Assembly (NCBI GenBank): GCA_031082125.1
Contig: JAVHLM010000018.1
Coordinates: 86,648 to 150,647 of the forward strand
Reading direction: 5' to 3'
DNA: 64,000 nt
Source of the DNA: Candidatus Eremiobacterota bacterium
GTDB taxonomy: Bacteria; Vulcanimicrobiota; CADAWZ01; Ess09-12
Below the pieces are notes generated by a model. It saw only the letters and a program-made list of their open reading frames with translations. It was not told the DNA's origin and did no database searches. Positions 1 through 64,000 of the stretch are shown here, piece by piece (the first letter of the stretch is position 1; every line of letters starts with the position of its first letter). Both the position numbers and the translations under genes were made by a program.

Positions 1-68
1 CTCCGGGGAGTTCCTTCCGACTTTCGAGAGTTTTTTAAGAGAGGGTTTCCTTCCTGGGTTTTTCGTGG

Positions 69-97
69 TTGCCATACTTTCTCTTTTCTGCTACAAT
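69..97 (+). promoter_or_regulatory. Sigma70-like promoter of the secreted coiled protein
   Basis: TTGCCA at 69-74, a 17-base spacer and TACAAT at 92-97 each match the sigma70 consensus in five of six bases. The predicted transcript start lies near base 104, leaving a leader of about 40 bases that carries the GGGAGGG ribosome site before the ATG at 142. Confidence 0.65.
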
Positions 98-141
98 AAT
101 AGCTCACTAAATTTGCAACTTTTGTTTCAGGGAGGGTCCTT

Positions 142-1026
142 ATGAGAAAAACAGCAGCGGCACTTTTCATTCTTCTGGCACTCATCGCCTTCGGGCAATG
201 GAGCATCCCTGCCTTCGCGGCAGGTGACGACACGGTGGAATTCAAGGGGACAATCGGCGAAGAGCTCAACAAGATCGATGTCGATCAGCTCGTCGATAAA
301 GTTTCGCAGGTCCTTGAAAAATACAAGTGCTCCGACGATGATGTGGCACTCCTCACGGACACCACGGAGGACTTCATCAAGTCCGTCAACGACTACCTGA
401 AGCACCTCAAGGCTGCGGATCCCGACAAGTTCGTCGTTGCGCCCCACGATGCGCTGAGAGAGTTCTGCCTCAAGCTCGAGAGCTTCCTGAAAAAATACAA
501 TGTCACCGTGGAGGACACCCTTCTCGTGGGAGGCTCCCTCACCGATGTGGCGATGAGCATGAAAGAGGATGCGGGTGCCCAGGGCGACACTGCAGGGGAA
601 GGTGCAAAGAACATCGCATCTAAAGAGGAAGTGGACGGCGTTTTCAACCTGCTGCTGGAGTTTTCAAAAAAGCATAAGATCATGGCCGCCGACCTCGTGC
701 CCGTCATTTACCGCATCAGCGATATCGGCCTTACCTTCGTGCAGAACAAGGTGAGCATGAAGAAACTCAAGGAGGCAGGGGGAAGGTGGAGAAAGCGACT
801 CTACGACCTTGGCGTCTCCAAGGAGCAGGCTGACGGCCTCTACGATTCCCTCGTGGCCTTCATTTACAAGTATCACATAAGCCTCAGGGAAATCGTGCGG
901 CTCAACAAGCAGATAAACAAGGCGCTGAAGGCCGGCAAGGAAGAGCAGAAGCAACTGGAGCAGCAGAAGCAGCAGCAGGAGCAGCAGGAGCAGCAGAAAA
1001 AGCCGGAGGAGCAGAAGCAGTCATAG
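142..1026 (+). CDS. Secreted helical protein of unknown function
   Basis: The 294-residue product begins with a classical signal peptide: a basic start (MRKTA), a hydrophobic core and an AFA-A type cleavage site near residue 27. It should therefore leave the cytoplasm. The mature part is rich in Lys, Asp, Glu and Leu and looks largely helical, with no enzyme motif. The last 35 residues are a Gln/Glu/Lys tract built on repeated CAG/GAG codons, probably a flexible or coiled tail. A good ribosome site (GGGAGGG) and a promoter precede the ATG. It converges with the next gene and has no operon partner in view. I do not recognise a family; the function is unknown. Confidence 0.8.
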   Translation: MRKTAAALFILLALIAFGQWSIPAFAAGDDTVEFKGTIGEELNKIDVDQLVDKVSQVLEKYKCSDDDVALLTDTTEDFIKSVNDYLKHLKAADPDKFVVAPHDALREFCLKLESFLKKYNVTVEDTLLVGGSLTDVAMSMKEDAGAQGDTAGEGAKNIASKEEVDGVFNLLLEFSKKHKIMAADLVPVIYRISDIGLTFVQNKVSMKKLKEAGGRWRKRLYDLGVSKEQADGLYDSLVAFIYKYHISLREIVRLNKQINKALKAGKEEQKQLEQQKQQQEQQEQQKKPEEQKQS

Positions 1027-1046
1027 AGCACCGATGAAAGATTGTG

Positions 1047-1349
1047 TCAGGCGAGAAGCTCAGCGGCTTTCTGGCGAATCGTGCCCTCTATCTGGTCCTT
1101 GAAAAGAAAGGCTGCAAAGGGAAGGTCTCCTTTGATATCAACACGGGAGGCCCCGACAATAATGGATCCCGAGATGCCGAAGCCCATGATGTGAAAGCCG
1201 AACCGGCATGAGTGATCATCCCATTGCTCAGAGAGCCTGCTTATCTGGTCGCCATACTCCTTTTTCATCTCCTGGAGGAACTGATGCATCTTCCCAAGTG
1301 CCTCAGCTACAGGGAGTCTGGTATTCAGTGAAACATGAAATCCTGCCAT
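1047..1349 (-). CDS. Polyhydroxyalkanoic acid system family small protein
   Basis: The start is placed at the ATG at 1349, giving 100 residues, because an AGAAGGAG ribosome site lies just before it; a longer reading in the same frame is an unsupported extension. The sequence pattern, with a leading HxL-type motif, an SxQWxDxxCRFGF strand, an IxGxIxVGxxxVDIxGDLPF region and a charged C-terminal helix, fits the PHA_gran_rgn family (polyhydroxyalkanoic acid system proteins), small proteins linked to PHA granules. Its ribosome site sits inside the last codons of the histidine kinase gene upstream, four bases away, so the two are translationally coupled. The family call is by recognition; no PHA synthase gene is in the window to support a PHA role. 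Confidence 0.65.
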   Translation of the reverse strand: MAGFHVSLNTRLPVAEALGKMHQFLQEMKKEYGDQISRLSEQWDDHSCRFGFHIMGFGISGSIIVGASRVDIKGDLPFAAFLFKDQIEGTIRQKAAELLA

Positions 1350-1353
1350 GGCT

Positions 1354-3141
1354 TCACTCCTTCTGGGGCTTGAATGTGACCATGAATTTTGTCCCCGCGT
1401 CCGGGTAGATGCCAAAGGTTCCCTGAATCTGGCTTGCCAGGTCTGATACGAGCTGCAGGCCCAGCGTGGAGGGGTTTTCAAAGTCATAATCGCAAGGAAA
1501 TCCTACACCGTTGTCGCTGACGGCAAGAGTCACCGTTCCATCTTCTGACTGGGAGAGGGCAAGCCGCACTGCTCCCTTTTTCTCACCGGGGAAAGCGTGT
1601 TTCATCGCGTTGGAGAGAAGCTCATGGACTATGAGCCCCAGCGGTATCGCCGTGCTGATGGTGAAAGAAAGGCTCTCGGCTTCCACGGAGAGGGTGACAT
1701 TGCTTCTCCCGTAGGAAGCATTGATAAAAGCCGCAAAGTCCCTGAGATACCCGCTGAAATTCACCAGCGAGAGGCTCTCTGACTTGTAAAGCTTCTCATG
1801 AACAAGGGCCATGGTCTTCACGCGGTTCTGGGCCTCCCTGAAAACCTCTTTCACCGCAGGGTCCTTCAAATTGCCCGCCTGGAGGCTCAGGAGGCTTGAG
1901 ACAACCTGCATGTTGTTTTTCACCCTGTGATGGATCTCCCTGAGGAGGACCTCCTTCTCTCTCAATGATGACCTTATCTGCTCCTCGGACTGCTTTCTCT
2001 CGGTGATGTCATCAGAGATGCCCAGCAGAAACCGGGGCCTGCCTTCCTTATCAATTATGGGGATCTTCTTGGTGTGGAGAATTCTTTCGCCTTTGTTCCG
2101 TGTATGGATCTTTTCCTCGGGAATGTCGAGGAGCTGCCCGCCGGCAAGAACCGCCCTGTCCTTTTCCACGAAGAAATCGGCTTCCTCCCGGGGAAAGAAA
2201 TCATAGTCATTCTTCCCGTAAAGATCGTTTCTCTCATAGCCGAGAAGCTCCTCGCCCGCCTTGTTGAAACGCACGAAGCGGAGCTCCCTGGCGTCTTTCA
2301 CGAACAGCATGTCGGGAATATTTTCAACGACGCTCTCCAGAAACTCCTCGCTCTCAATGAGAGCCCTCTCCGCTATCTTGCGCTCCGTAATATCCTGCAG
2401 GATGGCGGTGAAATAACCGACAGCTCCATCCTTCTCCCGTACGCATCGCACCGCCAGATCCACATGCACGGTCTCTCCGTCATGGCGTATAAAGCGCTTG
2501 TAAAGGGAATACCAGTCAATTTCACCGGCCAGCAGGCGGTTGAACTGCTCCACATCAGCAGAGAGATCATCGGGGTGCGTCAGCTCGGCCCAGGTGAGGC
2601 TGCAGAGCTCTTCCCTGGAGTAGCCCAGCATCTCACAAAGGCGGTCATTCACTTCGAGCCAGCCTTTTTGCGGCGACGTAATGGCAATGCCGAGAAGAGG
2701 AAGCTGGAAGTAGCTCGCGAAGCGGGCCTCACCCTCCTTTATCCTCTTTTCCTGCTGTACAGAGAGATCTTCAAGCTTTTTCCTGTGCAGGGCCATCTGG
2801 ATTGCAAGGGAGACCTTCTCCTTGTGAAAGGGCTTTTCTATGAGCCCGTGGCAGGCTTCGGCGTTTACCCTGCCAAAGGCCTCTCCATTGCTGGAAGCGG
2901 CAAGAAATATGACGGGAATGCAATACCCCGCCGCGAGCTGAAGGGCAGCCCCGGCTTTGTCGAGATCACCGCTCATCTCGATACCGGCAAGAATCACGTC
3001 GGGCATGAGCTCTGCCGCCTTCGCCGCCAGCTCTCCCGGTGAAAAGACCGGCAAAGCAACGTCATATCCCATGGCCCTGAGGAGCGACTCCAGGGACCGG
3101 GCTTCAGAGGCATCGCTTTCTGCAATCAATATTCTTGTCAT
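1354..3141 (-). CDS. Receiver-PAS-PAS histidine kinase (HisKA_2 type) with degenerate receiver
   Basis: The 595-residue cytosolic kinase has an N-terminal receiver domain (about 1-120), two PAS/PAC domains (about 140-255 and 265-385), a HisKA_2 dimerisation helix with the HHRVKNN box (phospho-acceptor probably H404) and a HATPase_c domain with the N box at N511 and a DNGVGF G1 box at D543. No membrane segment is visible, so it should sense a cytosolic signal through PAS. The receiver is odd: the phospho-acceptor Asp position is Gly53 and the switch Thr position is Ala81, while the Lys103 of the EKPF motif remains. Autophosphorylation is expected, but the N-terminal receiver probably cannot be phosphorylated. 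No separate response regulator is adjacent; the downstream partner is the PHA-type small protein. Confidence 0.9.
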   Translation of the reverse strand: MTRILIAESDASEARSLESLLRAMGYDVALPVFSPGELAAKAAELMPDVILAGIEMSGDLDKAGAALQLAAGYCIPVIFLAASSNGEAFGRVNAEACHGLIEKPFHKEKVSLAIQMALHRKKLEDLSVQQEKRIKEGEARFASYFQLPLLGIAITSPQKGWLEVNDRLCEMLGYSREELCSLTWAELTHPDDLSADVEQFNRLLAGEIDWYSLYKRFIRHDGETVHVDLAVRCVREKDGAVGYFTAILQDITERKIAERALIESEEFLESVVENIPDMLFVKDARELRFVRFNKAGEELLGYERNDLYGKNDYDFFPREEADFFVEKDRAVLAGGQLLDIPEEKIHTRNKGERILHTKKIPIIDKEGRPRFLLGISDDITERKQSEEQIRSSLREKEVLLREIHHRVKNNMQVVSSLLSLQAGNLKDPAVKEVFREAQNRVKTMALVHEKLYKSESLSLVNFSGYLRDFAAFINASYGRSNVTLSVEAESLSFTISTAIPLGLIVHELLSNAMKHAFPGEKKGAVRLALSQSEDGTVTLAVSDNGVGFPCDYDFENPSTLGLQLVSDLASQIQGTFGIYPDAGTKFMVTFKPQKE

Positions 3142-3266
3142 ACCTTTTGCCCTTCACCTTTTTAAAGCGCCCGCCCCCCTATTCCATCCTTCTCACCACA
3201 GGAGCAATCATCCTTCATGAAATCGGAAGTTTTCACTTTATTCTGAAGGGTCCGGGATGTCAGGGG

Positions 3267-3295
3267 TTTACCTTGGGAGAAATACTATATATAAC
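3267..3295 (+). promoter_or_regulatory. Putative promoter of the MshEN-DUF4419 gene
   Basis: TTTACC at 3267-3272, a 17-base spacer and TATAAC at 3290-3295 resemble a sigma70 promoter. It lies within the 193-base divergent gap between the histidine kinase and the MshEN-DUF4419 gene. Its position argues against an upstream start at 3257. Confidence 0.45.
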
Positions 3296-3334
3296 GTCTT
3301 CAGAGGCAAAAATCTCCTGGAGGAGGAAATGACC

Positions 3335-4909
3335 ATGAATCCTGAGGCAGATATCGGCATTATGCTCCTGGAGCAGGGCTTTATCACCGCAAGGCAGTAT
3401 GAGCGCGCCCGCCACCATGCGAAAAGAAGCCGGGTAAGCCTCCAGGAGGCGATACTTGAGATGGGCCTTCTGTCCACAGAGGAAATCGATGAGGCCGAGG
3501 CGCGGAGCATGGGGCTGGAATATCTTTCCCTTGAAGAATATCAGGCCGATACCGCCCTCTCGAAGGTGCTGCCAAGGGACATTGCCGATCTCTATAACGT
3601 GGTTCCCCTCTCGCTCCACAAAGGGGTGCTGAAGGTGGCGATGCCCTTCCCCGGCAATCCCTTCGTCATCGATGAAATCGAGCGCCTCACATGGCTTGCC
3701 GTGAATCCTGTAATCTCCGCTGCAGAGGAAATTGAGAAGGCACTGATAAAGCTCTACGGGGAAAAAAGCAAGGCTCCCGTTCCCCCCGCCGATCATGCAC
3801 GCCTCATATGGGCGGCACCCCGGGACTCCAGTGAAAGGAATATCGAGAGAAGGGAGTGGAAGGACGTTCCTTCCGTCACCTTCACCGTGGCCGACGTGGA
3901 AATGGCAACGAAGCCGCTGGGAGAACGCCGCACGATCGACCTGCTCAGGATGCAGTATCCGGACCTGGAGGCCTGCGCCGACTATTTCCATCCTGTCGTC
4001 TGCTCCGGCCACGTGAACGTCCTTCTCCATGCCGTCTATCTCGCCTTCGTGGAGCACCGCCCCCTTGTGCTCTCACCCGATATGATATGGCTTTCCATAA
4101 TCCAGGGACTCTCACAGCATGTCAACAGGGATCCTGAAGCGGCGCGGTGCCACTTCGTGAAGCACCGGGGGCAGATGGAACTCATAGTAAGGCGGGATGA
4201 TTTCTGCATGGGGTCTCTTGAAAACCCATGGGAGGATGTCTTCAGCGAGTTCAGCAGGCAGATACGGAGCCACCTGAACGAGGAGATGAGGGACTTTCTC
4301 GTCTGCACTTTCAGCACCACGGGCAGGATGGAGCGCGCGGCCTTTGAGGTCGCCCTGATGGACTGCGTGCAGTCCTTCTTCCGCTACACCTTCTGCTGCC
4401 TCTGCGGCATTCCCTCCGTCACCCTCGAGGGCACTGCCGCTGACTGGCTTGAAATAAGGAACAGGTTCGATACCTTCAGGAGATTCGGCCTGGATTTGTG
4501 GGTAGAGAAGCTCCTTCCCGTGCTGGATCATTTTGTGAGGGCATCGCAGGGCGATGTAGACCGGGGCTTCTGGAGAAACATCTACCAGCGCCACCGGAGC
4601 GAGTCTGACGGCTACGGCAATGCAATCGAGACCTTCAGCGGGTGGATCGGCTCCTTCTTCCCCTATATCGAAGGCAAAAAGGAAAACCCCCTTCTCACAT
4701 GGCATGATCCTGATCCCTCAGAAACCGGCATCACCATTGATTCTTTCCCCCTTTCCCTTTCAAAGGCCCCGGTGAAGTGTGTCCTCAGCGGTTACACGGG
4801 AAAGATGGAGTTTCTCGCGGGGATGGTTGCCATTGAACAGCACCCTGAAACCTGGGCTCTCAGGCCGAGGATTGGATGGCTCGTGAACCACGTTGAGCCT
4901 GCACTATAG
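3335..4909 (+). CDS. MshEN (T2SS ATPase N-terminal) domain fused to DUF4419
   Basis: The start is set at the ATG at 3335 because a GGAGGAGG ribosome site ends eight bases before it; this gives 524 residues. Residues about 4-140 match the MshEN / T2SSE_N fold found at the front of GspE, PilB and MshE ATPases: a GxxLLexGxIT opening, a second EMGLL repeat and the region around VLPRDIADLYNVVPL. MshEN domains often bind cyclic di-GMP. There is no ATPase. From about residue 180 to 515 the protein matches DUF4419, with HPVVCSG, LVLSPDMIWLSIIQGLSQHVN and a later FSGWIxSFFPY region. DUF4419 has no assigned function. No signal peptide or membrane segment is seen. It stands alone between divergent and convergent neighbours. 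A nucleotide-sensing control role is inference. Confidence 0.8.
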   Translation: MNPEADIGIMLLEQGFITARQYERARHHAKRSRVSLQEAILEMGLLSTEEIDEAEARSMGLEYLSLEEYQADTALSKVLPRDIADLYNVVPLSLHKGVLKVAMPFPGNPFVIDEIERLTWLAVNPVISAAEEIEKALIKLYGEKSKAPVPPADHARLIWAAPRDSSERNIERREWKDVPSVTFTVADVEMATKPLGERRTIDLLRMQYPDLEACADYFHPVVCSGHVNVLLHAVYLAFVEHRPLVLSPDMIWLSIIQGLSQHVNRDPEAARCHFVKHRGQMELIVRRDDFCMGSLENPWEDVFSEFSRQIRSHLNEEMRDFLVCTFSTTGRMERAAFEVALMDCVQSFFRYTFCCLCGIPSVTLEGTAADWLEIRNRFDTFRRFGLDLWVEKLLPVLDHFVRASQGDVDRGFWRNIYQRHRSESDGYGNAIETFSGWIGSFFPYIEGKKENPLLTWHDPDPSETGITIDSFPLSLSKAPVKCVLSGYTGKMEFLAGMVAIEQHPETWALRPRIGWLVNHVEPAL

Positions 4910-4922
4910 CTCCAGGGCCATT

Positions 4923-6944
4923 TCAGCGCTCCACGGCACCCTCTATCCTCAAAAGAAGGGGATCCGCCGTCGATCCCCCCGAGGCGCGGAGGCGCTCCAG
5001 CTCCTCCCTGGCGCTCCGGTAATCCTCCCGGCCCGCGAATATGAGGGCCCTTGCTTCATAGGCGGGGTAAGCCTTCGGATTTACTCTTATTATCTCTTCA
5101 TAGCATGCAAGCGCTTTCTCAAGCCTTCCCGTTTCACGGTAAAGGCTCGCCAGCGTGTAGCGAGCTTTTTCGGCAACGGCAGGGTCATCACCGACAGCCA
5201 TCGTGAGGTCCTTTTCCGCTGCCTCAGTATCGCCGCCCTTCCAGCAGAACTCTCCCCGCATGAGGTAAATGAGAGGCTGGGATCCGCCCCTCCTGAGGGC
5301 CTCGGTCATGCTCTCCCGGGCTTTCCTGTAATCCTTTCTTTTCCCGTAAAGAAGGCCCTCCCTGAAAGCGGCGGCTGGCGGGCCGAATCCGAGGGCCACG
5401 GCGCGGCCATAGTCCGCCAGGGCTTCGTCTTCGTCGCCAAGCTTTTCATGGCACACTCCCCTGTTGAAGTAATGGGCGGCAGAGGAGGGGCTCAGGCTTA
5501 CCGCCCTGTCCAGGTCCGCCAGGGCGTCACGGCAGGCTCCCCTGGCAAAGAGAATCCTGGCCCTGTCTGCATGGGCCGTATCGCTCCGGACACCCATTGC
5601 GATGACCCTGTTGAGATCGTCCAGTGCCCCGTCGAAATCGCCCTTCCTGATGAGGGCCTCGGAGCGGTTCAGGTAGCCCACGGCCTCGCCGGGATTCTTG
5701 GCGATAAGGTCGCTGAAAAGGGTTACAGGGTCGGCCCAGGTGCGGCAGCGCTCCCTTGTCGCTGACGAAGAGGCGACGGCCGCTGCGAGCAGCAGGAGCA
5801 CCAGGACCGTTCTCTGGGGCCTGCCTGACCTCTCCCACAGCAAAGCCCCTCCTTCAGCAACTATAAAGAGAAGGCCGATGAAGGGAATGTAGGTGTAACG
5901 ATCGGCGGCGATGCCGGGCGGGATAGGCGTCAGTTGGAGAACCGGCACCAGGGTGAGCACAAAGAAGAGGAAGCCGAAAGGCACTTTGCCCGTGTACCTC
6001 CCTGCCAGCGCCACCGAAGAGGCGATGCAGAGAAAGATGAGGGTCCCGTGGAGAAAGAGGGAAGGGAATGTGGTGCCTTCAGGATAGGGATAGACGCACA
6101 TAAGGTTCACCGGGGCGATGAATTTTCCGAGATAGAAAACCACAAGGGAACAGGCTACCTGGAGCTTCTGAAGGATGCCGAGCCCGGTGCCGGCGCCGGC
6201 GCTCCTGGGCCAGATATGAAATATGACGAGGAAGGCGAAATAGATAAGATCCATGAGGATAAATGGCACCTTTTCCCGGAAGCTTGAGGCAGAGAACTTC
6301 CGCTTCTGGAGATAGTCAAAAAGAAAAAGAATGGCCGGTAAGGTGAGCGCCATGGGCTTGGCAAGGAGCGACAGCAGAAAGAGAGCCAGGGAAAGGAAGA
6401 GATGCGCCTGCTTCCCCCCGCCCCGCCAGAGGAGCCAGGCGATAAGAGAAGCAAGATAGAAAAAAGCATAAAGCACATCCTTCCTCTCGGAGATCCATGC
6501 CACTGACTCCACATGGAGCGGGTGGATGCCGAAGAAAAGGGCCGCGATAAAAGAAACAAGTGGCTTCCGGGAAAGGATGAGAATGAGCCAGTACACCAGC
6601 ATGCAGTTCAGGAGATGGAGCACGAGGTTGCCTGCATGGTACCCCCCCGCGTTTTCCCCGTAGAAGGGATACTCAAGGGCAAAGGACAGGATAGTAAGGG
6701 GCGTGTATAGGGACTTTGAGAATGAGAGGGCAAAGGAGCCCGGGGAATCAGCAGGATTGAAGATGTCGGCGGCACTCTGCCAGGTAAGGCGTTGCACCGC
6801 CTCGTTGTGCACCACGTAGTCAAAATCATCCCATACAAAGCCGTTTTCAAGAACCGGGAGGAATGAAAAGGCGGTGACTGCGACTACCACGCAGGCGAAG
6901 ACGAGGTTGATTCTCCTCCATTCCATACCTAGGGGTTCTTTCAT
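4923..6944 (-). CDS. Polytopic GT-C-like membrane protein with C-terminal TPR repeats
   Basis: The 673-residue product has about ten hydrophobic segments in its first 400 residues, with an FVWDDFDYV acidic motif after the first segment and an IHPLHVESVAWISERKD loop. That arrangement is typical of GT-C glycosyltransferases related to the TMTC O-mannosyltransferases and bacterial PMT_2-like proteins. From about residue 420 to 660 it carries six or so TPR repeats rich in the AxxDLxRAI pattern. Such proteins are thought to glycosylate or assemble proteins in the envelope using a lipid-linked sugar. It converges with the DUF4419 gene 13 bases away. The ribosome site for the ATG at 6944 is weak; an ATG at 6926 is possible. 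Substrate and acceptor cannot be read from the sequence. Confidence 0.8.
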   Translation of the reverse strand: MKEPLGMEWRRINLVFACVVVAVTAFSFLPVLENGFVWDDFDYVVHNEAVQRLTWQSAADIFNPADSPGSFALSFSKSLYTPLTILSFALEYPFYGENAGGYHAGNLVLHLLNCMLVYWLILILSRKPLVSFIAALFFGIHPLHVESVAWISERKDVLYAFFYLASLIAWLLWRGGGKQAHLFLSLALFLLSLLAKPMALTLPAILFLFDYLQKRKFSASSFREKVPFILMDLIYFAFLVIFHIWPRSAGAGTGLGILQKLQVACSLVVFYLGKFIAPVNLMCVYPYPEGTTFPSLFLHGTLIFLCIASSVALAGRYTGKVPFGFLFFVLTLVPVLQLTPIPPGIAADRYTYIPFIGLLFIVAEGGALLWERSGRPQRTVLVLLLLAAAVASSSATRERCRTWADPVTLFSDLIAKNPGEAVGYLNRSEALIRKGDFDGALDDLNRVIAMGVRSDTAHADRARILFARGACRDALADLDRAVSLSPSSAAHYFNRGVCHEKLGDEDEALADYGRAVALGFGPPAAAFREGLLYGKRKDYRKARESMTEALRRGGSQPLIYLMRGEFCWKGGDTEAAEKDLTMAVGDDPAVAEKARYTLASLYRETGRLEKALACYEEIIRVNPKAYPAYEARALIFAGREDYRSAREELERLRASGGSTADPLLLRIEGAVER

Positions 6945-7079
6945 CTTTCAAGGTTATCCTTCAGGGTGAGACAGCCTGGAATGCAGTATTTACGGGGGCA
7001 TGAAGGGAGAAGGCGCCTTGAGGAGAAACTCATGGGGAGCCCCTTTATAAAATCCCCCTCACAGGAAAGGAGAGAAAGA

Positions 7080-7649
7080 ATGACTGATGAAGAAAAAGAA
7101 AAAATTTTCGTGGAGCTGGTGAAGTACAGCTGGGACCGCTACAACGAGATCTTCAGCAACCAGAAGCTCGATGAGATCTTTCTGGGATCCGTCATCACGT
7201 CGAACGTGAAGCGCGGCTATTCCCTCATCGATCTCAACTCCGACGGAGTGAACCATTTCCTCCGCTTTGAGAACCTCACTGATAAGACACGCCTCATCTT
7301 CCGCCTCAACAACCTCTCGGAGGATCTCACGGTGGCCAAGGTCCAGGGCCACATGGCCGACGTGGTCATCGGCTACGGCGAGAAGGTCTCCGACATCGGG
7401 GCAGTGTGGAACACCTTCAAGGCGGAAATCAAGAGCACCTTCATCATCAACAAGGAGCCCGGCGTCATCACCTGCGACGCCGACCTCACGGGCGGCTACA
7501 TTTATGCCCAGATCCCTCTCATCTTCAACCTGGACCTCTATATCAAGCACACCTACCATGTCAACATTGACCTCCTCAACAGCCATATCGACGCGACGGT
7601 GCACTCCCTCAAGAAGTACCTTGACGGGCGCCTCGCCATCAAGGTGTAA
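7080..7649 (+). CDS. Cytosolic protein of unknown function, first of a pair
   Basis: The ATG at 7080 is chosen because AAGGAGAG lies seven bases upstream, giving 189 residues; a longer frame back to 6966 has no ribosome site. The protein starts acidic and charged (TDEEKEKIF) and continues as an alternating alpha/beta protein ending in a helix around residue 170. No signal peptide, membrane segment or catalytic motif is visible. It is followed after 17 bases by a gene for a protein of nearly equal length with a similar strand-rich middle and helical end, so the two probably form an operon and perhaps a complex. I do not recognise the family; a chaperone-like or YbjN-like fold is only a guess. 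Confidence 0.7.
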   Translation: MTDEEKEKIFVELVKYSWDRYNEIFSNQKLDEIFLGSVITSNVKRGYSLIDLNSDGVNHFLRFENLTDKTRLIFRLNNLSEDLTVAKVQGHMADVVIGYGEKVSDIGAVWNTFKAEIKSTFIINKEPGVITCDADLTGGYIYAQIPLIFNLDLYIKHTYHVNIDLLNSHIDATVHSLKKYLDGRLAIKV

Positions 7650-7666
7650 AAGAAAGGAGCCATGAA

Positions 7667-8233
7667 ATGGGCATATTCTCTTTTATCTCAAATTTTTCCC
7701 ATCACCAGGAGATTCTGGAAAGCAAGGACGAGATAATGATGGGAGAGATTATCACGGCGATGACAGAAATGGGCTACCCCGTAATCGGCATCATGTCGAA
7801 CAGTGATTTCCAGCAGATCCGCTTCAAGACCGTCGGCGACGAGGTCCTCTACTCCATCATAATCACCCTCGACCGCAAGACAGGCGGCCTTGCCTCCAAG
7901 GTCGTGGGAAACATAGCCACCCTCACCTTCCAGGCCGAGGTGAAGAACTTCCTTGCCGATCCCGACGACCTTATCCACATGTTCAGCACCGATATCAAGA
8001 ATATCCTGAAAATCCCCCTTCTCGGCGACATCAAGATAAACCACGAGCTTAACTCCATCTTCGCCACCAAGAAGAATGTCATCCAGATAGACACCTTTCT
8101 CGACGGCACTTCCACGGCCGAACGAGATCAGCTCAAGAGAACCATCACCGATGCAATGACAGTCCTCAAGGACAAGCTGGCCCAGTACAAGAAAAAGTCA
8201 TCCATTGAGCCCGGGGCGGGGGTGGCCAACTAG
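7667..8233 (+). CDS. Cytosolic protein of unknown function, second of a pair
   Basis: The 188-residue product follows the previous gene by 17 bases, with an AAAGGAG ribosome site ahead of the ATG. It has an N-terminal helical part with a possible amphipathic stretch, a middle of beta strands (QQIRFKTVGDEVLYSIIITLD) and a C-terminal helix rich in Lys. It shares overall layout with its neighbour but little direct sequence identity by eye, so they could be distant paralogues. No catalytic residues or targeting signal are seen. A hairpin terminator follows. Function unknown. Confidence 0.7.
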   Translation: MGIFSFISNFSHHQEILESKDEIMMGEIITAMTEMGYPVIGIMSNSDFQQIRFKTVGDEVLYSIIITLDRKTGGLASKVVGNIATLTFQAEVKNFLADPDDLIHMFSTDIKNILKIPLLGDIKINHELNSIFATKKNVIQIDTFLDGTSTAERDQLKRTITDAMTVLKDKLAQYKKKSSIEPGAGVAN

Positions 8234-8240
8234 CGGTGAT

Positions 8241-8278
8241 AAAAGGGGCCCCTTCCCGGGACACCGGGGGGGGCTTTT
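8241..8278. terminator. Probable bidirectional terminator between convergent genes
   Basis: The sequence AAAAG at 8241 and CTTTT at 8274-8278 flank a G/C-rich inverted repeat whose core is CCCGG-GACA-CCGGG. The stem is imperfect but has an A-rich start and a T-rich end, as expected for a terminator that serves both the unknown-protein pair and the isoaspartyl dipeptidase gene. Confidence 0.55.
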
Positions 8279-9456
8279 CATGCCGGCTCAAAGACGCCCC
8301 TGCACACCGCGGCGCCTTCCCTCACCATGACTTTCCCCCTGGCGATTACCGTGTCAATGGAGAGGTCATCGCCCTTCAGCAGAACCAGGTCGGCATCGCA
8401 GCCTGTCACGATGCGCCCCTTGCCGGGGAGCTTCAGAAGGGCCGCAGGTGTTGAAGTGACCACCCTGAGAGCCGTGGCAATAGCGACTTTCTCTTCCAGG
8501 ATGGCGTCCCTCACTTCCCTGAAAAGAGAGGCACAGGTGCCCACGGTGAGGCCTTTCAGGTGCCCCTTCGCATCAAACTCCGGAAGGCTCCCCTGCCCGT
8601 CAGAGCTGAAAGTGATGCGGCCGGCGTCCACGCCCTCGTCAAGGCATATCCTGAGAGCCTTCGACGTCTTCACCTCGCCCTCCTCGAGGAACTGCCCGGT
8701 GGTGCTGGTGGTGAAATCAATAAAGCCTCCCTTTTTCGCATACCCGATGCCGGCCTTGAAGAGATCGGGATTTCTCCCGATATGGGTAGGCAGGAACTGT
8801 GAATAGGGGATCTCGGTGGTGTCCACCAGCTCCTCCAGCAAGGAGAGCATTCTTTTCCCGTCACCCATGTGGATGTTCACTATCCCCGCCTTCCCTGAAA
8901 GCATTCCTGCCACGCGGGCTGCCGCGGCAATCTTCGCTATTTCTTCCACCTGCGGCTGCGAGGAGCGGTGATCGGAGAGGGCAATCTCGCCCACCCCTAT
9001 TATCTTGTCCACAATCATCAGATCATCTTCTATGCTTCCCGTGAGGGTCCGCACAGGGACCTGGTATGAGCCCGTGTAGATGAATGTGCTTATCCCCTCT
9101 TCCTCGAGGGCCCTCGCCTTGGCGAGGAGCACTGCCATGGAGCGCATGATGCCGTCGGTGCCCAGGCAGCCCACCACGGTAGTGACACCAGCAGTGGTGG
9201 CGTCAGAGAGCCTTATCTCCGGTGTCCTGGTTTTGAACCCGCCTTCCCCGCCGCCTCCCGTGATGTGAACGTGGCCGTCGATGAAGCCCGGAACGACAAG
9301 CATCCCTGCTGCATCAATCACTTCCACGGGAAGGGGAAAGCTGCCGCTTTCAATCAAGTCGGCGATATGAATGATTTTTCCGGCGGCAAAGGCGATATCT
9401 TTTTTCCCAAGGCTCTCAGGTATATAAACTTCGCCGTTTTTTATAAGGGTCAGCAT
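8278..9456 (-). CDS. iadA: Isoaspartyl dipeptidase (beta-aspartyl-peptidase)
   Basis: The start is the ATG at 9456, with an AGAAGGTGA ribosome site; this gives 392 residues, the usual length for IadA. This amidohydrolase-fold zinc enzyme splits beta-aspartyl dipeptides that arise from damaged asparagine and aspartate residues. Visible motifs are the HxH metal pair in GFIDGHVHITGGGGEGG, the GEIALSDHRSSQP segment, NIHMGDG and PTHIGRN histidines, and the catalytic Asp in ITFSSDGQGSLPEFD. It lies 22 bases downstream of a YfcC-type carrier gene in the same direction, so uptake and hydrolysis of small peptides or amino acids are probably coupled. No signal peptide; cytosolic. Confidence 0.92.
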   Translation of the reverse strand: MLTLIKNGEVYIPESLGKKDIAFAAGKIIHIADLIESGSFPLPVEVIDAAGMLVVPGFIDGHVHITGGGGEGGFKTRTPEIRLSDATTAGVTTVVGCLGTDGIMRSMAVLLAKARALEEEGISTFIYTGSYQVPVRTLTGSIEDDLMIVDKIIGVGEIALSDHRSSQPQVEEIAKIAAAARVAGMLSGKAGIVNIHMGDGKRMLSLLEELVDTTEIPYSQFLPTHIGRNPDLFKAGIGYAKKGGFIDFTTSTTGQFLEEGEVKTSKALRICLDEGVDAGRITFSSDGQGSLPEFDAKGHLKGLTVGTCASLFREVRDAILEEKVAIATALRVVTSTPAALLKLPGKGRIVTGCDADLVLLKGDDLSIDTVIARGKVMVREGAAVCRGVFEPA

Positions 9457-9478
9457 GAAAGTCACCTTCTTTCGGGAA

Positions 9479-10867
9479 TCAGTTCCACTGGGCAAGCACG
9501 GGCCAGACAAGGAGCGCCATGGCCAGCAGCACGTAGAGGGCCAGGAGGGGGAGGAACCACTTGATCCAGCGGTTCCATGGGATGCCTGCGAGCCCAAGGA
9601 TTCCCATGGTGACGGCGGAAGTGGGAAGGACCGGGTTCACAAGCTCGCAGAGCTGGAAGGCCAGCACGGCCGTCTGCCTGGTGACGCCCACAAGATCGCT
9701 CAGGGGCGCCATGATGGGGATGGTGAGGGCTGCCTGCCCGGTGCCCGAGTGGACAAAGAAATTTATGATGCTCTGCACGAAGAACATTGACCAGGCCGTC
9801 ACCAGGGGCGGGAAATGGGATATGAAAGATGCCAGGTAGTAAAGGATGGTGTCCAGGATCTTTCCATCAAGCGCAATGATCAGGATACCCCTGGCGCATG
9901 CGATGATCAAGACGGGATTTATCATGTCCTTGGCGCCGGCCATGTACGACTTGGCGATGCTGTCGGAGCTGAGGCCACCCGCATAGCCGCATATGATGCC
10001 CAGGGCGAAGAAAAGCGCGGCGATCTCCTCGATGAACCATTTGAATTTCAGGATGCCTACGACAAGGAGCACAATGCCCGCGAGAAAGATGAGAAGGATG
10101 GCCGTGTGGCGCGCCGTCACCTCTCCCCCCTCGTCCTGCTGGACATGGAGCTTTTCCCTCTTCTCCTGGTCCAGGTCATAGACGGGGGAGATCGACGGGT
10201 CCCTGTGGACCCTCGCGGCGTACCACATTACAAAGGCTATTGTGACTGCCGTCGTGACGGACCAGACGATAATCCTGTAGGGCAGGCCTGAATAAAGGGG
10301 GAGCCCTGCAAAGCCCTGGGCAATGCCCACGGTGAAGGGATTGAAAAATGCCCCGCCGAAGCCCGCCGCGGCGCCCAGGAAGGGTATGGCCGTCCCCACG
10401 AGGGAGTCGTACCCCAGGGAGAGAGCCAGGGGCACGATGATGAGGATGAAGGGCATGGTCTCCTCGCACATGCCGAAAATGGCCCCGCCAAGCGAGAAGA
10501 GCATCATTATCACGGGGATGAAAAGGACCCTGAGCGTGCTGTTCCTTCCCAGGTGGAGAGCCGTCTGCTTTATGAAAGCCGCCACGGCCCCTGTCTCCTG
10601 GATCACGCCGAAAGCTCCCCCGATTATGAGAAGAAAGGCGATAATCGACACGGCATCGGCGAAGCCCTTCACCGGCGCCGTGAAGATCTGGATGCTCTGG
10701 GGCACGTGCTCGATGAACCTGAAGGACCCCGCCACGGGCACCTGTTTCCCATGCGACTCGATCCTGTCGTATTCGCCTCCGGGGATTATCCATGTGCAGA
10801 CCGCCATGAGCATGACGGTATAAAAGATGAGGGCGAGGGTATTGGGCATCTGGAAGGCCTTTTTCAT
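9479..10867 (-). CDS. YfcC-family carrier (DcuC/ArcD superfamily)
   Basis: The 462-residue integral membrane protein has about twelve hydrophobic segments and the family's hallmarks: a short N-terminal segment followed by WIIPGGEYDRI, then GGAFGVIQETGA, the CEETMPF motif, the glycine-rich hinge FGGAFFNPFTVGIAQG, and a second-half HSGTGQAALTIPIMAPLSD. This family exports or takes up C4-dicarboxylates, basic amino acids or peptides by ion coupling; the substrate cannot be told from sequence. Co-transcription with iadA suggests aspartate-containing peptides or their products. An AGGAG ribosome site precedes the ATG. A 180-base divergent gap separates it from the 90-residue protein gene. Confidence 0.88.
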   Translation of the reverse strand: MKKAFQMPNTLALIFYTVMLMAVCTWIIPGGEYDRIESHGKQVPVAGSFRFIEHVPQSIQIFTAPVKGFADAVSIIAFLLIIGGAFGVIQETGAVAAFIKQTALHLGRNSTLRVLFIPVIMMLFSLGGAIFGMCEETMPFILIIVPLALSLGYDSLVGTAIPFLGAAAGFGGAFFNPFTVGIAQGFAGLPLYSGLPYRIIVWSVTTAVTIAFVMWYAARVHRDPSISPVYDLDQEKREKLHVQQDEGGEVTARHTAILLIFLAGIVLLVVGILKFKWFIEEIAALFFALGIICGYAGGLSSDSIAKSYMAGAKDMINPVLIIACARGILIIALDGKILDTILYYLASFISHFPPLVTAWSMFFVQSIINFFVHSGTGQAALTIPIMAPLSDLVGVTRQTAVLAFQLCELVNPVLPTSAVTMGILGLAGIPWNRWIKWFLPLLALYVLLAMALLVWPVLAQWN

Positions 10868-11047
10868 GGTCTCAATTCTCCTGGGAAGGTCCCCTCATTT
10901 TATCAGAAAAGCGCCTTGAGAGCAAGAGTGCCCGTTTTTTACCACTTACTCCCCCGAAATTACCTCTTGCCGGAAAGAACTTTATCAAAAGGGCATCTTC
11001 CCTCATAATAGAGACAGAATATTATATTGAAAGAAGAGGTGGATCAC

Positions 11048-11320
11048 ATGGACGTTGGCAAAGTCGGCGGAAGCGGGAATGTATATCAGCCCCCGCAGGA
11101 TAAAGGCGAGGCGAAGAAAGAGGCTGAGGTCCCCAGGGACGGAATGGACAAGGGGTGGAAGCCCGGCGGTATCACATGCTACATGTACAGCAAGCTTGCG
11201 GGAAAAAGCGATGCAGACCCCAAGCTTCTGGCGCAGTATAAGACGGAGGCCATCAACAACGCGCTCAACGACGGCTCAATCACCGTCGATATGGCACAGA
11301 AGCTGAAAGCCGAAGAGTAA
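11048..11320 (+). CDS. 90-residue protein of unknown function upstream of a radical SAM enzyme
   Basis: An AAGAGGTGG ribosome site lies six bases before the ATG at 11048; the in-frame TTG at 11027 is less likely. The product is hydrophilic, with a charged front half (DKGEAKKEAE), a GWKPGGITCYMYSK segment with the only cysteine, and a helical C-terminus ending in KLKAEE. It has no signal peptide. A possible promoter (TTTATC, 17 bases, CATAAT at 11004-11009) lies upstream, and a strong hairpin terminator follows at 11344. The next gene encodes a radical SAM/SPASM enzyme, whose relatives often modify small peptides, but the terminator between them weakens that link. Function unknown. Confidence 0.7.
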   Translation: MDVGKVGGSGNVYQPPQDKGEAKKEAEVPRDGMDKGWKPGGITCYMYSKLAGKSDADPKLLAQYKTEAINNALNDGSITVDMAQKLKAEE

Positions 11321-11343
11321 TGTCTTAGAATGCATGCCATCAG

Positions 11344-11376
11344 GGAGGGAGAGCATGGCTTTCCCTCCTTTCTTTG
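11344..11376 (+). terminator. Intrinsic terminator after the 90-residue protein gene
   Basis: An 11-base-pair stem (GGAGGGAGAGC at 11344-11354 with GCTTTCCCTCC at 11358-11368, one G-U pair) closes a three-base loop and is followed by TTTCTTTGTTT. It sits between the small gene and the radical SAM gene and could act as an attenuator for the latter. Confidence 0.7.
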
Positions 11377-11408
11377 TTTCATGCCATCACAATCCAGGCA
11401 GGTGCACT

Positions 11409-12452
11409 ATGGAAGAAGAAAAGGCAGGAGGGCCTGTCTATATCCTGGAGCTCACCCAGCGCTGCAACCATTCCTGCCCCCACTGCTTCAACGTGTGGAA
11501 GCTCGGCGGGCCGTACCCTGAAGAAAAGCTGGACACCGAAGGGTGGAAAGGCCTCGTCGGGAAGCTTAAGGAGGAGACAGGGTGCCAGTTTCTCACCCTC
11601 TCGGGAGGCGAGCCCCTGCTGCATAGGGATTTTTTTGTCATCCTCGCCCATATCCACTCCCTCGGCATAGGGACTTCCCTTATCACCAACGGCTCTCTTC
11701 TCACCGGCGAGAAAATTGGGAAATGTATCGACCTGGGCGTTGAAATCTTTGAGCTTCCCCTGCTCTCCAACAGGAGAGAGGTCCACAACGGCATGAGCGG
11801 AGCCCCTTCCTTCGACAAGGTGGTCAACGCCGTCGCCGACATCAAGGAGCGTGGCGGAAAAGTAGTCACTGTCTTCGTGGCGACAAAGAAGAACATCGGG
11901 GACTTCGAAAAAACCTTCGAGCTTGCCTTCGCTCTGGGCGTGGACGGGATTATGCTCAACCGCTTCAATCCAGGAGGCGGCGCCGTGGAGATCATGGAGA
12001 GCCTCCTGCCCTCCATTGAGAGCCTGCGGAAAACCCTGGACTCCGCGGAGCGCCTCTCTGAAAAAACCGGCATCCCCGTGAGCTGCGCCATTCCCATGCC
12101 CCCCTGCGTGTTCCCCATGGAGAAGTATCGCCGCGTGGGATCAGGATTCTGCCCCGTGGGGACCGACAGCGCCTATTACACCATAGATCCCTGCGGTAAC
12201 GTGCGCCCCTGTAACCACAGCACGGTAATCCTCGGCAACCTGCTCGAAATGTCCGTCAAGGAGATTCTTGAAAGCCCCCGCCTTAAAGTTTTTATCGATG
12301 CCATTCCCCCCTTCTGCGCACCCTGCTCTCTGAAAGAGACCTGCAGGGGAAGCTGCAAGGCCTCGGCGCAGGTCTGCTACGGCGACCTCATGAGGGAAGA
12401 GCCTTTTCTGGTCCAGGCGGCACGGGAGCTGCCGGCGCTGGCAAAGCGCTGA
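11409..12452 (+). CDS. Radical SAM / SPASM domain protein
   Basis: The 347-residue enzyme starts at the ATG at 11409, with an AGGTG ribosome site; the frame is open upstream to 11334 but that part crosses the terminator hairpin. The radical SAM CxxxCxxC motif is C19-C23-C26 (CNHSCPHC), followed by the SAM-binding LSGGEPLL motif. The C-terminal SPASM domain carries further cysteines for auxiliary iron-sulfur clusters (CGNVRPC, then CAPCSLKETCRGSC and a final VC). SPASM enzymes modify peptides or proteins, or act in cofactor synthesis (PqqE, anSME, heme d1/AhbC types). The natural partner is not identified; the 90-residue protein upstream is one candidate. Confidence 0.88.
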   Translation: MEEEKAGGPVYILELTQRCNHSCPHCFNVWKLGGPYPEEKLDTEGWKGLVGKLKEETGCQFLTLSGGEPLLHRDFFVILAHIHSLGIGTSLITNGSLLTGEKIGKCIDLGVEIFELPLLSNRREVHNGMSGAPSFDKVVNAVADIKERGGKVVTVFVATKKNIGDFEKTFELAFALGVDGIMLNRFNPGGGAVEIMESLLPSIESLRKTLDSAERLSEKTGIPVSCAIPMPPCVFPMEKYRRVGSGFCPVGTDSAYYTIDPCGNVRPCNHSTVILGNLLEMSVKEILESPRLKVFIDAIPPFCAPCSLKETCRGSCKASAQVCYGDLMREEPFLVQAARELPALAKR

Positions 12453-12635
12453 GGGGAGAATCTGCTCGCGGGCTGCCTCATGAAGGAACATTCCCAGGGC
12501 AGGAAAAATCTTTATAACAGGACTGAAAAGAGCTCCCTCTCATGCCTTTTCAGGAACGATGCCTCCCGAGCGCGGGCCCATTTTCCTGGAAAATCCTGCA
12601 CCTTCCGGACTCCCAGTCCTTCACTTTCTTACGGC

Positions 12636-12664
12636 CTGACCATTTTCTGGAGGCAGGGTATACT
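12636..12664 (+). promoter_or_regulatory. Putative promoter of the ankyrin-DUF4919 gene
   Basis: CTGACC at 12636-12641, a 17-base spacer and TATACT at 12659-12664 form a sigma70-like promoter 24 bases before the ATG at 12688. The rest of the 235-base gap after the radical SAM gene holds no convincing gene. Confidence 0.55.
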
Positions 12665-12687
12665 GGAACAAGAGAAAGAGGTGGCAC

Positions 12688-14634
12688 ATGGGAAGTCTTT
12701 TCAAGGGAAGCGGCGCCCTGCATGACGCTGTCACGAAAAGCGACATCGGCAAGGTGACAGAGATCCTTGCGAAAGATCCCCGGATCGTCAACGAAAAAAA
12801 CAAGGAAGGCCTCACCCCCCTTCACCTTGCCGCCCTTGAGGGCAACGTGGTTCTGCTGGAGCTCCTGCTGAAAAAAGGAGCCCGGATCAACGAACTCGAC
12901 ACCGGGAAGACCGGAAACACTGCCCTGTTCCTCACTGCAAGGAACGGGTACCTGGAGGCCACTGATTTTCTTCTCTCCATGGGCGCTGACATCAACATCA
13001 AGGGAAAAGTCGGCATGTCGGCATTGTTTGGGGCCGTGGCATCAAAAAAACCTGAGGTGATAAAGCTCCTCGTTGAAAAAGGGGCTGATATCAATGCAGT
13101 CACCGATCAGAATGTGAACGTGCTCGAGCTGGCGGCAGTCTACAAGGATATACCGACGGCCGAGCTCCTGCTCTCAATGGGGTCCGATGCCGATGTGAAG
13201 AATAATGCCATCAAGCAGCTCTTTCTCGCCGCAGCCGAGGGTGGCAGCAAGGCCGTGATCGAGACGCTCATCGCCAGGGGGATGCCCCTTGACGTGGCTT
13301 ATGACGACGGCCTCGTAGCCCTCCACCACGCGGCCTGCTACGGCTACATGGACATCGCAAAGCTCCTGCTGGACAAGGGCGCCCCGATCAATGTGAAGGA
13401 GCCCGCCGAATGGAAAACGCCCCTCCACTTCGCCGTGTACAAAGACCTGAGAGACATGGTGGCCTTTCTCATCTCCCGGGGCGCCGATGTGAACGCGCAG
13501 ACCAATGAAATGATAACGCCCCTCCATATCTCGAAAAGCGGCGCCATCGCGGAGATGCTGCTGGAGGCGGGCGCCAACGTGAACACCGAGACCACGCAGC
13601 ATATGACGCCTCTCCTCTCATCGATTGCCTATGCCGACACACACCAGGTGGAGGTGCTCCTTGACTGGGGCGCCGATCTCAATGCGAAAATACAGGGCAT
13701 GACGGTCCTGCAGTTTGTCAGGTCGGGGAAGAGAAGAGATGTCACCGCCCTCGTGGAGCAGTTCAGCTCCGGCGCGAGGCGGCCCACGGGCGGCAAAAAG
13801 CAGGGCGCACAGCCGGGGGGACCCCAGGCAGCGCCTGGTTATAAGCCAGCCCCGCAGAGCCCGCCGGGCTACAAGCCTGCGGCCCAGCCGGCGCCGGGGT
13901 ATAAACCCCAGGCAACCCAGGAGGCTCCCGCGGGAGCACCTCCCAAGGGCTTCCAGAAGTACATCAATCCAGGGGCTGCGGCAGGGCAGCAGCCCGCCGC
14001 GGCAGCTTCCGAGGCCGAGGAGCTTGCGCGCTATGTCACGTGGGAAAAAGAGAAGAAGGAGATGCGCCGCCTTGAGAGGGAGAAGGATACCACCGACTAC
14101 GACAGCCTTTTGAAAGAGCTCCTCGGGAAAGTCCGCAAGAGCGATCCTACGGTGGACTTCACCCTTCTGCGCAAGGCTTACTCCCGGTCATCGCTTTACT
14201 CCCCCTACGACATGCAGAGGCTTGAAGACACCAAGATGGTGGACGCCCTGGGGAACCAGGGGCAGTGGAATAAGCTGCTGGAGCTCACCCGCCATATTTT
14301 CTCATACAACCCCGTGGAAATCAACTCCCACTTCTGGAGTGCCTTTGCTCACAACAAGACAGGCAACGCCCAGATGCAGCAGTTTCACGCCTATGTCTAC
14401 AAAGGGCTTCTCAACTCCCTCCAGGCCTCAGGTGACGGGAGAAGCAAGGAGACGGCGTACCAGGTCATCTCCATCAAGGAGGAATACGCCGTGCTCGAGA
14501 ACATCGAGGGCCTTTCCCTGGTAGGGAGGCAGAAAATAGAGGACGCCGCGAGCTCCTATGATGTCTTCGAGGTGCAGACCCAGGCGGGCCGGGAGACAGT
14601 CTACTTCAACATTGACGCCCTCGCCTATCACTGA
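12688..14634 (+). CDS. Ankyrin-repeat protein with Pro/Gln/Ala linker and DUF4919-like C-terminus
   Basis: The 648-residue protein has about ten ankyrin repeats in residues 1-360, seen as recurring TPLHLAALEGN, AELLLSMGSDADVK and ALHHAACYGYMDIAKLLLDKGA patterns. A low-complexity linker (about 361-445) contains repeated GYKPA units. The rest (about 455-648) fits DUF4919, with DYDSLLKELLGKVRKSDPTVDF, YSPYD and AYQVISIKEEY motifs. Ankyrin repeats bind partner proteins; DUF4919 has no assigned function. The ribosome site is AGAGGTGG. No signal peptide is seen. It lies 51 bases upstream of a kinase-WD40 gene on the same strand, so the two are likely an operon and may act together. Confidence 0.85.
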   Translation: MGSLFKGSGALHDAVTKSDIGKVTEILAKDPRIVNEKNKEGLTPLHLAALEGNVVLLELLLKKGARINELDTGKTGNTALFLTARNGYLEATDFLLSMGADINIKGKVGMSALFGAVASKKPEVIKLLVEKGADINAVTDQNVNVLELAAVYKDIPTAELLLSMGSDADVKNNAIKQLFLAAAEGGSKAVIETLIARGMPLDVAYDDGLVALHHAACYGYMDIAKLLLDKGAPINVKEPAEWKTPLHFAVYKDLRDMVAFLISRGADVNAQTNEMITPLHISKSGAIAEMLLEAGANVNTETTQHMTPLLSSIAYADTHQVEVLLDWGADLNAKIQGMTVLQFVRSGKRRDVTALVEQFSSGARRPTGGKKQGAQPGGPQAAPGYKPAPQSPPGYKPAAQPAPGYKPQATQEAPAGAPPKGFQKYINPGAAAGQQPAAAASEAEELARYVTWEKEKKEMRRLEREKDTTDYDSLLKELLGKVRKSDPTVDFTLLRKAYSRSSLYSPYDMQRLEDTKMVDALGNQGQWNKLLELTRHIFSYNPVEINSHFWSAFAHNKTGNAQMQQFHAYVYKGLLNSLQASGDGRSKETAYQVISIKEEYAVLENIEGLSLVGRQKIEDAASSYDVFEVQTQAGRETVYFNIDALAYH

Positions 14635-14685
14635 GGCAAGGAAATCCCCACCGGTGAGTCATCACGGTTATCAAGGACAGACCCT

Positions 14686-17600
14686 ATGGCAACAACTGAT
14701 TCGTCTTCGGAAAACCCGACCCTTTCAACGGGGAGAGGGCAGACAGGCCCCGACGGCTCCGGGCCATCCCTCTCCTACAGGGGTGACATACCGGAAGAGG
14801 ACCTGGCCGCCGCCGAAGGCCGGGTCCCGGCCAACTGGCAGCCTGGCGACCTGATCCTCGGCCTCTATGAAGTCATGGCAGTGCTGGGGCAGGGCGCCTT
14901 CGGCACCGTCCACAGGGTGCGGCACCGCCTCTGGAACAGGGACATGGCGGTGAAGTCCCTGAGGCCCGAGTTAATCGGGAGCCCCGGGCACCTGGAGCTT
15001 TTTCTTAGAGAATGCGAGGGCTGGGTCAACCTGGGGCTCCACCCCCACGTGGTGAGCTGCTTCTACGTGAGGCTCCTGGGAGGCCTCCCCCGGATCTTCA
15101 GCGAGTTCGTGGCTGGCGGGACCCTCAGGGACTGGATGAAACAGGAAAAGGTCTATGAATTCAGGCTTATCATCGATCTTGCCCTCCAGTGCCTCTCGGG
15201 CCTCGCCTATGCCCATATGAAGGGCCTTCTTCACCGCGACATAAAGCCTGAGAACTGCCTGGTCGCAGAGGGAGAGAGGCCGGGCCTCAAGGTGGGCGAT
15301 TTCGGCATCGCCTCAGGGCTCTCGGCAGCCGGTGCTTCGGGCGGTGCCGCCGCTTCAGGCAGCACAGGCGCACAGGGCGGCTCACATGGCGATGACGGGG
15401 GCTCCATCGGCACCCCCTCCTACATGCCTCCCGAGCAGTGGTCCAGGCAGTACGGCGCAATAGGGCCCTGGAGCGACATATACGCCTTCGGCGTGATGCT
15501 CTTTGAAATATGCTGCGGCGCGAGGCCCTTCGACAGCGGCACCGAGGCCATGGAGCTCGTGCGGGCCCGGCACATCGGCGTGGCGCCTCCCGATCCCGCG
15601 ACGCTGAGGAAGGACATCCCTCCGCGTCTTGGGGCCTTCATGCTGAAATGCCTCGCCAAAAATCCCCGGGACCGCTTTCAGAGCTGCAGCGAGGCCCGCG
15701 GCGAGCTCCTCGCGATATACCGGGACTTGACCGGCGAAGAATACCCTGAAGAAGACATCAAGGCGGTGAGGCTCCTTGCCGGCACGCTGAGCAACCGCGG
15801 CATCTCGCTCATCGACCTGGGAAGAGGCAGTGAAGCCCTCGGCGTCCTTGGTGAAGCCCTGGCCCTTGATCCGGGCAACCTCCATGCCGTCTATAACCAT
15901 AGCCTTCTCTGCTGGTATATCGGCAGGATTACCGACAGGGCGCTGCTGGAGAAGCTTGATGCAGTGAGCACCACTATGGTGAGGGAAAAGGCTTTCATGA
16001 GGGGCCTCATCAACAGGGAGCGCGGCGATGATGAGGCCGCCCTTGCTGATTTCAACGCCGCGGAGAAGGGCGCCCCTGCCGATGAGCTTGCACTCATCCA
16101 GGATGCGCGGAAAGAAGTGCGCGAAGGTTACCGCCCCGTGAGGACCATCGAGTGCGGGGGTGCTTTCCCCCTGGGAAAGATTGCCCTCTCCCCCCAGGGC
16201 ACCATAGCGGCAGCATGCCACCTGGAGCTAAATGAGATCCGTGCCTGGGACACCGCCACGGGGAGCCTCCTCTGGAGCAGGGGAAACAGGGCCCCTGTGG
16301 TGCAGCCGGAAGGTGAGTTCTTTCCCTTCTACTTCCCGGGCCTTGAGTTTACCGGTGACGGGAAGGTCCTCGTGGCGGCCGTCTATGATGGATCGCTTCT
16401 CATGCTTGATGCGAAGACAGGATCACCCTTGAAGACTCTGAAAGACAGAACCATGGGAATCTATGACCTCGCGGTGTCAAATGACGGGCGCATAGCGGCG
16501 ACCCGGACGATGGGCAACCTCAAGAGCAGTGGGTGCCTCACCATATGGGACCTTGAAAAGGGAAAAATCATCCACTCCCTTCACGAAGCGACGGATGCCG
16601 CGGGGAACCTTGCCCTCGCCGTCGAGGGAAACCCTCTCTTCTCTTCGGCTTTCAATGTGGTGAGGGTCTGGGATACCAAATCAGGGGGTTTGGCCAGGGA
16701 GTTTTCCGGCGCCCGCGTGGCCATTTCCAGCGCCGGCACACTGGCCCTCACCTATCAGGATGGTTTTTTCAGGCTCTGGGATGTCCTCGGCAGCCGGTGC
16801 ATCAGGACCTTGAAAGGCTCCCTCTCATCCCGGGAGCTTGTGGCCACCCACTGCCTGCGCCTTGCCTTTGACCACCGCGGCTCGGAACTCATGGTTCTGG
16901 ACATGGAGACCCTCCAGTGCCTCAGAACCCTCGAGCTCAAGTCCGTCGCGGGGGGGATCACGCTGGCGCCCCGCTCGTACTTTGCCCTTGCCTCTACGGA
17001 GACCTCCCTTACCCTGTGGCGGTATCCCCAGGACCCCCGTTTCCCCGGGGCTTCCTTCCTCGTGGCTTCCCCCGGCGGGAGCGAGGAGGCCGTCAAGGCG
17101 GAAAAGGAGCTAAAAAAACAGCTTTCATCAATCTCGGCAGCCCTTGAGCAGGGCGCCATCACTGCGGCAGTGGAGGCCTATGAGAGGGCGAAAGCCATCG
17201 AGGGATGCGGGCGCCTCCCCGAGGTCCTGCAATTCTGGACCAGGCTTTCCCGGCTTTGCAGGCGCGGCGCTCTCAATGACTGCTGGGAGGAAGGCGCCGT
17301 GACAACTCCCCTCCATCTCCTCCACCGGGGGGCTCTCACGCGCAAGGGGAGCTTTGCCGTCTTCATGGGCTTCCTGGAGACAGCCATATGGGATCTTTCG
17401 ACAATGAAAGAGGCGGTGAAGAGAAAGGATCCCGCCGTATCGATCGGTATCGATCCCGGCGGGGCGAAGGCCCTGGTGATAATGGGGAAATATGATCCTT
17501 ACGGTGGTGTCATTGAGACCGCGGAGAAGGACAATCCGGTCTATCTCTGGGATATTGCGAAGGGCCAGGTCCTCAGGCCCCTGGGAGCGCTGGGCGGCGC

Positions 17601-18462
17601 CGCGAAAATCAGGGCAGGCCAGGTAAAGGCAGCATTTTCCGTTGACGGTATGAGGGCAGTCCTCTGCCATGACGGCAGGCTTGCCATTTACGATCTCCTA
17701 ACAGGCCTGAAAGCAGGAGAAGTGGAATGCGCCCTCCCCGAGGACCTCTCTATCTCTCCCTGCGGCAGGATGGCCCTCGCCGTCATGAAGCAGGGCGGCG
17801 TCTCTTACACCTATTTTATCGACGTGGAGCATGATGTGCCTGTCCACACCATCATGGGCCTCGGGGAGATCCTTGCATTCTCCAGGGATGGCCTCTTCTC
17901 TGCGGCGCTTGACGCTGGCGGCACGGCCCTGCTGTGGAATGTGAAAACAGGGGGCATCGTGCACCGCCTTGAAGGGCAGCAGCCCGGCATCACGTCAATG
18001 GACTTCACTTCAGACGGCAGGGCTGCCGTGTCGGTGAGCCTCGACGGGTCCTTCCAGGTATGGGACACGAAAAGCGGCCGGTGCCTGAAAAGCATCGGCG
18101 GCGGGCGCTCCGAAGACTTCCGCATGGGTCATCCGGGGGTGGCCGTCTCAGCCCGGGGAGACAGGGCTCTTGTGTGGGACAAGAGGGGCTTCAGGGTTTT
18201 CCATCTTGACTGGGCGCTTGATGCCTGCGGATCCTCACCATGGGACGAGGGCGCGCGGCCTTTTCTTGAGCTCTACCTCGCGGAGCATGGGCTCACCGGA
18301 CCCGGTACGCCGCAATTCAAGAGCCTCATGGAAGCTCTGGACCTCGCGGGCCTTGGAGGAGTCACCGCCGAAGAGCTTGCAGAAAAGCTCCGGGAAATGA
18401 GCGTCGCGGGAAAGGCAATTCCGCTGGTCCAGAACACCGGTGAAGAGATGACGTGCTGGTAG
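14686..18462 (+). CDS. Ser/Thr protein kinase with TPR and WD40-type repeats
   Basis: The 1258-residue product has an N-terminal Hanks-type kinase (about 60-335) with a GQGAFG P-loop, catalytic Lys90 in MAVKSL, HRDIKPEN (Asp185), DFG (Asp205) and the PPEQW motif after the activation loop. The activation loop holds a roughly 30-residue Gly/Ser/Ala-rich insertion (about 211-240). A TPR-like helical part follows (about 360-460), then WD40-type beta-propeller repeats (about 480-1170) with repeated VWDTKSG motifs. A helical spacer near 800-860 separates two blades sets, so two propellers are possible. No membrane segment is visible, so it is probably cytosolic. Substrates are unknown; the ankyrin protein encoded just upstream is a plausible partner. 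Confidence 0.9.
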   Translation: MATTDSSSENPTLSTGRGQTGPDGSGPSLSYRGDIPEEDLAAAEGRVPANWQPGDLILGLYEVMAVLGQGAFGTVHRVRHRLWNRDMAVKSLRPELIGSPGHLELFLRECEGWVNLGLHPHVVSCFYVRLLGGLPRIFSEFVAGGTLRDWMKQEKVYEFRLIIDLALQCLSGLAYAHMKGLLHRDIKPENCLVAEGERPGLKVGDFGIASGLSAAGASGGAAASGSTGAQGGSHGDDGGSIGTPSYMPPEQWSRQYGAIGPWSDIYAFGVMLFEICCGARPFDSGTEAMELVRARHIGVAPPDPATLRKDIPPRLGAFMLKCLAKNPRDRFQSCSEARGELLAIYRDLTGEEYPEEDIKAVRLLAGTLSNRGISLIDLGRGSEALGVLGEALALDPGNLHAVYNHSLLCWYIGRITDRALLEKLDAVSTTMVREKAFMRGLINRERGDDEAALADFNAAEKGAPADELALIQDARKEVREGYRPVRTIECGGAFPLGKIALSPQGTIAAACHLELNEIRAWDTATGSLLWSRGNRAPVVQPEGEFFPFYFPGLEFTGDGKVLVAAVYDGSLLMLDAKTGSPLKTLKDRTMGIYDLAVSNDGRIAATRTMGNLKSSGCLTIWDLEKGKIIHSLHEATDAAGNLALAVEGNPLFSSAFNVVRVWDTKSGGLAREFSGARVAISSAGTLALTYQDGFFRLWDVLGSRCIRTLKGSLSSRELVATHCLRLAFDHRGSELMVLDMETLQCLRTLELKSVAGGITLAPRSYFALASTETSLTLWRYPQDPRFPGASFLVASPGGSEEAVKAEKELKKQLSSISAALEQGAITAAVEAYERAKAIEGCGRLPEVLQFWTRLSRLCRRGALNDCWEEGAVTTPLHLLHRGALTRKGSFAVFMGFLETAIWDLSTMKEAVKRKDPAVSIGIDPGGAKALVIMGKYDPYGGVIETAEKDNPVYLWDIAKGQVLRPLGALGGAAKIRAGQVKAAFSVDGMRAVLCHDGRLAIYDLLTGLKAGEVECALPEDLSISPCGRMALAVMKQGGVSYTYFIDVEHDVPVHTIMGLGEILAFSRDGLFSAALDAGGTALLWNVKTGGIVHRLEGQQPGITSMDFTSDGRAAVSVSLDGSFQVWDTKSGRCLKSIGGGRSEDFRMGHPGVAVSARGDRALVWDKRGFRVFHLDWALDACGSSPWDEGARPFLELYLAEHGLTGPGTPQFKSLMEALDLAGLGGVTAEELAEKLREMSVAGKAIPLVQNTGEEMTCW

Positions 18463-18476
18463 GCCAGGGGAGCTTT

Positions 18477-18520
18477 CCCGGGTTTTCGAAGCTAGGGAGC
18501 GGTCCCGGGTTTTTCTTTTT
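18477..18520 (+). terminator. Possible terminator of the kinase-WD40 gene
   Basis: Two CCCGGG blocks (18477-18482 and 18504-18509) can pair with each other, and a smaller GGGA-GCGG-TCCC hairpin (18495-18506) lies within. Both arrangements are followed by a T-rich run, TTTTTCTTTTTT. The structure overlaps the end of the convergent permease gene. Confidence 0.45.
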
Positions 18521-19814
18521 TACCGCTGAAGAGGCAGCAGAGCAGCACGGCCGTCAGAGTTCCCACCACTATTCCGTTTGAGAATATGAGCTGCAGGGCT
18601 TCCGGGAGCCTGGAAAATGCCTGGGGGGTAAGGGATACTCCAAGGCCTACGCCAAAGGCGACGGCGGCCGTGAACTGGTTCTCCAGGGCGGAGAAATCAA
18701 CTTCCTTCAGGATATTGAGGCCCGCGGCTATCACCATGCCGAACATCACCAGGGCGGCGCCGCCCAGCACGGCTTCGGGAATAGACGCCACAAGGAAGCC
18801 GATCTTCGGGAAGAGCCCCAGGATAACCAGGAAAGCTCCCGCCAGCGCCACGACGAAGCGGCTTTTTACCCTCGTGAGGGAAAGAAGCCCCAGGTTCTGG
18901 CCAAAGGTGACATAGGGAAAGGAGTTAAGGCAGCTTCCCAGGATGACGGCAAGCCCTTCCGACCTGAGGCCCGCGGCGATCTCCTTTTCTTCAACGGGGA
19001 CGTCACATATAGAGCCCGCCGAGATGAACACACCCATTGATTCCACGACATTGACACATGCCACGAGGATCATGTTGGCGATGGCTATGAGGTCAAAGCG
19101 GGGCATGCCGAACCAGAAAGGCCTGATGAAGGCCACCCAGGGCTCGGCGTCAATTCCTGCCAGGCTGATTCTCCCCATGAAGAACCAGCAGGCCGTGCCG
19201 CCAATCATCGCCGTGAGGACGGCAATTGAGGTGAAAAATCCCTTCCCGAAGCGGGTGATAAGGATGATGACCAGGAGGACCGATATGGCCGTGATAAAAT
19301 GCACCGGGGCGCCGAAGTCCGGAGAGTCGGCACCTCCCGCGGCCCACCGGAAGCCCACCTGCATGAGGCTTGCGCCTATTATGACCAGCACCGTCCCGAC
19401 TACGAGCGGGGGGAAAAGGGGGCGGAGCCTGCTCAGGAACTTCGCAAAGAGCAGCACGAAAAGCCCGGAGACAAGAATGGAGCCGTATACATAAGGCATC
19501 CCCAGCGTTTTTCCCACGGTGATCATGGTGGAGAGCGAAGCGAAGCTCACGCCCAGCAGCACCGGAAGCCTTATGCCTATGAACCTTGTCAGCCCGAGAG
19601 TCTGCAGCAGCGTGGCGATTCCGCAGGTGAAAAGATCCGCATTGATGAGCATAGCCACCTGCTGCTTCGTCAGGCTGAGCGTTGAGCCCAGGATGAGCGG
19701 CACTGCCACGGCGCCGGCGTACATGGCAAGCACATGCTGGAAGCCCAGCACGGACATTCTGCCGGGCGGCAGCACTTCATCGACGGGACGGCAGTTCCGC
19801 AAGGCAGCCATCAT
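18492..19814 (-). CDS. Nucleobase:cation symporter-2 family permease (xanthine/uracil type)
   Basis: The 440-residue membrane protein has about twelve to fourteen hydrophobic segments and the NCS2 family signatures: FQHVLAMYAGAVAVPLIL in the first segment, the conserved ESMGVF Glu, and NSFPYVTFGQNLGLLSLTRVKSR, the family motif near segment 9-10. NCS2 carriers import xanthine, uric acid or uracil with protons. The LSLTRVKSR style is closer to purine (xanthine/urate) members than to UraA, but the substrate is uncertain. No purine catabolism gene is adjacent. The ribosome site GGAGG is very close to the first of two tandem ATGs, so the second (19811) may be used. Confidence 0.88.
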   Translation of the reverse strand: MMAALRNCRPVDEVLPPGRMSVLGFQHVLAMYAGAVAVPLILGSTLSLTKQQVAMLINADLFTCGIATLLQTLGLTRFIGIRLPVLLGVSFASLSTMITVGKTLGMPYVYGSILVSGLFVLLFAKFLSRLRPLFPPLVVGTVLVIIGASLMQVGFRWAAGGADSPDFGAPVHFITAISVLLVIILITRFGKGFFTSIAVLTAMIGGTACWFFMGRISLAGIDAEPWVAFIRPFWFGMPRFDLIAIANMILVACVNVVESMGVFISAGSICDVPVEEKEIAAGLRSEGLAVILGSCLNSFPYVTFGQNLGLLSLTRVKSRFVVALAGAFLVILGLFPKIGFLVASIPEAVLGGAALVMFGMVIAAGLNILKEVDFSALENQFTAAVAFGVGLGVSLTPQAFSRLPEALQLIFSNGIVVGTLTAVLLCCLFSGKKEKPGTAP

Positions 19815-19977
19815 GCCTCCGAAAGCCTGCTATGCCTCATTATCCTCTCCGACTGGGAAATACTCACCTGGCTGTGAATAAATATACGACAAGGCAGTGC
19901 ATTGTGCCTGCACGAAAAGGCAGGACAGATTCCCCGCGGTGAGAGGCTCTATAAAAGCCTCACAAAGTGGTTGGGGA

Positions 19978-21243
19978 TTATACCGCCTTTTGCTTCCCCA
20001 TATGGGCCTCTGTTGTTTTCCTGAGAAGCGGGAGCCAGGGGAGAAAGAGCAGGCCGCCGGCGATGCACAGCACGCCGCTCCACATAAGAGTCCCCTTGAG
20101 GGTCAAAAGGGCAGGTCCCTCTGCGGCGATGACATCACCGATAAGAGAGGCTGCGACAAAAGTAGTCGAGAAGAAGCTCATGACGCGGCCGCGCTTTCCC
20201 TCGTCCACCACCTCCTGGAGGTAAGTGTTGGATGCCACCATCTGGGCCCTCATACCGATGCCAATGACAAGCTCACAGAAGAACATCACGACAGCTGCCG
20301 CGGCAAGGGAAAACCCGATCTGGCCAAGACCCAGCAGACACGCAGACACCACGAGGACCTTCCCCATACCCCGCGAGTCTTTCATCGCAGCCATATAAAG
20401 GGCGCCACACAGTGAGCCTGCTCCCATGGCCGCCATAAGCAGTCCATAGCCCTCGGCGCCCCTGGAGAAGACGCCGCCCACAAAAGCAGGGCGCAGTATG
20501 AGCATTGGCCTGTTCATAACGCAGAGAAGAAAGTAGAGAGCGAGCGTTGCCATAATGGCCGGTGATGTGCATACATAGCGAAAGCCCTCCCTGAAATCCT
20601 TCAGGAAGTCTCCTCTTTTTGCCTCGGCGCCTGCCGGCTTCACAGTGAAAAGCGAGAGGGCGATTAGCATCGTGACATAGCAGAGACCGCTCAGGATGAA
20701 ACAGGCGGAGAGGCCGAAATCATCAACGACCACGCCGGCAACGAGGGGGCCCACGATTTTGGCGCCGTTTATCAGGGCGCCGTTGAGAGCGATGACATTG
20801 CCGAGATCCTCTTTTCTCCCCGTCACGTCAGAGAGCATGGTCTGGCCTGCCGGCATGTCAACGCCGCTCACCAGGCCCATGATGAGGTTGATGATAAAGA
20901 CATGGGGCAGGGTCATCGATCCCGTGAAGACCAGGATTCCCGAGAAAATATTCAGCATCATGGTGAGGCCCTGGGTGATGCGGTACACCTTCCGGCGGTC
21001 CAGGCGGTCGAGGTAAACGCCTGCCAGGGGTGCCACAAGGAAAGTGGCGCCCTGGTTGACAAGGTATACAAAGCCGAGCATTGATGCCGAGCCCGCTATC
21101 TTGAAGACGAGCCAGTTCATCGCGAGGGTCTGCATCCATCCCCCCACGAGGGCGCCGCACTGGCCGATGAAAAAAAGGCGGCACTCCCTGTGGCGGAGTG
21201 ACCTGAACAGAAAGCGGAGCCACTGCATCAATGAGACGGTCAT
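19978..21243 (-). CDS. MFS transporter of the MFS_3 type
   Basis: The 421-residue protein has about twelve membrane segments and the MFS loop-2 motif in the form GVYLDRLDRRKVY, with a following conserved VSGVDMPAGQTMLSDV region. This layout matches the MFS_3 group, which includes the enterobactin exporter EntS and drug exporters of the TetV type. A small-molecule export role is likely but no biosynthetic cluster is beside it. The ribosome site is weak and the true start may be an internal Met. It is divergent from the glycosyltransferase gene at 21343. The 163-base gap downstream of it towards the permease gene holds only a short inverted repeat (GAGGCT/AGCCTC around 19943-19961). Confidence 0.85.
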   Translation of the reverse strand: MTVSLMQWLRFLFRSLRHRECRLFFIGQCGALVGGWMQTLAMNWLVFKIAGSASMLGFVYLVNQGATFLVAPLAGVYLDRLDRRKVYRITQGLTMMLNIFSGILVFTGSMTLPHVFIINLIMGLVSGVDMPAGQTMLSDVTGRKEDLGNVIALNGALINGAKIVGPLVAGVVVDDFGLSACFILSGLCYVTMLIALSLFTVKPAGAEAKRGDFLKDFREGFRYVCTSPAIMATLALYFLLCVMNRPMLILRPAFVGGVFSRGAEGYGLLMAAMGAGSLCGALYMAAMKDSRGMGKVLVVSACLLGLGQIGFSLAAAAVVMFFCELVIGIGMRAQMVASNTYLQEVVDEGKRGRVMSFFSTTFVAASLIGDVIAAEGPALLTLKGTLMWSGVLCIAGGLLFLPWLPLLRKTTEAHMGKQKAV

Positions 21244-21286
21244 TGTGCATCTATTCGCTCAATGGGGACAGACTCCTATTTCACAT

Positions 21287-21315
21287 TTGACCGATCTTTC
21301 ACTTTGCGCTATAAT
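21287..21315 (+). promoter_or_regulatory. Strong sigma70 promoter of the glycosyltransferase gene
   Basis: TTGACC at 21287-21292, a 17-base spacer and a perfect TATAAT at 21310-21315. The predicted transcript start is about 21322, with the ribosome site AAGGGGGGAG and ATG at 21343 downstream. This promoter decides the start codon: an in-frame ATG at 21262 lies upstream of it. Confidence 0.85.
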
Positions 21316-21342
21316 ACGGCCACAAGGGGGGAGCCTTCTCAC

Positions 21343-22587
21343 ATGCAAGAACATCTTACGCGGGTTCTGCTCTATTCCCATAACGCCATTGGCCTGGGCC
21401 ATGCCTTCAGGAGCCTTGCCATCATAACCGGCATGAGGCGCTCCAGGCCTGACGTGGACTTTCTCGTCATCTCGGGGACCTCGGTACCCCACATTTTCTT
21501 CCGTGAAGGCATCGAGGTCATCAAGCTCCCGGCCCTCAAGACCGATATCAGCGTCCCGGGCCAGCATTTTTCGCCACGCTACCTCAAGTCGATGAATACC
21601 GCTGATCTCGTGGAATACCGCAAAAAGATCATTCTGGAGGGCTTCAATTTTTTCAAGCCCCAGGCAGTTTTCATAGAGCACACCATGGGAGGCCTTCTTG
21701 GCGAGGCCCTCCCTCTGGTCATGGAGAAAGACCGGCGCCGCGGATCACCTGAGGATTTCGCCCTCGTGCACCTTTCCAGGGGTATCGTGGCGGGGACCCC
21801 GCGGCTTACCGTGCCCTCCTTTCAGGACCGGGAGGGAAAGTGCATGGATGCGGCCGGTGTTTTTGACTTTATCTATGTCTTCGAGGAGCGCGGCACCGTT
21901 GACGTCAACAGGGAGTTCTACGGGGACGATCCCGCCCTGGAAAAGCAGATCAACTACGTGGGAAAAATCTGCACCGCGAATCCCGGTGAGCTTATGAAGG
22001 GGGAAGAGGTCCGCCGGCGCTTCTGCCTGGACGGGCGCCCCGTTATCGTGGCGAGCCTCGGGAGGCATGGCGATATTGGCGCAATGGCGGCACACCTTAT
22101 GGAGGCCATTGAAAGCCTGGGTCTGCCGAGGAGCCACCAGGTGATAATAATACTTGACCCTTACCTTGACGGTGAGACCCTCGGGAGCCTGCGAAGCAGC
22201 CATGGCCTGAAGGCAAGGCTCATCCCCTTCACGGCAAACCTTGTCGATCTTATCAGTCTCTCGGACCTCTACATCTGCCGTGCAGGCTACAACACCGTCA
22301 CGGAGGTCCTCATGACAGGGGCGCGGGCCCTCATCATCCCCGAGCACCACCCGAGCGGGGAGCAGGAAAGGAGAGCGGCGGCTCTTACCGGCGGGCAGCT
22401 TGCAGTCATCGATGCAAAGCGCTTCCTGGAGGCAGACGCCTCACCTCTCATCAGGGAGCTCCTCGCCAGGGATAAAAGCGCTTCGCGCGCCGCTTTTGAC
22501 CGGTTCCTCATCGGGGAGCAGATGGTGAAGGATCTGGAGGGCTGGCTTTCACGTAAGCCCCATATCTGTTCTTCTCAGCTACGATAG
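21343..22587 (+). CDS. GT-B fold glycosyltransferase (MurG/GT28-like)
   Basis: The 414-residue product has the two-domain GT-B layout: an N-terminal Rossmann half opening with RVLLYSHNAIGLGHAFRS, a glycine-rich donor-site motif like that of UDP-sugar transferases, and a C-terminal half with VIIILDPYLD, LIPFTANLVDLISLSDLYICRAGYNTVTE and a HHPSGEQERRA motif, as in GT28/MurG-type enzymes that bind UDP-sugars. No signal peptide; probably cytosolic or membrane-associated at the inner face. It opens a run of glycan-related genes. Its last 80 bases overlap the tail of the convergent B12-binding radical SAM gene. Donor and acceptor are unknown. Confidence 0.8.
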   Translation: MQEHLTRVLLYSHNAIGLGHAFRSLAIITGMRRSRPDVDFLVISGTSVPHIFFREGIEVIKLPALKTDISVPGQHFSPRYLKSMNTADLVEYRKKIILEGFNFFKPQAVFIEHTMGGLLGEALPLVMEKDRRRGSPEDFALVHLSRGIVAGTPRLTVPSFQDREGKCMDAAGVFDFIYVFEERGTVDVNREFYGDDPALEKQINYVGKICTANPGELMKGEEVRRRFCLDGRPVIVASLGRHGDIGAMAAHLMEAIESLGLPRSHQVIIILDPYLDGETLGSLRSSHGLKARLIPFTANLVDLISLSDLYICRAGYNTVTEVLMTGARALIIPEHHPSGEQERRAAALTGGQLAVIDAKRFLEADASPLIRELLARDKSASRAAFDRFLIGEQMVKDLEGWLSRKPHICSSQLR

Positions 22588-23950
22588 ATTCAAGCTCCCG
22601 GGCGCGCTCCCTGAATCTCTCCAGGGTCATGGAGCCGCTGAAGCAGTTCAGGGGGCTCTGGTGGCTGTGGAGGGAGGGATCGTACCTGTCGCCTATAAGC
22701 CCTTTTTCCCTGCAGTAATTGTAGGCTTCGGTGCCCCTGTAAGGAGTGAAGATGCTGTAGATGACCTTGTCGCATTCAAGGCTTCTCACCATGCTGATGG
22801 TCTCACCAAGCATCTCCTCTGTCTCGCCGGGAAGGCCCGCCATGAAAAAGGCCTCAAGCCTTATGCCCATATCCCTTATGAGGCCGCAGGCCCTGAGGGC
22901 CTCTTCCGCCGTAAATCCCTTGTTCATCCCGCGAAGCATGGTGTCGCTTCCCGATTCTATCCCGATCTGGATGACGGTGCAGCCCGCCTTTTTCATAGCC
23001 ACGAGATTCTCCTTGTCCACGAGGCTCACGTGGGTCTCGCATCCCCATGAAATGCCGGGAAGGCCTTCATTGATGGCACTGCAGAGATCCTTGAGGTATC
23101 GCGGGCTTACGCCGAAAGTGTCATCATCAAAGTGAAAATGCCGGATGCCCAGTGCCTTCAGCGCCCGCAGCTCGCTCACTACATGGCGCGGCGACCGGCA
23201 CCTCACCCTGGTGCCCCAGACCTGCCGGGAGCCGCAGAAAAAACAGCGGCGGGGGCACCCCCTGGAAGCCATGAGATGGCTGAAGGCATCAGCGCCATAA
23301 TGCTGATATCCAAGCAGTGTCTCTTCAAGCGCCTCGTGAGGAAAGCCAAGAGCATCGAGGTCTTCTTCAATGGCTTCCCGCGGGGAGGCATGAAGAGAGC
23401 CATCATGGATGGCCACCACGGATTTGAGGGAGGCGGCGCTTTCCCCTGAGCCCAGGGCCTCAAGCAGCGAGACAAAAGCCTTCTCCCCCTCGCCGGCGAT
23501 ACAGAAGTCAAAGAGGCCGTCACCGAGAAGTTCGCCGGGCGCCGCTGTGGCATGGGGTCCCCCCGCCACGGTGACAATGGCCTTGCCGACGGCCTTCACG
23601 GACCGCGCCACGGCCTTTGCAGAGGCAAGGGAAGGCGACTTCACCGATACGCCGACAATGCCTGGCTTTTCCCTGGCAATCAGCTCCCTTATCTCATCCC
23701 ATTGTGGAGCGCTCATGTCGCCAAGCAGCCTCACGTAGCGGGAAAATCCCTCCCCCGTGAGGTGCTCCACGTCAAAGCTGCGCCGGTCCTTCACATAATC
23801 GGCATTGAAAAGACGGCATTCCCACCGGGCCTTCCTGGTGACGGCCCCTGCAAGGTATCCCATCCAGAGGGGAAGGGCCCAGAGGCCGTAATGCTCGCTG
23901 TGCAGGCGGTAAAAAGGCGGCTCTATCAGGAGCACCTTGCGATTCTTCAT
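22508..23950 (-). CDS. B12-binding domain radical SAM enzyme
   Basis: The 480-residue protein opens with KVLLIEPPF and continues with a cobalamin-binding Rossmann-like domain (about 1-180; GIVGVSVKSPSLASA and AGGPHATAAPGELL). The radical SAM domain follows with GCPRRCFFC (CxxxCxxC), then FHFDDDTF, ESGSDTMLRGMNKG and FMAGLPGETEE, all typical of the B12-binding class (TIGR03471-like, e.g. hopanoid, bacteriochlorophyll and phosphonate methylases). These enzymes usually methylate or rearrange carbon skeletons. Its start overlaps the histidine phosphatase stop by ATGA, so they are co-translated. Context suggests lipid or glycan modification, which is inference. Confidence 0.88.
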   Translation of the reverse strand: MKNRKVLLIEPPFYRLHSEHYGLWALPLWMGYLAGAVTRKARWECRLFNADYVKDRRSFDVEHLTGEGFSRYVRLLGDMSAPQWDEIRELIAREKPGIVGVSVKSPSLASAKAVARSVKAVGKAIVTVAGGPHATAAPGELLGDGLFDFCIAGEGEKAFVSLLEALGSGESAASLKSVVAIHDGSLHASPREAIEEDLDALGFPHEALEETLLGYQHYGADAFSHLMASRGCPRRCFFCGSRQVWGTRVRCRSPRHVVSELRALKALGIRHFHFDDDTFGVSPRYLKDLCSAINEGLPGISWGCETHVSLVDKENLVAMKKAGCTVIQIGIESGSDTMLRGMNKGFTAEEALRACGLIRDMGIRLEAFFMAGLPGETEEMLGETISMVRSLECDKVIYSIFTPYRGTEAYNYCREKGLIGDRYDPSLHSHQSPLNCFSGSMTLERFRERARELESIVAEKNRYGAYVKASPPDPSPSAPR

Positions 23951-24555
23951 TGAGGCACCACCAGCCCTTCTCCCGAAGCGCCGCCGGCATCAAGCCACTT
24001 TGCTTTCAACGGAGAGAATCCCTCAAAAAAATACACGAGGCTGGAGGGCTGCAGGGGAAAGCGGTGAGGATCGCGGTCCAGTCCCATAAAGAGCGCCAGC
24101 AGAAGCTGGTTCGCCGCGCCATGGCCCACCATGAGCACCGTATGCCTTTTCCTGTAAAAGAGTGCTCTCTCCAGCACTCTTGCGATCCGCCCTGCCGCAT
24201 CTTCAAAACTCTCGCCGCCGGGAGGCGCATCAGCCCAGGCACTCCTGAGGGGCCCTCCCGCGGGGAGTATCTCTCTGCGGGGGCGTCCCTCCCATGAGCC
24301 GCATGAAAGCTCGCCATAGTCTCCATCAATGCTGAAAGGGGCACCGCAGATCTCCGCAATAACCCTGGCAGTTGCCTCGGCCCTTCTGAGGGGAGATGAG
24401 ATGATGAGGGCAATTCCCCTGCCCCTGAGCATTCTGGAAAGCTGCAGCGCCCCTTTGCGGCCTTCATCAGTGAGAGGCGAGTCTGAAGCCCCCAGCACAA
24501 GCTCTTCACGGTTGGCCTCTGTCTCCTGATGCCTTGCGATATAAAGGGCTGACAT
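23947..24555 (-). CDS. Histidine phosphatase superfamily protein (phosphoglycerate mutase-like)
   Basis: The 202-residue protein opens with ALYIARHQETEAN, the RHG motif of the superfamily in the variant form RHQ, with the catalytic His at residue 9 or so. The second half has ISSPLRRAEATARVIA, ELSCGSWEGR and VLMVGHGAANQLLL, supplying the other conserved Arg, Glu and His residues. Members dephosphorylate sugars, nucleotides or cobalamin precursors (CobC). The pairing with a B12-binding enzyme makes a CobC-like role worth considering, but sugar phosphates fit the glycan context as well. It is the first gene of a two-gene unit transcribed to the left and is divergent from the heparinase-like gene. 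Confidence 0.85.
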   Translation of the reverse strand: MSALYIARHQETEANREELVLGASDSPLTDEGRKGALQLSRMLRGRGIALIISSPLRRAEATARVIAEICGAPFSIDGDYGELSCGSWEGRPRREILPAGGPLRSAWADAPPGGESFEDAAGRIARVLERALFYRKRHTVLMVGHGAANQLLLALFMGLDRDPHRFPLQPSSLVYFFEGFSPLKAKWLDAGGASGEGLVVPQ

Positions 24556-24723
24556 CCCTCAGGCTCCTTCTCCCGGCAGCACCATGCTCCGGCACTATGG
24601 ATTTTCACTGGAACAAGTATCTTCTCATGGTGATTTGCCACCCGCAGAGGTTTTTTCCTTCCCGCGGAAAAGCCCTCATGGCCTGAAGGAGGGAGAGAGG
24701 CCCCCGGCGGGAAATCTCCTGGT

Positions 24724-27045
24724 ATGCGCACTCCGCCCCTTCCCGAGACAGACTTTCGCCCTGACAGAATACTTTTCACCAGAGATATTTTTTCCTGCAA
24801 TGATTTCACCACGAGGGCATCTCCCGGCCCCGGCGGGAAAGGGCGCTTTTCCTCCCCGGAAGGTCCCCTCGTGATTACTTTCGACATAGATGGCGGGATC
24901 CTTGAAGGGATTGACTGCCTGAAGCTCGCCGTGACGAACAGAGGCGCCAGGGAGATCAGGGCCGGCATGAGAATTGAGGAAGCCGGCGGAGCGGTCCACC
25001 TTTCAGGGGACAGCGAGCCGGTAGCAGGGGAGAGCACCGCAGAGCTTTTATTTCCCCGCGAGTCCTTCGGCATCCTTGGCACCCCCGGAGGATGGCAGGG
25101 AGCCTCCAGGCTCAGGCTGATCTTTGCCGGGGAAAAGCACTCCCTTGAAAAAAGCCCCCTGGAAGTGATTATTGCCTCCCTTTCAGGCATGGCGCGGGAA
25201 CAGCGACAAGGGCCAAGGCTCACAAGCGCTGGCCTCAGGAAAAGCCTTGCACTGAAGAGAGGTAATCTCTCATTCCCCGCATTGCCGCCTCCATTCTGCC
25301 CGGGTGACGCCGGCCTTGGCGTTCCCCCACCCCTCCCCTGCCCTCTTGAAGAGCATCGAAGACTTCTCAAAGGGACTTTCATGGGCTTGAAGCTGCCCGG
25401 TCCCTGGGAGTGGAAAAAGCTCCGGGGCGGTGAATATGAGGTGCTCCACTTTCTTCACCGCCATCACTTCGTGAAGAGCCTTCTTGAAGTATTCGCGAAA
25501 ACAGAGAATGATTCAATCATCGTGGTCCTTGACAGGCTGCTTCGCCGGTGGATAAATGCATACCCCGTGCCGCTTGACTCAAACGGCGGCGCGAGCCCCC
25601 AGTGGGAGACTCTCTCGGCGGCATGGCGCCTTAAGGAGTGGCTCTGGGCAGCGGGAATCGCCTGGAGCCACAGGAGCTTCAGGGAGTCCACGAAAAAGCT
25701 GATGCTGCGCTCCTTCTGGGAGCATTGCCGCCATCTGGCGGACCACAGGGGGCACCCCGGCAACTGGCGCATCGTCGAGGCCTCGGCCCTGGCCCTCGGA
25801 GGGCTGGCCCTCCCCCTGTTCCGGGAGGCTGAATCCTGGGCCGCCACAGGCACGGACTGGCTTCTGGAAGAGATGGAGCGCCAGTTTCTTGACGACGGCG
25901 CCCATTACGAGCTCTCGCCTCTTTACCAGGCCATATGCCTTGACAGCGCCCTCGAGGTCCTGATCTCCACCGGCGCCCGGGGGAAGACTCTCCCCCGCCG
26001 GTTTTCCGAAACGCTGGAAAAAGGCTACGATTATCTCGCCTCCATGGCGCGGCCCGATTTTACCTGGCCCTCCCTGAACGACTCCTGGGGCTATGAATAC
26101 GATTTCTGCCCCTCACTTGAGAGGGCGGGCAAGATCCTGGGGCGGCGGGATTTTCTTTTCATCGGCTCCCGGGGTCATGCCGGTGAGCCGCCGCAGGTGA
26201 AAAACCGACTGTTTCCAACGGCAGGCCTTGCCTCACTGCGCTCAGGCCATGACGGCGGTTCCCTCCACCTGATATTCCGCTCAGGGCCTCCCGGCGTCTC
26301 CCACAGCCACAACGATGTGCTCTCCCTCGACCTCAGTGCCCATGGCGAAAGGATCCTTATCGATCCGGGAATCTCCCGCTACACTCCCGGCCCCATGACG
26401 GACTATTACAGAAGCGCTCTTTCCCACACCTCCCTTTCCATTGACGGCCTGGAGCGCCAGGCCTCCAGGATGTGCTTCAACGAGAGAAAAGGCAGGAGCG
26501 ACGCAAGGCTTTGCCAGGCCCCCCTGTACGCCGCGGCCTCCGGGACGGCTCTCCTCCCTTCCTCCGGCGCCGGGGAAGTCCTCGTGAGGAGGACCGTCAT
26601 TTTTGTGAGGGAGGCATACTGGATAATTGCCGACCAATACAGCGGCACAGGTCTGCATGAGATCGTGACAGGCTGGAAATGGAGGCCCGGCCCCCTGGTC
26701 ATTGACCGTGAGAAGCTTTCAGTGAAAGCCCCGGGCATTGCCGGGCACACCTTCACCCTCATCGCGCTTCCCGGCGCCATAAAGCTCTCCATGGACTGCG
26801 AGGAAGGGGTGGCGAGCCCGCCGCGCGGGTGGGCCGCTCTCAGGGGCACTGACAGGCCGGCGCCTTCCCTGAGGTTCAGAGCCCTTGCGTCCCTGCCTGT
26901 GTCCCTGCTGTGGCTTCTTCTTCCCTTTGAACCATCCGGAGAGGCATGCCGCGAGGATATGGCCGATGGCTCCCTGAAGATATCCTTTGCCGCTGAAACA
27001 GGCAGCAGGGAGGAGTTTATCACCTACCCGCCTTTTTCCCCGTAA
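24724..27045 (+). CDS. Heparinase II/III-like polysaccharide lyase family protein
   Basis: The 773-residue product has an N-terminal strand-rich part (about 40-150), then an alpha/alpha toroid (about 220-450; NWRIVEASALALGGLALP and LDDGAHYELSPLYQ) and a C-terminal beta-sandwich beginning at HLIFRSGPPGVSHSHNDVLSLDLSAHG. The HSHND motif with the following RILIDPGISRYT is the hallmark of the Heparinase II/III-like fold (PL12, PL15, PL17, PL21 relatives), where the His binds metal or helps catalysis. It should cut or bind acidic polysaccharide. No clear signal peptide is present, so it may act in the cytosol or on nascent polymer. The ribosome site is weak. It overlaps the convergent GSCFA gene by 22 bases. 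Confidence 0.82.
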   Translation: MRTPPLPETDFRPDRILFTRDIFSCNDFTTRASPGPGGKGRFSSPEGPLVITFDIDGGILEGIDCLKLAVTNRGAREIRAGMRIEEAGGAVHLSGDSEPVAGESTAELLFPRESFGILGTPGGWQGASRLRLIFAGEKHSLEKSPLEVIIASLSGMAREQRQGPRLTSAGLRKSLALKRGNLSFPALPPPFCPGDAGLGVPPPLPCPLEEHRRLLKGTFMGLKLPGPWEWKKLRGGEYEVLHFLHRHHFVKSLLEVFAKTENDSIIVVLDRLLRRWINAYPVPLDSNGGASPQWETLSAAWRLKEWLWAAGIAWSHRSFRESTKKLMLRSFWEHCRHLADHRGHPGNWRIVEASALALGGLALPLFREAESWAATGTDWLLEEMERQFLDDGAHYELSPLYQAICLDSALEVLISTGARGKTLPRRFSETLEKGYDYLASMARPDFTWPSLNDSWGYEYDFCPSLERAGKILGRRDFLFIGSRGHAGEPPQVKNRLFPTAGLASLRSGHDGGSLHLIFRSGPPGVSHSHNDVLSLDLSAHGERILIDPGISRYTPGPMTDYYRSALSHTSLSIDGLERQASRMCFNERKGRSDARLCQAPLYAAASGTALLPSSGAGEVLVRRTVIFVREAYWIIADQYSGTGLHEIVTGWKWRPGPLVIDREKLSVKAPGIAGHTFTLIALPGAIKLSMDCEEGVASPPRGWAALRGTDRPAPSLRFRALASLPVSLLWLLLPFEPSGEACREDMADGSLKISFAAETGSREEFITYPPFSP

Positions 27046-27983
27046 TGGTCCAGGAACTGTTCCATGATATACTCCACCATCGCGGCGTTCACGTGGAAAG
27101 GCTCGCGACCCTCTGAAAAGGGAAGGTGCCCCATCAGGGGGCCGTAAATGGTGGCCATCTCATACGAGGGAAAATACAGCATGCCTTGATGGGAGGCCAC
27201 AAACTCGTCAACAAGGGCCCTGAGCGTTGACTTGGAGTTGCAGCTTGCCGATATGACGTCGCTGTCTTCGCGGAAAGTGGCCCAGAGGTGCACGGGCGAG
27301 ACGGTGACGACAATGGTGCACGAAGGGTTATGGGCTTTCATGAGCGCATATATCCTCTCGAGCTGCCGGTAGTTTTCGGCATAGCGGCTCACCCTGAAGC
27401 GGTAGCGGGACATGTCGCCGCCTTCAGTCACGTAGGGACCGGAAGGAAGGCATATTACCGAGCCGTCCTCCCTGTCCTCCCACAGCTCGGTGAGGCCGAG
27501 GGTGAGAAAGAGGACCTCCGCAGTGGTGAGGGCTTTCAGCGAGCACTGGCGGTGCCTCTCAAAATCCTCCTCGGCCGCTGCCTGAGAGTCATAGACTATG
27601 ATCCTCCTGTAGGGATCCTGCGCCTTGCCGGAGCGGGGGGCCAGCCACCATCGGAGCTGCGGCTTCCAGTCCCCAAAGGTGTATTCAAAGATCTGCCGCA
27701 TCGAGAAAAGGTTGTAGGTGCGCTCCCAGGCGGCGCTCGCGTGCTTTGAGGCGGGATGCCAGGCTTCCTCGGTGAGGTAGCGGTATCCCCTCTCAATAAG
27801 AACCCTCTTTATCTCGCGGGCGAAGCATGATCCCATGGAGGCCACGGGAGTGGTGCGTGAGAAAAGCCTTGAAGGTTCCCCGGGAAATGGGTAGTTCCCG
27901 TCGGGCAGGGGGTTGTCATAGGAGCCGGGCCATACCTGCCATTTCTGAAAGCGGTGCGTGGGGTGCACGTCAGAGTGAGCCAT
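27024..27983 (-). CDS. GSCFA family protein
   Basis: The start is the ATG at 27983, which has an AAGGAGGAACG ribosome site; the product is 319 residues. The motif MGSCFAREI near residue 50 gives the family its name; its Ser sits in the GDS-like position of the SGNH hydrolase/acyltransferase group. Further family features are FTLGLTELW and TVSPVHLWATF with the later Asn-Ser-Lys segment (CNSKSTLR). GSCFA proteins are found with capsule and exopolysaccharide genes and may add or remove acyl groups. Its start lies 14 bases inside the upstream methyltransferase gene, so translation is coupled. Substrate unknown. Confidence 0.85.
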   Translation of the reverse strand: MAHSDVHPTHRFQKWQVWPGSYDNPLPDGNYPFPGEPSRLFSRTTPVASMGSCFAREIKRVLIERGYRYLTEEAWHPASKHASAAWERTYNLFSMRQIFEYTFGDWKPQLRWWLAPRSGKAQDPYRRIIVYDSQAAAEEDFERHRQCSLKALTTAEVLFLTLGLTELWEDREDGSVICLPSGPYVTEGGDMSRYRFRVSRYAENYRQLERIYALMKAHNPSCTIVVTVSPVHLWATFREDSDVISASCNSKSTLRALVDEFVASHQGMLYFPSYEMATIYGPLMGHLPFSEGREPFHVNAAMVEYIMEQFLDHYGEKGG

Positions 27984-28788
27984 CGTTCCTCCTTGCAGCA
28001 CGGGCGATGATATTCCACCCGGCGATGCTGAAAGGGAAAACTCTGCCTGCCACGCCGTCGAAGGCCGAGAAGCCCTCAAGTGTGAGGGGCGGCTTTTCAG
28101 CCCAAGGAGGCCAACGGTAGGGGATGATCCAGGCGCTCCTCCATGCGTTGACGGCAAGCCCTGCATCACCAAGTTTTCCCATGAGGCTCCAGGGAGTGTA
28201 GAACCTCACATGGGTGGGGTCCCAGCCGCACCAGGCGCGGTTCTTCTCCACAAGCCGCCTGTAAGAGCCTTCAATAAGCCAGTTGAGGGAGAAGCTGTTC
28301 TGCGTCGCAATCACAAGGCTCCCCCCCGGCGCCAGGATTCCCGCGGCATCTGAGAGCAGGGCCCTGTCATCAATGACATGCTCCAGCACATCCTTCATTA
28401 CCACGGCGTCGAACTTCTCCTGATCCTTCACAGGGACAAGGGAATCGCCTTCAATGAACTGGAGGGCCCGCTCCACCCCTTCCCTGGAAGCGTGAAGGCG
28501 GGCAATCTGAAGGGTTTCTGCCTGGGCGTCAACGGCCACGGTGCTCCGTGCCCCTGATCGGGCGCTGTAGATAGCGAACACTCCCCCGCCGCACCCGAAG
28601 TCAAGAACACGCTTCCCCTCAAGAGGGCCCAGGAGCTCCCTTATAAAAGCTGTCTTCACCCTGCTGTAAGGCTTCTTCTGCTGCTCGAGATAGAAGGCGA
28701 GGGCCCCGGCGGCATCGCCGGAGCGGATCCAGTGATCGGGAGGATAGGCAATCCTGTTTTCTCCCTTATTCGTGGGGACAGAGCCCAT
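27970..28788 (-). CDS. Class I SAM-dependent methyltransferase
   Basis: The 272-residue enzyme has the class I motif I VLDFGCGGGVFAIYSA (about residues 60-75), an acidic residue in motif II (AVDAQ) and KDVLEHVIDD in place of motif IV, as in the Methyltransf_23/UbiG-like group. The 3' side (SFSLNWLIEGSYRRL, FYTPWSLMGKLGDAGL) matches methyltransferases that act on sugars or lipid-linked glycans in surface-polysaccharide clusters. A GGAGGT ribosome site lies six bases before the ATG at 28788, inside the glycosyltransferase gene, which it overlaps by 23 bases. The order GT4 - methyltransferase - GSCFA suggests a glycan-decoration operon. Confidence 0.85.
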   Translation of the reverse strand: MGSVPTNKGENRIAYPPDHWIRSGDAAGALAFYLEQQKKPYSRVKTAFIRELLGPLEGKRVLDFGCGGGVFAIYSARSGARSTVAVDAQAETLQIARLHASREGVERALQFIEGDSLVPVKDQEKFDAVVMKDVLEHVIDDRALLSDAAGILAPGGSLVIATQNSFSLNWLIEGSYRRLVEKNRAWCGWDPTHVRFYTPWSLMGKLGDAGLAVNAWRSAWIIPYRWPPWAEKPPLTLEGFSAFDGVAGRVFPFSIAGWNIIARAARRNDGSL

Positions 28789-29944
28789 GATAAACCTCCA
28801 TCCATTGCGCCGCTTCCTTCCCGGCAGTGAAGGCCCTCATCCTTTCGCGGCCGCCGCGGCCCAGTTTCTCCGCCATTTCAGGGTCTTCACGGAGCCTTGC
28901 CAGGGCGCCGGCAAGCGCCGGGCCATCACCGCTGGGGACCAGCAGGCCTGAGCGCCCGTCTTCAATGAGCTCGCTGTTGCAGCCCGCTTCAGTGGCCACC
29001 GAGGGAACACCGCAGGCCATGGCCTCCATGAGCACGTTGGGGCAGCCTTCAGAGAGCGAGGGGAGCACGAATGCATCGAGTGCAGTGAGCCAGGGAGCCA
29101 TCTCTTCCCTTTTGAGAGGGACAGGAGCCTTCACCAGCGAGGCTGTCCCGGTGCGCCGCAGCGCCTCCTCATACACAGGAAGCTCGTCGGGCCGCACGGT
29201 CCCTGCGAGCTCAAGGGTGACTTCAGCCCTCTCCCTCATCAGGGAAAGGGCCCTGAAAAGATAAGGGAGGCCCTTGGCATACTTGAAGATACCCGCCGCT
29301 CCTATGCGGAAGGGCTTCCCGTAACGGGCCGAGGGAGACCACTGCTCCGCGGGGATCTCGACAGAATTATGGATAACGCGGCTTTTCCCCCCAAGGGGGG
29401 CAAGGGTTCCGGCCAGGGAGAGAAGACGGGAAGAGAGGGCCACGACGGTGTGAGCCCATTCAAGGGCGCATCTCAGCGCGGCGATTTTTTCAGGAGAAAA
29501 AATGTGGCGGTGCACGTCATTCCCCACAAGGGTCACCACCGAGGGAATGCCCTGGGACCGTGCCATAAGCCCTCCCACGTACCCCGCGGGGAAAAGGAAA
29601 AAGGAGTGGATCAGATCGAAGCGCTCTTGGCGGTGAAGAAGCTCAAGGGAATCGTGGTACATCATGAGCATGAGGGTGTGGCGGCAGTCGCCGGGCTTCC
29701 ATCCCCCGGGAGGCTCACGGTCGCTTCCCGCCTCGATGGTATGAACGGTGATCCCCTCGACCACCTCAGTTCTCCTGCTCTCATCGAGAAACACAAGGGG
29801 GGTGCCGCCCCTCACAAGGCGGGCCACATGGACATCATAGCCGCCGTGACGGGCATAGCGGGCCACGCGGGACACGGTGAGAGCGAGGCCGCCCCACTCG
29901 AAGGGAGGATAACGGGGAGTGATGATGCAGACCTTTTTCTTCAT
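28766..29944 (-). CDS. Family 4 glycosyltransferase
   Basis: The protein is about 392 residues from the ATG at 29944, where homology to GT4 starts (KKKVCIITPRYPPFEWGG). Start codons at 29980 (ATG) and 29995 (GTG) are open too and have similar, modest ribosome sites, so the exact start is uncertain. The C-terminal half shows the GT4 donor-site signature LPSLSEGCPNVLMEAMACGVPSVAT followed by the E-x7-E pattern (EGCPNVLME), and FRIGAAGIFKYAKGLPYLF, a typical second-domain opening. It should transfer a sugar from a nucleotide donor during surface polysaccharide or glycolipid assembly. It is divergent from another glycosyltransferase at 30063. Confidence 0.88.
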   Translation of the reverse strand: MKKKVCIITPRYPPFEWGGLALTVSRVARYARHGGYDVHVARLVRGGTPLVFLDESRRTEVVEGITVHTIEAGSDREPPGGWKPGDCRHTLMLMMYHDSLELLHRQERFDLIHSFFLFPAGYVGGLMARSQGIPSVVTLVGNDVHRHIFSPEKIAALRCALEWAHTVVALSSRLLSLAGTLAPLGGKSRVIHNSVEIPAEQWSPSARYGKPFRIGAAGIFKYAKGLPYLFRALSLMRERAEVTLELAGTVRPDELPVYEEALRRTGTASLVKAPVPLKREEMAPWLTALDAFVLPSLSEGCPNVLMEAMACGVPSVATEAGCNSELIEDGRSGLLVPSGDGPALAGALARLREDPEMAEKLGRGGRERMRAFTAGKEAAQWMEVYHGLCPHE

Positions 29945-30062
29945 GGAATTTCTGCCGGGACCTCTCCAGGGAGAGTTCATCGCGGCAGCCTTCACTCCTG
30001 CTTCCGCTGGCGGCGGGCGGTGAAAGAAAGGTGATAGCCCTGCTCCCGGAGAATAGCCTCCT

Positions 30063-31169
30063 ATGCGCCTCGCAGTGATCTTTCACAGGAACCCCGACAG
30101 CCCCCTCTCGAGAATCGACATAATCCGCCTCAGGGCCCTTACCACGGGCTTTTATGAAAAGGGCATCGAGACGGACATCATTGCACCCTTGGAAAAAGAG
30201 ACACTTCTCTTCGGGGGGACAGTGAGGGCAAAGCCCCTGGGGGCCCTGGAAGGGGGGCGTTACGATATCGTCAAGACCTGTTATCATCCCTCGATAAGAT
30301 ACGCCCTTGCCATTGATGTGCCCGTAGTGGCGAGAATCGTGAGGGTGGTTGACGAAAAGCTCCCTGAGCGGGACGAGGGCGGCAGGGCTGAGCTCCTTGA
30401 ATGCCAGGAGCTTATCGCTGAAAAAGCGGCGCACCTGGTGCTCAATAACAGGGAGAATGAGCTGCGATGGCGGGAACGATACGGTGAGATGCTCCCCGTG
30501 ACGCTCATCCCCACGGGATGCCCGCCTGAATTACCTCCCCCCGGAAAAAGCCCTTACCCTCCCGATGAAAAAGTAATCCTCTTCGCGGGGAGCATCTGCG
30601 CGCCGCGGATGGCAGAGCTGCTCAACGAGGCGGCGGATCTTCTTCCGGGCGGCACGGCCATTCACTTCGTGGGGGAAAACAAGAGCGCCATGTACGGAGG
30701 CGGTATGGCAATTCCCTTGAGCCATAAAATCACCTGCCACGGCGAAGTGCCTGAAGAGCGCCTCTGGGATTACCTCGCCTTCGCCCATGGGGGCCTTGCT
30801 CTCGCAGCGGGGCCCTGGCCCTTTGACAATGACATCTCCAAGATTATCAGCTACCTTCGCGGGGGGCTCCCTGTCATCTCCGAGGAGCGGATCGTGAACA
30901 ACAGACTCGTCCTGTCGGCATGCTACGGCTTCGTGTTCCGCTACGGCAGTGCGGGCGATCTCGTGGAGAAAGCCCTCTCTCTCATAAAGGAGCCGCCGCG
31001 GGAAAGGCGCAATGAGGTGATGAGGATGATGGCCGCAGAGCATGGGTGGGATCGGCGCGTCGAGGCATACTGCGCCCTTTTCGAAAGGCTCCTGTCAGAA
31101 AGGAGAAGGCCGGATCAGTCCTGCCTTCTCCTCCATATCATCTCCACGAGGGCTTCAAGGCTCGTATGA
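30063..31169 (+). CDS. Putative GT-B glycosyltransferase
   Basis: The 368-residue product starts RLAVIFHRNPDSPLSRIDIIRLRAL and keeps the two Rossmann halves of a GT-B enzyme, with VILFAGSICAPRMAELLNEA at the domain junction and GGLALAAGPWPFDNDISKIISYLRGGLPVIS in the donor site region. The DNDISKIISYLRGGLPVI segment replaces the usual E-x7-E loop and resembles that of GT1/GT4 relatives with a divergent acceptor half. It is transcribed away from the GT4 operon and its last 55 bases overlap the end of the convergent 2-hydroxyacyl-CoA dehydratase-like gene. The ribosome site (GGAG) is distant. Substrate unknown. Confidence 0.7.
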   Translation: MRLAVIFHRNPDSPLSRIDIIRLRALTTGFYEKGIETDIIAPLEKETLLFGGTVRAKPLGALEGGRYDIVKTCYHPSIRYALAIDVPVVARIVRVVDEKLPERDEGGRAELLECQELIAEKAAHLVLNNRENELRWRERYGEMLPVTLIPTGCPPELPPPGKSPYPPDEKVILFAGSICAPRMAELLNEAADLLPGGTAIHFVGENKSAMYGGGMAIPLSHKITCHGEVPEERLWDYLAFAHGGLALAAGPWPFDNDISKIISYLRGGLPVISEERIVNNRLVLSACYGFVFRYGSAGDLVEKALSLIKEPPRERRNEVMRMMAAEHGWDRRVEAYCALFERLLSERRRPDQSCLLLHIISTRASRLV

Positions 31170-32497
31170 AGGGCCGGGGCGAGGGAATCCGACAGGGGCG
31201 GCACTTCAATCTCCACGACGGGGTAATTCCCTTCCTTCTGCACAATGGACCGTATGATGGCCCCCTCGGTAGCGCAGTGGCTCGCCCCGGGAATTCTTGA
31301 GATGACCAGCCCCTCGGCACCGTATTTCTTCATCTCATGCAGGATCCTCAGGGCCCTCTCTGAAGCGGTCCCCACCATGGGGTCCATGAGGGCCATGAAA
31401 GCAAGGGCCTCCATGGGCGGCATATCTTCAGGTATTTCATCGAGGGCGTGGAAAAAAAGATAATCGGTGCCGCAGATCCTGGCTCCGCATTTCTCCATGA
31501 GGTTCATGGCCCGCAGGTCGGCCACGGGATTCACCCAGAAGACACGGGCCGCATCGGCCCTTCCTGTTCCTTCCCCGGCCTTCACCCGTCTTTTTACTTC
31601 CCTCAGCAGGTCCCTGAGGACATGGGCCGTCTCCTCCCTGTCGGAGCAGAAATGAATGGCGAGCATCTCGGCGATGAGGAGCTCCAGCGAGGGAAGGGGG
31701 CACTTCCGGGCAGTGAATACCAGGAAGCGGAGCTCATCAAGAAGCCTCCTGATGGCATTGGCCTTCCTGATACCCGAAGTCATGAGCTTTTCGGTGAGCC
31801 TCGATCCCGCAAGGCTTTCCAGGGCGGCCTTGACCCGCTCAAGCTCTGATCGCACAAAATCCAGGTGGGCTTTCGCCACCCTCTTCCCTTCCGGGCGGGA
31901 TAATGAGGGCTCCCCGGCAGAAGGCTCGCGGCGGTGAGGAATCTCCCACCACAGTACAGGGAAGCCCATGCTTTCAAGGCGGGAGGCAATCGCGGAAAAA
32001 TCATCGCAGGTAGCGCCCACGCTGCATGTGAGAAGATCGGGCAAGGGGAAGTGCTTTCCCGTCAGAAAAGCCCCCACCATTGCCCTCACGGGGCAGAATG
32101 AATCATCAATGCCAAGGCTGTCTGCGACAGTGAGCATGTCGGTCTTCATCTGCTTTATGCAGGGAATCCACCATGCGCCGTCGGGATAGAAGGCCACCGT
32201 ATCAGGGAGGGAATAGGCCATCACGGGGATGGTCCCCAGGTCCTTCATGACTCCCACAATTTTCTTTCCCTCACCTCTCGCGCGGTGAAGGCGCTCCTCC
32301 TCGGTGAGAAGGAAATTCCATAGCCGAAGGGCCGCCGCCGAGTTGTCAAACTCCATCATGCAGAGCCTGAGATCGCCCTCTTGCGCATGGCGCCTGAGAG
32401 GACCGCCGTACCAGGGTTCGGCAAGCCCCTTGCGCAGGAGCTCTTCGTAGCGGCTGTCCCAGCCTTCGAGGGTTATCTGATCGGGTTTATCGCTCAT
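31115..32497 (-). CDS. 2-hydroxyacyl-CoA dehydratase family protein, large subunit-like
   Basis: The start is the ATG at 32497, which overlaps the previous stop as ATGA, giving 460 residues. The sequence fits the HgdB/FldBC/BcrB-C superfamily: a helical N-terminus, a Rossmann-like half with DLLTCSVGATCDDFSAIASRLESMGFPVLWWEIP, and later cysteines (MEKCGARICGTDYL, GASHCATEGA). Members hold a [4Fe-4S] cluster and remove water from 2-hydroxyacyl-CoA or reduce aromatic thioesters after ATP-driven electron delivery by an archerase activator; related double-cubane proteins reduce other small molecules. No activator gene is in the window. The pair with the 300-residue homologue implies a heterodimer. 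Which substrate is unknown. Confidence 0.75.
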   Translation of the reverse strand: MSDKPDQITLEGWDSRYEELLRKGLAEPWYGGPLRRHAQEGDLRLCMMEFDNSAAALRLWNFLLTEEERLHRARGEGKKIVGVMKDLGTIPVMAYSLPDTVAFYPDGAWWIPCIKQMKTDMLTVADSLGIDDSFCPVRAMVGAFLTGKHFPLPDLLTCSVGATCDDFSAIASRLESMGFPVLWWEIPHRREPSAGEPSLSRPEGKRVAKAHLDFVRSELERVKAALESLAGSRLTEKLMTSGIRKANAIRRLLDELRFLVFTARKCPLPSLELLIAEMLAIHFCSDREETAHVLRDLLREVKRRVKAGEGTGRADAARVFWVNPVADLRAMNLMEKCGARICGTDYLFFHALDEIPEDMPPMEALAFMALMDPMVGTASERALRILHEMKKYGAEGLVISRIPGASHCATEGAIIRSIVQKEGNYPVVEIEVPPLSDSLAPALHTSLEALVEMIWRRRQD

Positions 32498-33396
32498 TTC
32501 AGCATCTCCAGGAAGGCACAAAGCCGCTGAGATGTCCTTGCATCGAGGACATCTCCCGGTGAGCCGCAGCCCTCAATGTCAATATCCAGAAGGGGCACTG
32601 AGAAGCGCTCCCTCATCACGGCAGCCTCGGCATGCCACAGATCGCACCAGAGGTACCTCAGCAGCACGATGCCTTCCACAGCCCGGCGGTGAAGCTCCCG
32701 CTCAAGCCAGCGGTAAAGCTCCCTGTTCGGCCTTCTTGCGGGGTGGGTGATGGTGCCGAAATAGGCATCGGCCATCGCTTCAAAGGGAGAGCGCTCCAAG
32801 AGGCTCCTGTCATAAGGTCCGGGGAAGCTCCGCTCGCCGCTGTCAGTGGCGTCAAGCACGACGGTGCCGCCCTTCCCCTCGACATAGTGATAGAATGACC
32901 GGTGAAAATGCGAGGCGGGGCCGCCTGTTATTGCAAGCCTTACTCCCTGGCGCGGACTGGGGGAGGGGCCTGCCCGCCCTTTCTCATACTGGATCATCAC
33001 TTCAGCAAGGGCCTTCTGGGAGGGCGCCCTTCCGCCCAGGTCCTCCAGGAACGCGCCAAGCCTCGCCAGCTCAACACGGTAGAGGGCGCGGGCCCCTTCC
33101 TGCTCCCACGTGGAAGGCACATTCATCAGGAACAGGGGCACTCCTGCAGTTTCGCCGATTACCTCGGAAATGCGGCGCATCTGGTCGCAGAGCGTCGTGA
33201 CAATGATCGCGGAAGCATCGCCGGAGGCGCATGCTTCGCGTGCAAAGGCGCCCGCATAGGGACAGAGCCCCATGGCGGCTCCCGGGAGTGAGTGATCATT
33301 GCCTTGCCCGGGTATCACCTTCCGTGGAGTGAATCCATGGGCTTCTATCCATTCGACAGGCACAAAGGCACAGGAGAAAAGAACCGCTCTTTCCAT
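32494..33396 (-). CDS. 2-hydroxyacyl-CoA dehydratase family protein, small subunit-like
   Basis: The 300-residue protein has the family's N-terminal CoA-binding style region (ERAVLFSCAFVPVEWIEAHGF), then GLCPYAGAFAREACA and VTTLCDQMRRISE, the cysteine motifs expected to bind a [4Fe-4S] cluster, and near the end RYLWCDLWHAE with DIDIEG. It is shorter than usual (about 330-420). Its ATG begins directly after the stop codon of the methyltransferase gene and its own stop overlaps the next start, so all three are tightly coupled. A heterodimer with the larger homologue is likely. A role in corrinoid or aromatic metabolism is possible but unproven. Confidence 0.75.
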   Translation of the reverse strand: MERAVLFSCAFVPVEWIEAHGFTPRKVIPGQGNDHSLPGAAMGLCPYAGAFAREACASGDASAIIVTTLCDQMRRISEVIGETAGVPLFLMNVPSTWEQEGARALYRVELARLGAFLEDLGGRAPSQKALAEVMIQYEKGRAGPSPSPRQGVRLAITGGPASHFHRSFYHYVEGKGGTVVLDATDSGERSFPGPYDRSLLERSPFEAMADAYFGTITHPARRPNRELYRWLERELHRRAVEGIVLLRYLWCDLWHAEAAVMRERFSVPLLDIDIEGCGSPGDVLDARTSQRLCAFLEMLK

Positions 33397-34200
33397 CTAC
33401 TTCTTTCTGGCGACTATAAGGCCCTGGGCAATCTTTCCCGAGTCGGTGAGGGTTTTCATGAAAGCCATCTCGCCGGCGAGGAACTCCATCATTCCCTTGT
33501 TGAAGGAGATGATCTTGAGGGCGTCATAGGTGAGCTGCCTGCTCAGCATCTGGATGTAGAGATCGACACAGGGAGCAAAGCGGCCCGTATCGAGAGCAGT
33601 GACGACCTCGCATCCGCTCTTTTCAAGAAGCTTCCCATACCCTTCAAGGCTCTCCACATTGGGGAATTTCATAAAGGCAAAATAACGCTCGGCTTCTTTG
33701 TCCGTGAGCCCCGGCTTCCCCTCGACCCAGTCGGTGAAGGCGATGATCCCCCCCGGCTCCACCATCCGCGCCGCTTCGGAGATGAGCTTTGCCTTGTCAA
33801 CGACATAGCACCATGCATCCTCTCCCCAGATGAAATCGGCCATCTGCCCTGGCAGGCCGCTCGAGGTGCAGTCTGAAAGATGAAAGGTTATTTTCTCCGA
33901 CATGCCCTCCTCCTCGCAGAGGCGCTTCCCGAGCTCTACCATCTGTGGCGTGGCGTCAACACCGAGCATGGTGGAAACGCCGCGGAACCTCACGAGGAAT
34001 CTCATGCCGGCGCCGTTGCAGCAGCAGAGATCGATGCCCCTCATGCCGCTCTGGATCCCCGCACGCTCCGCAAGGTCCATCGAGGACTGGAACCCCCCGA
34101 GGTGAATCTGCTCGCCCATGATAAGCTTCCAGAGCACCCCCTCGGGGCCTCCGTATACGGCCTTTACTTCCTCGAGCCCTGTTTTTGTCCTGATCGCCAT
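33397..34200 (-). CDS. Class I SAM-dependent methyltransferase
   Basis: The 267-residue enzyme has motif I RGIDLCCCNGAGMRFLV (about residues 54-70), motif II VDATP, and DFIWGEDAWCYVVDKAKLISEAARMVEPGG, a layout like the sarcosine/dimethylglycine N-methyltransferases and other Methyltransf_11 enzymes that act on small amines. The three consecutive cysteines in motif I are unusual. The ribosome site AAAGGAGGAACG is strong. It is followed without a gap (TAG then ATG) by the two 2-hydroxyacyl-CoA dehydratase-like genes, so it probably acts in the same pathway. The substrate is not known. Confidence 0.85.
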   Translation of the reverse strand: MAIRTKTGLEEVKAVYGGPEGVLWKLIMGEQIHLGGFQSSMDLAERAGIQSGMRGIDLCCCNGAGMRFLVRFRGVSTMLGVDATPQMVELGKRLCEEEGMSEKITFHLSDCTSSGLPGQMADFIWGEDAWCYVVDKAKLISEAARMVEPGGIIAFTDWVEGKPGLTDKEAERYFAFMKFPNVESLEGYGKLLEKSGCEVVTALDTGRFAPCVDLYIQMLSRQLTYDALKIISFNKGMMEFLAGEMAFMKTLTDSGKIAQGLIVARKK

Positions 34201-34222
34201 TATCGTTCCTCCTTTTATTATC

Positions 34223-35059
34223 TCAGCGGTCCACTATCCTCGCAGTGACCGTTATGGAAAAATCGCTGGAGCCCGCCATCCCCAGGCTCCCGAAAATCGC
34301 GTCGGTAAGGGCCTGCTCTTTCCCCGATACCAGGCCTATGGTCATCGGCTGCCCGTCCTTCAGGCACACTGAAGTCTGGGCCGCCGTGAACCTCACGAGG
34401 AGGGGATTCCCCTGGCTCCTGCAGCTGAAGCCCGGCATTATGTCGAGGGTGATGATATCCCCGGCGCCCACTCGGGGAATGGCGAAGAACCCCGACTGCA
34501 CGTTTTCTATCACCATGGACTGAGCCAGGTAGCCGTTCCTTACGGCATAGTCATAAAGCGGGCGGTAAATCGCAACGGGGACTGTCTCGGAAAAAAGCAG
34601 CTTTGTCGGCGTCCCTGAGGTGGCCATCACCATGTAGGTGCCGGTGCTGCTGTACTGCGCCTGGCTCTGCAGTTCGCTGCCGGTTACGACGGCGGCAGTT
34701 CCCTTGTCTGCTGACCTGGCATAAATAGAGAGATCGACGCCACTCAGGCTTCTCGAGCCGCTCCCGCTGAACGACACTTCCAGGGAGACCATCGGCGTCT
34801 TCACATCCAGCGCCGAGATGATGCCAAGCACCTTGGCGAGGCTCTCGGGATTATCCTTGATCATGAAGGCGTTGAGCCTCTCATCGACGATAATCATGCC
34901 GTCCTTTGAGAGAAAGGACTTCACCACGGGAAGGAGGTCTGCGGCCCTGGCATAGGAAAGCTTCACCATCTTGAGCTCCTGCGCTTCCACGGCGCCGCCT
35001 GCCACAATTGCCACCAGCACAAAGGCAATCACGGTCCTGAGCATCATCCTGTAGGCCAT
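34223..35059 (-). CDS. Secreted protein with secretin-type N-domain
   Basis: The 278-residue product has a signal peptide (hydrophobic stretch ending GGAVEA near residue 26). Next is a region like the secretin short N1/N2 (NolW-type) domain: LSYARAADLLPVVKSFLSKDGMIIVDERLNAFMIKDNPESLAKVLGIISALD is close to the GspD/PilQ pattern in which residues 30-85 form a KH-like fold. The remainder (about 90-278) is strand-rich with VSLEVSFSGSGSRSL and AGDIITLDIMPGFS, a partial echo of the secretin beta domain but too short for a pore. It may be a periplasmic adaptor for a secretin elsewhere. It sits 38 bases after the PilB/GspE-like gene in the same direction. Confidence 0.72.
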   Translation of the reverse strand: MAYRMMLRTVIAFVLVAIVAGGAVEAQELKMVKLSYARAADLLPVVKSFLSKDGMIIVDERLNAFMIKDNPESLAKVLGIISALDVKTPMVSLEVSFSGSGSRSLSGVDLSIYARSADKGTAAVVTGSELQSQAQYSSTGTYMVMATSGTPTKLLFSETVPVAIYRPLYDYAVRNGYLAQSMVIENVQSGFFAIPRVGAGDIITLDIMPGFSCRSQGNPLLVRFTAAQTSVCLKDGQPMTIGLVSGKEQALTDAIFGSLGMAGSSDFSITVTARIVDR

Positions 35060-35097
35060 AAAAGTCCTTTCACAATGAGCGCCATGGGGTGCAGGTG

Positions 35098-36318
35098 CTA
35101 GAAATCAGCATCCACAGGGAAGGCAATCTTCATCAGAGGCATGATCCTGTCAAGGGACTCATCAGTTATCGCCAGTGCGTCACGGTAGCTTATGGAGCCC
35201 TCGGTTGTCTTCACGAGGGCATCCTGCTTCAGGGTCTCCATGCCTTCCTTGAGGGCTATCATGAGAAGCTCCTCGCTGTTGAAGGTGCTGCTCATAATCT
35301 TTCTGAAAGTATCACTGAATACAAGCAGCTCCTGGACTCCCTGCCTGCCCCTCACGCCGGTGGAGTGACAGAAATCACACCCTTTCGGCTCATAGGTCAG
35401 AATGCCGTCAAGGGGAGGGTGGACGCTGCAGACCCGGCACTTCGGGCAGAGATGGCTTACGAGCCGCTGGGATATGATGCCGTTCATCGCCTGCGCCGCG
35501 AGGACCGTAGGCACCCCAAGGTCAAAAACCCTCATAATAGCGCCGATAGTGTCATTGGCGTGGACTGTTGACAGGACCAGGTGGCCTGTAAGAGCAGCGT
35601 GGAATGCGATATCAGCCGTTTCCCTGTCCCTGATCTCGCCTACCATGAGTATATCGGGGTCCTGTCTCAGGATGGCCCTCAGCGCCGTGTCGAAGGTCAC
35701 GCCGCCCTTGGGATCGACCTGTATCTGGTTGATCCCCGGGAGGAAGTATTCCACGGGGTCCTCGACGGTAATGAGGTTCCTGTGCGGGTTGTTCAGATAG
35801 TTGAGTATGGTGTATAGAGTCGTGGTTTTGCCTGAGCCCGTGGGGCCCGTGACAAGGACTATCCCTGAGTTCTTCTCCACCATCTGCTTGAGGAGGCCAA
35901 GGTTATGGTCCCGGAAGCCCAGGCAGTGAAGCTCTGCCACCTTTGACTTGTCGAAGAGGCGCACGACAATCTTCTCGCCAAAGACCTGGGGTATCGTTGA
36001 TACCCTGATGCTGAGGAGGGCATCGTCAGCCCATATCTCGCACCTGCCGTCTTCCGGGACCCTTGACTTGAGGTTCAGCTCGCTGCGGGCCTTAATCTGG
36101 ACGATGATGGGATGGGGCTTCGACGACGAGGCGGAGTGGTTCATTCTCGCCACCTCCTCGAGCTCACCGTCAATTCGCACCCTCACCCTCAGGTCATGCT
36201 CCATGGGCTCAAAATGGATGTCGCTTGCCCCGAGCCGTAAGGCGACCTGGACAAAGCCCTCAAAGGTGGTGATGTCTATCTGGGAGGTGAGCAGCCTGAA
36301 TTTCTCATTTATAGCCAT
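35098..36318 (-). CDS. PilB/GspE-like secretion or pilus ATPase lacking the MshEN domain
   Basis: The start is the ATG at 36318, with CAGGAG seven bases before it, giving 406 residues. The protein begins directly in the second N-terminal domain (ASDIHFEPMEHDLRVRVRIDG) and so lacks the usual MshEN domain of about 150 residues. It keeps Walker A GPTGSGKTT (Lys164), the Asp box (ITVEDPVEY), Walker B ILMVGEIRD (Glu228), the His box TGHLVLSTVHAND and the tetracysteine zinc motif (C291/C294 and C314/C317). It should power pilus extension or type II secretion. The only other T4P/T2SS parts nearby are the secretin-domain protein and pilin-like kinase domains. An inverted repeat (GAGGGGG/CCCCCTC) lies in its leader. 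Confidence 0.88.
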   Translation of the reverse strand: MAINEKFRLLTSQIDITTFEGFVQVALRLGASDIHFEPMEHDLRVRVRIDGELEEVARMNHSASSSKPHPIIVQIKARSELNLKSRVPEDGRCEIWADDALLSIRVSTIPQVFGEKIVVRLFDKSKVAELHCLGFRDHNLGLLKQMVEKNSGIVLVTGPTGSGKTTTLYTILNYLNNPHRNLITVEDPVEYFLPGINQIQVDPKGGVTFDTALRAILRQDPDILMVGEIRDRETADIAFHAALTGHLVLSTVHANDTIGAIMRVFDLGVPTVLAAQAMNGIISQRLVSHLCPKCRVCSVHPPLDGILTYEPKGCDFCHSTGVRGRQGVQELLVFSDTFRKIMSSTFNSEELLMIALKEGMETLKQDALVKTTEGSISYRDALAITDESLDRIMPLMKIAFPVDADF

Positions 36319-36329
36319 GCTTTGCTCCT

Positions 36330-36349
36330 GAGGGGGGATTATCCCCCTC
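36330..36349. promoter_or_regulatory. Inverted repeat in the leader of the PilB/GspE-like gene
   Basis: GAGGGGG at 36330-36336 and CCCCCTC at 36343-36349 form a seven-base-pair stem around a six-base loop. It lies 12 bases before the ATG of the ATPase gene, next to its ribosome site, and could be an operator or a hairpin that limits translation. No factor can be named. Confidence 0.4.
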
Positions 36350-36512
36350 TGGAAGAATACTACATCATCACAAGGCAATTCCTCTATTCTGCATCAGCAG
36401 GGACAGGGGAGGATTTCCCCGTGGCGGCCTCCTCAAGCCCTTTGAGACGCAACGAATCAGAAAGGAAATATCCGCCTGGTGTCAAAGGTCTAAATGGGGG
36501 TGAACGACGGCC

Positions 36513-37865
36513 TTGAAAAAGGATAAAAAAAAGAGCCTGCCGCCCTGGAGAAAAGAAGAAGAAGAGACGTACAGGTCAAGGACCGCCGTCCTCTCTCTTG
36601 GCATACTTGCGGCCGTCATTCTGCTGCTTTACCTCGCCGGGATAAAGCTTATCGGGGGGACTGCGGGGATTGTCCTTATCCTCACCGCTTCCGCAGTGCT
36701 CCTGGAGCTGCTGGCCGTGGAAGTACTCTCCCTCGGCTATGCGAGCCCCTCCCTTCCCCTCTACCTTACCTCGCTCATCATTCTCGGGAATCCCTCACTT
36801 ACCGTGGCCATTGCCCTTATATCCCTCACCGTCCTCACCATCGTGAGGAACCGCCAGCCTTCCTGGCATCGCATCTTTGACCTCTCATCGGGGATTTTTA
36901 TCATAATGGCGGTCTCCTTTGCCTTCAGCAGGCTCCATGGGAGCCAGGACACCATTGCCCCGGGGATTCTTGTTCCTCTCGCCGGCGCGCTCATTGTATA
37001 CGCTCTCTTATTCTATGGGACGGGACTGCTTGCAAAGGGCCTGCTCGAGGAGGATCAGGGAAAAGCCTGGCTGGCCACGAGGGGCAAGCTCATTGCCCTT
37101 AATCTCCTGGCAGCACCATTAAGCCTTCTCACGGCATCCTTTTACCTCATATGCGCCGCCATTCCATGGAGCATTCTCGTCATGCTTCCTCCCCTTCTCG
37201 CTTTGAGGCCGGCCCTTGACTTTCTCACCAGAAGCCACATCCTGAAGAACCAGGTGGAGCGTGAGGCGCTCATCCAGGATCTGGACAAGAGGCTCCAGAC
37301 TGAGGAAGGCCTGAACAGGCTCCTGAACAAGGACCTGAAGCAGAAAGTCGATGAGCTCACGATTTTTTACGAGATGAACCAGCAGTTCAGCGGGCGCTTC
37401 AACCATGAGAAGGCTTATGATATCATGCTCTCCATAATAAGAAAGCTCATTGATTATGATTCCTGCATCATCCTCTCAGTAGAGAAGGAGAAGCCTTCCT
37501 TACGGAGGATAATCTCACCTTACAGGGAGACCTTTGTGCTCTCCCGCCTGCTTGAATGCCCCGATGAGCCCCTCACCAAGGTCCTGGAGGGCAAGGAGCC
37601 CCTTCTCATTGCCGAGGTTGGTGACGATGAGCTCTCACGGAGGTTTTTCAGGGATGAAAAATCCATCATGTGCATTCCCCTGGTGGTCAGAAACGATCTT
37701 GTGGGAATCATATACGTGGGGACGAAAAAGGAAGGCAACTACAATGCCGAGAGCTTCCACAAGCTCACCACCCTCGGCTATTTCGCGGCGAATGCCCTCT
37801 TTATCTCCCAGCTTTCTGAGCATGGGCGCCCTGCAGAAAATCCTCACCCCCGGGGAGCGTCGTGA
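36513..37865 (+). CDS. Membrane-anchored GAF-domain sensor without output domain
   Basis: The 450-residue protein opens with a very basic N-terminus (KKDKKKSLPPW) followed by six or seven hydrophobic segments (about 24-240), a coiled coil (about 245-285; RLQTEEGLNRLLNKDLKQKVDEL) and one GAF domain (about 290-435; FNHEKAYDIMLSIIRKLIDYDS and IPLVVRNDLVGIIYVG). GAF domains bind small ligands such as cyclic nucleotides. No kinase, GGDEF or DNA-binding part follows. The start codon appears to be TTG, with GGGGGTGA ten bases upstream. It converges with the kinase-pilin gene six bases away. A membrane signal receptor working through partner proteins is inferred. Confidence 0.78.
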   Translation: MKKDKKKSLPPWRKEEEETYRSRTAVLSLGILAAVILLLYLAGIKLIGGTAGIVLILTASAVLLELLAVEVLSLGYASPSLPLYLTSLIILGNPSLTVAIALISLTVLTIVRNRQPSWHRIFDLSSGIFIIMAVSFAFSRLHGSQDTIAPGILVPLAGALIVYALLFYGTGLLAKGLLEEDQGKAWLATRGKLIALNLLAAPLSLLTASFYLICAAIPWSILVMLPPLLALRPALDFLTRSHILKNQVEREALIQDLDKRLQTEEGLNRLLNKDLKQKVDELTIFYEMNQQFSGRFNHEKAYDIMLSIIRKLIDYDSCIILSVEKEKPSLRRIISPYRETFVLSRLLECPDEPLTKVLEGKEPLLIAEVGDDELSRRFFRDEKSIMCIPLVVRNDLVGIIYVGTKKEGNYNAESFHKLTTLGYFAANALFISQLSEHGRPAENPHPRGAS

Positions 37866-37871
37866 AAACCT

Positions 37872-39284
37872 CTATTCTATAAGTCCCTGAACGGAGTCAT
37901 ACTGGGGAAAGTCCTGTTTATTTGTCACACTTTTATGAAAGCTTCCCGAGCACCACAATGTATAGGTATCAGGAATGACGGTATAGATATAGCGGTAGGT
38001 GCTCTCCCCTGCTGAAGCGCATGTGGGAATTACTTTAAGATAATTTGGCGTCACAAAGGAAAGAGCCGGAGGGTAGCGCCCCGCGTTGTCCGTCGAATAC
38101 ATCTCCATCGCGGTGCCCAGGTTCTTCAGGTTGCTCTTGCAGGCCGTGAGCTGACCTCCATGGGACCCCGTGGCCCTCACAAAATTAGGGATGAGGACTA
38201 TAAAGACCCCTGCGAGCAAAAGGCTTACCAGGGTACCGTTCCGAAGAGTGCTTTTTCCTGTCGCATAACTGACTACTATCAGCAAGAGGGAGGCCAGGAA
38301 AATGACCATAAGGCCAAGGAGAGCATAGATCAGCATCTCATAATCATGACTCTTTAAAAACAATACTGCAAAATATAGAATCCAGATCCAGAGCACAGGC
38401 GGCAGACTGGAGTGCTTCGCAGGGGATGGGGAAGCCAGCGACCGGGTCACGGCGGGAGGCGGCAGAGAGGCCTTCCCCTCCTCAAAGGCTTTCAGGTGAT
38501 CCCTCAATTCCCTTACCGACTGGTATCTGTCTCCAGGGTTGGCGGCAAGGCATTTCCCCACGATGGCTTCAAGGGCAGGGGTCACGGCGGGATTGTACTT
38601 CGAGAGGGGCGGGAAGGAAAACCTGAACTGCGCCACGTCCTCGCCGGAGAGCAGACTGTATAAGGTCGCTCCAAGTGAGTATATGTCGCTGCGGGTGTCG
38701 GACTGGCCCGTGCCGTACTGCTCGGGCGGCGAAAAGCCGGGAGTCCCCATGACATGGGTATCCTTCGTCTTGCCGGGATTGAAGAGGCGCGCGATGCCGA
38801 AGTCAATGAGAGAGAGCCTGCCCCGGGGGGTCATAAGGATATTGGAAGGCTTGAGGTCTCTGAATATCACCGGCGAGGGTTCATGGCCGTGGAGGTACTC
38901 GAGAATGTCACAGATTTTTATCGCCCATCCCGCCGCGGTCTTTGGGTCAGGCCTCTCTGCCACCTTGTCGATGGTGGCGCCTTCTATGTACTCCATCACC
39001 ATGTAATGGCGCATGCCAAGTGAAAAGTGATCAACGACCTTGGGGATTCCCGTATGGTTAAGCTCGGAGAGAAGGGAAGCTTCCTTTTCAAAGAGCTCAA
39101 GCGCTTCGGCACGCTCATCGCCGCTGAGGGCTCCCTCCCACATCTCCTTCACGGCCCAGGCAGCGCCGGCGACATGGAGATCGCCGGCGAGGTACACAAC
39201 GCCGTAAGCGCCTCTTCCGATGACACTCTCTATACGGTAGCGCTCCTTGAGGATTTCTCCCCGGGCGAGTATGTGTTCTTTCAC
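37872..39284 (-). CDS. Ser/Thr kinase fused to a pilin-like transmembrane and globular domain
   Basis: The 470-residue protein has a Hanks-type kinase (about 15-270) with GRGAYG, Lys46, FRDLKPSN (Asp143; Phe replaces the usual His) and DFG (Asp161). After a linker there are three hydrophobic segments (about 295-380). The last reads VFIVLIPNFVRA and is followed by a globular domain (about 380-470) beginning ACKSNLKNLGTAMEMYSTDN and containing GRYPPALSF, then IPTCAS and a final WCSGSFH. This mirrors type IV pilins and GspG-type pseudopilins, whose first helix ends in ILIPNFxRA. No prepilin peptidase site is seen. The pilin-like part should face the periplasm and sense or assemble. Translation is coupled to the PQQ-type propeller gene by an ATGA overlap. 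Confidence 0.88.
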   Translation of the reverse strand: MKEHILARGEILKERYRIESVIGRGAYGVVYLAGDLHVAGAAWAVKEMWEGALSGDERAEALELFEKEASLLSELNHTGIPKVVDHFSLGMRHYMVMEYIEGATIDKVAERPDPKTAAGWAIKICDILEYLHGHEPSPVIFRDLKPSNILMTPRGRLSLIDFGIARLFNPGKTKDTHVMGTPGFSPPEQYGTGQSDTRSDIYSLGATLYSLLSGEDVAQFRFSFPPLSKYNPAVTPALEAIVGKCLAANPGDRYQSVRELRDHLKAFEEGKASLPPPAVTRSLASPSPAKHSSLPPVLWIWILYFAVLFLKSHDYEMLIYALLGLMVIFLASLLLIVVSYATGKSTLRNGTLVSLLLAGVFIVLIPNFVRATGSHGGQLTACKSNLKNLGTAMEMYSTDNAGRYPPALSFVTPNYLKVIPTCASAGESTYRYIYTVIPDTYTLWCSGSFHKSVTNKQDFPQYDSVQGLIE

Positions 39285-40621
39285 AGGCCCTGCTTTTTCT
39301 TGGGGAGCCTGAGGCTGTCTATGACGATAAAATCCTCCTCGTCCTGCAGTTCCGGCCTGCCATTCCCCGGTGCTTCCGCGGTGACATTCTCTGCGGGCTC
39401 TCCTGCTCCGGGCCTTGAGAAGGCAATGACAGAGCCGTCGGAAGTGCCGCAGTAAAGCACTTTTCTCTCATCATCGTAAGCGAGGGCGTCAACCTGCTCT
39501 CCCACCTTGATCTCCTCTTTCACCCTGCCGGTGGCGCCGTCATAGAGGATCACCTTCTCGCTGTCCTTGCAGCCCACGTAGAGGGTGCCTTCACCGTCAG
39601 CCACCAGCGAGGCCTTGACCCACTTCTCTCTGCGGTCCTCCCAGCGGAGCGCCCCTGTCCTGCCGTCAAAGGCTTTCAGCACCCCTTCGGTATCGGGGGT
39701 GATGACGAAGACTGTGCCGTCGGCGCTGCAGGCCGGCGCACCTGACGTGTATCCCTTCTCCCCTGTCGGGACAGCCCATTTCCCGGCGCCGCTCACGCCG
39801 TCAACAGCAAAGAGACTGCCCTCCCTGGTGATGCCGATTATGGTGCCGTCGGGACCGTGTATTATACCGCAGGCGATGGGCCCGCCGGAATCGAAATCCC
39901 AGCGCTTTTTTCCTGTCTTCCGGTCAAGGGAATAAAGCTTGTGATCATGGGAGCCCAAAATCACCGTGTTTTCGGGACCAAGCAGGGGTTTTCCCTGTAT
40001 TCTCCCGCCCGCTCTGAACTGCCAGGCCGTCTCTCCGCTCCCCCCGTCAAGGGCCACAAGGCGGTCTTCCGCGGAGCTTCCCTGATAGGGGGTAATCGAG
40101 GCAAAAAGCGTGCCGTCAGGCGAAGGGGTGACGCCGCCGAAAAAAGTATCTCCCTTGGCGTCGCGGTGCCATTTTTCCCTGCCGGTGGTTCCGTCAAAGG
40201 CAAAGATGCCGTCAGGGTCGCCCTGGTTCGTCGCCACAAAGAGGGTGTTGCCGGGACCCGGGGCGAGTCCGTTGACACAGCCGCTGTAGCCGCTTATCTT
40301 CCCTTTCGCCGAGCCGTCGGCGGAGATCAGGCAGGTCTCACCGGCGCCTTCGGCAAAGAGAGTTCCCTCGTCATTTATCGTGATGTTGTCAATCCACTTC
40401 GAAGGCTTCTCCCTCCAGAGCTCCTCCATTTTTCCCGTGGTCTCGGAAATGAGCGCAGAAGCCCTCGCCAGGTCCATGGGCGGGGGCGGAGATGGCGCGA
40501 GGCGGTCATTGAGGCAGCCCTGAGCCGGAGCTTCCGGTGGCGAATCCTGAAGGTCCGGTCTCGCTGCCTGTTCAATCCGGACCGACTGGGGGGTTCTTAT
40601 CTCTGAGGGCCTTATTTCCAT
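39281..40621 (-). CDS. PQQ-type beta-propeller protein partnered with a kinase
   Basis: The 446-residue product has a proline-rich N-terminus (about 20-50), then seven or so PQQ/YncE-like blades seen as repeated FAFDGTTGREKWHRD, ALDGGSGETAWQFRAG and YSLDRKTGKKRWDFDSGG motifs, ending in an acidic tail. No signal peptide is present, so it is probably cytosolic and not a dehydrogenase. The gene lies directly before the kinase-pilin gene, with four overlapping bases, behind a perfect consensus promoter and a GGGAGG ribosome site. It is probably a binding partner or substrate of the kinase; that is inference from the operon. Confidence 0.85.
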   Translation of the reverse strand: MEIRPSEIRTPQSVRIEQAARPDLQDSPPEAPAQGCLNDRLAPSPPPPMDLARASALISETTGKMEELWREKPSKWIDNITINDEGTLFAEGAGETCLISADGSAKGKISGYSGCVNGLAPGPGNTLFVATNQGDPDGIFAFDGTTGREKWHRDAKGDTFFGGVTPSPDGTLFASITPYQGSSAEDRLVALDGGSGETAWQFRAGGRIQGKPLLGPENTVILGSHDHKLYSLDRKTGKKRWDFDSGGPIACGIIHGPDGTIIGITREGSLFAVDGVSGAGKWAVPTGEKGYTSGAPACSADGTVFVITPDTEGVLKAFDGRTGALRWEDRREKWVKASLVADGEGTLYVGCKDSEKVILYDGATGRVKEEIKVGEQVDALAYDDERKVLYCGTSDGSVIAFSRPGAGEPAENVTAEAPGNGRPELQDEEDFIVIDSLRLPKKKQGL

Positions 40622-40668
40622 GGTGCCTCCCGGAACCGTCTCTCTGGAATTTCTTCACCTGCACATAA

Positions 40669-40697
40669 ATTATAATATGGGTCCGCTCTCATGTCAA
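40669..40697 (-). promoter_or_regulatory. Perfect consensus sigma70 promoter of the propeller-kinase operon
   Basis: On the minus strand TTGACA (40697-40692), a 17-base spacer and TATAAT (40674-40669) match the sigma70 consensus at every position. The predicted transcript starts near 40662, giving a leader of about 40 bases before the ATG at 40621. The operon should be well expressed during normal growth unless repressed. Confidence 0.9.
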
Positions 40698-40744
40698 ACA
40701 GGAAAGCTCCTGGAGGGATCGTCCCGGCAGTGCAGTAATTCAGA

Positions 40745-41464
40745 TCACCGTCGGGATTGAGCCGAGATAAGGCCCTCATCTGGTAAAGGGCCGGGCTCTC
40801 CCTTCCTGGTGTAGTAATAGACCGGCGCATGACCCCACGTGAAGAGAAGGTATTCCTTCCTGAAGCGCTCAAGAAACTCTTCCTCCAGGGGGCGCGACAC
40901 CGACACGACGTAAGCGCCGGCAGGGGCCTCCCGGAGCTTTTCCATCACCTCTTTCATTAACTCGTCGCTGAAGGTCGTGGAGACGAGGTAGATTACCCGC
41001 GCGAGGTGAAGGTCCGCCATGGTGAGGGACTGGCAGAAAAAATCCACGTCGCTCAGCCTGAGGAAGCAGTTGATAAGCCTGGCCTTCAGGATGAAGGGCG
41101 CCACGAGATCATAGCCCCTTGCCTTGAGACCGAAGAGAAGGCGGGAGAAAAAGATGGTCTGCCCTCTGCCGCATCCCAGGTCCACGAACTCGTCACCCTC
41201 CCGGAGGGTGAGGGCGCGAAGCACGGCCCTCAGGGTACTTGGCGGCGTCTCGCCGCATGTGTAGCTCACCTCGTCGCCGGGAAGCTTCTTTGCCTCGCGC
41301 CGGACAATCCAGTGAATCCCCCAGAAATATTCAATGAAATAGCAGAAATTGAGCCTCCACCACCAGAGCTTTCCCCCGAAGAGCAGGGACTCGTAGATAA
41401 AGAGAAAAAGCTCCTGGATGAGTCCTGTGACGGTAAAATATATAATAAGCGAAAGCTCCCTGAT
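40745..41464 (-). CDS. DOT1-like class I methyltransferase with an apparent ATC start
   Basis: The open frame from the stop at 41514 holds no ATG, GTG or TTG until a GTG at 41269, which would cut off a well-formed N-terminus. Reading from the ATC at 41464, seven bases after AAGGGAGG, gives 239 residues with two amphipathic or membrane-associated helices (about 4-60) ahead of the catalytic part. That part has YTCGETPPSTL, motif I EFVDLGCGRGQTIFFS and a GYDLVAPFILKA motif II region, a pattern shared with small DOT1-like methyltransferases of bacteria. A TATAAT box lies on the minus strand at 41511-41506. The substrate is unknown; the ATC start is unusual and needs protein data. Confidence 0.65.
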   Translation of the reverse strand: MRELSLIIYFTVTGLIQELFLFIYESLLFGGKLWWWRLNFCYFIEYFWGIHWIVRREAKKLPGDEVSYTCGETPPSTLRAVLRALTLREGDEFVDLGCGRGQTIFFSRLLFGLKARGYDLVAPFILKARLINCFLRLSDVDFFCQSLTMADLHLARVIYLVSTTFSDELMKEVMEKLREAPAGAYVVSVSRPLEEEFLERFRKEYLLFTWGHAPVYYYTRKGEPGPLPDEGLISAQSRR

Positions 41465-41506
41465 GGCAAGGCCTCCCTTTCCTGAGAAATTGGGCCCTAT
41501 GGTGAA

Positions 41507-44500
41507 TTATAGCATGAAGTGCCCCTGTCCTGCCATATTTCCTGTGGAGACAGTCCGGAAGCCGACCAGCAGTATAATAAAATCGGGATGGCCGTCCTGG
41601 AGCGACGAAGCCTGCTGCTGCGGCTCATAATCGGCGAAGCTACCCCCTTTCTGCACTTTCAGGGGGCCCTTTCCCTCATACTCGCTGCAGGTCCACTCCC
41701 ACACGTTTCCTGCCATGTCAAGACACCCGTATGGGCTCGCACCTTGCGGGTACATACCTACCGGCGTCGTAGAGGCGAGCCCTGACTCTGCAGAGTTCAA
41801 CAGCGCCGGTGAGAACTCGTTTCCCCATGGAAAGAGGCGGCCTTCGGGGCCGCGGGCTGCCTTTTCCCATTGCTGCGCCGAGGGCAGCTCCTTGCCGAGC
41901 CATGCCGCATAGTCCCTGGCGTCATGCCAGCTCAGGCGCGTCACGGGATAACGGTCCTGCCCGGGAGGATAGCGCTGAAGGTGCCCCGGCCTGAACTCGG
42001 CGTACTCCTCGTTGGTCACAGGGCAGAGGTCTATATAAAAAGTCTCGAGCCACTCTTCGCCAATATCGGCCTCGTGGTCTATGGAGTGATGGAGGTGGGC
42101 CCCGAGAAGCTTCTTGCGAAGCTCCCTGTTCTCACGCGTAGAGCCGAACAGGAAGGGCCCCGCCTCTACCTTCGCCATCCTGCGGGGGCCGGTAAAACGC
42201 CTCTTTACGCGGGCATTCATCTCGTCAATAAGGACCGTGCGGCTTCCGGCGACTTCAGATTCCCTGAGCTTGGCCATCAGTGCCGGGTGGCCTACCGATT
42301 CAGCAGCCTCCAGGATTTTTTCCAGGGCTTCCCCGCTTATGGCAAGGGGAAATAAGGACTCTATGACCGCCCTCTTTATAAAGCCATCGAGAGAGGGATC
42401 ATCAAGCATCTCAAGCAGCACGGGCACCCCTGCCTCATGGAACAGGGCATGGTGCGTCCAGCCCTCAATGGGGCGCTGGTGGATAGCGCTGGCGCGAACT
42501 ACCAGCGCAAGCTCATCGGCGCTGAGGGAAAGGCAGAGGCGCACCTTGTAGAGCAGATCGAGGCGGTCAGGGCTTATGAGGCTCCCGAAGTGCTGCCAGC
42601 TTTCAAGCTCTGAGCGGACAATGAGCTCCCCGTGGCGCACCTCGAGGTCTTCCTCGGTGGCCCAGCTCCTGATCTCAGAGAGCAGGTATTCATGGACAAG
42701 CTCGTACAGAGTCTGCCCTTCCTCATCGGAGAGGCTCCGGACAATGCGGGCCTGCACGAAGCGCTCCATCATCGAGGCTGCGTCGGACTCGGGGACGCCC
42801 ACACGGCAGGCGATGTCCGCGATGGTGACGACGGCCTTCGTGCCGTGATCGGTTACCATTGCTCCCATGAGCCTGCGGGGAAGATTGCCGGTGATATCTC
42901 TCATATCATCGGCAATAGTCCTTCGCAGGTAATCGACAAGAATGGAGCTCACCCCGCCGAGAGCCCGGTAGCTTTCCATCGTCATGGAGCGGCTTCTGAC
43001 GTTGCGGGAGGCATAAAGCCTGTCAAGGACAATCTGAAGCTCAGGTGGATCAACGCCCTCTCCCCTGAGCTCATTGATGAGCGTATCGGCAAGCTCCTTC
43101 TCGACAGAGACGTCGAACAGCCCGGCGGGCCCCTCGATGGCAAGGCGGGCCTGCTCGTCACTGAGTGCACCAAGGCGGTAACGGTTGTCCAGTACCCCGG
43201 GAAGCCAGGGCTCCAGGTCTGCCATGGAGGCAAGAAAATCCTCCCGCAGGGAAAAGATCACATGGAGACGGGAGGGCACTGACGCGATTGCCAGGGCGAT
43301 CTCCTCGCAGAAGCGCCTCTGGTGTTCCCGGGTCAGGCGCACGAAAAATTCCTCGAACTGGTCTATAAGGATGATCAGGCTGCCCGAGAGGTGCGCCAGG
43401 AGCCGGCCTGCGAGATCGGGAAGAGATGCCTCCCCGGCGCCGGTGAGAAGGCACTGGGAAAGGCTCCTGTTAATTGCGGCAAGGGGGTCATCAATGCATC
43501 GGATAACGATGCTCAGGTTCTGCGGGGGGGGAAGAGAGGGGAGAACGCCTGCCTTGAGAAGCGATGTCTTTCCCACGCCGGAGCGGCCATAGACGACAGT
43601 GACAGCGTGGGAGAGTATTCTCTCCCGCACCTGGGGGACTTCCCCATCACGGCCAAAGAAGATGGAGCGGTCCTGCTCCTCAAAAGACTCAAGAAATTTA
43701 TACGGCGCAGCAATGCTCTCCGCCAGGGCTCGAGGCTCCTCTGAAACCGATGGCATGGTGCCGGCGGCACAGGCAACCTTATCCAGGACTTCTACGGCGC
43801 TCCCTTCGAGAACTCTCACTCCGCGGCGCTCCCAGTAATGCCTCGCCACCGCCGTTATCCCGGGGCATACCAATGCCATGGGCATAGTGGGACCTGCGCT
43901 TACTTCCTGGCGCATAAACTTTATAAATATTCGAAGGATCATATCGGTGAGAGGATGGCTGCACAGGAGAACCGGGTGAGTGGCCATTAGCTCGCCATGG
44001 CGATCTCCCATCCTGAAGAGGCCGGACAGGATCTTCTCAAAGCCCGCCTCGCTCAGTACAGGCTGAGACACAGATCCTCCCAGGGCTTTCACAGAGCTCC
44101 CCTCAAGCCGCGGATCGGGGAAAAGGGAGATTGTCCTCGCCGGCCTGAGGGAGGAGAGCTTTGAAGGCAATGGCGAAGCCTCCAGGGACGAGCACCATTG
44201 ATTAAAAACGCACAGGAGCGCATCTCTGCCCGGTCCCGCTTCCATTTCCTCGGCAAGCCCGGCTATATCCTTCCCCTGAGGGTCAATCCCCAGGGCTTCT
44301 TCAAGAGCCCCGGCCAGGGACGGAGCCTCATCGGCACCGCCGAAAGGCCCGCTGATAATGACCACCAGCTTTCCAGCGGTGCTGGCCTCTGCCAGGGACC
44401 GGTTGACAGCCTCCTGCCTGAGCGATTGTACCCACAGGAGCGCCTCATGGACACTCCCGATGCTCACTTCACCTTTCATAATGCCTGGAGGAGCAACAAG

Positions 44501-45847
44501 GCAAAAGCCTGGCAGAGAGGATTCCAGGTGGTGGCCGGCGCCGATTGCACCCTCGTCTTCCACAGCTCCTGCCGCAGCAACATTGAAATCAAAGCCGCTC
44601 CCGCTCCCCGCGGCAAGGAAGCCAAGCAGCACTGCAAGACCGCAGCCATCATCGCCTTCAAGAAGCTCAGCCTGGGAAGGTGAGAGCACTGGATAAAGAG
44701 ATTTCCAGACGGGATCAGCCTCCGCAACGAGGCGGTGAATCCTTGACATCACGCTGCCGGCGGCAGGCACAAGGCCCCGCCCGGCGCCTGTGATGAAGTC
44801 CACCAGGCCATGCCTGCCTGTCGCAGTAATCCGCTGAGGGATGCCGTAGAAGGGGAATGGAGGGCCCGGCACGCTTTTATATAGCAGGGGGCCTTCATAG
44901 CCAAGCCTCCCGTATGGCTCCCACGAGCGGCGGGAGCCTGCCATGCTCACTGCCTCTTCCGTGGCGATGAGGAGAGGCTTCTCCCCGCCGCATCTCAGAG
45001 CACCGAGGCAATGCTCAACGGTCTTTCCGGACAGGATCGTCACCCTCTCCGCCGGGTCAGATACCAATACTTCCCCTGCGGCAAGAACGGCTCTTGGACC
45101 TTCCAGCTTTTCCTGCAGCATTGCATCGAGAGCCTTGGATCCCGCCTCTGCCATGAGAAAGCCGGTGCCGTCCTTTGCCCTGTACCAGCGCCCCCCGAGA
45201 GATGAAGCCACCCTCATTGCCTCGCGCTCCCATGCCACCTGTGCCTGGGATGCAAGAGCCCCAAGGTCCGCCGCCAGGACAATCCACTTACGGCCAGGCT
45301 GAGCTCCCCGTGAAGAGGAATCCTCCACGGCCTGAAGTATGCCAAGGAATGCCTTGAAGGCCGGCGAAGGGCTCGAAAGATCGTCTATCGCCATCTCGTG
45401 AATGGCCAGGGGGAGATGCCGTCCTTCCAGGCCGGAGAGAAGAGTGCCCGAAAGGGCAATCGCCCCGCCGCTGCAGCAGTTCTTCAGATACACGGCGCTT
45501 CTGAAAGGCTCATCATCCGGCCCGGCATAAAATGCTGCCGCCATCTCACCGGTATGGGCGCCAATGCGCGGCCTGTGCTCAATCGGCATGGGAGGCTCGA
45601 GCCCCGGGGCGGCAAAAGCCCGCTGAATGGCTATGGCCGCATTCACGGCTTCAATGGCGCTTCCAAAGGAAACCCAGAGGTCTCCCTCCCACTTCCCATG
45701 CACCTGCCCCCCATGGGCCAGTATACAGCTCTCGGCAGAATTCTGGCGGCTTTTCCCCCCTATGAGGATCGGAGGGCTCTCCCCGGGCCGGAGGCACTCG
45801 ATGACGAGGACCGTCCTGAGCGCTCCTGATCCTGATTCTGAAGCCAT
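41507..45847 (-). CDS. Degenerate cyclase - STAND ATPase - FGE-like giant protein
   Basis: The start is the ATG at 45847, with AGGGGAGGG before it, giving 1446 residues. An N-terminal class III cyclase-like domain (about 10-170) keeps EGDLW and PRIGAHTGE but lacks the first metal Asp (VIECLRP in its place), so it is probably inactive. After a long middle region comes a STAND-type NTPase resembling nSTAND1 (about 735-1050; FFGRDGEV, Walker A GRSGVGKTSLL near 757, DQFEEFF). Then helical repeats, then a formylglycine-enzyme-like (SUMF1) fold (about 1222-1446; SWHDARDYAAWLGKELPSAQQWEKAARG, GNVWEW). The FGE catalytic Cys pair is missing, so that domain probably binds ligand. It is the last gene of a three-gene operon and paralogous to its neighbour. 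Confidence 0.88.
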   Translation of the reverse strand: MASESGSGALRTVLVIECLRPGESPPILIGGKSRQNSAESCILAHGGQVHGKWEGDLWVSFGSAIEAVNAAIAIQRAFAAPGLEPPMPIEHRPRIGAHTGEMAAAFYAGPDDEPFRSAVYLKNCCSGGAIALSGTLLSGLEGRHLPLAIHEMAIDDLSSPSPAFKAFLGILQAVEDSSSRGAQPGRKWIVLAADLGALASQAQVAWEREAMRVASSLGGRWYRAKDGTGFLMAEAGSKALDAMLQEKLEGPRAVLAAGEVLVSDPAERVTILSGKTVEHCLGALRCGGEKPLLIATEEAVSMAGSRRSWEPYGRLGYEGPLLYKSVPGPPFPFYGIPQRITATGRHGLVDFITGAGRGLVPAAGSVMSRIHRLVAEADPVWKSLYPVLSPSQAELLEGDDGCGLAVLLGFLAAGSGSGFDFNVAAAGAVEDEGAIGAGHHLESSLPGFCLVAPPGIMKGEVSIGSVHEALLWVQSLRQEAVNRSLAEASTAGKLVVIISGPFGGADEAPSLAGALEEALGIDPQGKDIAGLAEEMEAGPGRDALLCVFNQWCSSLEASPLPSKLSSLRPARTISLFPDPRLEGSSVKALGGSVSQPVLSEAGFEKILSGLFRMGDRHGELMATHPVLLCSHPLTDMILRIFIKFMRQEVSAGPTMPMALVCPGITAVARHYWERRGVRVLEGSAVEVLDKVACAAGTMPSVSEEPRALAESIAAPYKFLESFEEQDRSIFFGRDGEVPQVRERILSHAVTVVYGRSGVGKTSLLKAGVLPSLPPPQNLSIVIRCIDDPLAAINRSLSQCLLTGAGEASLPDLAGRLLAHLSGSLIILIDQFEEFFVRLTREHQRRFCEEIALAIASVPSRLHVIFSLREDFLASMADLEPWLPGVLDNRYRLGALSDEQARLAIEGPAGLFDVSVEKELADTLINELRGEGVDPPELQIVLDRLYASRNVRSRSMTMESYRALGGVSSILVDYLRRTIADDMRDITGNLPRRLMGAMVTDHGTKAVVTIADIACRVGVPESDAASMMERFVQARIVRSLSDEEGQTLYELVHEYLLSEIRSWATEEDLEVRHGELIVRSELESWQHFGSLISPDRLDLLYKVRLCLSLSADELALVVRASAIHQRPIEGWTHHALFHEAGVPVLLEMLDDPSLDGFIKRAVIESLFPLAISGEALEKILEAAESVGHPALMAKLRESEVAGSRTVLIDEMNARVKRRFTGPRRMAKVEAGPFLFGSTRENRELRKKLLGAHLHHSIDHEADIGEEWLETFYIDLCPVTNEEYAEFRPGHLQRYPPGQDRYPVTRLSWHDARDYAAWLGKELPSAQQWEKAARGPEGRLFPWGNEFSPALLNSAESGLASTTPVGMYPQGASPYGCLDMAGNVWEWTCSEYEGKGPLKVQKGGSFADYEPQQQASSLQDGHPDFIILLVGFRTVSTGNMAGQGHFML

Positions 45848-45893
45848 GATTCCCTCCCCTGAATACCTGCTGCCCCGGTAAGAGCGGCGGGCT

Positions 45894-48800
45894 CTATTCA
45901 GCCTCGCAGCAAAGGCGGAACCCAATCCACTGCGATATCACGTAAGGCAGGTCACCGTAACGCCCCGGGGCCTGCGCCAGGGCCATGAAGTTCACGGCAC
46001 ATCCCCCCTTTTTGGCGAAAAGAGGGCTGCCGGGGGACCAGGGGGTGGACGTCCACTCCCAGACGTTTCCCACCATTCCCAGGCACCCGCAAGGGCTTGC
46101 CCCTTCAGGGTGGCTTGTGACCTCCACGGTCCTCTTCAGGCCTGATTCCGCAGTGTTGGCACGATGAGCGTCATACTCTTCGCCCCAGGGGAAGCGCCGC
46201 CCGTCCGTCCCCCTCGCCGCTTTCTCCCATTGCTCCTCTGTGGGAAGCATCTTTCCGATCCAGGCAGCGTACTTCTCGGCATCATACCAGCTCACGTCCA
46301 CGACAGGGTGGCGGCCTTCATCAGGCGGAAAGTGACAGGCCGGGAGATATTCAGCATATTCCTCGTTGGTCGTGAGACAGCGGTCGATACAGAAAGGGGG
46401 AATCTCAGCCTCGTGGAGATCACTCTCGCTCTCTATCATGGGATGGAGGTCGGGGCGGAGCTTCGCTTTCCTGGCGTCCTTTTCGGTGCGCGTCGAGCCT
46501 AAGAGGGCAGGCCCGCCCTGCACCAGGGCCATTGCGGGCTTCCCAAAATAGCGGCGGTGCACCCTCAGCGCCAGCTCATCGTAGAGGCGCCCCCGCCCGG
46601 TCCCGTCAGCCATCTTCCTGAGGCGCTCAAGAAGATGGGGATTCCCATGCCTCTGCATTGCGGCAAAGAGCACCTCAAGCTCACCAGCTCCCATATCCAG
46701 GTAAAAGAGGCACTCTATTATCCCGCGGGCGACGGCACCCCTGGTTTCGCCGTCCTCCAGCATCCTGAGAAGGATGGCAAGGCCCTGCCCGCGCCACTGG
46801 CTCTTCTCAAGCCAGTCTTCAAGGTGATAGCCATGGATGGCTGATGCCATGATGAGCATTCCATGCTCCTGCTCCCCTATCCTGAGAAGATGGCGCTCCC
46901 TGTGGATTATGGCAAGCCTGTCAAGCCCCACGACACTGCCGTGCTTCCGCCAGTTCAGCAGCTCGGCCCTGAGCACCGTGGAGACATGCCTGATCACTAC
47001 CTCTTTATCTGAAACCCATGAGCCCACTTCTTCTATCATGTGCTCATGGGCCAGCTCATAGCGCCTCTCACCTCCCTCGCTGAAAGTCCTGACCAGGCGG
47101 GCATTGACCAGAAGCGCCATGAGGCGCTCGATCTCTGCCGGCGGCTCCTCTGGCGCCTTGAGGTCCTTCAGCGCCACCACTGCCTTTGTTCCCTGGTCTG
47201 TGATCATTCGCCTCATGACTCCCCGGCAGGCTTCCTGGTCCCGACCCATTCCCTGGAGCGCCTCATTGATATACTGCGAGAGAATAGCCTTTACTCCGCC
47301 AAGATCTCGCAATGTCTCCATGGATATCAGCCTTCGCTTTTTGTCGCGGGCGGTGTAAAGGCTGTCCATGACGATCTGAAGCTCGGGGGGATCGATACCG
47401 TCTTCAAAGAGGCACACGAGGAGCTCGTCAGCGAGCTTTTCTTCAACGGCAATGCCGAAGAGGGCCGCAGGTCCCATCAGTGATCTCCTTGCCTGCTCCA
47501 CAGTGAGGCGACGGACACGGTAGCGGCTTTTCAGGACAGCGGGAAAAGCCTTCTCAAACTGCGACATCTCGGGCAGGAAGTCCTCTCGCAGCGCTATTAT
47601 GAGGTGGCAGCGGAGAGGAGGCCGGGCCATGAAAACGGAGACTTCCTCTATGAAAAGGGCGCGCTCGCCGGGAGAGCAGCGCAGGAAGAACTCCTCGAAC
47701 TGGTCATAGATTATTACCACATGGCCTGGAACCAGGGCGGCGGAGGCTTCCATCATGAGCCTCAATGAGCCAGTGCCGCTTACCACAGGGATCCCGAGAG
47801 CCTCAAGATGTTCCCTGAGCGTTACCAGCGGGTCTTTGAGGGTACGAAGGCGGAGGACCATGTGATGAGGACGCTTCAGGCGCGAAGCCACGCCCGCGTT
47901 CAGAAGCGAAGTCTTCCCTGAGCCGGAGAGGCCGAAGATCACAAGCCAGGGCGACGTCGTGACAGCGGTGAGAAGGGCTTCACTTTCCTGCTCCCTGCCG
48001 AAGAAGATGGATCGGTCTTCGGGGCAGAAATAATTCAGGAACTTGTATGGCCTGGAGGGCAAAGCCCTTGCCTTGAGAGGGGCAGAAGCAGCCGGTGTGC
48101 CCTGCCGACAAGCCATGAGGAGAGAGGAGAAGAGCTCCTCGGGGTCCCTCCTCACTATCATCACCCCGCGCCGCCCCCACCAGGAGGCTGCCCCCTCCCC
48201 TGCCTCCCGGCTTATCAGGAGAATTTTCTGCTCCGGTGCGGGAGGAAATACCTGGCGGATCCTGCGGATAAAATCTTTCAGCGCCTGCTCGCTGCCGTCA
48301 GTGCACATCAGCAGAAAAAGGTGCTCCGATAAAGCTTTCTGCCATTGCGAGAGGCCTGGCAGGCGCCTGAGCATCTTCTCTGAATCGGCTTCCGTGAGGG
48401 CCAGGGTCTCGGGCTTTTCCACGCTGCCAGCAAGTTCTGCCACGCGGAGTGCCGGCGTATAAGCGCCCTGGTCCGGCGGGCAATGCGCGAAGCTCTCCTT
48501 CCATCGCCTGTCGGGAAAGAGCGTCACCACAAGGGGCGGATCAAGCCTGCTCACGAGGCCGACAAGGGAGCTCTCTTCAAGACTCCCGCTCCACTTCGCA
48601 AAACAATCAAGCATCCCACCGCGCCCGAGCAGCTCTTCGGCCATTTCCGCGACGGTTTCCAGGGAGCTTGGCGAAGGGTTCTCCAGTCCTGCCGCACTCC
48701 TCCATAAAATCTCCAGCGACTCTCTCTCGACGCTCCCGCCCGCAGGGCCCGCGGTGACGAGGACAATCTTCCTCTCCCTCCAGGCCTGGCTGATAAACTC

Positions 48801-50321
48801 TTCATGGCAGGCGGCGCCTGCCAGGGAGCCGAGCCACTGGCGAAGCTCCCTGATATTCGCGATCACCTTGACGGGCACTCCCGGGAGGGCCGGCGTCCCT
48901 GGAGGGGCAAGCAGCAACGATGGGGCAGGGCATGCTGAAGAGAGAATGGAAAGCCGCTCTTCGAAGCCATCCGGCGCGGTAAAAGAACCGTCAGGTGAGA
49001 GGGTGCCCAGTGCCGCAACACGCGGCGGAAGCTTTTTCATATCCAGTGAGGAGAGGTAAGCGGCAGCAAAAGCAAGGCCCACGCCCCGATCTCCCTCAAG
49101 CAGGGCTTCAGCCTCACTATCAAGAAACGGGCAGGCATCGCCGGCACCTGAATCCATGGCAAGAGGCTTGAGTCCCTCTGGAAAGTTTTTCCCATGGCCC
49201 CTGGTATGACCGATAACAATATCTGCAGGCTTCACGGCGGGGAAGAGCGTCACGGTGCCTGCGCGGCAGCCGCCGGCAGGGGGATTATGGGATCCCTCTC
49301 CCGGGCGGAAGCGGTAGAGGCGCCCTGCCTCCTGGCCCTGGGAATCTCCATAGGAGATGACAGGGAGTGAAAAATGGTGGAGCAGGCTTTCCAGGATGAT
49401 GGTCTCCCCGGGGTCAAGTCCTGTTTCCGTCAGCGAGGAGCACACCTCCATAGCGGGAGCACCCCATATTTTTTCAACGGTGCCTCCTTTGGGGCATTCC
49501 ATCATAACAGGGCCGAATCCCACCGAGCGGCGGGGCCCTTTGAGCTCAGGCTCAGAGAGCAGATCGGCAATATTCACCTGAGGGGGAAAGACAAGCATGA
49601 AGACCGAGTCCGGCAGCTCGGCGAGCACCCCGCCATAGCTCAATGCAGCCCTGAGCGCGGCACGTTCCCACCTTCCGCGCTCTCTCTCATCAGGAAGGCT
49701 GTCAAGATAAGCACCAATGACCACCCGTGATCGTGACAGGAGCCGTGCTCTCTCGCTGAGGGAGCGATCAATCTCAATGCACCGCTCTTCCAGAAGCCTT
49801 CCCTTGAACGACCGGTAATCTCCTATCCCCTTGAGACTGATGGAGCTGCACTCAGTAAAGGTCACTCCACAGGGAAGATGGGAGACCTGCCGGTAAAGAG
49901 GCTCGGAGACATGGATTCCGTCCATCTCGCAGGATCTTTCCAGGCGCTTTGCCACCGAGAGGGTATGGCCCAGGATATCGCCTTCCTCCGTGATGGTCAC
50001 CTCGCCGAAATGAATACCGACGCGCAGATGCACCGAGGGAGTGCCGGGGTCCAGGCGCCATTCGAAAAACTTCTCCTGGATGGCGACAGCCGCGCGAATG
50101 CTTGCGATGGCGCTGTCGAAGGCACACCAGACGGCATCGCCCTCCTTGCGGAACAGCATACCGCCGGCCCGTTCCGACTCTTCGGCAGCAAGGGTATAGT
50201 ACTTCGTGGTGAGAAGGCGTATTACTCCATCCTCGTCCTCTTTGAGAAGGGAGGAAAAGCCTTTGATATCGGCAGTCAGAATTGCCTTGAGCTGGGATTT
50301 GGGCTGGTTATGCTGGTTCAT
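45894..50321 (-). CDS. Class III nucleotide cyclase - STAND ATPase - FGE-like giant protein
   Basis: The product is 1475 residues from the ATG at 50321, 13 bases after the previous stop; the ribosome site is weak, as expected for coupled translation. The N-terminal cyclase homology domain (about 10-180) keeps both metal aspartates (Asp18 in TADIKGFS, Asp62 in GDAVW), RVGIHFGE and GDILGH, but the transition-state Asn is Ser in LSVAKRLE. A middle region is followed by an nSTAND1-like NTPase (about 765-1100; FFGREQE, Walker A GLSGSGKTS near 800, YDQFEEFF) and helical repeats. An FGE/SUMF1-like domain closes the protein (about 1255-1475; PTEEQWEKAARG, GNVWEW) without catalytic cysteines. It probably makes a cyclic nucleotide under control of the STAND switch. 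Confidence 0.9.
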   Translation of the reverse strand: MNQHNQPKSQLKAILTADIKGFSSLLKEDEDGVIRLLTTKYYTLAAEESERAGGMLFRKEGDAVWCAFDSAIASIRAAVAIQEKFFEWRLDPGTPSVHLRVGIHFGEVTITEEGDILGHTLSVAKRLERSCEMDGIHVSEPLYRQVSHLPCGVTFTECSSISLKGIGDYRSFKGRLLEERCIEIDRSLSERARLLSRSRVVIGAYLDSLPDERERGRWERAALRAALSYGGVLAELPDSVFMLVFPPQVNIADLLSEPELKGPRRSVGFGPVMMECPKGGTVEKIWGAPAMEVCSSLTETGLDPGETIILESLLHHFSLPVISYGDSQGQEAGRLYRFRPGEGSHNPPAGGCRAGTVTLFPAVKPADIVIGHTRGHGKNFPEGLKPLAMDSGAGDACPFLDSEAEALLEGDRGVGLAFAAAYLSSLDMKKLPPRVAALGTLSPDGSFTAPDGFEERLSILSSACPAPSLLLAPPGTPALPGVPVKVIANIRELRQWLGSLAGAACHEEFISQAWRERKIVLVTAGPAGGSVERESLEILWRSAAGLENPSPSSLETVAEMAEELLGRGGMLDCFAKWSGSLEESSLVGLVSRLDPPLVVTLFPDRRWKESFAHCPPDQGAYTPALRVAELAGSVEKPETLALTEADSEKMLRRLPGLSQWQKALSEHLFLLMCTDGSEQALKDFIRRIRQVFPPAPEQKILLISREAGEGAASWWGRRGVMIVRRDPEELFSSLLMACRQGTPAASAPLKARALPSRPYKFLNYFCPEDRSIFFGREQESEALLTAVTTSPWLVIFGLSGSGKTSLLNAGVASRLKRPHHMVLRLRTLKDPLVTLREHLEALGIPVVSGTGSLRLMMEASAALVPGHVVIIYDQFEEFFLRCSPGERALFIEEVSVFMARPPLRCHLIIALREDFLPEMSQFEKAFPAVLKSRYRVRRLTVEQARRSLMGPAALFGIAVEEKLADELLVCLFEDGIDPPELQIVMDSLYTARDKKRRLISMETLRDLGGVKAILSQYINEALQGMGRDQEACRGVMRRMITDQGTKAVVALKDLKAPEEPPAEIERLMALLVNARLVRTFSEGGERRYELAHEHMIEEVGSWVSDKEVVIRHVSTVLRAELLNWRKHGSVVGLDRLAIIHRERHLLRIGEQEHGMLIMASAIHGYHLEDWLEKSQWRGQGLAILLRMLEDGETRGAVARGIIECLFYLDMGAGELEVLFAAMQRHGNPHLLERLRKMADGTGRGRLYDELALRVHRRYFGKPAMALVQGGPALLGSTRTEKDARKAKLRPDLHPMIESESDLHEAEIPPFCIDRCLTTNEEYAEYLPACHFPPDEGRHPVVDVSWYDAEKYAAWIGKMLPTEEQWEKAARGTDGRRFPWGEEYDAHRANTAESGLKRTVEVTSHPEGASPCGCLGMVGNVWEWTSTPWSPGSPLFAKKGGCAVNFMALAQAPGRYGDLPYVISQWIGFRLCCEAE

Positions 50322-50334
50322 ACAGCCTGGGCGC

Positions 50335-52500
50335 TCAGATCTTTGCCGACTTGACAAGCCTTACATAAGTTCCCGGATTGGCCTTGAAAAAAGCCTTCAT
50401 ATCAATGGCATCTATCCGGTATGCCCTCACATCGCTGAGAGCCTGTGCCTCTGATGAATAGCGCGCCGCATCGAGGTTACGGTCAAACTCACCTACAAGG
50501 GTGCCGGAGCCGGCAGGAGCCTCCTTGCCGTCCCTGCTGATCTGAACGGTGCCGGTATCTATAAGGAAGTACGACGAGACGGGCTCACCCTTCCGGAAAA
50601 GGGAGGCTCCCTTCCGAATCTCCCTGATCTCCATCATGCACATGAGCTGGTTCTTTTGCAGGGGCGTGAGCCCATCGAGGATACGGTGCTTCTCGAAGAG
50701 CCACCGTGCCCCGAAGAGCCTGTTGGCGTTGAGCCTTTTGAAAATCTGGGCAAGGCCAGTGCCGCGGATGAAGTGGAGAAAGTCGTTGGCATTGATATAT
50801 ATGAGCTCGGTGCGCGTCAGGGCCTTTATGTCGGCATTCCTGGGCTCTCCAAGGATGAGGGCCGTCTCGCCGAAATAGTCATATCGGCCGTACACGACGC
50901 TCTTCGGGAGATTCTCGCTGATGACCTCCACCTCTCCCGACTGGAGCATGAAAAACCTGTCTCCCGGGGTATTGCGCTTTATTATGATCTCCCCGGGCTC
51001 ATGAACGCTGTGGTGGGTGATCTCCAGAAACTCCAGGGCCTTCTTCACCGTCATCGACGAGAAAAGATCGATATGAGCCATCACGTCCAGTATCCTGTAC
51101 GCAGGGCTTGCCTCGGGAAGGGGGACATCGATGGCAAGAGTGTTGACGACGCCGGGGAGGGCAAGCTTCAGCCCCTTCCCGGCCGGAATGGTCTTCTCCG
51201 AGACATGGACAAGGTAGAGATGCTCTTTCACCAAGTCGGGAAGCTCCGCAAGGATTGCGATGGGGGTGTGAATGGGCGGGACTCCCGCCTCGTGGAAGAC
51301 CAGGCTGTCATCAAAAGGGACCTTCAGCAGATCGTTCATCCTGCCTTCTGAGAGAATGCCCTTCTCGTGAAGGGACCGGATGGCCGAGGGGTCATTCAGC
51401 GTGTCAGATGAATAGAAAAAGGACTTACCCTGGAATGTCACTTCGAAATTGATGGTAGGAATGGAATGAAGAGTATATCTGAAGAGGAACTCCGCACCTG
51501 CGAGCGTGGTAGCCTTGCCGATGGTGACCGGCTCAAACTCGAAGAGGCTCCGGAATTCCCGGCGGCTCAGCCCTATCAGTGAGGAGTACTTGGTGACGAA
51601 GCTGTGCATTATGGTCTCCGTCGTGTGAACCCTGATGCGCCCCTCTTCCAGGATCTTCTGAAGGGTTCCGGAATCGTGATCGGCATGGCAGTGGGTGAGA
51701 ATCAGGTCCTCTATCTGCCTTGTATTGACCCTGTTGTGCTTCAGCCAGGCCGTCGAGTTGACAGGAGGGTCCACAAGGATGCCTTTCCCGTCTATCCAGA
51801 CAATAAAGCCTGAAGTGTCGGCCCCGGGGTCGAATCCATGACCGCTCCCTATTACAGTGACGCCGAAGAGAGGGGGAACATAAGAGCACTCACCGGGAAT
51901 GCATGCCTCAGGGAGGGCGCAGGGGAGAAGCACCTCATCTTTCGGCCTGAAGCGATACTCGCAGTGCTCCCCGCATGCCTCGAAGAGGTAAGAGTTGTGG
52001 GCCGGCGCCGAAATCGTCACGCCGTCCACCTGAACCTTATTGCCGCCGTCAAAAGTATGGACCTCGATTATGTGCTTGAGGCGGAGGCGCCCTCCCGGCA
52101 GGGCCGGGTCAATTTTGTACGACAGCATCTCCTTCCTCAGATCGGGGTAGCCGGGCGTCTCCTCGCCCCGCGGAAACTCCTGTCCGGTGAAGAGAACGGT
52201 GGGGCCGAACACGGCCTCCTTGAGCATTTTCAGTATCGGCTTTACCTGGTTCCTCCTGCAGATGAAGCGGCACTTTTTCTTCTTAAGGTAAAAATTGAAA
52301 TAGACAGGGAACTCAAGGTCACTGATGCTTATGCCCAGGCCGGTATCGAAGAGGTCGTCGGGCAGCAGGTACAGGTCCGGCACGCCCCGTTCTGACGTCA
52401 TCGTGTCCTTGATCGTTTCAGGGTAGGCTCCCACCTGCAGCAGGAAACCGTCATTTTCTACGAGCGTTCCGCCTCTCGGCATCTCTTTGATGGTAAACAT
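50335..52500 (-). CDS. Metallo-beta-lactamase-fold protein with two cNMP-binding domains
   Basis: The 721-residue protein (start at the ATG at 52500; the frame is open to 52632 but that crosses the divergent promoter) has an N-terminal mixed region, then an MBL fold (about 195-470) with the metal motif THCHADHDSG near residue 270 and SSDT further on. Two cyclic-nucleotide-binding domains follow (about 480-590 and 600-715). The first has a good phosphate-binding cassette, FGETALILGEPRNADI; the second, LVGEFDRNLDAARYSS, is degenerate. MBL-fold enzymes cut phosphoesters, RNA or lactone-type bonds. It leads an operon with the cyclase-STAND-FGE genes, so it is the natural receptor/effector for the nucleotide they make. 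Confidence 0.88.
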   Translation of the reverse strand: MFTIKEMPRGGTLVENDGFLLQVGAYPETIKDTMTSERGVPDLYLLPDDLFDTGLGISISDLEFPVYFNFYLKKKKCRFICRRNQVKPILKMLKEAVFGPTVLFTGQEFPRGEETPGYPDLRKEMLSYKIDPALPGGRLRLKHIIEVHTFDGGNKVQVDGVTISAPAHNSYLFEACGEHCEYRFRPKDEVLLPCALPEACIPGECSYVPPLFGVTVIGSGHGFDPGADTSGFIVWIDGKGILVDPPVNSTAWLKHNRVNTRQIEDLILTHCHADHDSGTLQKILEEGRIRVHTTETIMHSFVTKYSSLIGLSRREFRSLFEFEPVTIGKATTLAGAEFLFRYTLHSIPTINFEVTFQGKSFFYSSDTLNDPSAIRSLHEKGILSEGRMNDLLKVPFDDSLVFHEAGVPPIHTPIAILAELPDLVKEHLYLVHVSEKTIPAGKGLKLALPGVVNTLAIDVPLPEASPAYRILDVMAHIDLFSSMTVKKALEFLEITHHSVHEPGEIIIKRNTPGDRFFMLQSGEVEVISENLPKSVVYGRYDYFGETALILGEPRNADIKALTRTELIYINANDFLHFIRGTGLAQIFKRLNANRLFGARWLFEKHRILDGLTPLQKNQLMCMMEIREIRKGASLFRKGEPVSSYFLIDTGTVQISRDGKEAPAGSGTLVGEFDRNLDAARYSSEAQALSDVRAYRIDAIDMKAFFKANPGTYVRLVKSAKI

Positions 52501-52558
52501 AGAGTATTCTATTCTCTGCGGTCCCTTGTAATCCTGCACTTGAAAAGCGGGGCTCTCC

Positions 52559-52587
52559 TTGTCACCAGGGGGCCCATCTGGTATAAT
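52559..52587 (+). promoter_or_regulatory. Strong sigma70 promoter of the nitroreductase gene
   Basis: TTGTCA at 52559-52564, a 17-base spacer and perfect TATAAT at 52582-52587. An AAGGAGGT ribosome site and the ATG at 52619 follow, so a longer reading starting at 52559 would begin in the promoter and is rejected. Confidence 0.8.
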
Positions 52588-52618
52588 CGGGAGAAAAGCC
52601 CGGATAAGGAGGTTACCT

Positions 52619-53440
52619 ATGAGCTCGCTCACTTTTGACCAGGATCTCTGTATCCAGTGCGGCGCCTGCGTTGACGTGTGCCCTACAAGGATAATAATCC
52701 GCAGGGATCAGGCCGTTCCCTCTGTCCATCCCCGCGCCGAGCGGGCCTGCATCGTGTGCGGTCACTGCGTGGCCGTGTGCCCGAAAAGCGCTGTAGCCCA
52801 TAAGGATATGCTCCCCGGCGACTGCATGCCCCTTGAGAAAGCCCTTGATCCTTCAGGCGGCCAGATAAGGCAGTTCCTCCTCTCCAGGCGGTCGATCCGC
52901 TCATACCAGGAAAAGGAAGTGCCAAGGGAAGTGATATATGAAGTGATTGCCCTTGCCTCCCACGCCCCCTCGGGCCATAACCTCCAGCCGGTCCACTGGA
53001 AGGTCATCCATGACCGGAAGAACCTTTCAAAGCTTGAGAGCCTTGTGCTTGACTGGATGAAAGAGATGGTGGCGAAAGGCCACCCCCTGGCCCAGGCCCT
53101 CTCAATGCCCACGATCCTCAAGATATCTGAGATGGGAAACGATATGATATTCAGGGGTGCTCCCCACCTCGTGGCAGCCCATGCCGCCGGCGAAGAGAGA
53201 ATGACCGTGCTGATGGGCACCATTGCCCTCACTTACTTTGAGCTTGCCCTCAGGGCCAAGGACCTTGGCGGCTGCTGGGCAGGGTTCTTCGATATCGCCT
53301 GTGGCTTGTCCCCTGCCATCACCGAAGCCCTTGAGCTTCCCGAGGGCCACAGGCCCTGCGGGTCAATGTTCTTCGGGTACCCGAAGCACCGCTACATGAG
53401 GGTCCCGAAGCGCAAAGAGCCGCGGATCACATGGGCATGA
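52619..53440 (+). CDS. Nitroreductase family protein with N-terminal ferredoxin domain
   Basis: The 273-residue protein opens with two [4Fe-4S] binding motifs of the bacterial ferredoxin type (CIQCGACVDVCPT and CIVCGHCVAVCPK, residues about 10-60). An FMN-dependent nitroreductase domain follows (about 85-265), with RRSIRSYQEKEVPREV, SHAPSGHNLQPVHWKV and the C-terminal GYPKHRY motif. Electrons should pass from a ferredoxin-like donor through the clusters to FMN for reduction of a quinone, nitro compound or other electrophile. This layout is common in anaerobes. The AAGGAGGT ribosome site is ideal. It is divergent from the MBL-cNMP gene. Confidence 0.92.
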   Translation: MSSLTFDQDLCIQCGACVDVCPTRIIIRRDQAVPSVHPRAERACIVCGHCVAVCPKSAVAHKDMLPGDCMPLEKALDPSGGQIRQFLLSRRSIRSYQEKEVPREVIYEVIALASHAPSGHNLQPVHWKVIHDRKNLSKLESLVLDWMKEMVAKGHPLAQALSMPTILKISEMGNDMIFRGAPHLVAAHAAGEERMTVLMGTIALTYFELALRAKDLGGCWAGFFDIACGLSPAITEALELPEGHRPCGSMFFGYPKHRYMRVPKRKEPRITWA

Positions 53441-53575
53441 ATGGAAACCATCAGCATTCACGCAGTTTCCCCTTCCAGAGCATGTCCATCTGTTAAAAAT
53501 TTGGCAATGTATCTTTCCCTCCCGGCATGGTATCATAAGAACAGGGACAATATATATTTTGAAAGGGTGCGCGTC

Positions 53576-54670
53576 ATGAACATGAACCCGTTGAATTTCA
53601 ATGCAGCAGGCAACGCAGAACTCTCCCCTCACAGGCATCACAGGGAGATAAAAAATGATACGCCGACAGATATTCCCGAACAAGCGGCGCCCGGTGATTC
53701 AGTGGATATAAACGCCGGGACGGAAGGCGTGAAGCAGGAAAAGCCGGACACCCCGAGGGCTGCGGCGTCACCAAATGGCACTACCACCATCACCATCCTC
53801 AGCACCAACGACATGCATGCACAGTTTAAAAATATGCCTGAGGTGTCCGGGCTTGTCCACCAGCTCAAGAAAGAAAATCCCGACGCCATCGTGGTTGATG
53901 TGGGCGATATAGCCTATAACCCCCCTTACTCCGATGCCAATCATTTTAGCCCGATGCTTGAGATCATGAACCAGATCGGCTACCACATCGTGGAGCCGGG
54001 GAACCACGAATTCCAGTACGGCGCCCCGGCGATGCATGACGAGTATACCTCCAGGATCAATGCCGATGTGGTCTGTTCCAACATCAGGGATAAGAAGACC
54101 GGCGATTACCTCCCGGGCGTGAAGCCCTACGTGATAAAGGATGTGGAAGGCGTCAAGGTGGCTTTCATAGGCACCGTGGTGCCCCATATGGCCACATCGG
54201 CCCATCCCGATGTGGGTAAGGACGTAGATAAGCGCGAGATTAATGACACGGTGCGGGAGCTCCTTCCCGAGCTCAAGGCCCAGGGAGCCGAGGTGATCGT
54301 TTCTCTTTCCCACCACGGCGTCGGCAAGAAAGCGGACCTCAACCTTGCCGAGAACGTCGAAGGTATCAATGTGATACTGACAGGCCACGATCACCAGTTT
54401 ACCGGTGAGCCGATTGTGGTAAGCAAGTTCCCCACCAGGACTTATATCATAGAAGGAATGTCCCACGGCAAGTACGTGATGGAGACAGACATCACGATAG
54501 ACAACAAAACCCGCGAGGTCATTGCCGTGAACATGAAGCCCTGGCCTACAAGCAGCGCCACGGTAAAGCCCGATCCCGTGGTGGAGGATATTATAAAGAA
54601 CTACCACAGCAAGGGCGGCGGCGAGATTGACATGAACAGGGACGACAGCAAGCCGCACAGGGACAGTTAA
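53576..54670 (+). CDS. Metallophosphoesterase of the 5'-nucleotidase type, without signal peptide
   Basis: The start is the ATG at 53576, with GAAAGGG upstream; the frame is open to 53441 but that begins at the previous stop. The 364-residue product has a low-complexity N-terminus of about 60 residues, then the calcineurin-like metal motifs of the UshA/YfkN group: STNDMHAQF, VVDVGDIAYN, EPGNHEF and TGHDHQF. The C-terminal substrate-binding domain of 5'-nucleotidases is absent. No signal peptide is visible, unlike periplasmic UshA, so it may be cytosolic. It could hydrolyse nucleotides or cyclic nucleotides. An intrinsic terminator follows at 54700. Confidence 0.88.
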   Translation: MNMNPLNFNAAGNAELSPHRHHREIKNDTPTDIPEQAAPGDSVDINAGTEGVKQEKPDTPRAAASPNGTTTITILSTNDMHAQFKNMPEVSGLVHQLKKENPDAIVVDVGDIAYNPPYSDANHFSPMLEIMNQIGYHIVEPGNHEFQYGAPAMHDEYTSRINADVVCSNIRDKKTGDYLPGVKPYVIKDVEGVKVAFIGTVVPHMATSAHPDVGKDVDKREINDTVRELLPELKAQGAEVIVSLSHHGVGKKADLNLAENVEGINVILTGHDHQFTGEPIVVSKFPTRTYIIEGMSHGKYVMETDITIDNKTREVIAVNMKPWPTSSATVKPDPVVEDIIKNYHSKGGGEIDMNRDDSKPHRDS

Positions 54671-54699
54671 AAAGCGGCAGCTCACTGATATTTGCCATA

Positions 54700-54730
54700 A
54701 AAACCCGGGAGCCTGCCGGGTTTTCCATTT
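54700..54730 (+). terminator. Intrinsic terminator after the metallophosphoesterase gene
   Basis: AAAACCCGG at 54700-54708 pairs with CCGGGTTTT at 54716-54724 around a seven-base loop, followed by CCATTTTT. This is a strong Rho-independent terminator 29 bases after the stop codon. Confidence 0.85.
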
Positions 54731-54860
54731 TTCCGGAGGCTTGACGGAAAGCATCTTTTCTGGCATTATTGTGTGGGGTCCTCAACGACTGCTCATCCCT
54801 GTTCTTCTCACCAAACCTTCCCGGGCCTCACGAAATAAGCCTTTTCAGAGGTCGCACCCG

Positions 54861-56924
54861 ATGAAGAAAGCAGAAGAACTTCCCCTGAAGCTCCGGGAGG
54901 GCTACCAGGTAGTGGACCGCAGCGACGGGACCTTCGTGGTGATCAACGCTGAGAGCACGAACTACCTGGTAATCGATCAGCTCGAAGTGAACCTGGTCAG
55001 GGAGTTTGACGGCCGGACCCTCAGCGAGATAGCTTACAGCGCCTACCTGAAATACAACTACATCCCCTTCCAGAAGCTCAAGTCCCTCACGGGCCAGATG
55101 GCGGCAAGAGGCATGCTGGAAGAGAGCAGGGCCATCGCCCGCCTTTTTGATGCCGAGGAGAGGAGCTTCTGGAAATACTTCCTCGGCGCTCTCTCCATTA
55201 CCCTCTATCACCCCAGGAGAACCCTCCCCGAAAAGGGCGGCGCCGGGTGCACCGGAAAAGGGCCGCCACCGCTTCTCTTCGTGGTACTCTTTGCCCTGGG
55301 CGCGGGGCTGACGGCTTACCTGGGACTCCCGCAGGTAACAGGGATGTTTGATACGGAGAGCTCCTGCGCCATGGCGGCTCTTAGCATTTATCTCTCACTT
55401 TCTTTTGCCTGCCTCATAAAGTCCCTCGTGAGGATACTGTGCCTTGCAAGCTGCGGCCTTGCTCCCGGGCCCTTCATGGTCCATCTCACCTTCGGCGTCA
55501 TCAGCATCGATCCGGGCTCCGGGTCCCTGGTCCGGGCTCCCCGGCCTGTCAGGCTCACTGCCTCGCTGATATCTCTGGCTTCACTTTTTCTGGTATCTTC
55601 TCTTCTCTGGCTGTTCGCCGTAATGAACAGGGCTGGCGCCCCCGAGGCGAGTCTGCTCCTCTCCCTTGCCTCGACGGGGGTGTTCCTCGCCATGTTCCTC
55701 GATCTCTGCCCCGTGGGTCCCACGACAGCCTACGAATTCTACTCATCTTATTCAAAGAGCAACGAGGCAGTGCAGAGCGGCTTCACCTATCTCAGGAGCA
55801 GGATGCTCAAGAGGCTCTTCACCACCGACCTCAACGAGACCGAAAAGCCCCTCATCGTCTTCTGCTGCTGGACTTTCATCTGGTGCATCTCGCTCTTTTC
55901 GCTGGGAGCCGATTTCATGGAGAAAAACAAGGAAGCCCTGGCACTCCTCTATATCAACGGCTCGGGAATTTTTACCACCGTGCTCGTGGTGCTCCTTGTG
56001 GCAGCTCTCTGCCTCATATCCTTCACGGTGCTGCTGGGCCTCGTCTCCGCTTTGATAGGATTCCTGAAATCCCTGCTCCCGCGGAAAAGCCTGGAAAAGC
56101 GCCACGCGGAGCTGAAATCGCTTGAGAAAGAGAAGGTCATGGCCTTTCTGAAATCGGTGCCCTTTTTCAGCCAGGCCCCCGGCGAGCTGCTGGACAGAAT
56201 CGCCGACTCGTCGAAGAACCTCGCCTTTTCACAGGGCGATATCATCATCCGCCAGGGCGAGGAGGGCGACTCCTTCTTTGTCATCACCGAGGGCGAAGCC
56301 CTTGTGGTGAGAGAGGAGGACACGGGCCAGGAGGTCCATGTGGCCAGGCTCATCACCGGTGACAGCTTCGGGGAAGTGGCCCTGGTGGAGCAGAGGCCCC
56401 GGACCGCCACGGTAAAGGCCCTTACCGCCGGCTCGGCCCTGGCCATAGGCCGCGATGACTTTCTCAAGGCCGCCGAGGCCATCAAGGGCTCCGACGTGGT
56501 GGCCCTTGTCCAGGGCTACCACATGCTCTACAATTCGCCTTTCTTCTCCAGCCTCGAGACCGAGGCCATTGCGCAGCTCCTCCATATGGTGGAGCGCATC
56601 ACCGTGGAGCCCGGGCAGGCCGTCATCCGCCACGGGGACAGGGCGGACCACTTCTACGTGGTGCTGAAAGGCGAGCTGGAAGTGATGGACAAGGACGAGA
56701 AGACAGTGATCAGGACCCTCAGCCAGGGAGACCCCTTCGGCGAGATTGCCCTCCTCACCGACAGCACGAGGACCGCCACGGTCATTGCCCGGACCCCGGG
56801 AAGCCTCATAGCTCTTGGCAGGGAGTCCTTCAACGAGTTCTTCTCACGGTACTTCTCACTGGGTGAAAAACTGGAGCGGCTGGGCGTCAGGAGGCTCTCC
56901 GACTATTCCGGAGGCACCCTATGA
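54861..56924 (+). CDS. PqqD-like / degenerate M50-like membrane protein with two cNMP-binding domains
   Basis: The start is the ATG at 54861 (AGAGG ribosome site), giving 687 residues. Residues about 5-90 match the PqqD-like winged-helix domain that precedes YydH-type M50 metalloproteases. About eight membrane segments follow (135-440). The place where HExxH would sit reads IKSLVRI (186-192), so the protease site appears lost. After a basic linker come two cyclic-nucleotide-binding domains (about 465-580 and 590-680) with intact cassettes FGEVALVEQRPRTA and FGEIALLTDSTRTA. It should sense cNMP at the inner face of the membrane. It is translated together with a small pseudopilin-like gene (ATGA overlap). 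Confidence 0.82.
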   Translation: MKKAEELPLKLREGYQVVDRSDGTFVVINAESTNYLVIDQLEVNLVREFDGRTLSEIAYSAYLKYNYIPFQKLKSLTGQMAARGMLEESRAIARLFDAEERSFWKYFLGALSITLYHPRRTLPEKGGAGCTGKGPPPLLFVVLFALGAGLTAYLGLPQVTGMFDTESSCAMAALSIYLSLSFACLIKSLVRILCLASCGLAPGPFMVHLTFGVISIDPGSGSLVRAPRPVRLTASLISLASLFLVSSLLWLFAVMNRAGAPEASLLLSLASTGVFLAMFLDLCPVGPTTAYEFYSSYSKSNEAVQSGFTYLRSRMLKRLFTTDLNETEKPLIVFCCWTFIWCISLFSLGADFMEKNKEALALLYINGSGIFTTVLVVLLVAALCLISFTVLLGLVSALIGFLKSLLPRKSLEKRHAELKSLEKEKVMAFLKSVPFFSQAPGELLDRIADSSKNLAFSQGDIIIRQGEEGDSFFVITEGEALVVREEDTGQEVHVARLITGDSFGEVALVEQRPRTATVKALTAGSALAIGRDDFLKAAEAIKGSDVVALVQGYHMLYNSPFFSSLETEAIAQLLHMVERITVEPGQAVIRHGDRADHFYVVLKGELEVMDKDEKTVIRTLSQGDPFGEIALLTDSTRTATVIARTPGSLIALGRESFNEFFSRYFSLGEKLERLGVRRLSDYSGGTL

Positions 56925-57343
56925 CAGGCAGGATACTCTGGAAGATAGTGCCCCTCATCATCCTTGTCTGGGCCTGCTATGCCAACACCAGCAGGTTCAT
57001 GAAGCTCTACAACTCCATGAAGAAGGCCGTTTACGTGCAGATGACCGAGACGGAGATCCAGTTAATCGGGCGCAATATCCTGACAGAGTATCAATACACG
57101 GGAAAGCTCCCCAAGTCTGACAATTTCATCCCATGGCTCAAGAAGAGGTTCACCCCCAAGAAGAGGCGCAAGAGGCCCATAGGCGTCGATTACTTCGGGC
57201 AGAAATATCTCTTCGTGAACAACTTCAACGAGGAATTCATCATCATCAGCAAGGGCCCCGACAAGAAACTGCGCACCAGGGACGACATCAAGGGCGAGTT
57301 TTCAATCAAGGAGAGCCCGTCGGGCACGTCGCCTTCAAAGTGA
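56921..57343 (+). CDS. Small membrane protein with GspG/pseudopilin-like C-terminus
   Basis: The 140-residue protein starts in the stop codon of the gene before it (ATGA). One N-terminal hydrophobic segment (about 6-20; VPLIILVWACY) is followed by a basic helix (about 25-60) and a compact C-terminal part (about 85-130) with GVDYFGQKYLFVNN and SKGPDKKLRTRDDI. The last element strongly resembles the calcium-loop end of GspG-type major pseudopilins (SxGPDxxxGTxDDI). The prepilin leader and the conserved Glu5 are absent, so it is not a normal pseudopilin. It probably acts with the cNMP-binding membrane protein. Confidence 0.72.
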   Translation: MTGRILWKIVPLIILVWACYANTSRFMKLYNSMKKAVYVQMTETEIQLIGRNILTEYQYTGKLPKSDNFIPWLKKRFTPKKRRKRPIGVDYFGQKYLFVNNFNEEFIIISKGPDKKLRTRDDIKGEFSIKESPSGTSPSK

Positions 57344-57349
57344 TTCCCC

Positions 57350-59383
57350 TTATTCATTGCTGTCGATAAACCCCTTGTCAGAAGTATAGCAGGGGAGGTC
57401 ATCCCTGCCCGTCACTTCGCGGTGGTGCGCCCCGGCGCACCATATCCTGCATGAGGGAGGGCTGCTCTTCGACGGGTGCAAGGAAGAATAGCCATAGGGC
57501 AGGTCCTCGAGGGGGCACCCCGGCATCCGGTGAATGTAAGCAGGCACGAGGACATTGAGTGAAGGGGGATAGAGTCCCGCGTTGTCAGTGGAATACATCT
57601 CGAGCGCCGTAGCGATCCTTTTTATGTTGAACTGGCAGGCGGAGTAATACTGCTTATCCCGGTATTTTTCAGCCATGAGCTCCTCGTCTGGCCTCCTCCC
57701 GGCATGCTGCGCCGAGGGCATATTGATGGGACCTCCCCGGGGCGTTGAAAGCTCCGTGGGTTCATAAGGCGCTGAAGGAAGCTCCCCGGCATCGGGACCG
57801 CCGGATTCTTCAGGGCTGGCCCGGGGCGAAGACATCGCTGCCGAAAGAGGGCCGACGACGGTGACTGATGGAGAGGGCTCCTGCTCTGCAAGGTGAGGCG
57901 CCGGGATTGCCGCCGGATTCTCCATGAGGCCTGTAACGGCATCGTACTGGGGGAAGTCCTCCGCCCCCGTTTCCCTCTCATGATATGCTCCCTCGCACCA
58001 GAGAGTATAGCAGCGGGGATTGCTGGAACTCATGTAACCATAAGTCATTGCTTTTGCCGCGGGGCATGCGGGAAGCTTTTTCATGTAACGGGGTGTAAGG
58101 TCCGTGAGGGACAGGGGATAGAATCCCCCGTTGTCCATTGAATAGAGCTCAAGGGCAGGGGCTATGCTTTTGAGGGCTGAGGAGCAGTCCTTCAATGGAT
58201 CGGCATTCCGCCTCGGATGAACCGGGGTAAGAGGATATCTTGAATAGAAGTAGCCGACCGCCATGAGACTGATCAGGGAAGCGGCAAGAATATTATATCT
58301 TTTTAGTCTGAATGCCGTGAAGAGGCCAATGAAGGAAACTACCGATATTACTGCAGAGGTGAGGTAGGTCAGGCCCGCAAAAGTCATCGGTACCAGTTCA
58401 GCAATATGAGAGAGAAAGCCTGTCATCATATACAGGATAATGAATGCGATAAAGGCCGCCCAGAGGAACGGCAGGGGAGCAAGCCCCCGGAGAAAGTCCC
58501 TGAGAGCCTGAAATGAGAACAGAGGGGAGCCGGAAGGGGCACTGCCCTCCTTCTCGGCCTTTCTGAGGCCCTGGTGCACCTTTCTGAGGGCTTCTCCCAG
58601 GATCCTGACACTCTGGTACCTCTTCTCAGGCGCTTCGGCAAGGCATTTCGCCAGGACCATTGAGAGCTCCCGAGGCACCTGGGTGTTGAATATCCTGAGG
58701 GGCGGCACATGGAACTTGAACTGCGCCAGGTCCTGGCCGCACAGAAGGTGGTGAAAGGTGGCCCCCAGCGAGTAGATATCACTGCGCTGGTCGCTCTGGC
58801 TCCTGCCGTACTGCTCGGGAGGCGAAAAGCCCGGCGTCCCCAGGATATGGGTGTCCTTATTCCTGCCTGCCCTGAAAAAACGGGCAATGCCGAAATCTAT
58901 CAGGATGACCCTGCCCCGCGAGGTGACCATGATGTTCGAAGGCTTGAGGTCCCTGAAAATAAGCGGATCGGGGCTCAGGGAGTGGAGATACTCAAGGATG
59001 TCGCAGACTTTGAGAGCCCACCCCACGACGACAGGGAGCGGCGGCATCCCTTCCTCCATGAGGGTCTCAAGGGTTTTCCCCTCTACGTATTCCATTATCA
59101 GGTAATGGCAGGTGTCATATGAGAAAGTGTCCACCACCTTGGGAACGCCCGTATGATTGAGCTTTCTCAGGATGGCAATCTCTTTTTCATAAAGGATGCG
59201 GGCCTCAGAGCGCTCTTCTTCGCTCAGGGCGCCTTCCCATATTTCCTTGATTGCCCACTGCGCCCCCGGCACTTCCATGTCATCGGCCCGGTAGACGATG
59301 CCATAGGCGCCATGGCCAATGACTCCCGTGATTCTGTAACGGCCCGCCAGAACATCGCCGGCCTTCAGCTCCCTGCTTCTCAT
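57350..59383 (-). CDS. Ser/Thr kinase with two pilin-like globular modules
   Basis: The 677-residue protein has a Hanks-type kinase (about 10-270; GHGAYG, Lys46, FRDLKPSN with Asp145, DFG with Asp163), closely similar to the kinase at 37872-39284. Three or so membrane segments (about 310-395) follow. A first pilin-like module (about 405-495; SALKSIAPALELYSMDN, GFYPLSL, LPACPAA) comes next, then a Pro/Ser-rich linker and a second module (about 590-677; NIKRIATALEMYSTDN, LYPPSL, MPGCP). Each module ends in a WCxGxxH-type motif. No prepilin cleavage site is seen. The gene may be read from a leaderless transcript because a TATAAT box lies only 10 bases before the ATG. Confidence 0.88.
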   Translation of the reverse strand: MRSRELKAGDVLAGRYRITGVIGHGAYGIVYRADDMEVPGAQWAIKEIWEGALSEEERSEARILYEKEIAILRKLNHTGVPKVVDTFSYDTCHYLIMEYVEGKTLETLMEEGMPPLPVVVGWALKVCDILEYLHSLSPDPLIFRDLKPSNIMVTSRGRVILIDFGIARFFRAGRNKDTHILGTPGFSPPEQYGRSQSDQRSDIYSLGATFHHLLCGQDLAQFKFHVPPLRIFNTQVPRELSMVLAKCLAEAPEKRYQSVRILGEALRKVHQGLRKAEKEGSAPSGSPLFSFQALRDFLRGLAPLPFLWAAFIAFIILYMMTGFLSHIAELVPMTFAGLTYLTSAVISVVSFIGLFTAFRLKRYNILAASLISLMAVGYFYSRYPLTPVHPRRNADPLKDCSSALKSIAPALELYSMDNGGFYPLSLTDLTPRYMKKLPACPAAKAMTYGYMSSSNPRCYTLWCEGAYHERETGAEDFPQYDAVTGLMENPAAIPAPHLAEQEPSPSVTVVGPLSAAMSSPRASPEESGGPDAGELPSAPYEPTELSTPRGGPINMPSAQHAGRRPDEELMAEKYRDKQYYSACQFNIKRIATALEMYSTDNAGLYPPSLNVLVPAYIHRMPGCPLEDLPYGYSSLHPSKSSPPSCRIWCAGAHHREVTGRDDLPCYTSDKGFIDSNE

Positions 59384-59392
59384 AACATTTCA

Positions 59393-59398
59393 ATTATA
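59393..59398 (-). promoter_or_regulatory. TATAAT box just upstream of the kinase start
   Basis: On the minus strand TATAAT occupies 59398-59393 and the ATG starts at 59383. A transcript from this box would begin within a few bases of the ATG. No Shine-Dalgarno is visible and the -35 region is poor, so a leaderless message is possible. Confidence 0.45.
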
Positions 59399-59518
59399 CC
59401 ACGGGCAGAACATGACGAAAAGACGGGAGAAGCCAATTTTTTATGAAGCCGGTAATTCACGGCTCATAATAGTTCAATGAGACTAGAGCGTAGGATCGAT
59501 GTAATTATGAATGATTCT

Positions 59519-59527
59519 TGTTATAAT
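59519..59527 (+). promoter_or_regulatory. Extended -10 promoter of the GH114 lipoprotein gene
   Basis: TGTTATAAT at 59519-59527 is a full extended -10 element (TGn followed by TATAAT). No good -35 is seen. It is about 92 bases before the ATG at 59619, in the 235-base divergent gap to the kinase gene. Confidence 0.55.
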
Positions 59528-59618
59528 TATGTGGCGGGAAAAAAGAGCTCCGCCTGAGAAGGACAGTGTCAGGCCAAGAAATGAAAATATCGCACCATCA
59601 ACCAATCCTGGAGGAATC

Positions 59619-61838
59619 ATGCAACACATTTCCGAAAAAAATTACCTCTCTCTGGTCCTTGCGCTTTCCCTGGCGCTTCTTGTCAGCGGGTGCGGGGGAA
59701 ACGGGCCCACATCTCTTGACTCTGTAAATCCCGAGCTCTCATCGTCAAAGGTGGCTGATTCTGCCCCTCTGCCGACTTCCATGGCAAGGCCGCAGAACCT
59801 GGACCCTTCTGCAGCGCTTGAGCCCACCAGTGAAGCCGCTGCCACCAGAGCCCCCTCTGCGGCGAGGGCTGCCCTTCTTCCCAAGCCTCTCTCCGCGGTG
59901 AAAACCTGGGCCATCCAGCTTGACAATATCGAAGGAAGCGGTTCCGTCACCGCATTGGCTGATTCTGCTTACGATATCCTCGTACTTGAGCCTGTCTCGA
60001 CTCTCAAGGGCTCGACCTTTGACACGAAATCCATGGTGAGCACCATAAAAGCCTCAGCAGCAAGCGGCGGAACAAACAGGAAGCTGGTCCTGGCATATAT
60101 CGACATAGGACAGGCTGAATCATGGCGCGCCTACTGGACCTGGTCCACGGGCTACACGGGGAGCGGCCCTCTTCCCGCGGACTGGCCCTCCTTTATCGCA
60201 GGCCCCGGTGCCTCTGGATCGGCAGAGGCCTTCCCCGTGGCCTTCTGGGAGCCTCAATGGCAGGATATCATCATATACGGACAGAGAAGCCTCGTCAACG
60301 AAGCTCTCAACGACGGCTTTGACGGGGTATTTCTTGACTGCGTGGATTTCTACAAGGATCCCTCCGTGATTGAACTTGCAAAGACCGCCGGCAGGGACAC
60401 AGCCCAGGAAATGGCTTCATTCATTGAAAAAATCAGGCTCCATGGGCAGGCGAAAACTCCAGGGTTTCTCATCATGCAGAACAATGCTGCCGACCTTGCA
60501 CAGAAGTGCCCCGCCTCCATGCAGAATATTGACCTCATCAGCCAGGAGGCGGTGTGGTATACCGGGGCTTCAACGAGCAGATGGAATGATTCCAGCGGCT
60601 ATGACAGGGCCGTACCGGCAGGCACGAGCCAGTCACTCATCACCCTGCTGAAGCCATACAGGAATGCCGGAAAGGTAGTCTGCGACCTTGAGTATGCAAA
60701 AAAATACGCGGGCAAAGCTTACCGCAATGGATCAGCCCAGGGCTACCTGACCTACTGCTCCAGGACGTCCCTTTCAAGGCTCACCACTACACCGCCTCCC
60801 GCGTACAACTCACCAGCACCCACGCCTTCACCGACTGTATCACCCTCTCCATCCCCTTCGCCGACGCCTGTCCCCACTGCATCACCATCACCTTCTCCAG
60901 CTCCGTCCCCTTCCCCGGTTCCCTCACCGGCAACGGGCCTCTCCCCCATCCCCCTGTCACAGGTAAAGAGCTGGGCTATTCAGCTTCAGAACACCGACAC
61001 AAGCCAGGCAGCGGCGACCCTTGGCTCGTCGAGATATCACATGCTGATACTGGAAGGGAATAATACCATCAAGGGATCATCTTTCAACACCAGGGCCATG
61101 ACAGATCAGCTCAAGGCCACCTATGCCGGCAGCGGTCCCTGGAGAAAGCTCCTCATCGCCTACACGAGCATCGGTGAAGCCGAGGATTACCGGAGCTACT
61201 GGACATGGGCCTCCACGTGGCCGTCTTTCATCATCACTGCAAACAGCCAGTGGGTGGGAAACTACCCCGTGGCCTTCTGGGACCCCGCATGGAAAAATAT
61301 CGTCATCTACAATAATGACAGCCTTGTGAACCAGGCCATAAACGGCGGATTTGACGGGATATTCCTGGACGTGGTGGATGTCTTTCTTCTCCCCGAAGTG
61401 GCCGACAGGGCGGCGCTGGAAGGGAAAAACCCGGCACTGGAGATGGCGAACCTCCTCCAGGAGATCCGCGCTTACGCTCAGAGCAGGAAGCCCGGCTTCC
61501 TGATAATCCAGAACAACGCCCTCGAGCTTGGGATAATGCGCCCTGAATCAATAAGCTCCATCGACGCCATTCACCAGGAATCAATCTGGTACGAGGGAAC
61601 AAAGCCGGGATGGAACGTGTCAGGCAGCGCCGACAGGGTCGTCAACTCCGCCTGGACTGCTGATTATCTCCAGAACCTGCCGGTTTACATGAGCGCCGGG
61701 AAGCCCGTGTTTGACCTGGAATACGCGAAGACCTATGCAGGAACCGCCTATGCCAGCTCGCTTGCCCGGGGCTTCATACCTTACTGCTCCCAGACCGCAT
61801 TATCGCAGCTCACGACGACACCGCCTCCCAATTACTAG
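59619..61838 (+). CDS. Lipoprotein with two GH114-like domains
   Basis: The start is the ATG at 59619 (TGGAGGA ribosome site), giving 739 residues; an ATG at 59511 lies upstream of the promoter. A lipobox (LLVSGC, Cys25) marks it as a membrane-anchored lipoprotein. Two copies of a TIM-barrel domain (about 95-390 and 450-739) share VKTWAIQL/VKSWAIQL, LILE, IDIGQAESWRAYWTW/TSIGEAEDYRSYWTW, PVAFWEPQW/PVAFWDPAW, GFDGVFLD/GFDGIFLD and DLEYAKKYAGKAY/DLEYAKTYAGTAY motifs, matching GH114 (endo-alpha-1,4-polygalactosaminidase and TM1410 relatives). A Pro/Ser/Thr linker (about 400-450) joins them. It should act on amino-sugar polysaccharides at the cell surface. A strong terminator follows. Confidence 0.9.
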   Translation: MQHISEKNYLSLVLALSLALLVSGCGGNGPTSLDSVNPELSSSKVADSAPLPTSMARPQNLDPSAALEPTSEAAATRAPSAARAALLPKPLSAVKTWAIQLDNIEGSGSVTALADSAYDILVLEPVSTLKGSTFDTKSMVSTIKASAASGGTNRKLVLAYIDIGQAESWRAYWTWSTGYTGSGPLPADWPSFIAGPGASGSAEAFPVAFWEPQWQDIIIYGQRSLVNEALNDGFDGVFLDCVDFYKDPSVIELAKTAGRDTAQEMASFIEKIRLHGQAKTPGFLIMQNNAADLAQKCPASMQNIDLISQEAVWYTGASTSRWNDSSGYDRAVPAGTSQSLITLLKPYRNAGKVVCDLEYAKKYAGKAYRNGSAQGYLTYCSRTSLSRLTTTPPPAYNSPAPTPSPTVSPSPSPSPTPVPTASPSPSPAPSPSPVPSPATGLSPIPLSQVKSWAIQLQNTDTSQAAATLGSSRYHMLILEGNNTIKGSSFNTRAMTDQLKATYAGSGPWRKLLIAYTSIGEAEDYRSYWTWASTWPSFIITANSQWVGNYPVAFWDPAWKNIVIYNNDSLVNQAINGGFDGIFLDVVDVFLLPEVADRAALEGKNPALEMANLLQEIRAYAQSRKPGFLIIQNNALELGIMRPESISSIDAIHQESIWYEGTKPGWNVSGSADRVVNSAWTADYLQNLPVYMSAGKPVFDLEYAKTYAGTAYASSLARGFIPYCSQTALSQLTTTPPPNY

Positions 61839-61859
61839 CACCCCTCCGGTCAAGGAAGG

Positions 61860-61903
61860 CGACGGCCGCTTTTTCCCGGTAAAAAAGTGGCTGTCGGTTT
61901 TTT
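61860..61903 (+). terminator. Intrinsic terminator after the GH114 gene
   Basis: A 15-base-pair stem (61860-61874 with 61882-61896, two G-U pairs) closes a seven-base loop and is followed by G and six T residues at 61898-61903. It clearly ends the GH114 transcript; the next gene must have its own promoter, for which I found no convincing box. Confidence 0.9.
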
Positions 61904-62023
61904 GCAGGTTTCCGGGACAGCGTGAAGAAGTGAGAAGACAGATGGCACGATATAAGCCGTCGCTTTCCATCACTAAAAGCTGCATCAGAAGAACTGCAAA
62001 ATGAACCATCAAGGAGGCACACC

Positions 62024-64000
62024 ATGAAGCACGCGGCCGTAAAATCAGTTTTCCTTCTGCTCTTTACGCTGCTCCTTGCCGGGAGCGCCCTGGCAGGATC
62101 CGGCACCGTGCAGAACGGCGTCGTCAACCTGAGCATCAGCATCGAGGCCGGTGTCCCTTACGACGCCGCACTGATAGGCAAGATAAAGACGAAATTCACC
62201 GAGGGCTCCCAGTACCTTTACAACGCCACGCTCAAGCAGAACCGTTTCGGGAAGCTCATCATCATAGTCCCCGATGCCTGGCCCACCATCGAAGGCGCCG
62301 TGGCCCTCGGCGACCTGAAAAGGGAGAAGGCCGATGTGAAAGTGACTGAGGGGAAGGTTGCAAATGCCCGGGTAAGCGCCTTCGGCAGCGACACGGGCTG
62401 CATCAACCTCGGCACGACGAACCTTAACTCCAACACATGCAAATCCACCATCACCCACGAGTTCGGGCACTATGCCTACGGCCTCAGCGATGAATACTGC
62501 CTCTATGTCCCCCGGTGGGAAGGGGGCGAATGGGTCTGGTACCAGGTCTTCAAGGACGGCAACGGCAACTGGAACAAGTGCTCCAAGGACGTCACGTGGG
62601 AGGTGGACCCCGTTGAGGCCGCCATGGGCAGCGGCTACAGCTACCCTGTCTCGCCCTCGTCCCCTGAAACCAATCATGTGTCCATCATGTGGTTTCACCA
62701 CGTCTCACCCGTCACCGATTTCTGCAGCGCTTCAAATCATAACGCGGCATGCAACCACGCTCAGAACTCAAAAAACAGCTTCAAGTCCTGCTGGGACGTG
62801 ATGGCCTCCCAGACTGCCTTTTCCCTCAAGAAGCCCGGCGACACACCGATTGCCACCATCACCTATCAGGCTCCCGATTTCGAGATAAGGCAGAAGCCTG
62901 CGGACGCCACGGGCCAGAGAACAGTGAAAGAGAGAGACCTGGAGCTTCTCGCCGAGACTGACGAGGAAGCCTACAGCTATCCGCGGGTTCCTTACATTGT
63001 GGCTGAAATAGACAACCAGGGCGTGCCGATAAGGAGCGCCGTGGTGAAGGCCATCATCACCAGGCCCGACGGCAGCGAGACCAGCGTAACCCTGAGCGAC
63101 AACGGCCTTCAGGGCGACAGCACGCCTGTTGACGGCGCCTATGAAGGATTCTTCATCGATTATAACGGCGACGGCGAATACAAGATCAGGATCACTGCCG
63201 ACAACTCGAACCACACCGCCGTGGAGGGCTTCGGCTTCTCCGACCCCGACGAGTACGGCAGCATGAAAGAGGTACGACAGGCAAAGGGGAAAGCGGTGCC
63301 CTATGATTTCAGCCTCGTGGCCACGCTCCCTTCCATCAGGCTTACAGGCTATTCGGGGCAGGAAAAGATTCCCCCGGGAAAAATCACGATACTGCATTCC
63401 CTTATACTCACCGACGGCCAGGCGCAGCTCCAGTGGATCGCTCCGGGTGATGACCAGTACGAGGGCCAGGCCCATGCCTACGAGATCAGGTATTCCGCGG
63501 GCCCCATAAGCACTGACGCGGAATGGAATAATGCCACCGCGGTAAGCAATCCCCCCACTCCCCAGCCCTCAGGCTCCCAGGAAAGCTTCTCCTTCCCTCT
63601 GCAGCAGCAGGGCACTATCTACCTCGTGGTGAGGGCTCTTGATGAGAACGGGACACTCTCGGCCCTCTCCGACAACGTGCTCATTGACACCTCGAAGGCT
63701 GCTCCCTCCGCCGAAACAAATATGCCTTATCTGGGCGCTTCAGGCTCATCAGGAGGCGGGGGGTGCTTCATCGCAACAGCCGCCTATGGCTCATATCTGG
63801 ATCCCCATGTAAATTCTCTCTGCGTGTTCCGCGACAGGCACCTTATGAGGAATGCCCTGGGAAGAAGCTTTGTAAGGTGCTACTATCAGCTTTCCCCGCC
63901 ATTCGCCGCCGTCATATCGAGAAATGAAACTCTCAGAGCTGCCGCGCGCTGGCTCCTGACCCCCGTGGTCTTCGCCGTGGAAAGCCCTCTTGCGGCTCTT
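62024..64000 (+). CDS. Secreted zinc metalloprotease with CFI-box C-terminus (cut by the window edge)
   Basis: The gene starts at the ATG at 62024 with an AAGGAGG ribosome site and stays open to the end of the window (659 codons seen; the C-terminus lies outside). A signal peptide (LLLAGSALA) is followed by a metalloprotease domain with [15 protein letters not shown]: zinc ligands His145, His149 and probably Asp156 or Glu157, as in the HExxHxxxGxxDE motif of CLCA-type proteases. A strand-rich region resembling bacterial Ig and fibronectin-like folds follows (about 270-560). Near the end a Gly-rich stretch leads into [10 protein letters not shown], then [25 protein letters not shown], the CFI-box C-terminal domain found in many secreted proteins of complex bacteria. 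The role of that tail is unknown. Confidence 0.88.

Follow-up and report, generated by a model that had tools for sequence, protein, structure and literature searches.

The window, the whole 64,000-nucleotide stretch of DNA analyzed here, encodes two paralogous receptor-type kinases, referred to as K2 and K1, in which pilin-like modules follow the kinase domain. The features relevant to the analyses described below are as follows.

57350..59383, minus strand: K2, Hanks Ser/Thr kinase of the receptor type, 677 aa, with pilin-like modules located at residues 400-488 and 583-673
58604..59338, minus strand: K2 kinase domain, residues 16-260, with an FRD catalytic loop (Pfam Pkinase, E 5.6e-37)
58238..58477, minus strand: three predicted membrane helices of K2, residues 303-321, 331-360, and 363-382 (AF2 model)
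57920..58198, minus strand: K2 module a, pilin/GspG-like, about residues 396-488 (pLDDT mostly >90)
57692..57919, minus strand: Pro/Ser-rich disordered linker of K2, residues 489-564 (from pLDDT)
57362..57691, minus strand: K2 module b, pilin/GspG-like with a long leading helix, about residues 565-674 (pLDDT about 54-85)
37872..39284, minus strand: K1, receptor kinase paralogous to K2, with a single pilin-like module (470 aa, GTG start)
38178..38252, minus strand: last membrane helix of K1, homologous to pilin alpha1-N, residues 345-369 (shuffle test, pilin alignments)
37875..38141, minus strand: K1 pilin/GspG-like module, residues 382-470 (74% identity with L002, the major pilin of the T4P cluster)
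39281..40621, minus strand: PQQ-type beta-propeller protein (PQQ_2, E 2.6e-31)
35098..36378, minus strand: T2SSE-family secretion/pilus ATPase near K1 (T2SSE, E 3.7e-112)
34223..35059, minus strand: Secretin_N protein adjoining the ATPase gene (Secretin_N, E 4.2e-13)

Kinase Domains and Predicted Topology of K2 and K1

The reading frame of K2 is intact, with an ATG start and free of stops, and its Pkinase score of 128 bits, against a cut-off of 31.7, identifies it as a Hanks-type Ser/Thr kinase. The characteristic Gly loop is accompanied by the catalytic K, E, D, N, and DFG residues, and both K1 and K2 contain the motif IFRDLKPSN. Since K, E, D, N, and DFG are invariant across 15 aligned fused kinases, these enzymes look active as judged from the alignment. 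The FRD signature itself, which the original prediction had tied to the module, turned out to be independent of it: unfused kinases also carry FRD, and fused ones also carry YRD, IRD, or YKD.

K1 and K2 align by blastp at 46% over 483 aa, module included (E 1e-148), and the K1 module aligns with the second K2 module at 39% over 97 aa (E 6.7e-20), in agreement with the proposal of three related pilin-like modules in two paralogous FRD kinases, two in K2 and one in K1. A recent duplication of the two genes had also been proposed. Their kinase domains are 58.7% identical, however, and L012 (59-60%), L013 (56-58%), and the ankyrin kinase L208 (56-57%) resemble either of the two just as closely, which argues against such an event. 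Similarly, the two modules of K2 are 43% identical to each other, and the doubling is therefore not the fresh expansion that it was taken for.

In AF2 models of K1 and K2, the kinase is separated from the module by three membrane helices. By hydropathy, two of the three are clear in K2, and three are predicted in several other fused kinases. Because the number of predicted helices is odd, the modules would be located outside, in a pilin-like orientation, and for K1 and K2 we infer a topology with the kinase inside and the modules outside. The Pro/Ser linker described earlier between the K2 modules is present, with pLDDT values below 50 at residues 497-567. Module b, which follows it, lacks a membrane helix of its own and is modeled less well than module a.

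The PQQ-type beta-propeller gene and the start of K1 share 4 bases, and the two genes likely constitute one operon. Tail to tail with K2, a gene at positions 56921-57343 (plus strand) encodes a protein of 140 aa with a single hydrophobic helix and the C-terminal end DYFGQKYLFVNNFNEEFIIISKGPDKKLRTRDDI, for which Pfam returned no match. This tail resembles the classic GspG tail. Divergent from K2, the gene at 59511-61838 (plus strand) encodes two GH114 domains separated by a Pro/Ser/Thr linker, and the gene at 45894-50357 (minus strand) encodes a protein of 1487 aa that combines domains of the guanylate cyclase, nSTAND1 NTPase, and FGE-sulfatase types.

Predicted Pilin Fold of the Module

In an AF2 model of K1 residues 293-470, the module was predicted with pLDDT values of 91-98. 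Comparison of this model with known structures (VIA) returned GspG as the best match (3gn9; Z 9.3, rmsd 2.5, 86 aligned), and the top matches overall were GspG/PulG major pseudopilins and one type IV pilin, the latter with Z 9.0 (range Z 9.0-9.3, rmsd 2.4-3.1, 82-89 aligned; for GspG and the type IV pilin, rmsd 2.4-2.5, 82-86 aligned). Full-length pilins align from their own residue 1 onto K1 346/347-470, that is, through the last membrane helix of K1. With a long alpha1 helix and a beta sheet, the module as predicted is a pilin fold. A novel sensory fold was considered as a candidate and ruled out, the module being pilin/GspG-like in both the AF2 model and the VIA comparison.

Sequence searches and Foldseek gave weaker signals. 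Foldseek alone found no PDB match at E≤0.001 (best E 0.054), and a module profile found none among PDB sequences at E≤1. K2 scored 14.4 bits against Pfam T2SSG, below the cut-off of 21 bits, and T2SSG matched 6 of 31 modules at E≤0.1 (best 0.0024). Together with the VIA matches, these results describe a sequence family with a pilin fold for which no Pfam model rises above its cut-off.

The hallmark of the module is a set of three Cys residues, all kept in 106 of 117 distinct copies (each covering 60 or more of the 88 columns, from 167 aligned rows). With regard to a possible disulfide between the conserved Cys residues, loss of the second is coupled to loss of the third beyond chance (Fisher 2e-4, 117 modules), the losses being few and from related or distant rows in which the first Cys is mostly unaligned. 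In the distant member L026, the place of the second Cys is taken by a DPWG stretch, a motif of GspG. The weak T2SSG scores, and nothing else that was found, would favor a chance resemblance or a drifting remnant devoid of function. Such an origin is very improbable given the conservation of the Cys residues, the intact kinase motifs, and the occurrence of fusions in four genomes of four families.

Membrane Helix and Extent of the Fused Unit

The similarity of the last membrane helix to that of pilins was assessed with a profile built from the N-terminal helices of 17 prepilins and no kinases, which was scored on the 40 residues preceding the module in 16 fused kinases and compared with 300 composition-keeping shuffles. 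The K1 helix scored 10.9, and for K1, L005, L006, L015, and L088 none of the 300 shuffles scored as high. Shuffles reached or exceeded the real score in 2 of 300 cases for L103, 7 for L011, 9 for L044, and 13 for K2; by this sequence measure, a pilin helix signal in K2, L011, and L044 is no more than suggestive. The last helix of the other 7 of the 16 kinases showed no pilin signal (score reached by >5% of shuffles). L005 and L015 have the Glu of pilin position 5 in exact register, and it is also kept in L143 and L255. Among segments added later, none of 300 shuffles matched the score of L143, L255, or L247, and 2 of 300 did so for L210. Of three partners of split kinases that were tried (see below), L042 gave 0/300, and L028 and L039 gave no signal; of two non-kinase module proteins, L280 gave 0/300 and L003 no signal.

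The fused unit in K1 and several relatives is thus longer than 90 residues, because the N-terminal membrane helix of the pilin is included. A size of roughly 90 residues, as originally assigned, is accurate for the module but too small for what has been fused in the K1 type. L143, from the same phylum, is a kinase whose sole membrane helix is a whole prepilin motif, and it exceeds both Pfam cut-offs, for Pkinase and for N_methyl (28.0 bits versus 21.2). Its cleavage is doubtful, since residue -1 is Ser, compared to Gly in 17 of 17 prepilins. Pfam detected neither a prepilin leader nor an N_methyl match in K1 or K2. In L255, a pilin helix is joined to a different outer part, with a weak TPR and periplasmic-binding match.

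That K1-type kinases retain the pilin helix is also what would be expected if the pilin part, instead of being a sensor, were a localization tag by which the kinase is anchored at, or directed to, a type IV pilus or a type II secretion machine. The genome contains 38 matches to secretion/pilus ATPases, and the ATPase and Secretin_N genes are located less than 5 kb from K1, both consistent with such a role. The K2 type, however, lacks a clear pilin helix, and K1 and K2 are without a prepilin leader; a localization tag is accordingly considered unlikely.

Pilins and Other Carriers of the Module

The genome containing the window (G000; 7.43 Mb, 69 contigs) was searched with the K1 module, yielding 48 places at E≤10, so that module similarity extends far beyond chance. 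Of these, 47 module copies in 44 ORFs were kept; left out of the 47 were L047 (a 54-residue frame), the duplicate or cut copies L012 (+, 1), L013 (+, 1745), and L019, and matches with E above 0.02. A lack of linkage between copies, or matches confined to low-complexity proteins, was looked for and not found. The 44 ORFs include 12 kinases and 7 proteins with prepilin-type N-termini, the rest being ankyrin, secreted, and other proteins. As non-kinases make up 32 of the 44, the module is not confined to kinases.

The pilin L002 is closer to the K1 module (74%) and the L005 module (65%) than is any other copy in the genome. It is encoded in a complete T4P cluster with PilB, PilT, PilC, PilD, PilM, PilN, PilO, and a secretin (PilQ), which also contains the single Peptidase_A24 match of the genome. 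The closeness of the K1 and L005 modules to a pilin in such a cluster indicates that the module corresponds to the body of the cell's own pilin. Against this one Peptidase_A24 match, the T2SSE ATPase family has 38 matches in the genome, many of them PilT-sized frames of 360-390 aa.

Several other carriers have distinctive architectures. L082-L092, L096, L027, and L283 are secreted proteins of about 660-900 aa with the module one to three times within repeated host sequence. This arrangement, with AAILVPNFIRARSQGQLTAC-type borders in some of the proteins, looks like the insertion of a pilin tail cassette. At L097 (G010:C70), several neighboring genes in a row each encode the module and ankyrin-like repeats. 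Across these carriers, the pilin domain behaves as a general ectodomain subject to shuffling.

A rival explanation, to which we assign nearly even chances, would be that the pilin domain is a convenient, stable ectodomain whose ligand, be it a small molecule, a polymer, or a protein, is unrelated to pili. The many non-kinase contexts of the module (ankyrin, GAF, TPR, and secreted proteins) are in line with this notion, as are the missing clear pilin helix in most fused kinases and K2 module b, which is without any membrane helix. Furthermore, T4P genes were not recognized in the neighborhoods of most fused kinases. In contrast, the K1 and L005 modules remain closest to the T4P major pilin, and a pilin helix with Glu5 in register is found in L005, L015, L143, and L255, both of which speak against this explanation.

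Distribution and Evolution of the Fusions

Among 132 kinase loci in the genome (E≤1e-10), 12 are fused to the module. Four more kinases, L212-L215, are each followed by a gene for a multi-helix membrane protein of 216-235 aa that carries a module poor in the conserved Cys residues; these pairs are perhaps a split, two-gene form of the receptor. The count of kinase fusions across genomes that the original prediction called for gave, in addition to the 12, at least 7 further fusions in three other genomes, each from another family: L095 in G009; L087 and L088 in G010; and L103, L143, L247, and L210 in G013, with L210 cut by the end of its own contig. At E≤1e-5, 89 of 149 genomes of the phylum contain the module. 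At this threshold it was found in 6 of 6 genomes of the group, compared to 0 of 6 genomes from other phyla. The long module proteins that were examined in other families are not kinases. In a search with the full kinases, the best 80 of 586 loci were nearly all plain kinases, L143 being the sole fusion among them (the rest of the 80 lacked the module at E≤1). At L264 6467-9450, the fused kinases L013 and L012 share 4 bases, and a response-regulator-like gene lies immediately upstream of the pair.

The kinase-pilin fusion is real, conserved, and widespread within one group. A non-exhaustive literature search found no paper on such a fusion, and to the extent searched, the architecture is new.

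The kinase tree comprises 42 rows, including same-kinase pairs from overlapping loci (L212/L039, L214/L042, and L215/L040), with the four split kinases labeled as carrying none. On this tree, the fused label requires 8 changes, at least 4 of them forced by starred branches, and the ankyrin kinase L208 belongs to the clade of K1. Close kinase paralogs in G013 differ C-terminally, with a whole prepilin in L143, multiple helices and a pilin in L103, L210, and L247, and none in L246. Divergence of kinase and module is correlated across all 12 fusions (r 0.64, p 0.01), a point against repeated recruitment, and the correlation is lost only after removal of the outliers L031 and L044 (r 0.02, p 0.43). 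The data fit an exchange of outer parts, and as far as these sequence comparisons go, the pilin part was apparently recruited from pilin genes more than once. As proof of repeated recruitment, the module tree was rejected as too weak (89 columns, 2 starred branches of 47).

A Proposed Model for Signaling by Kinase-Pilin Fusions

Based on these data, K1 and K2 are probably membrane receptor kinases with an outer sensor recruited from pilin genes; a sensory role of the module, as in the original prediction, is likewise probable. In this model, an active Hanks kinase domain in the cytoplasm would be followed by three membrane helices and, outside the membrane, by a C-terminal part of the type IV pilin/GspG type, of which K2 would present two on a flexible tether. 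In the K1 type, the pilin part was apparently recruited together with the pilin's own membrane helix. The domain architecture, the relationship to pilins, the size of the family, and the homology of the helix in K1-type members are established by the data above. An extracytoplasmic signal received by the pilin part would then change kinase activity.

Because the pilin helix is retained, contact with pilins in the membrane is a concrete possibility for the K1 type, resembling what has been reported for PilS and PilA in Pseudomonas (see below). Through packing of the pilin-type helix in the membrane, pilin or pilus-like subunits could act on the kinase, a mechanism that we put forward as tentative. 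In the K1 type, sensing by this route is possible; in K2 it is less likely. In K2, the clear pilin helix is lost and the outer module is doubled, which makes a tethered, ligand- or surface-binding role more likely, and a plain tandem ectodomain of this kind is favored. A more specific and rather doubtful version of the model describes the fusions as receptors for the pilin pool or pilus state: their own pilin helix and ectodomain would pack or compete with pilins, so that assembly and retraction would be converted into phosphorylation. L143 would then be primitive, and the multi-helix and tandem members would be derived and tuned to other pilin-like partners.

More generally, a building block of the pilus may serve these cells as a sensor. 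A natural single-chain pilin-kinase, with at least 19 examples in four genomes, would make transmembrane pilin signaling testable with one polypeptide, and the fusion suggests to which functional class some members of the phylum's very large kinase set are likely to belong.

Comparison with Known Systems

The overall layout of K2 is reminiscent of the PASTA-type kinases PknB, StkP, and PrkC, in which an N-terminal cytoplasmic Hanks kinase and a membrane helix are followed by C-terminal outside repeats, and the closest solved kinase domains to K2 include StkP and PknB. In contrast to these receptors, K2 has pilin-like modules and three membrane helices. No PASTA domain was matched in K2, and its score against the PASTA kinase model NF033483, 164.7 bits for a cut-off of 450, places it outside that family. 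With GspG/PulG and type IV pilins, the module shares the fold and the order of motifs. K1 and K2 differ from those proteins in the missing leader and N_methyl match, in the three conserved Cys residues of the module, and in T2SSG scores below the cut-off.

Communication between pilins and kinases is already known, but from separate proteins. In Pseudomonas aeruginosa, the membrane kinase PilS reads the pool of the pilin PilA (Kilmury and Burrows 2016, as cited in PMC6058289). According to that account, PilS is a histidine kinase and the pilin a separate protein, whereas K1 and K2 are Ser/Thr kinases with the pilin in the same chain. In Caulobacter CpaL, a minor pilin module is fused to a vWA domain, and the protein has been proposed to be a mechanosensor (PMC12607857). 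Like K1 and K2, CpaL joins a pilin to another domain; as portrayed in the passages of that paper on CpaL, its pilin is N-terminal and its output is something other than a kinase of the same polypeptide, in contrast to the C-terminal modules and N-terminal kinase domains of K1 and K2.
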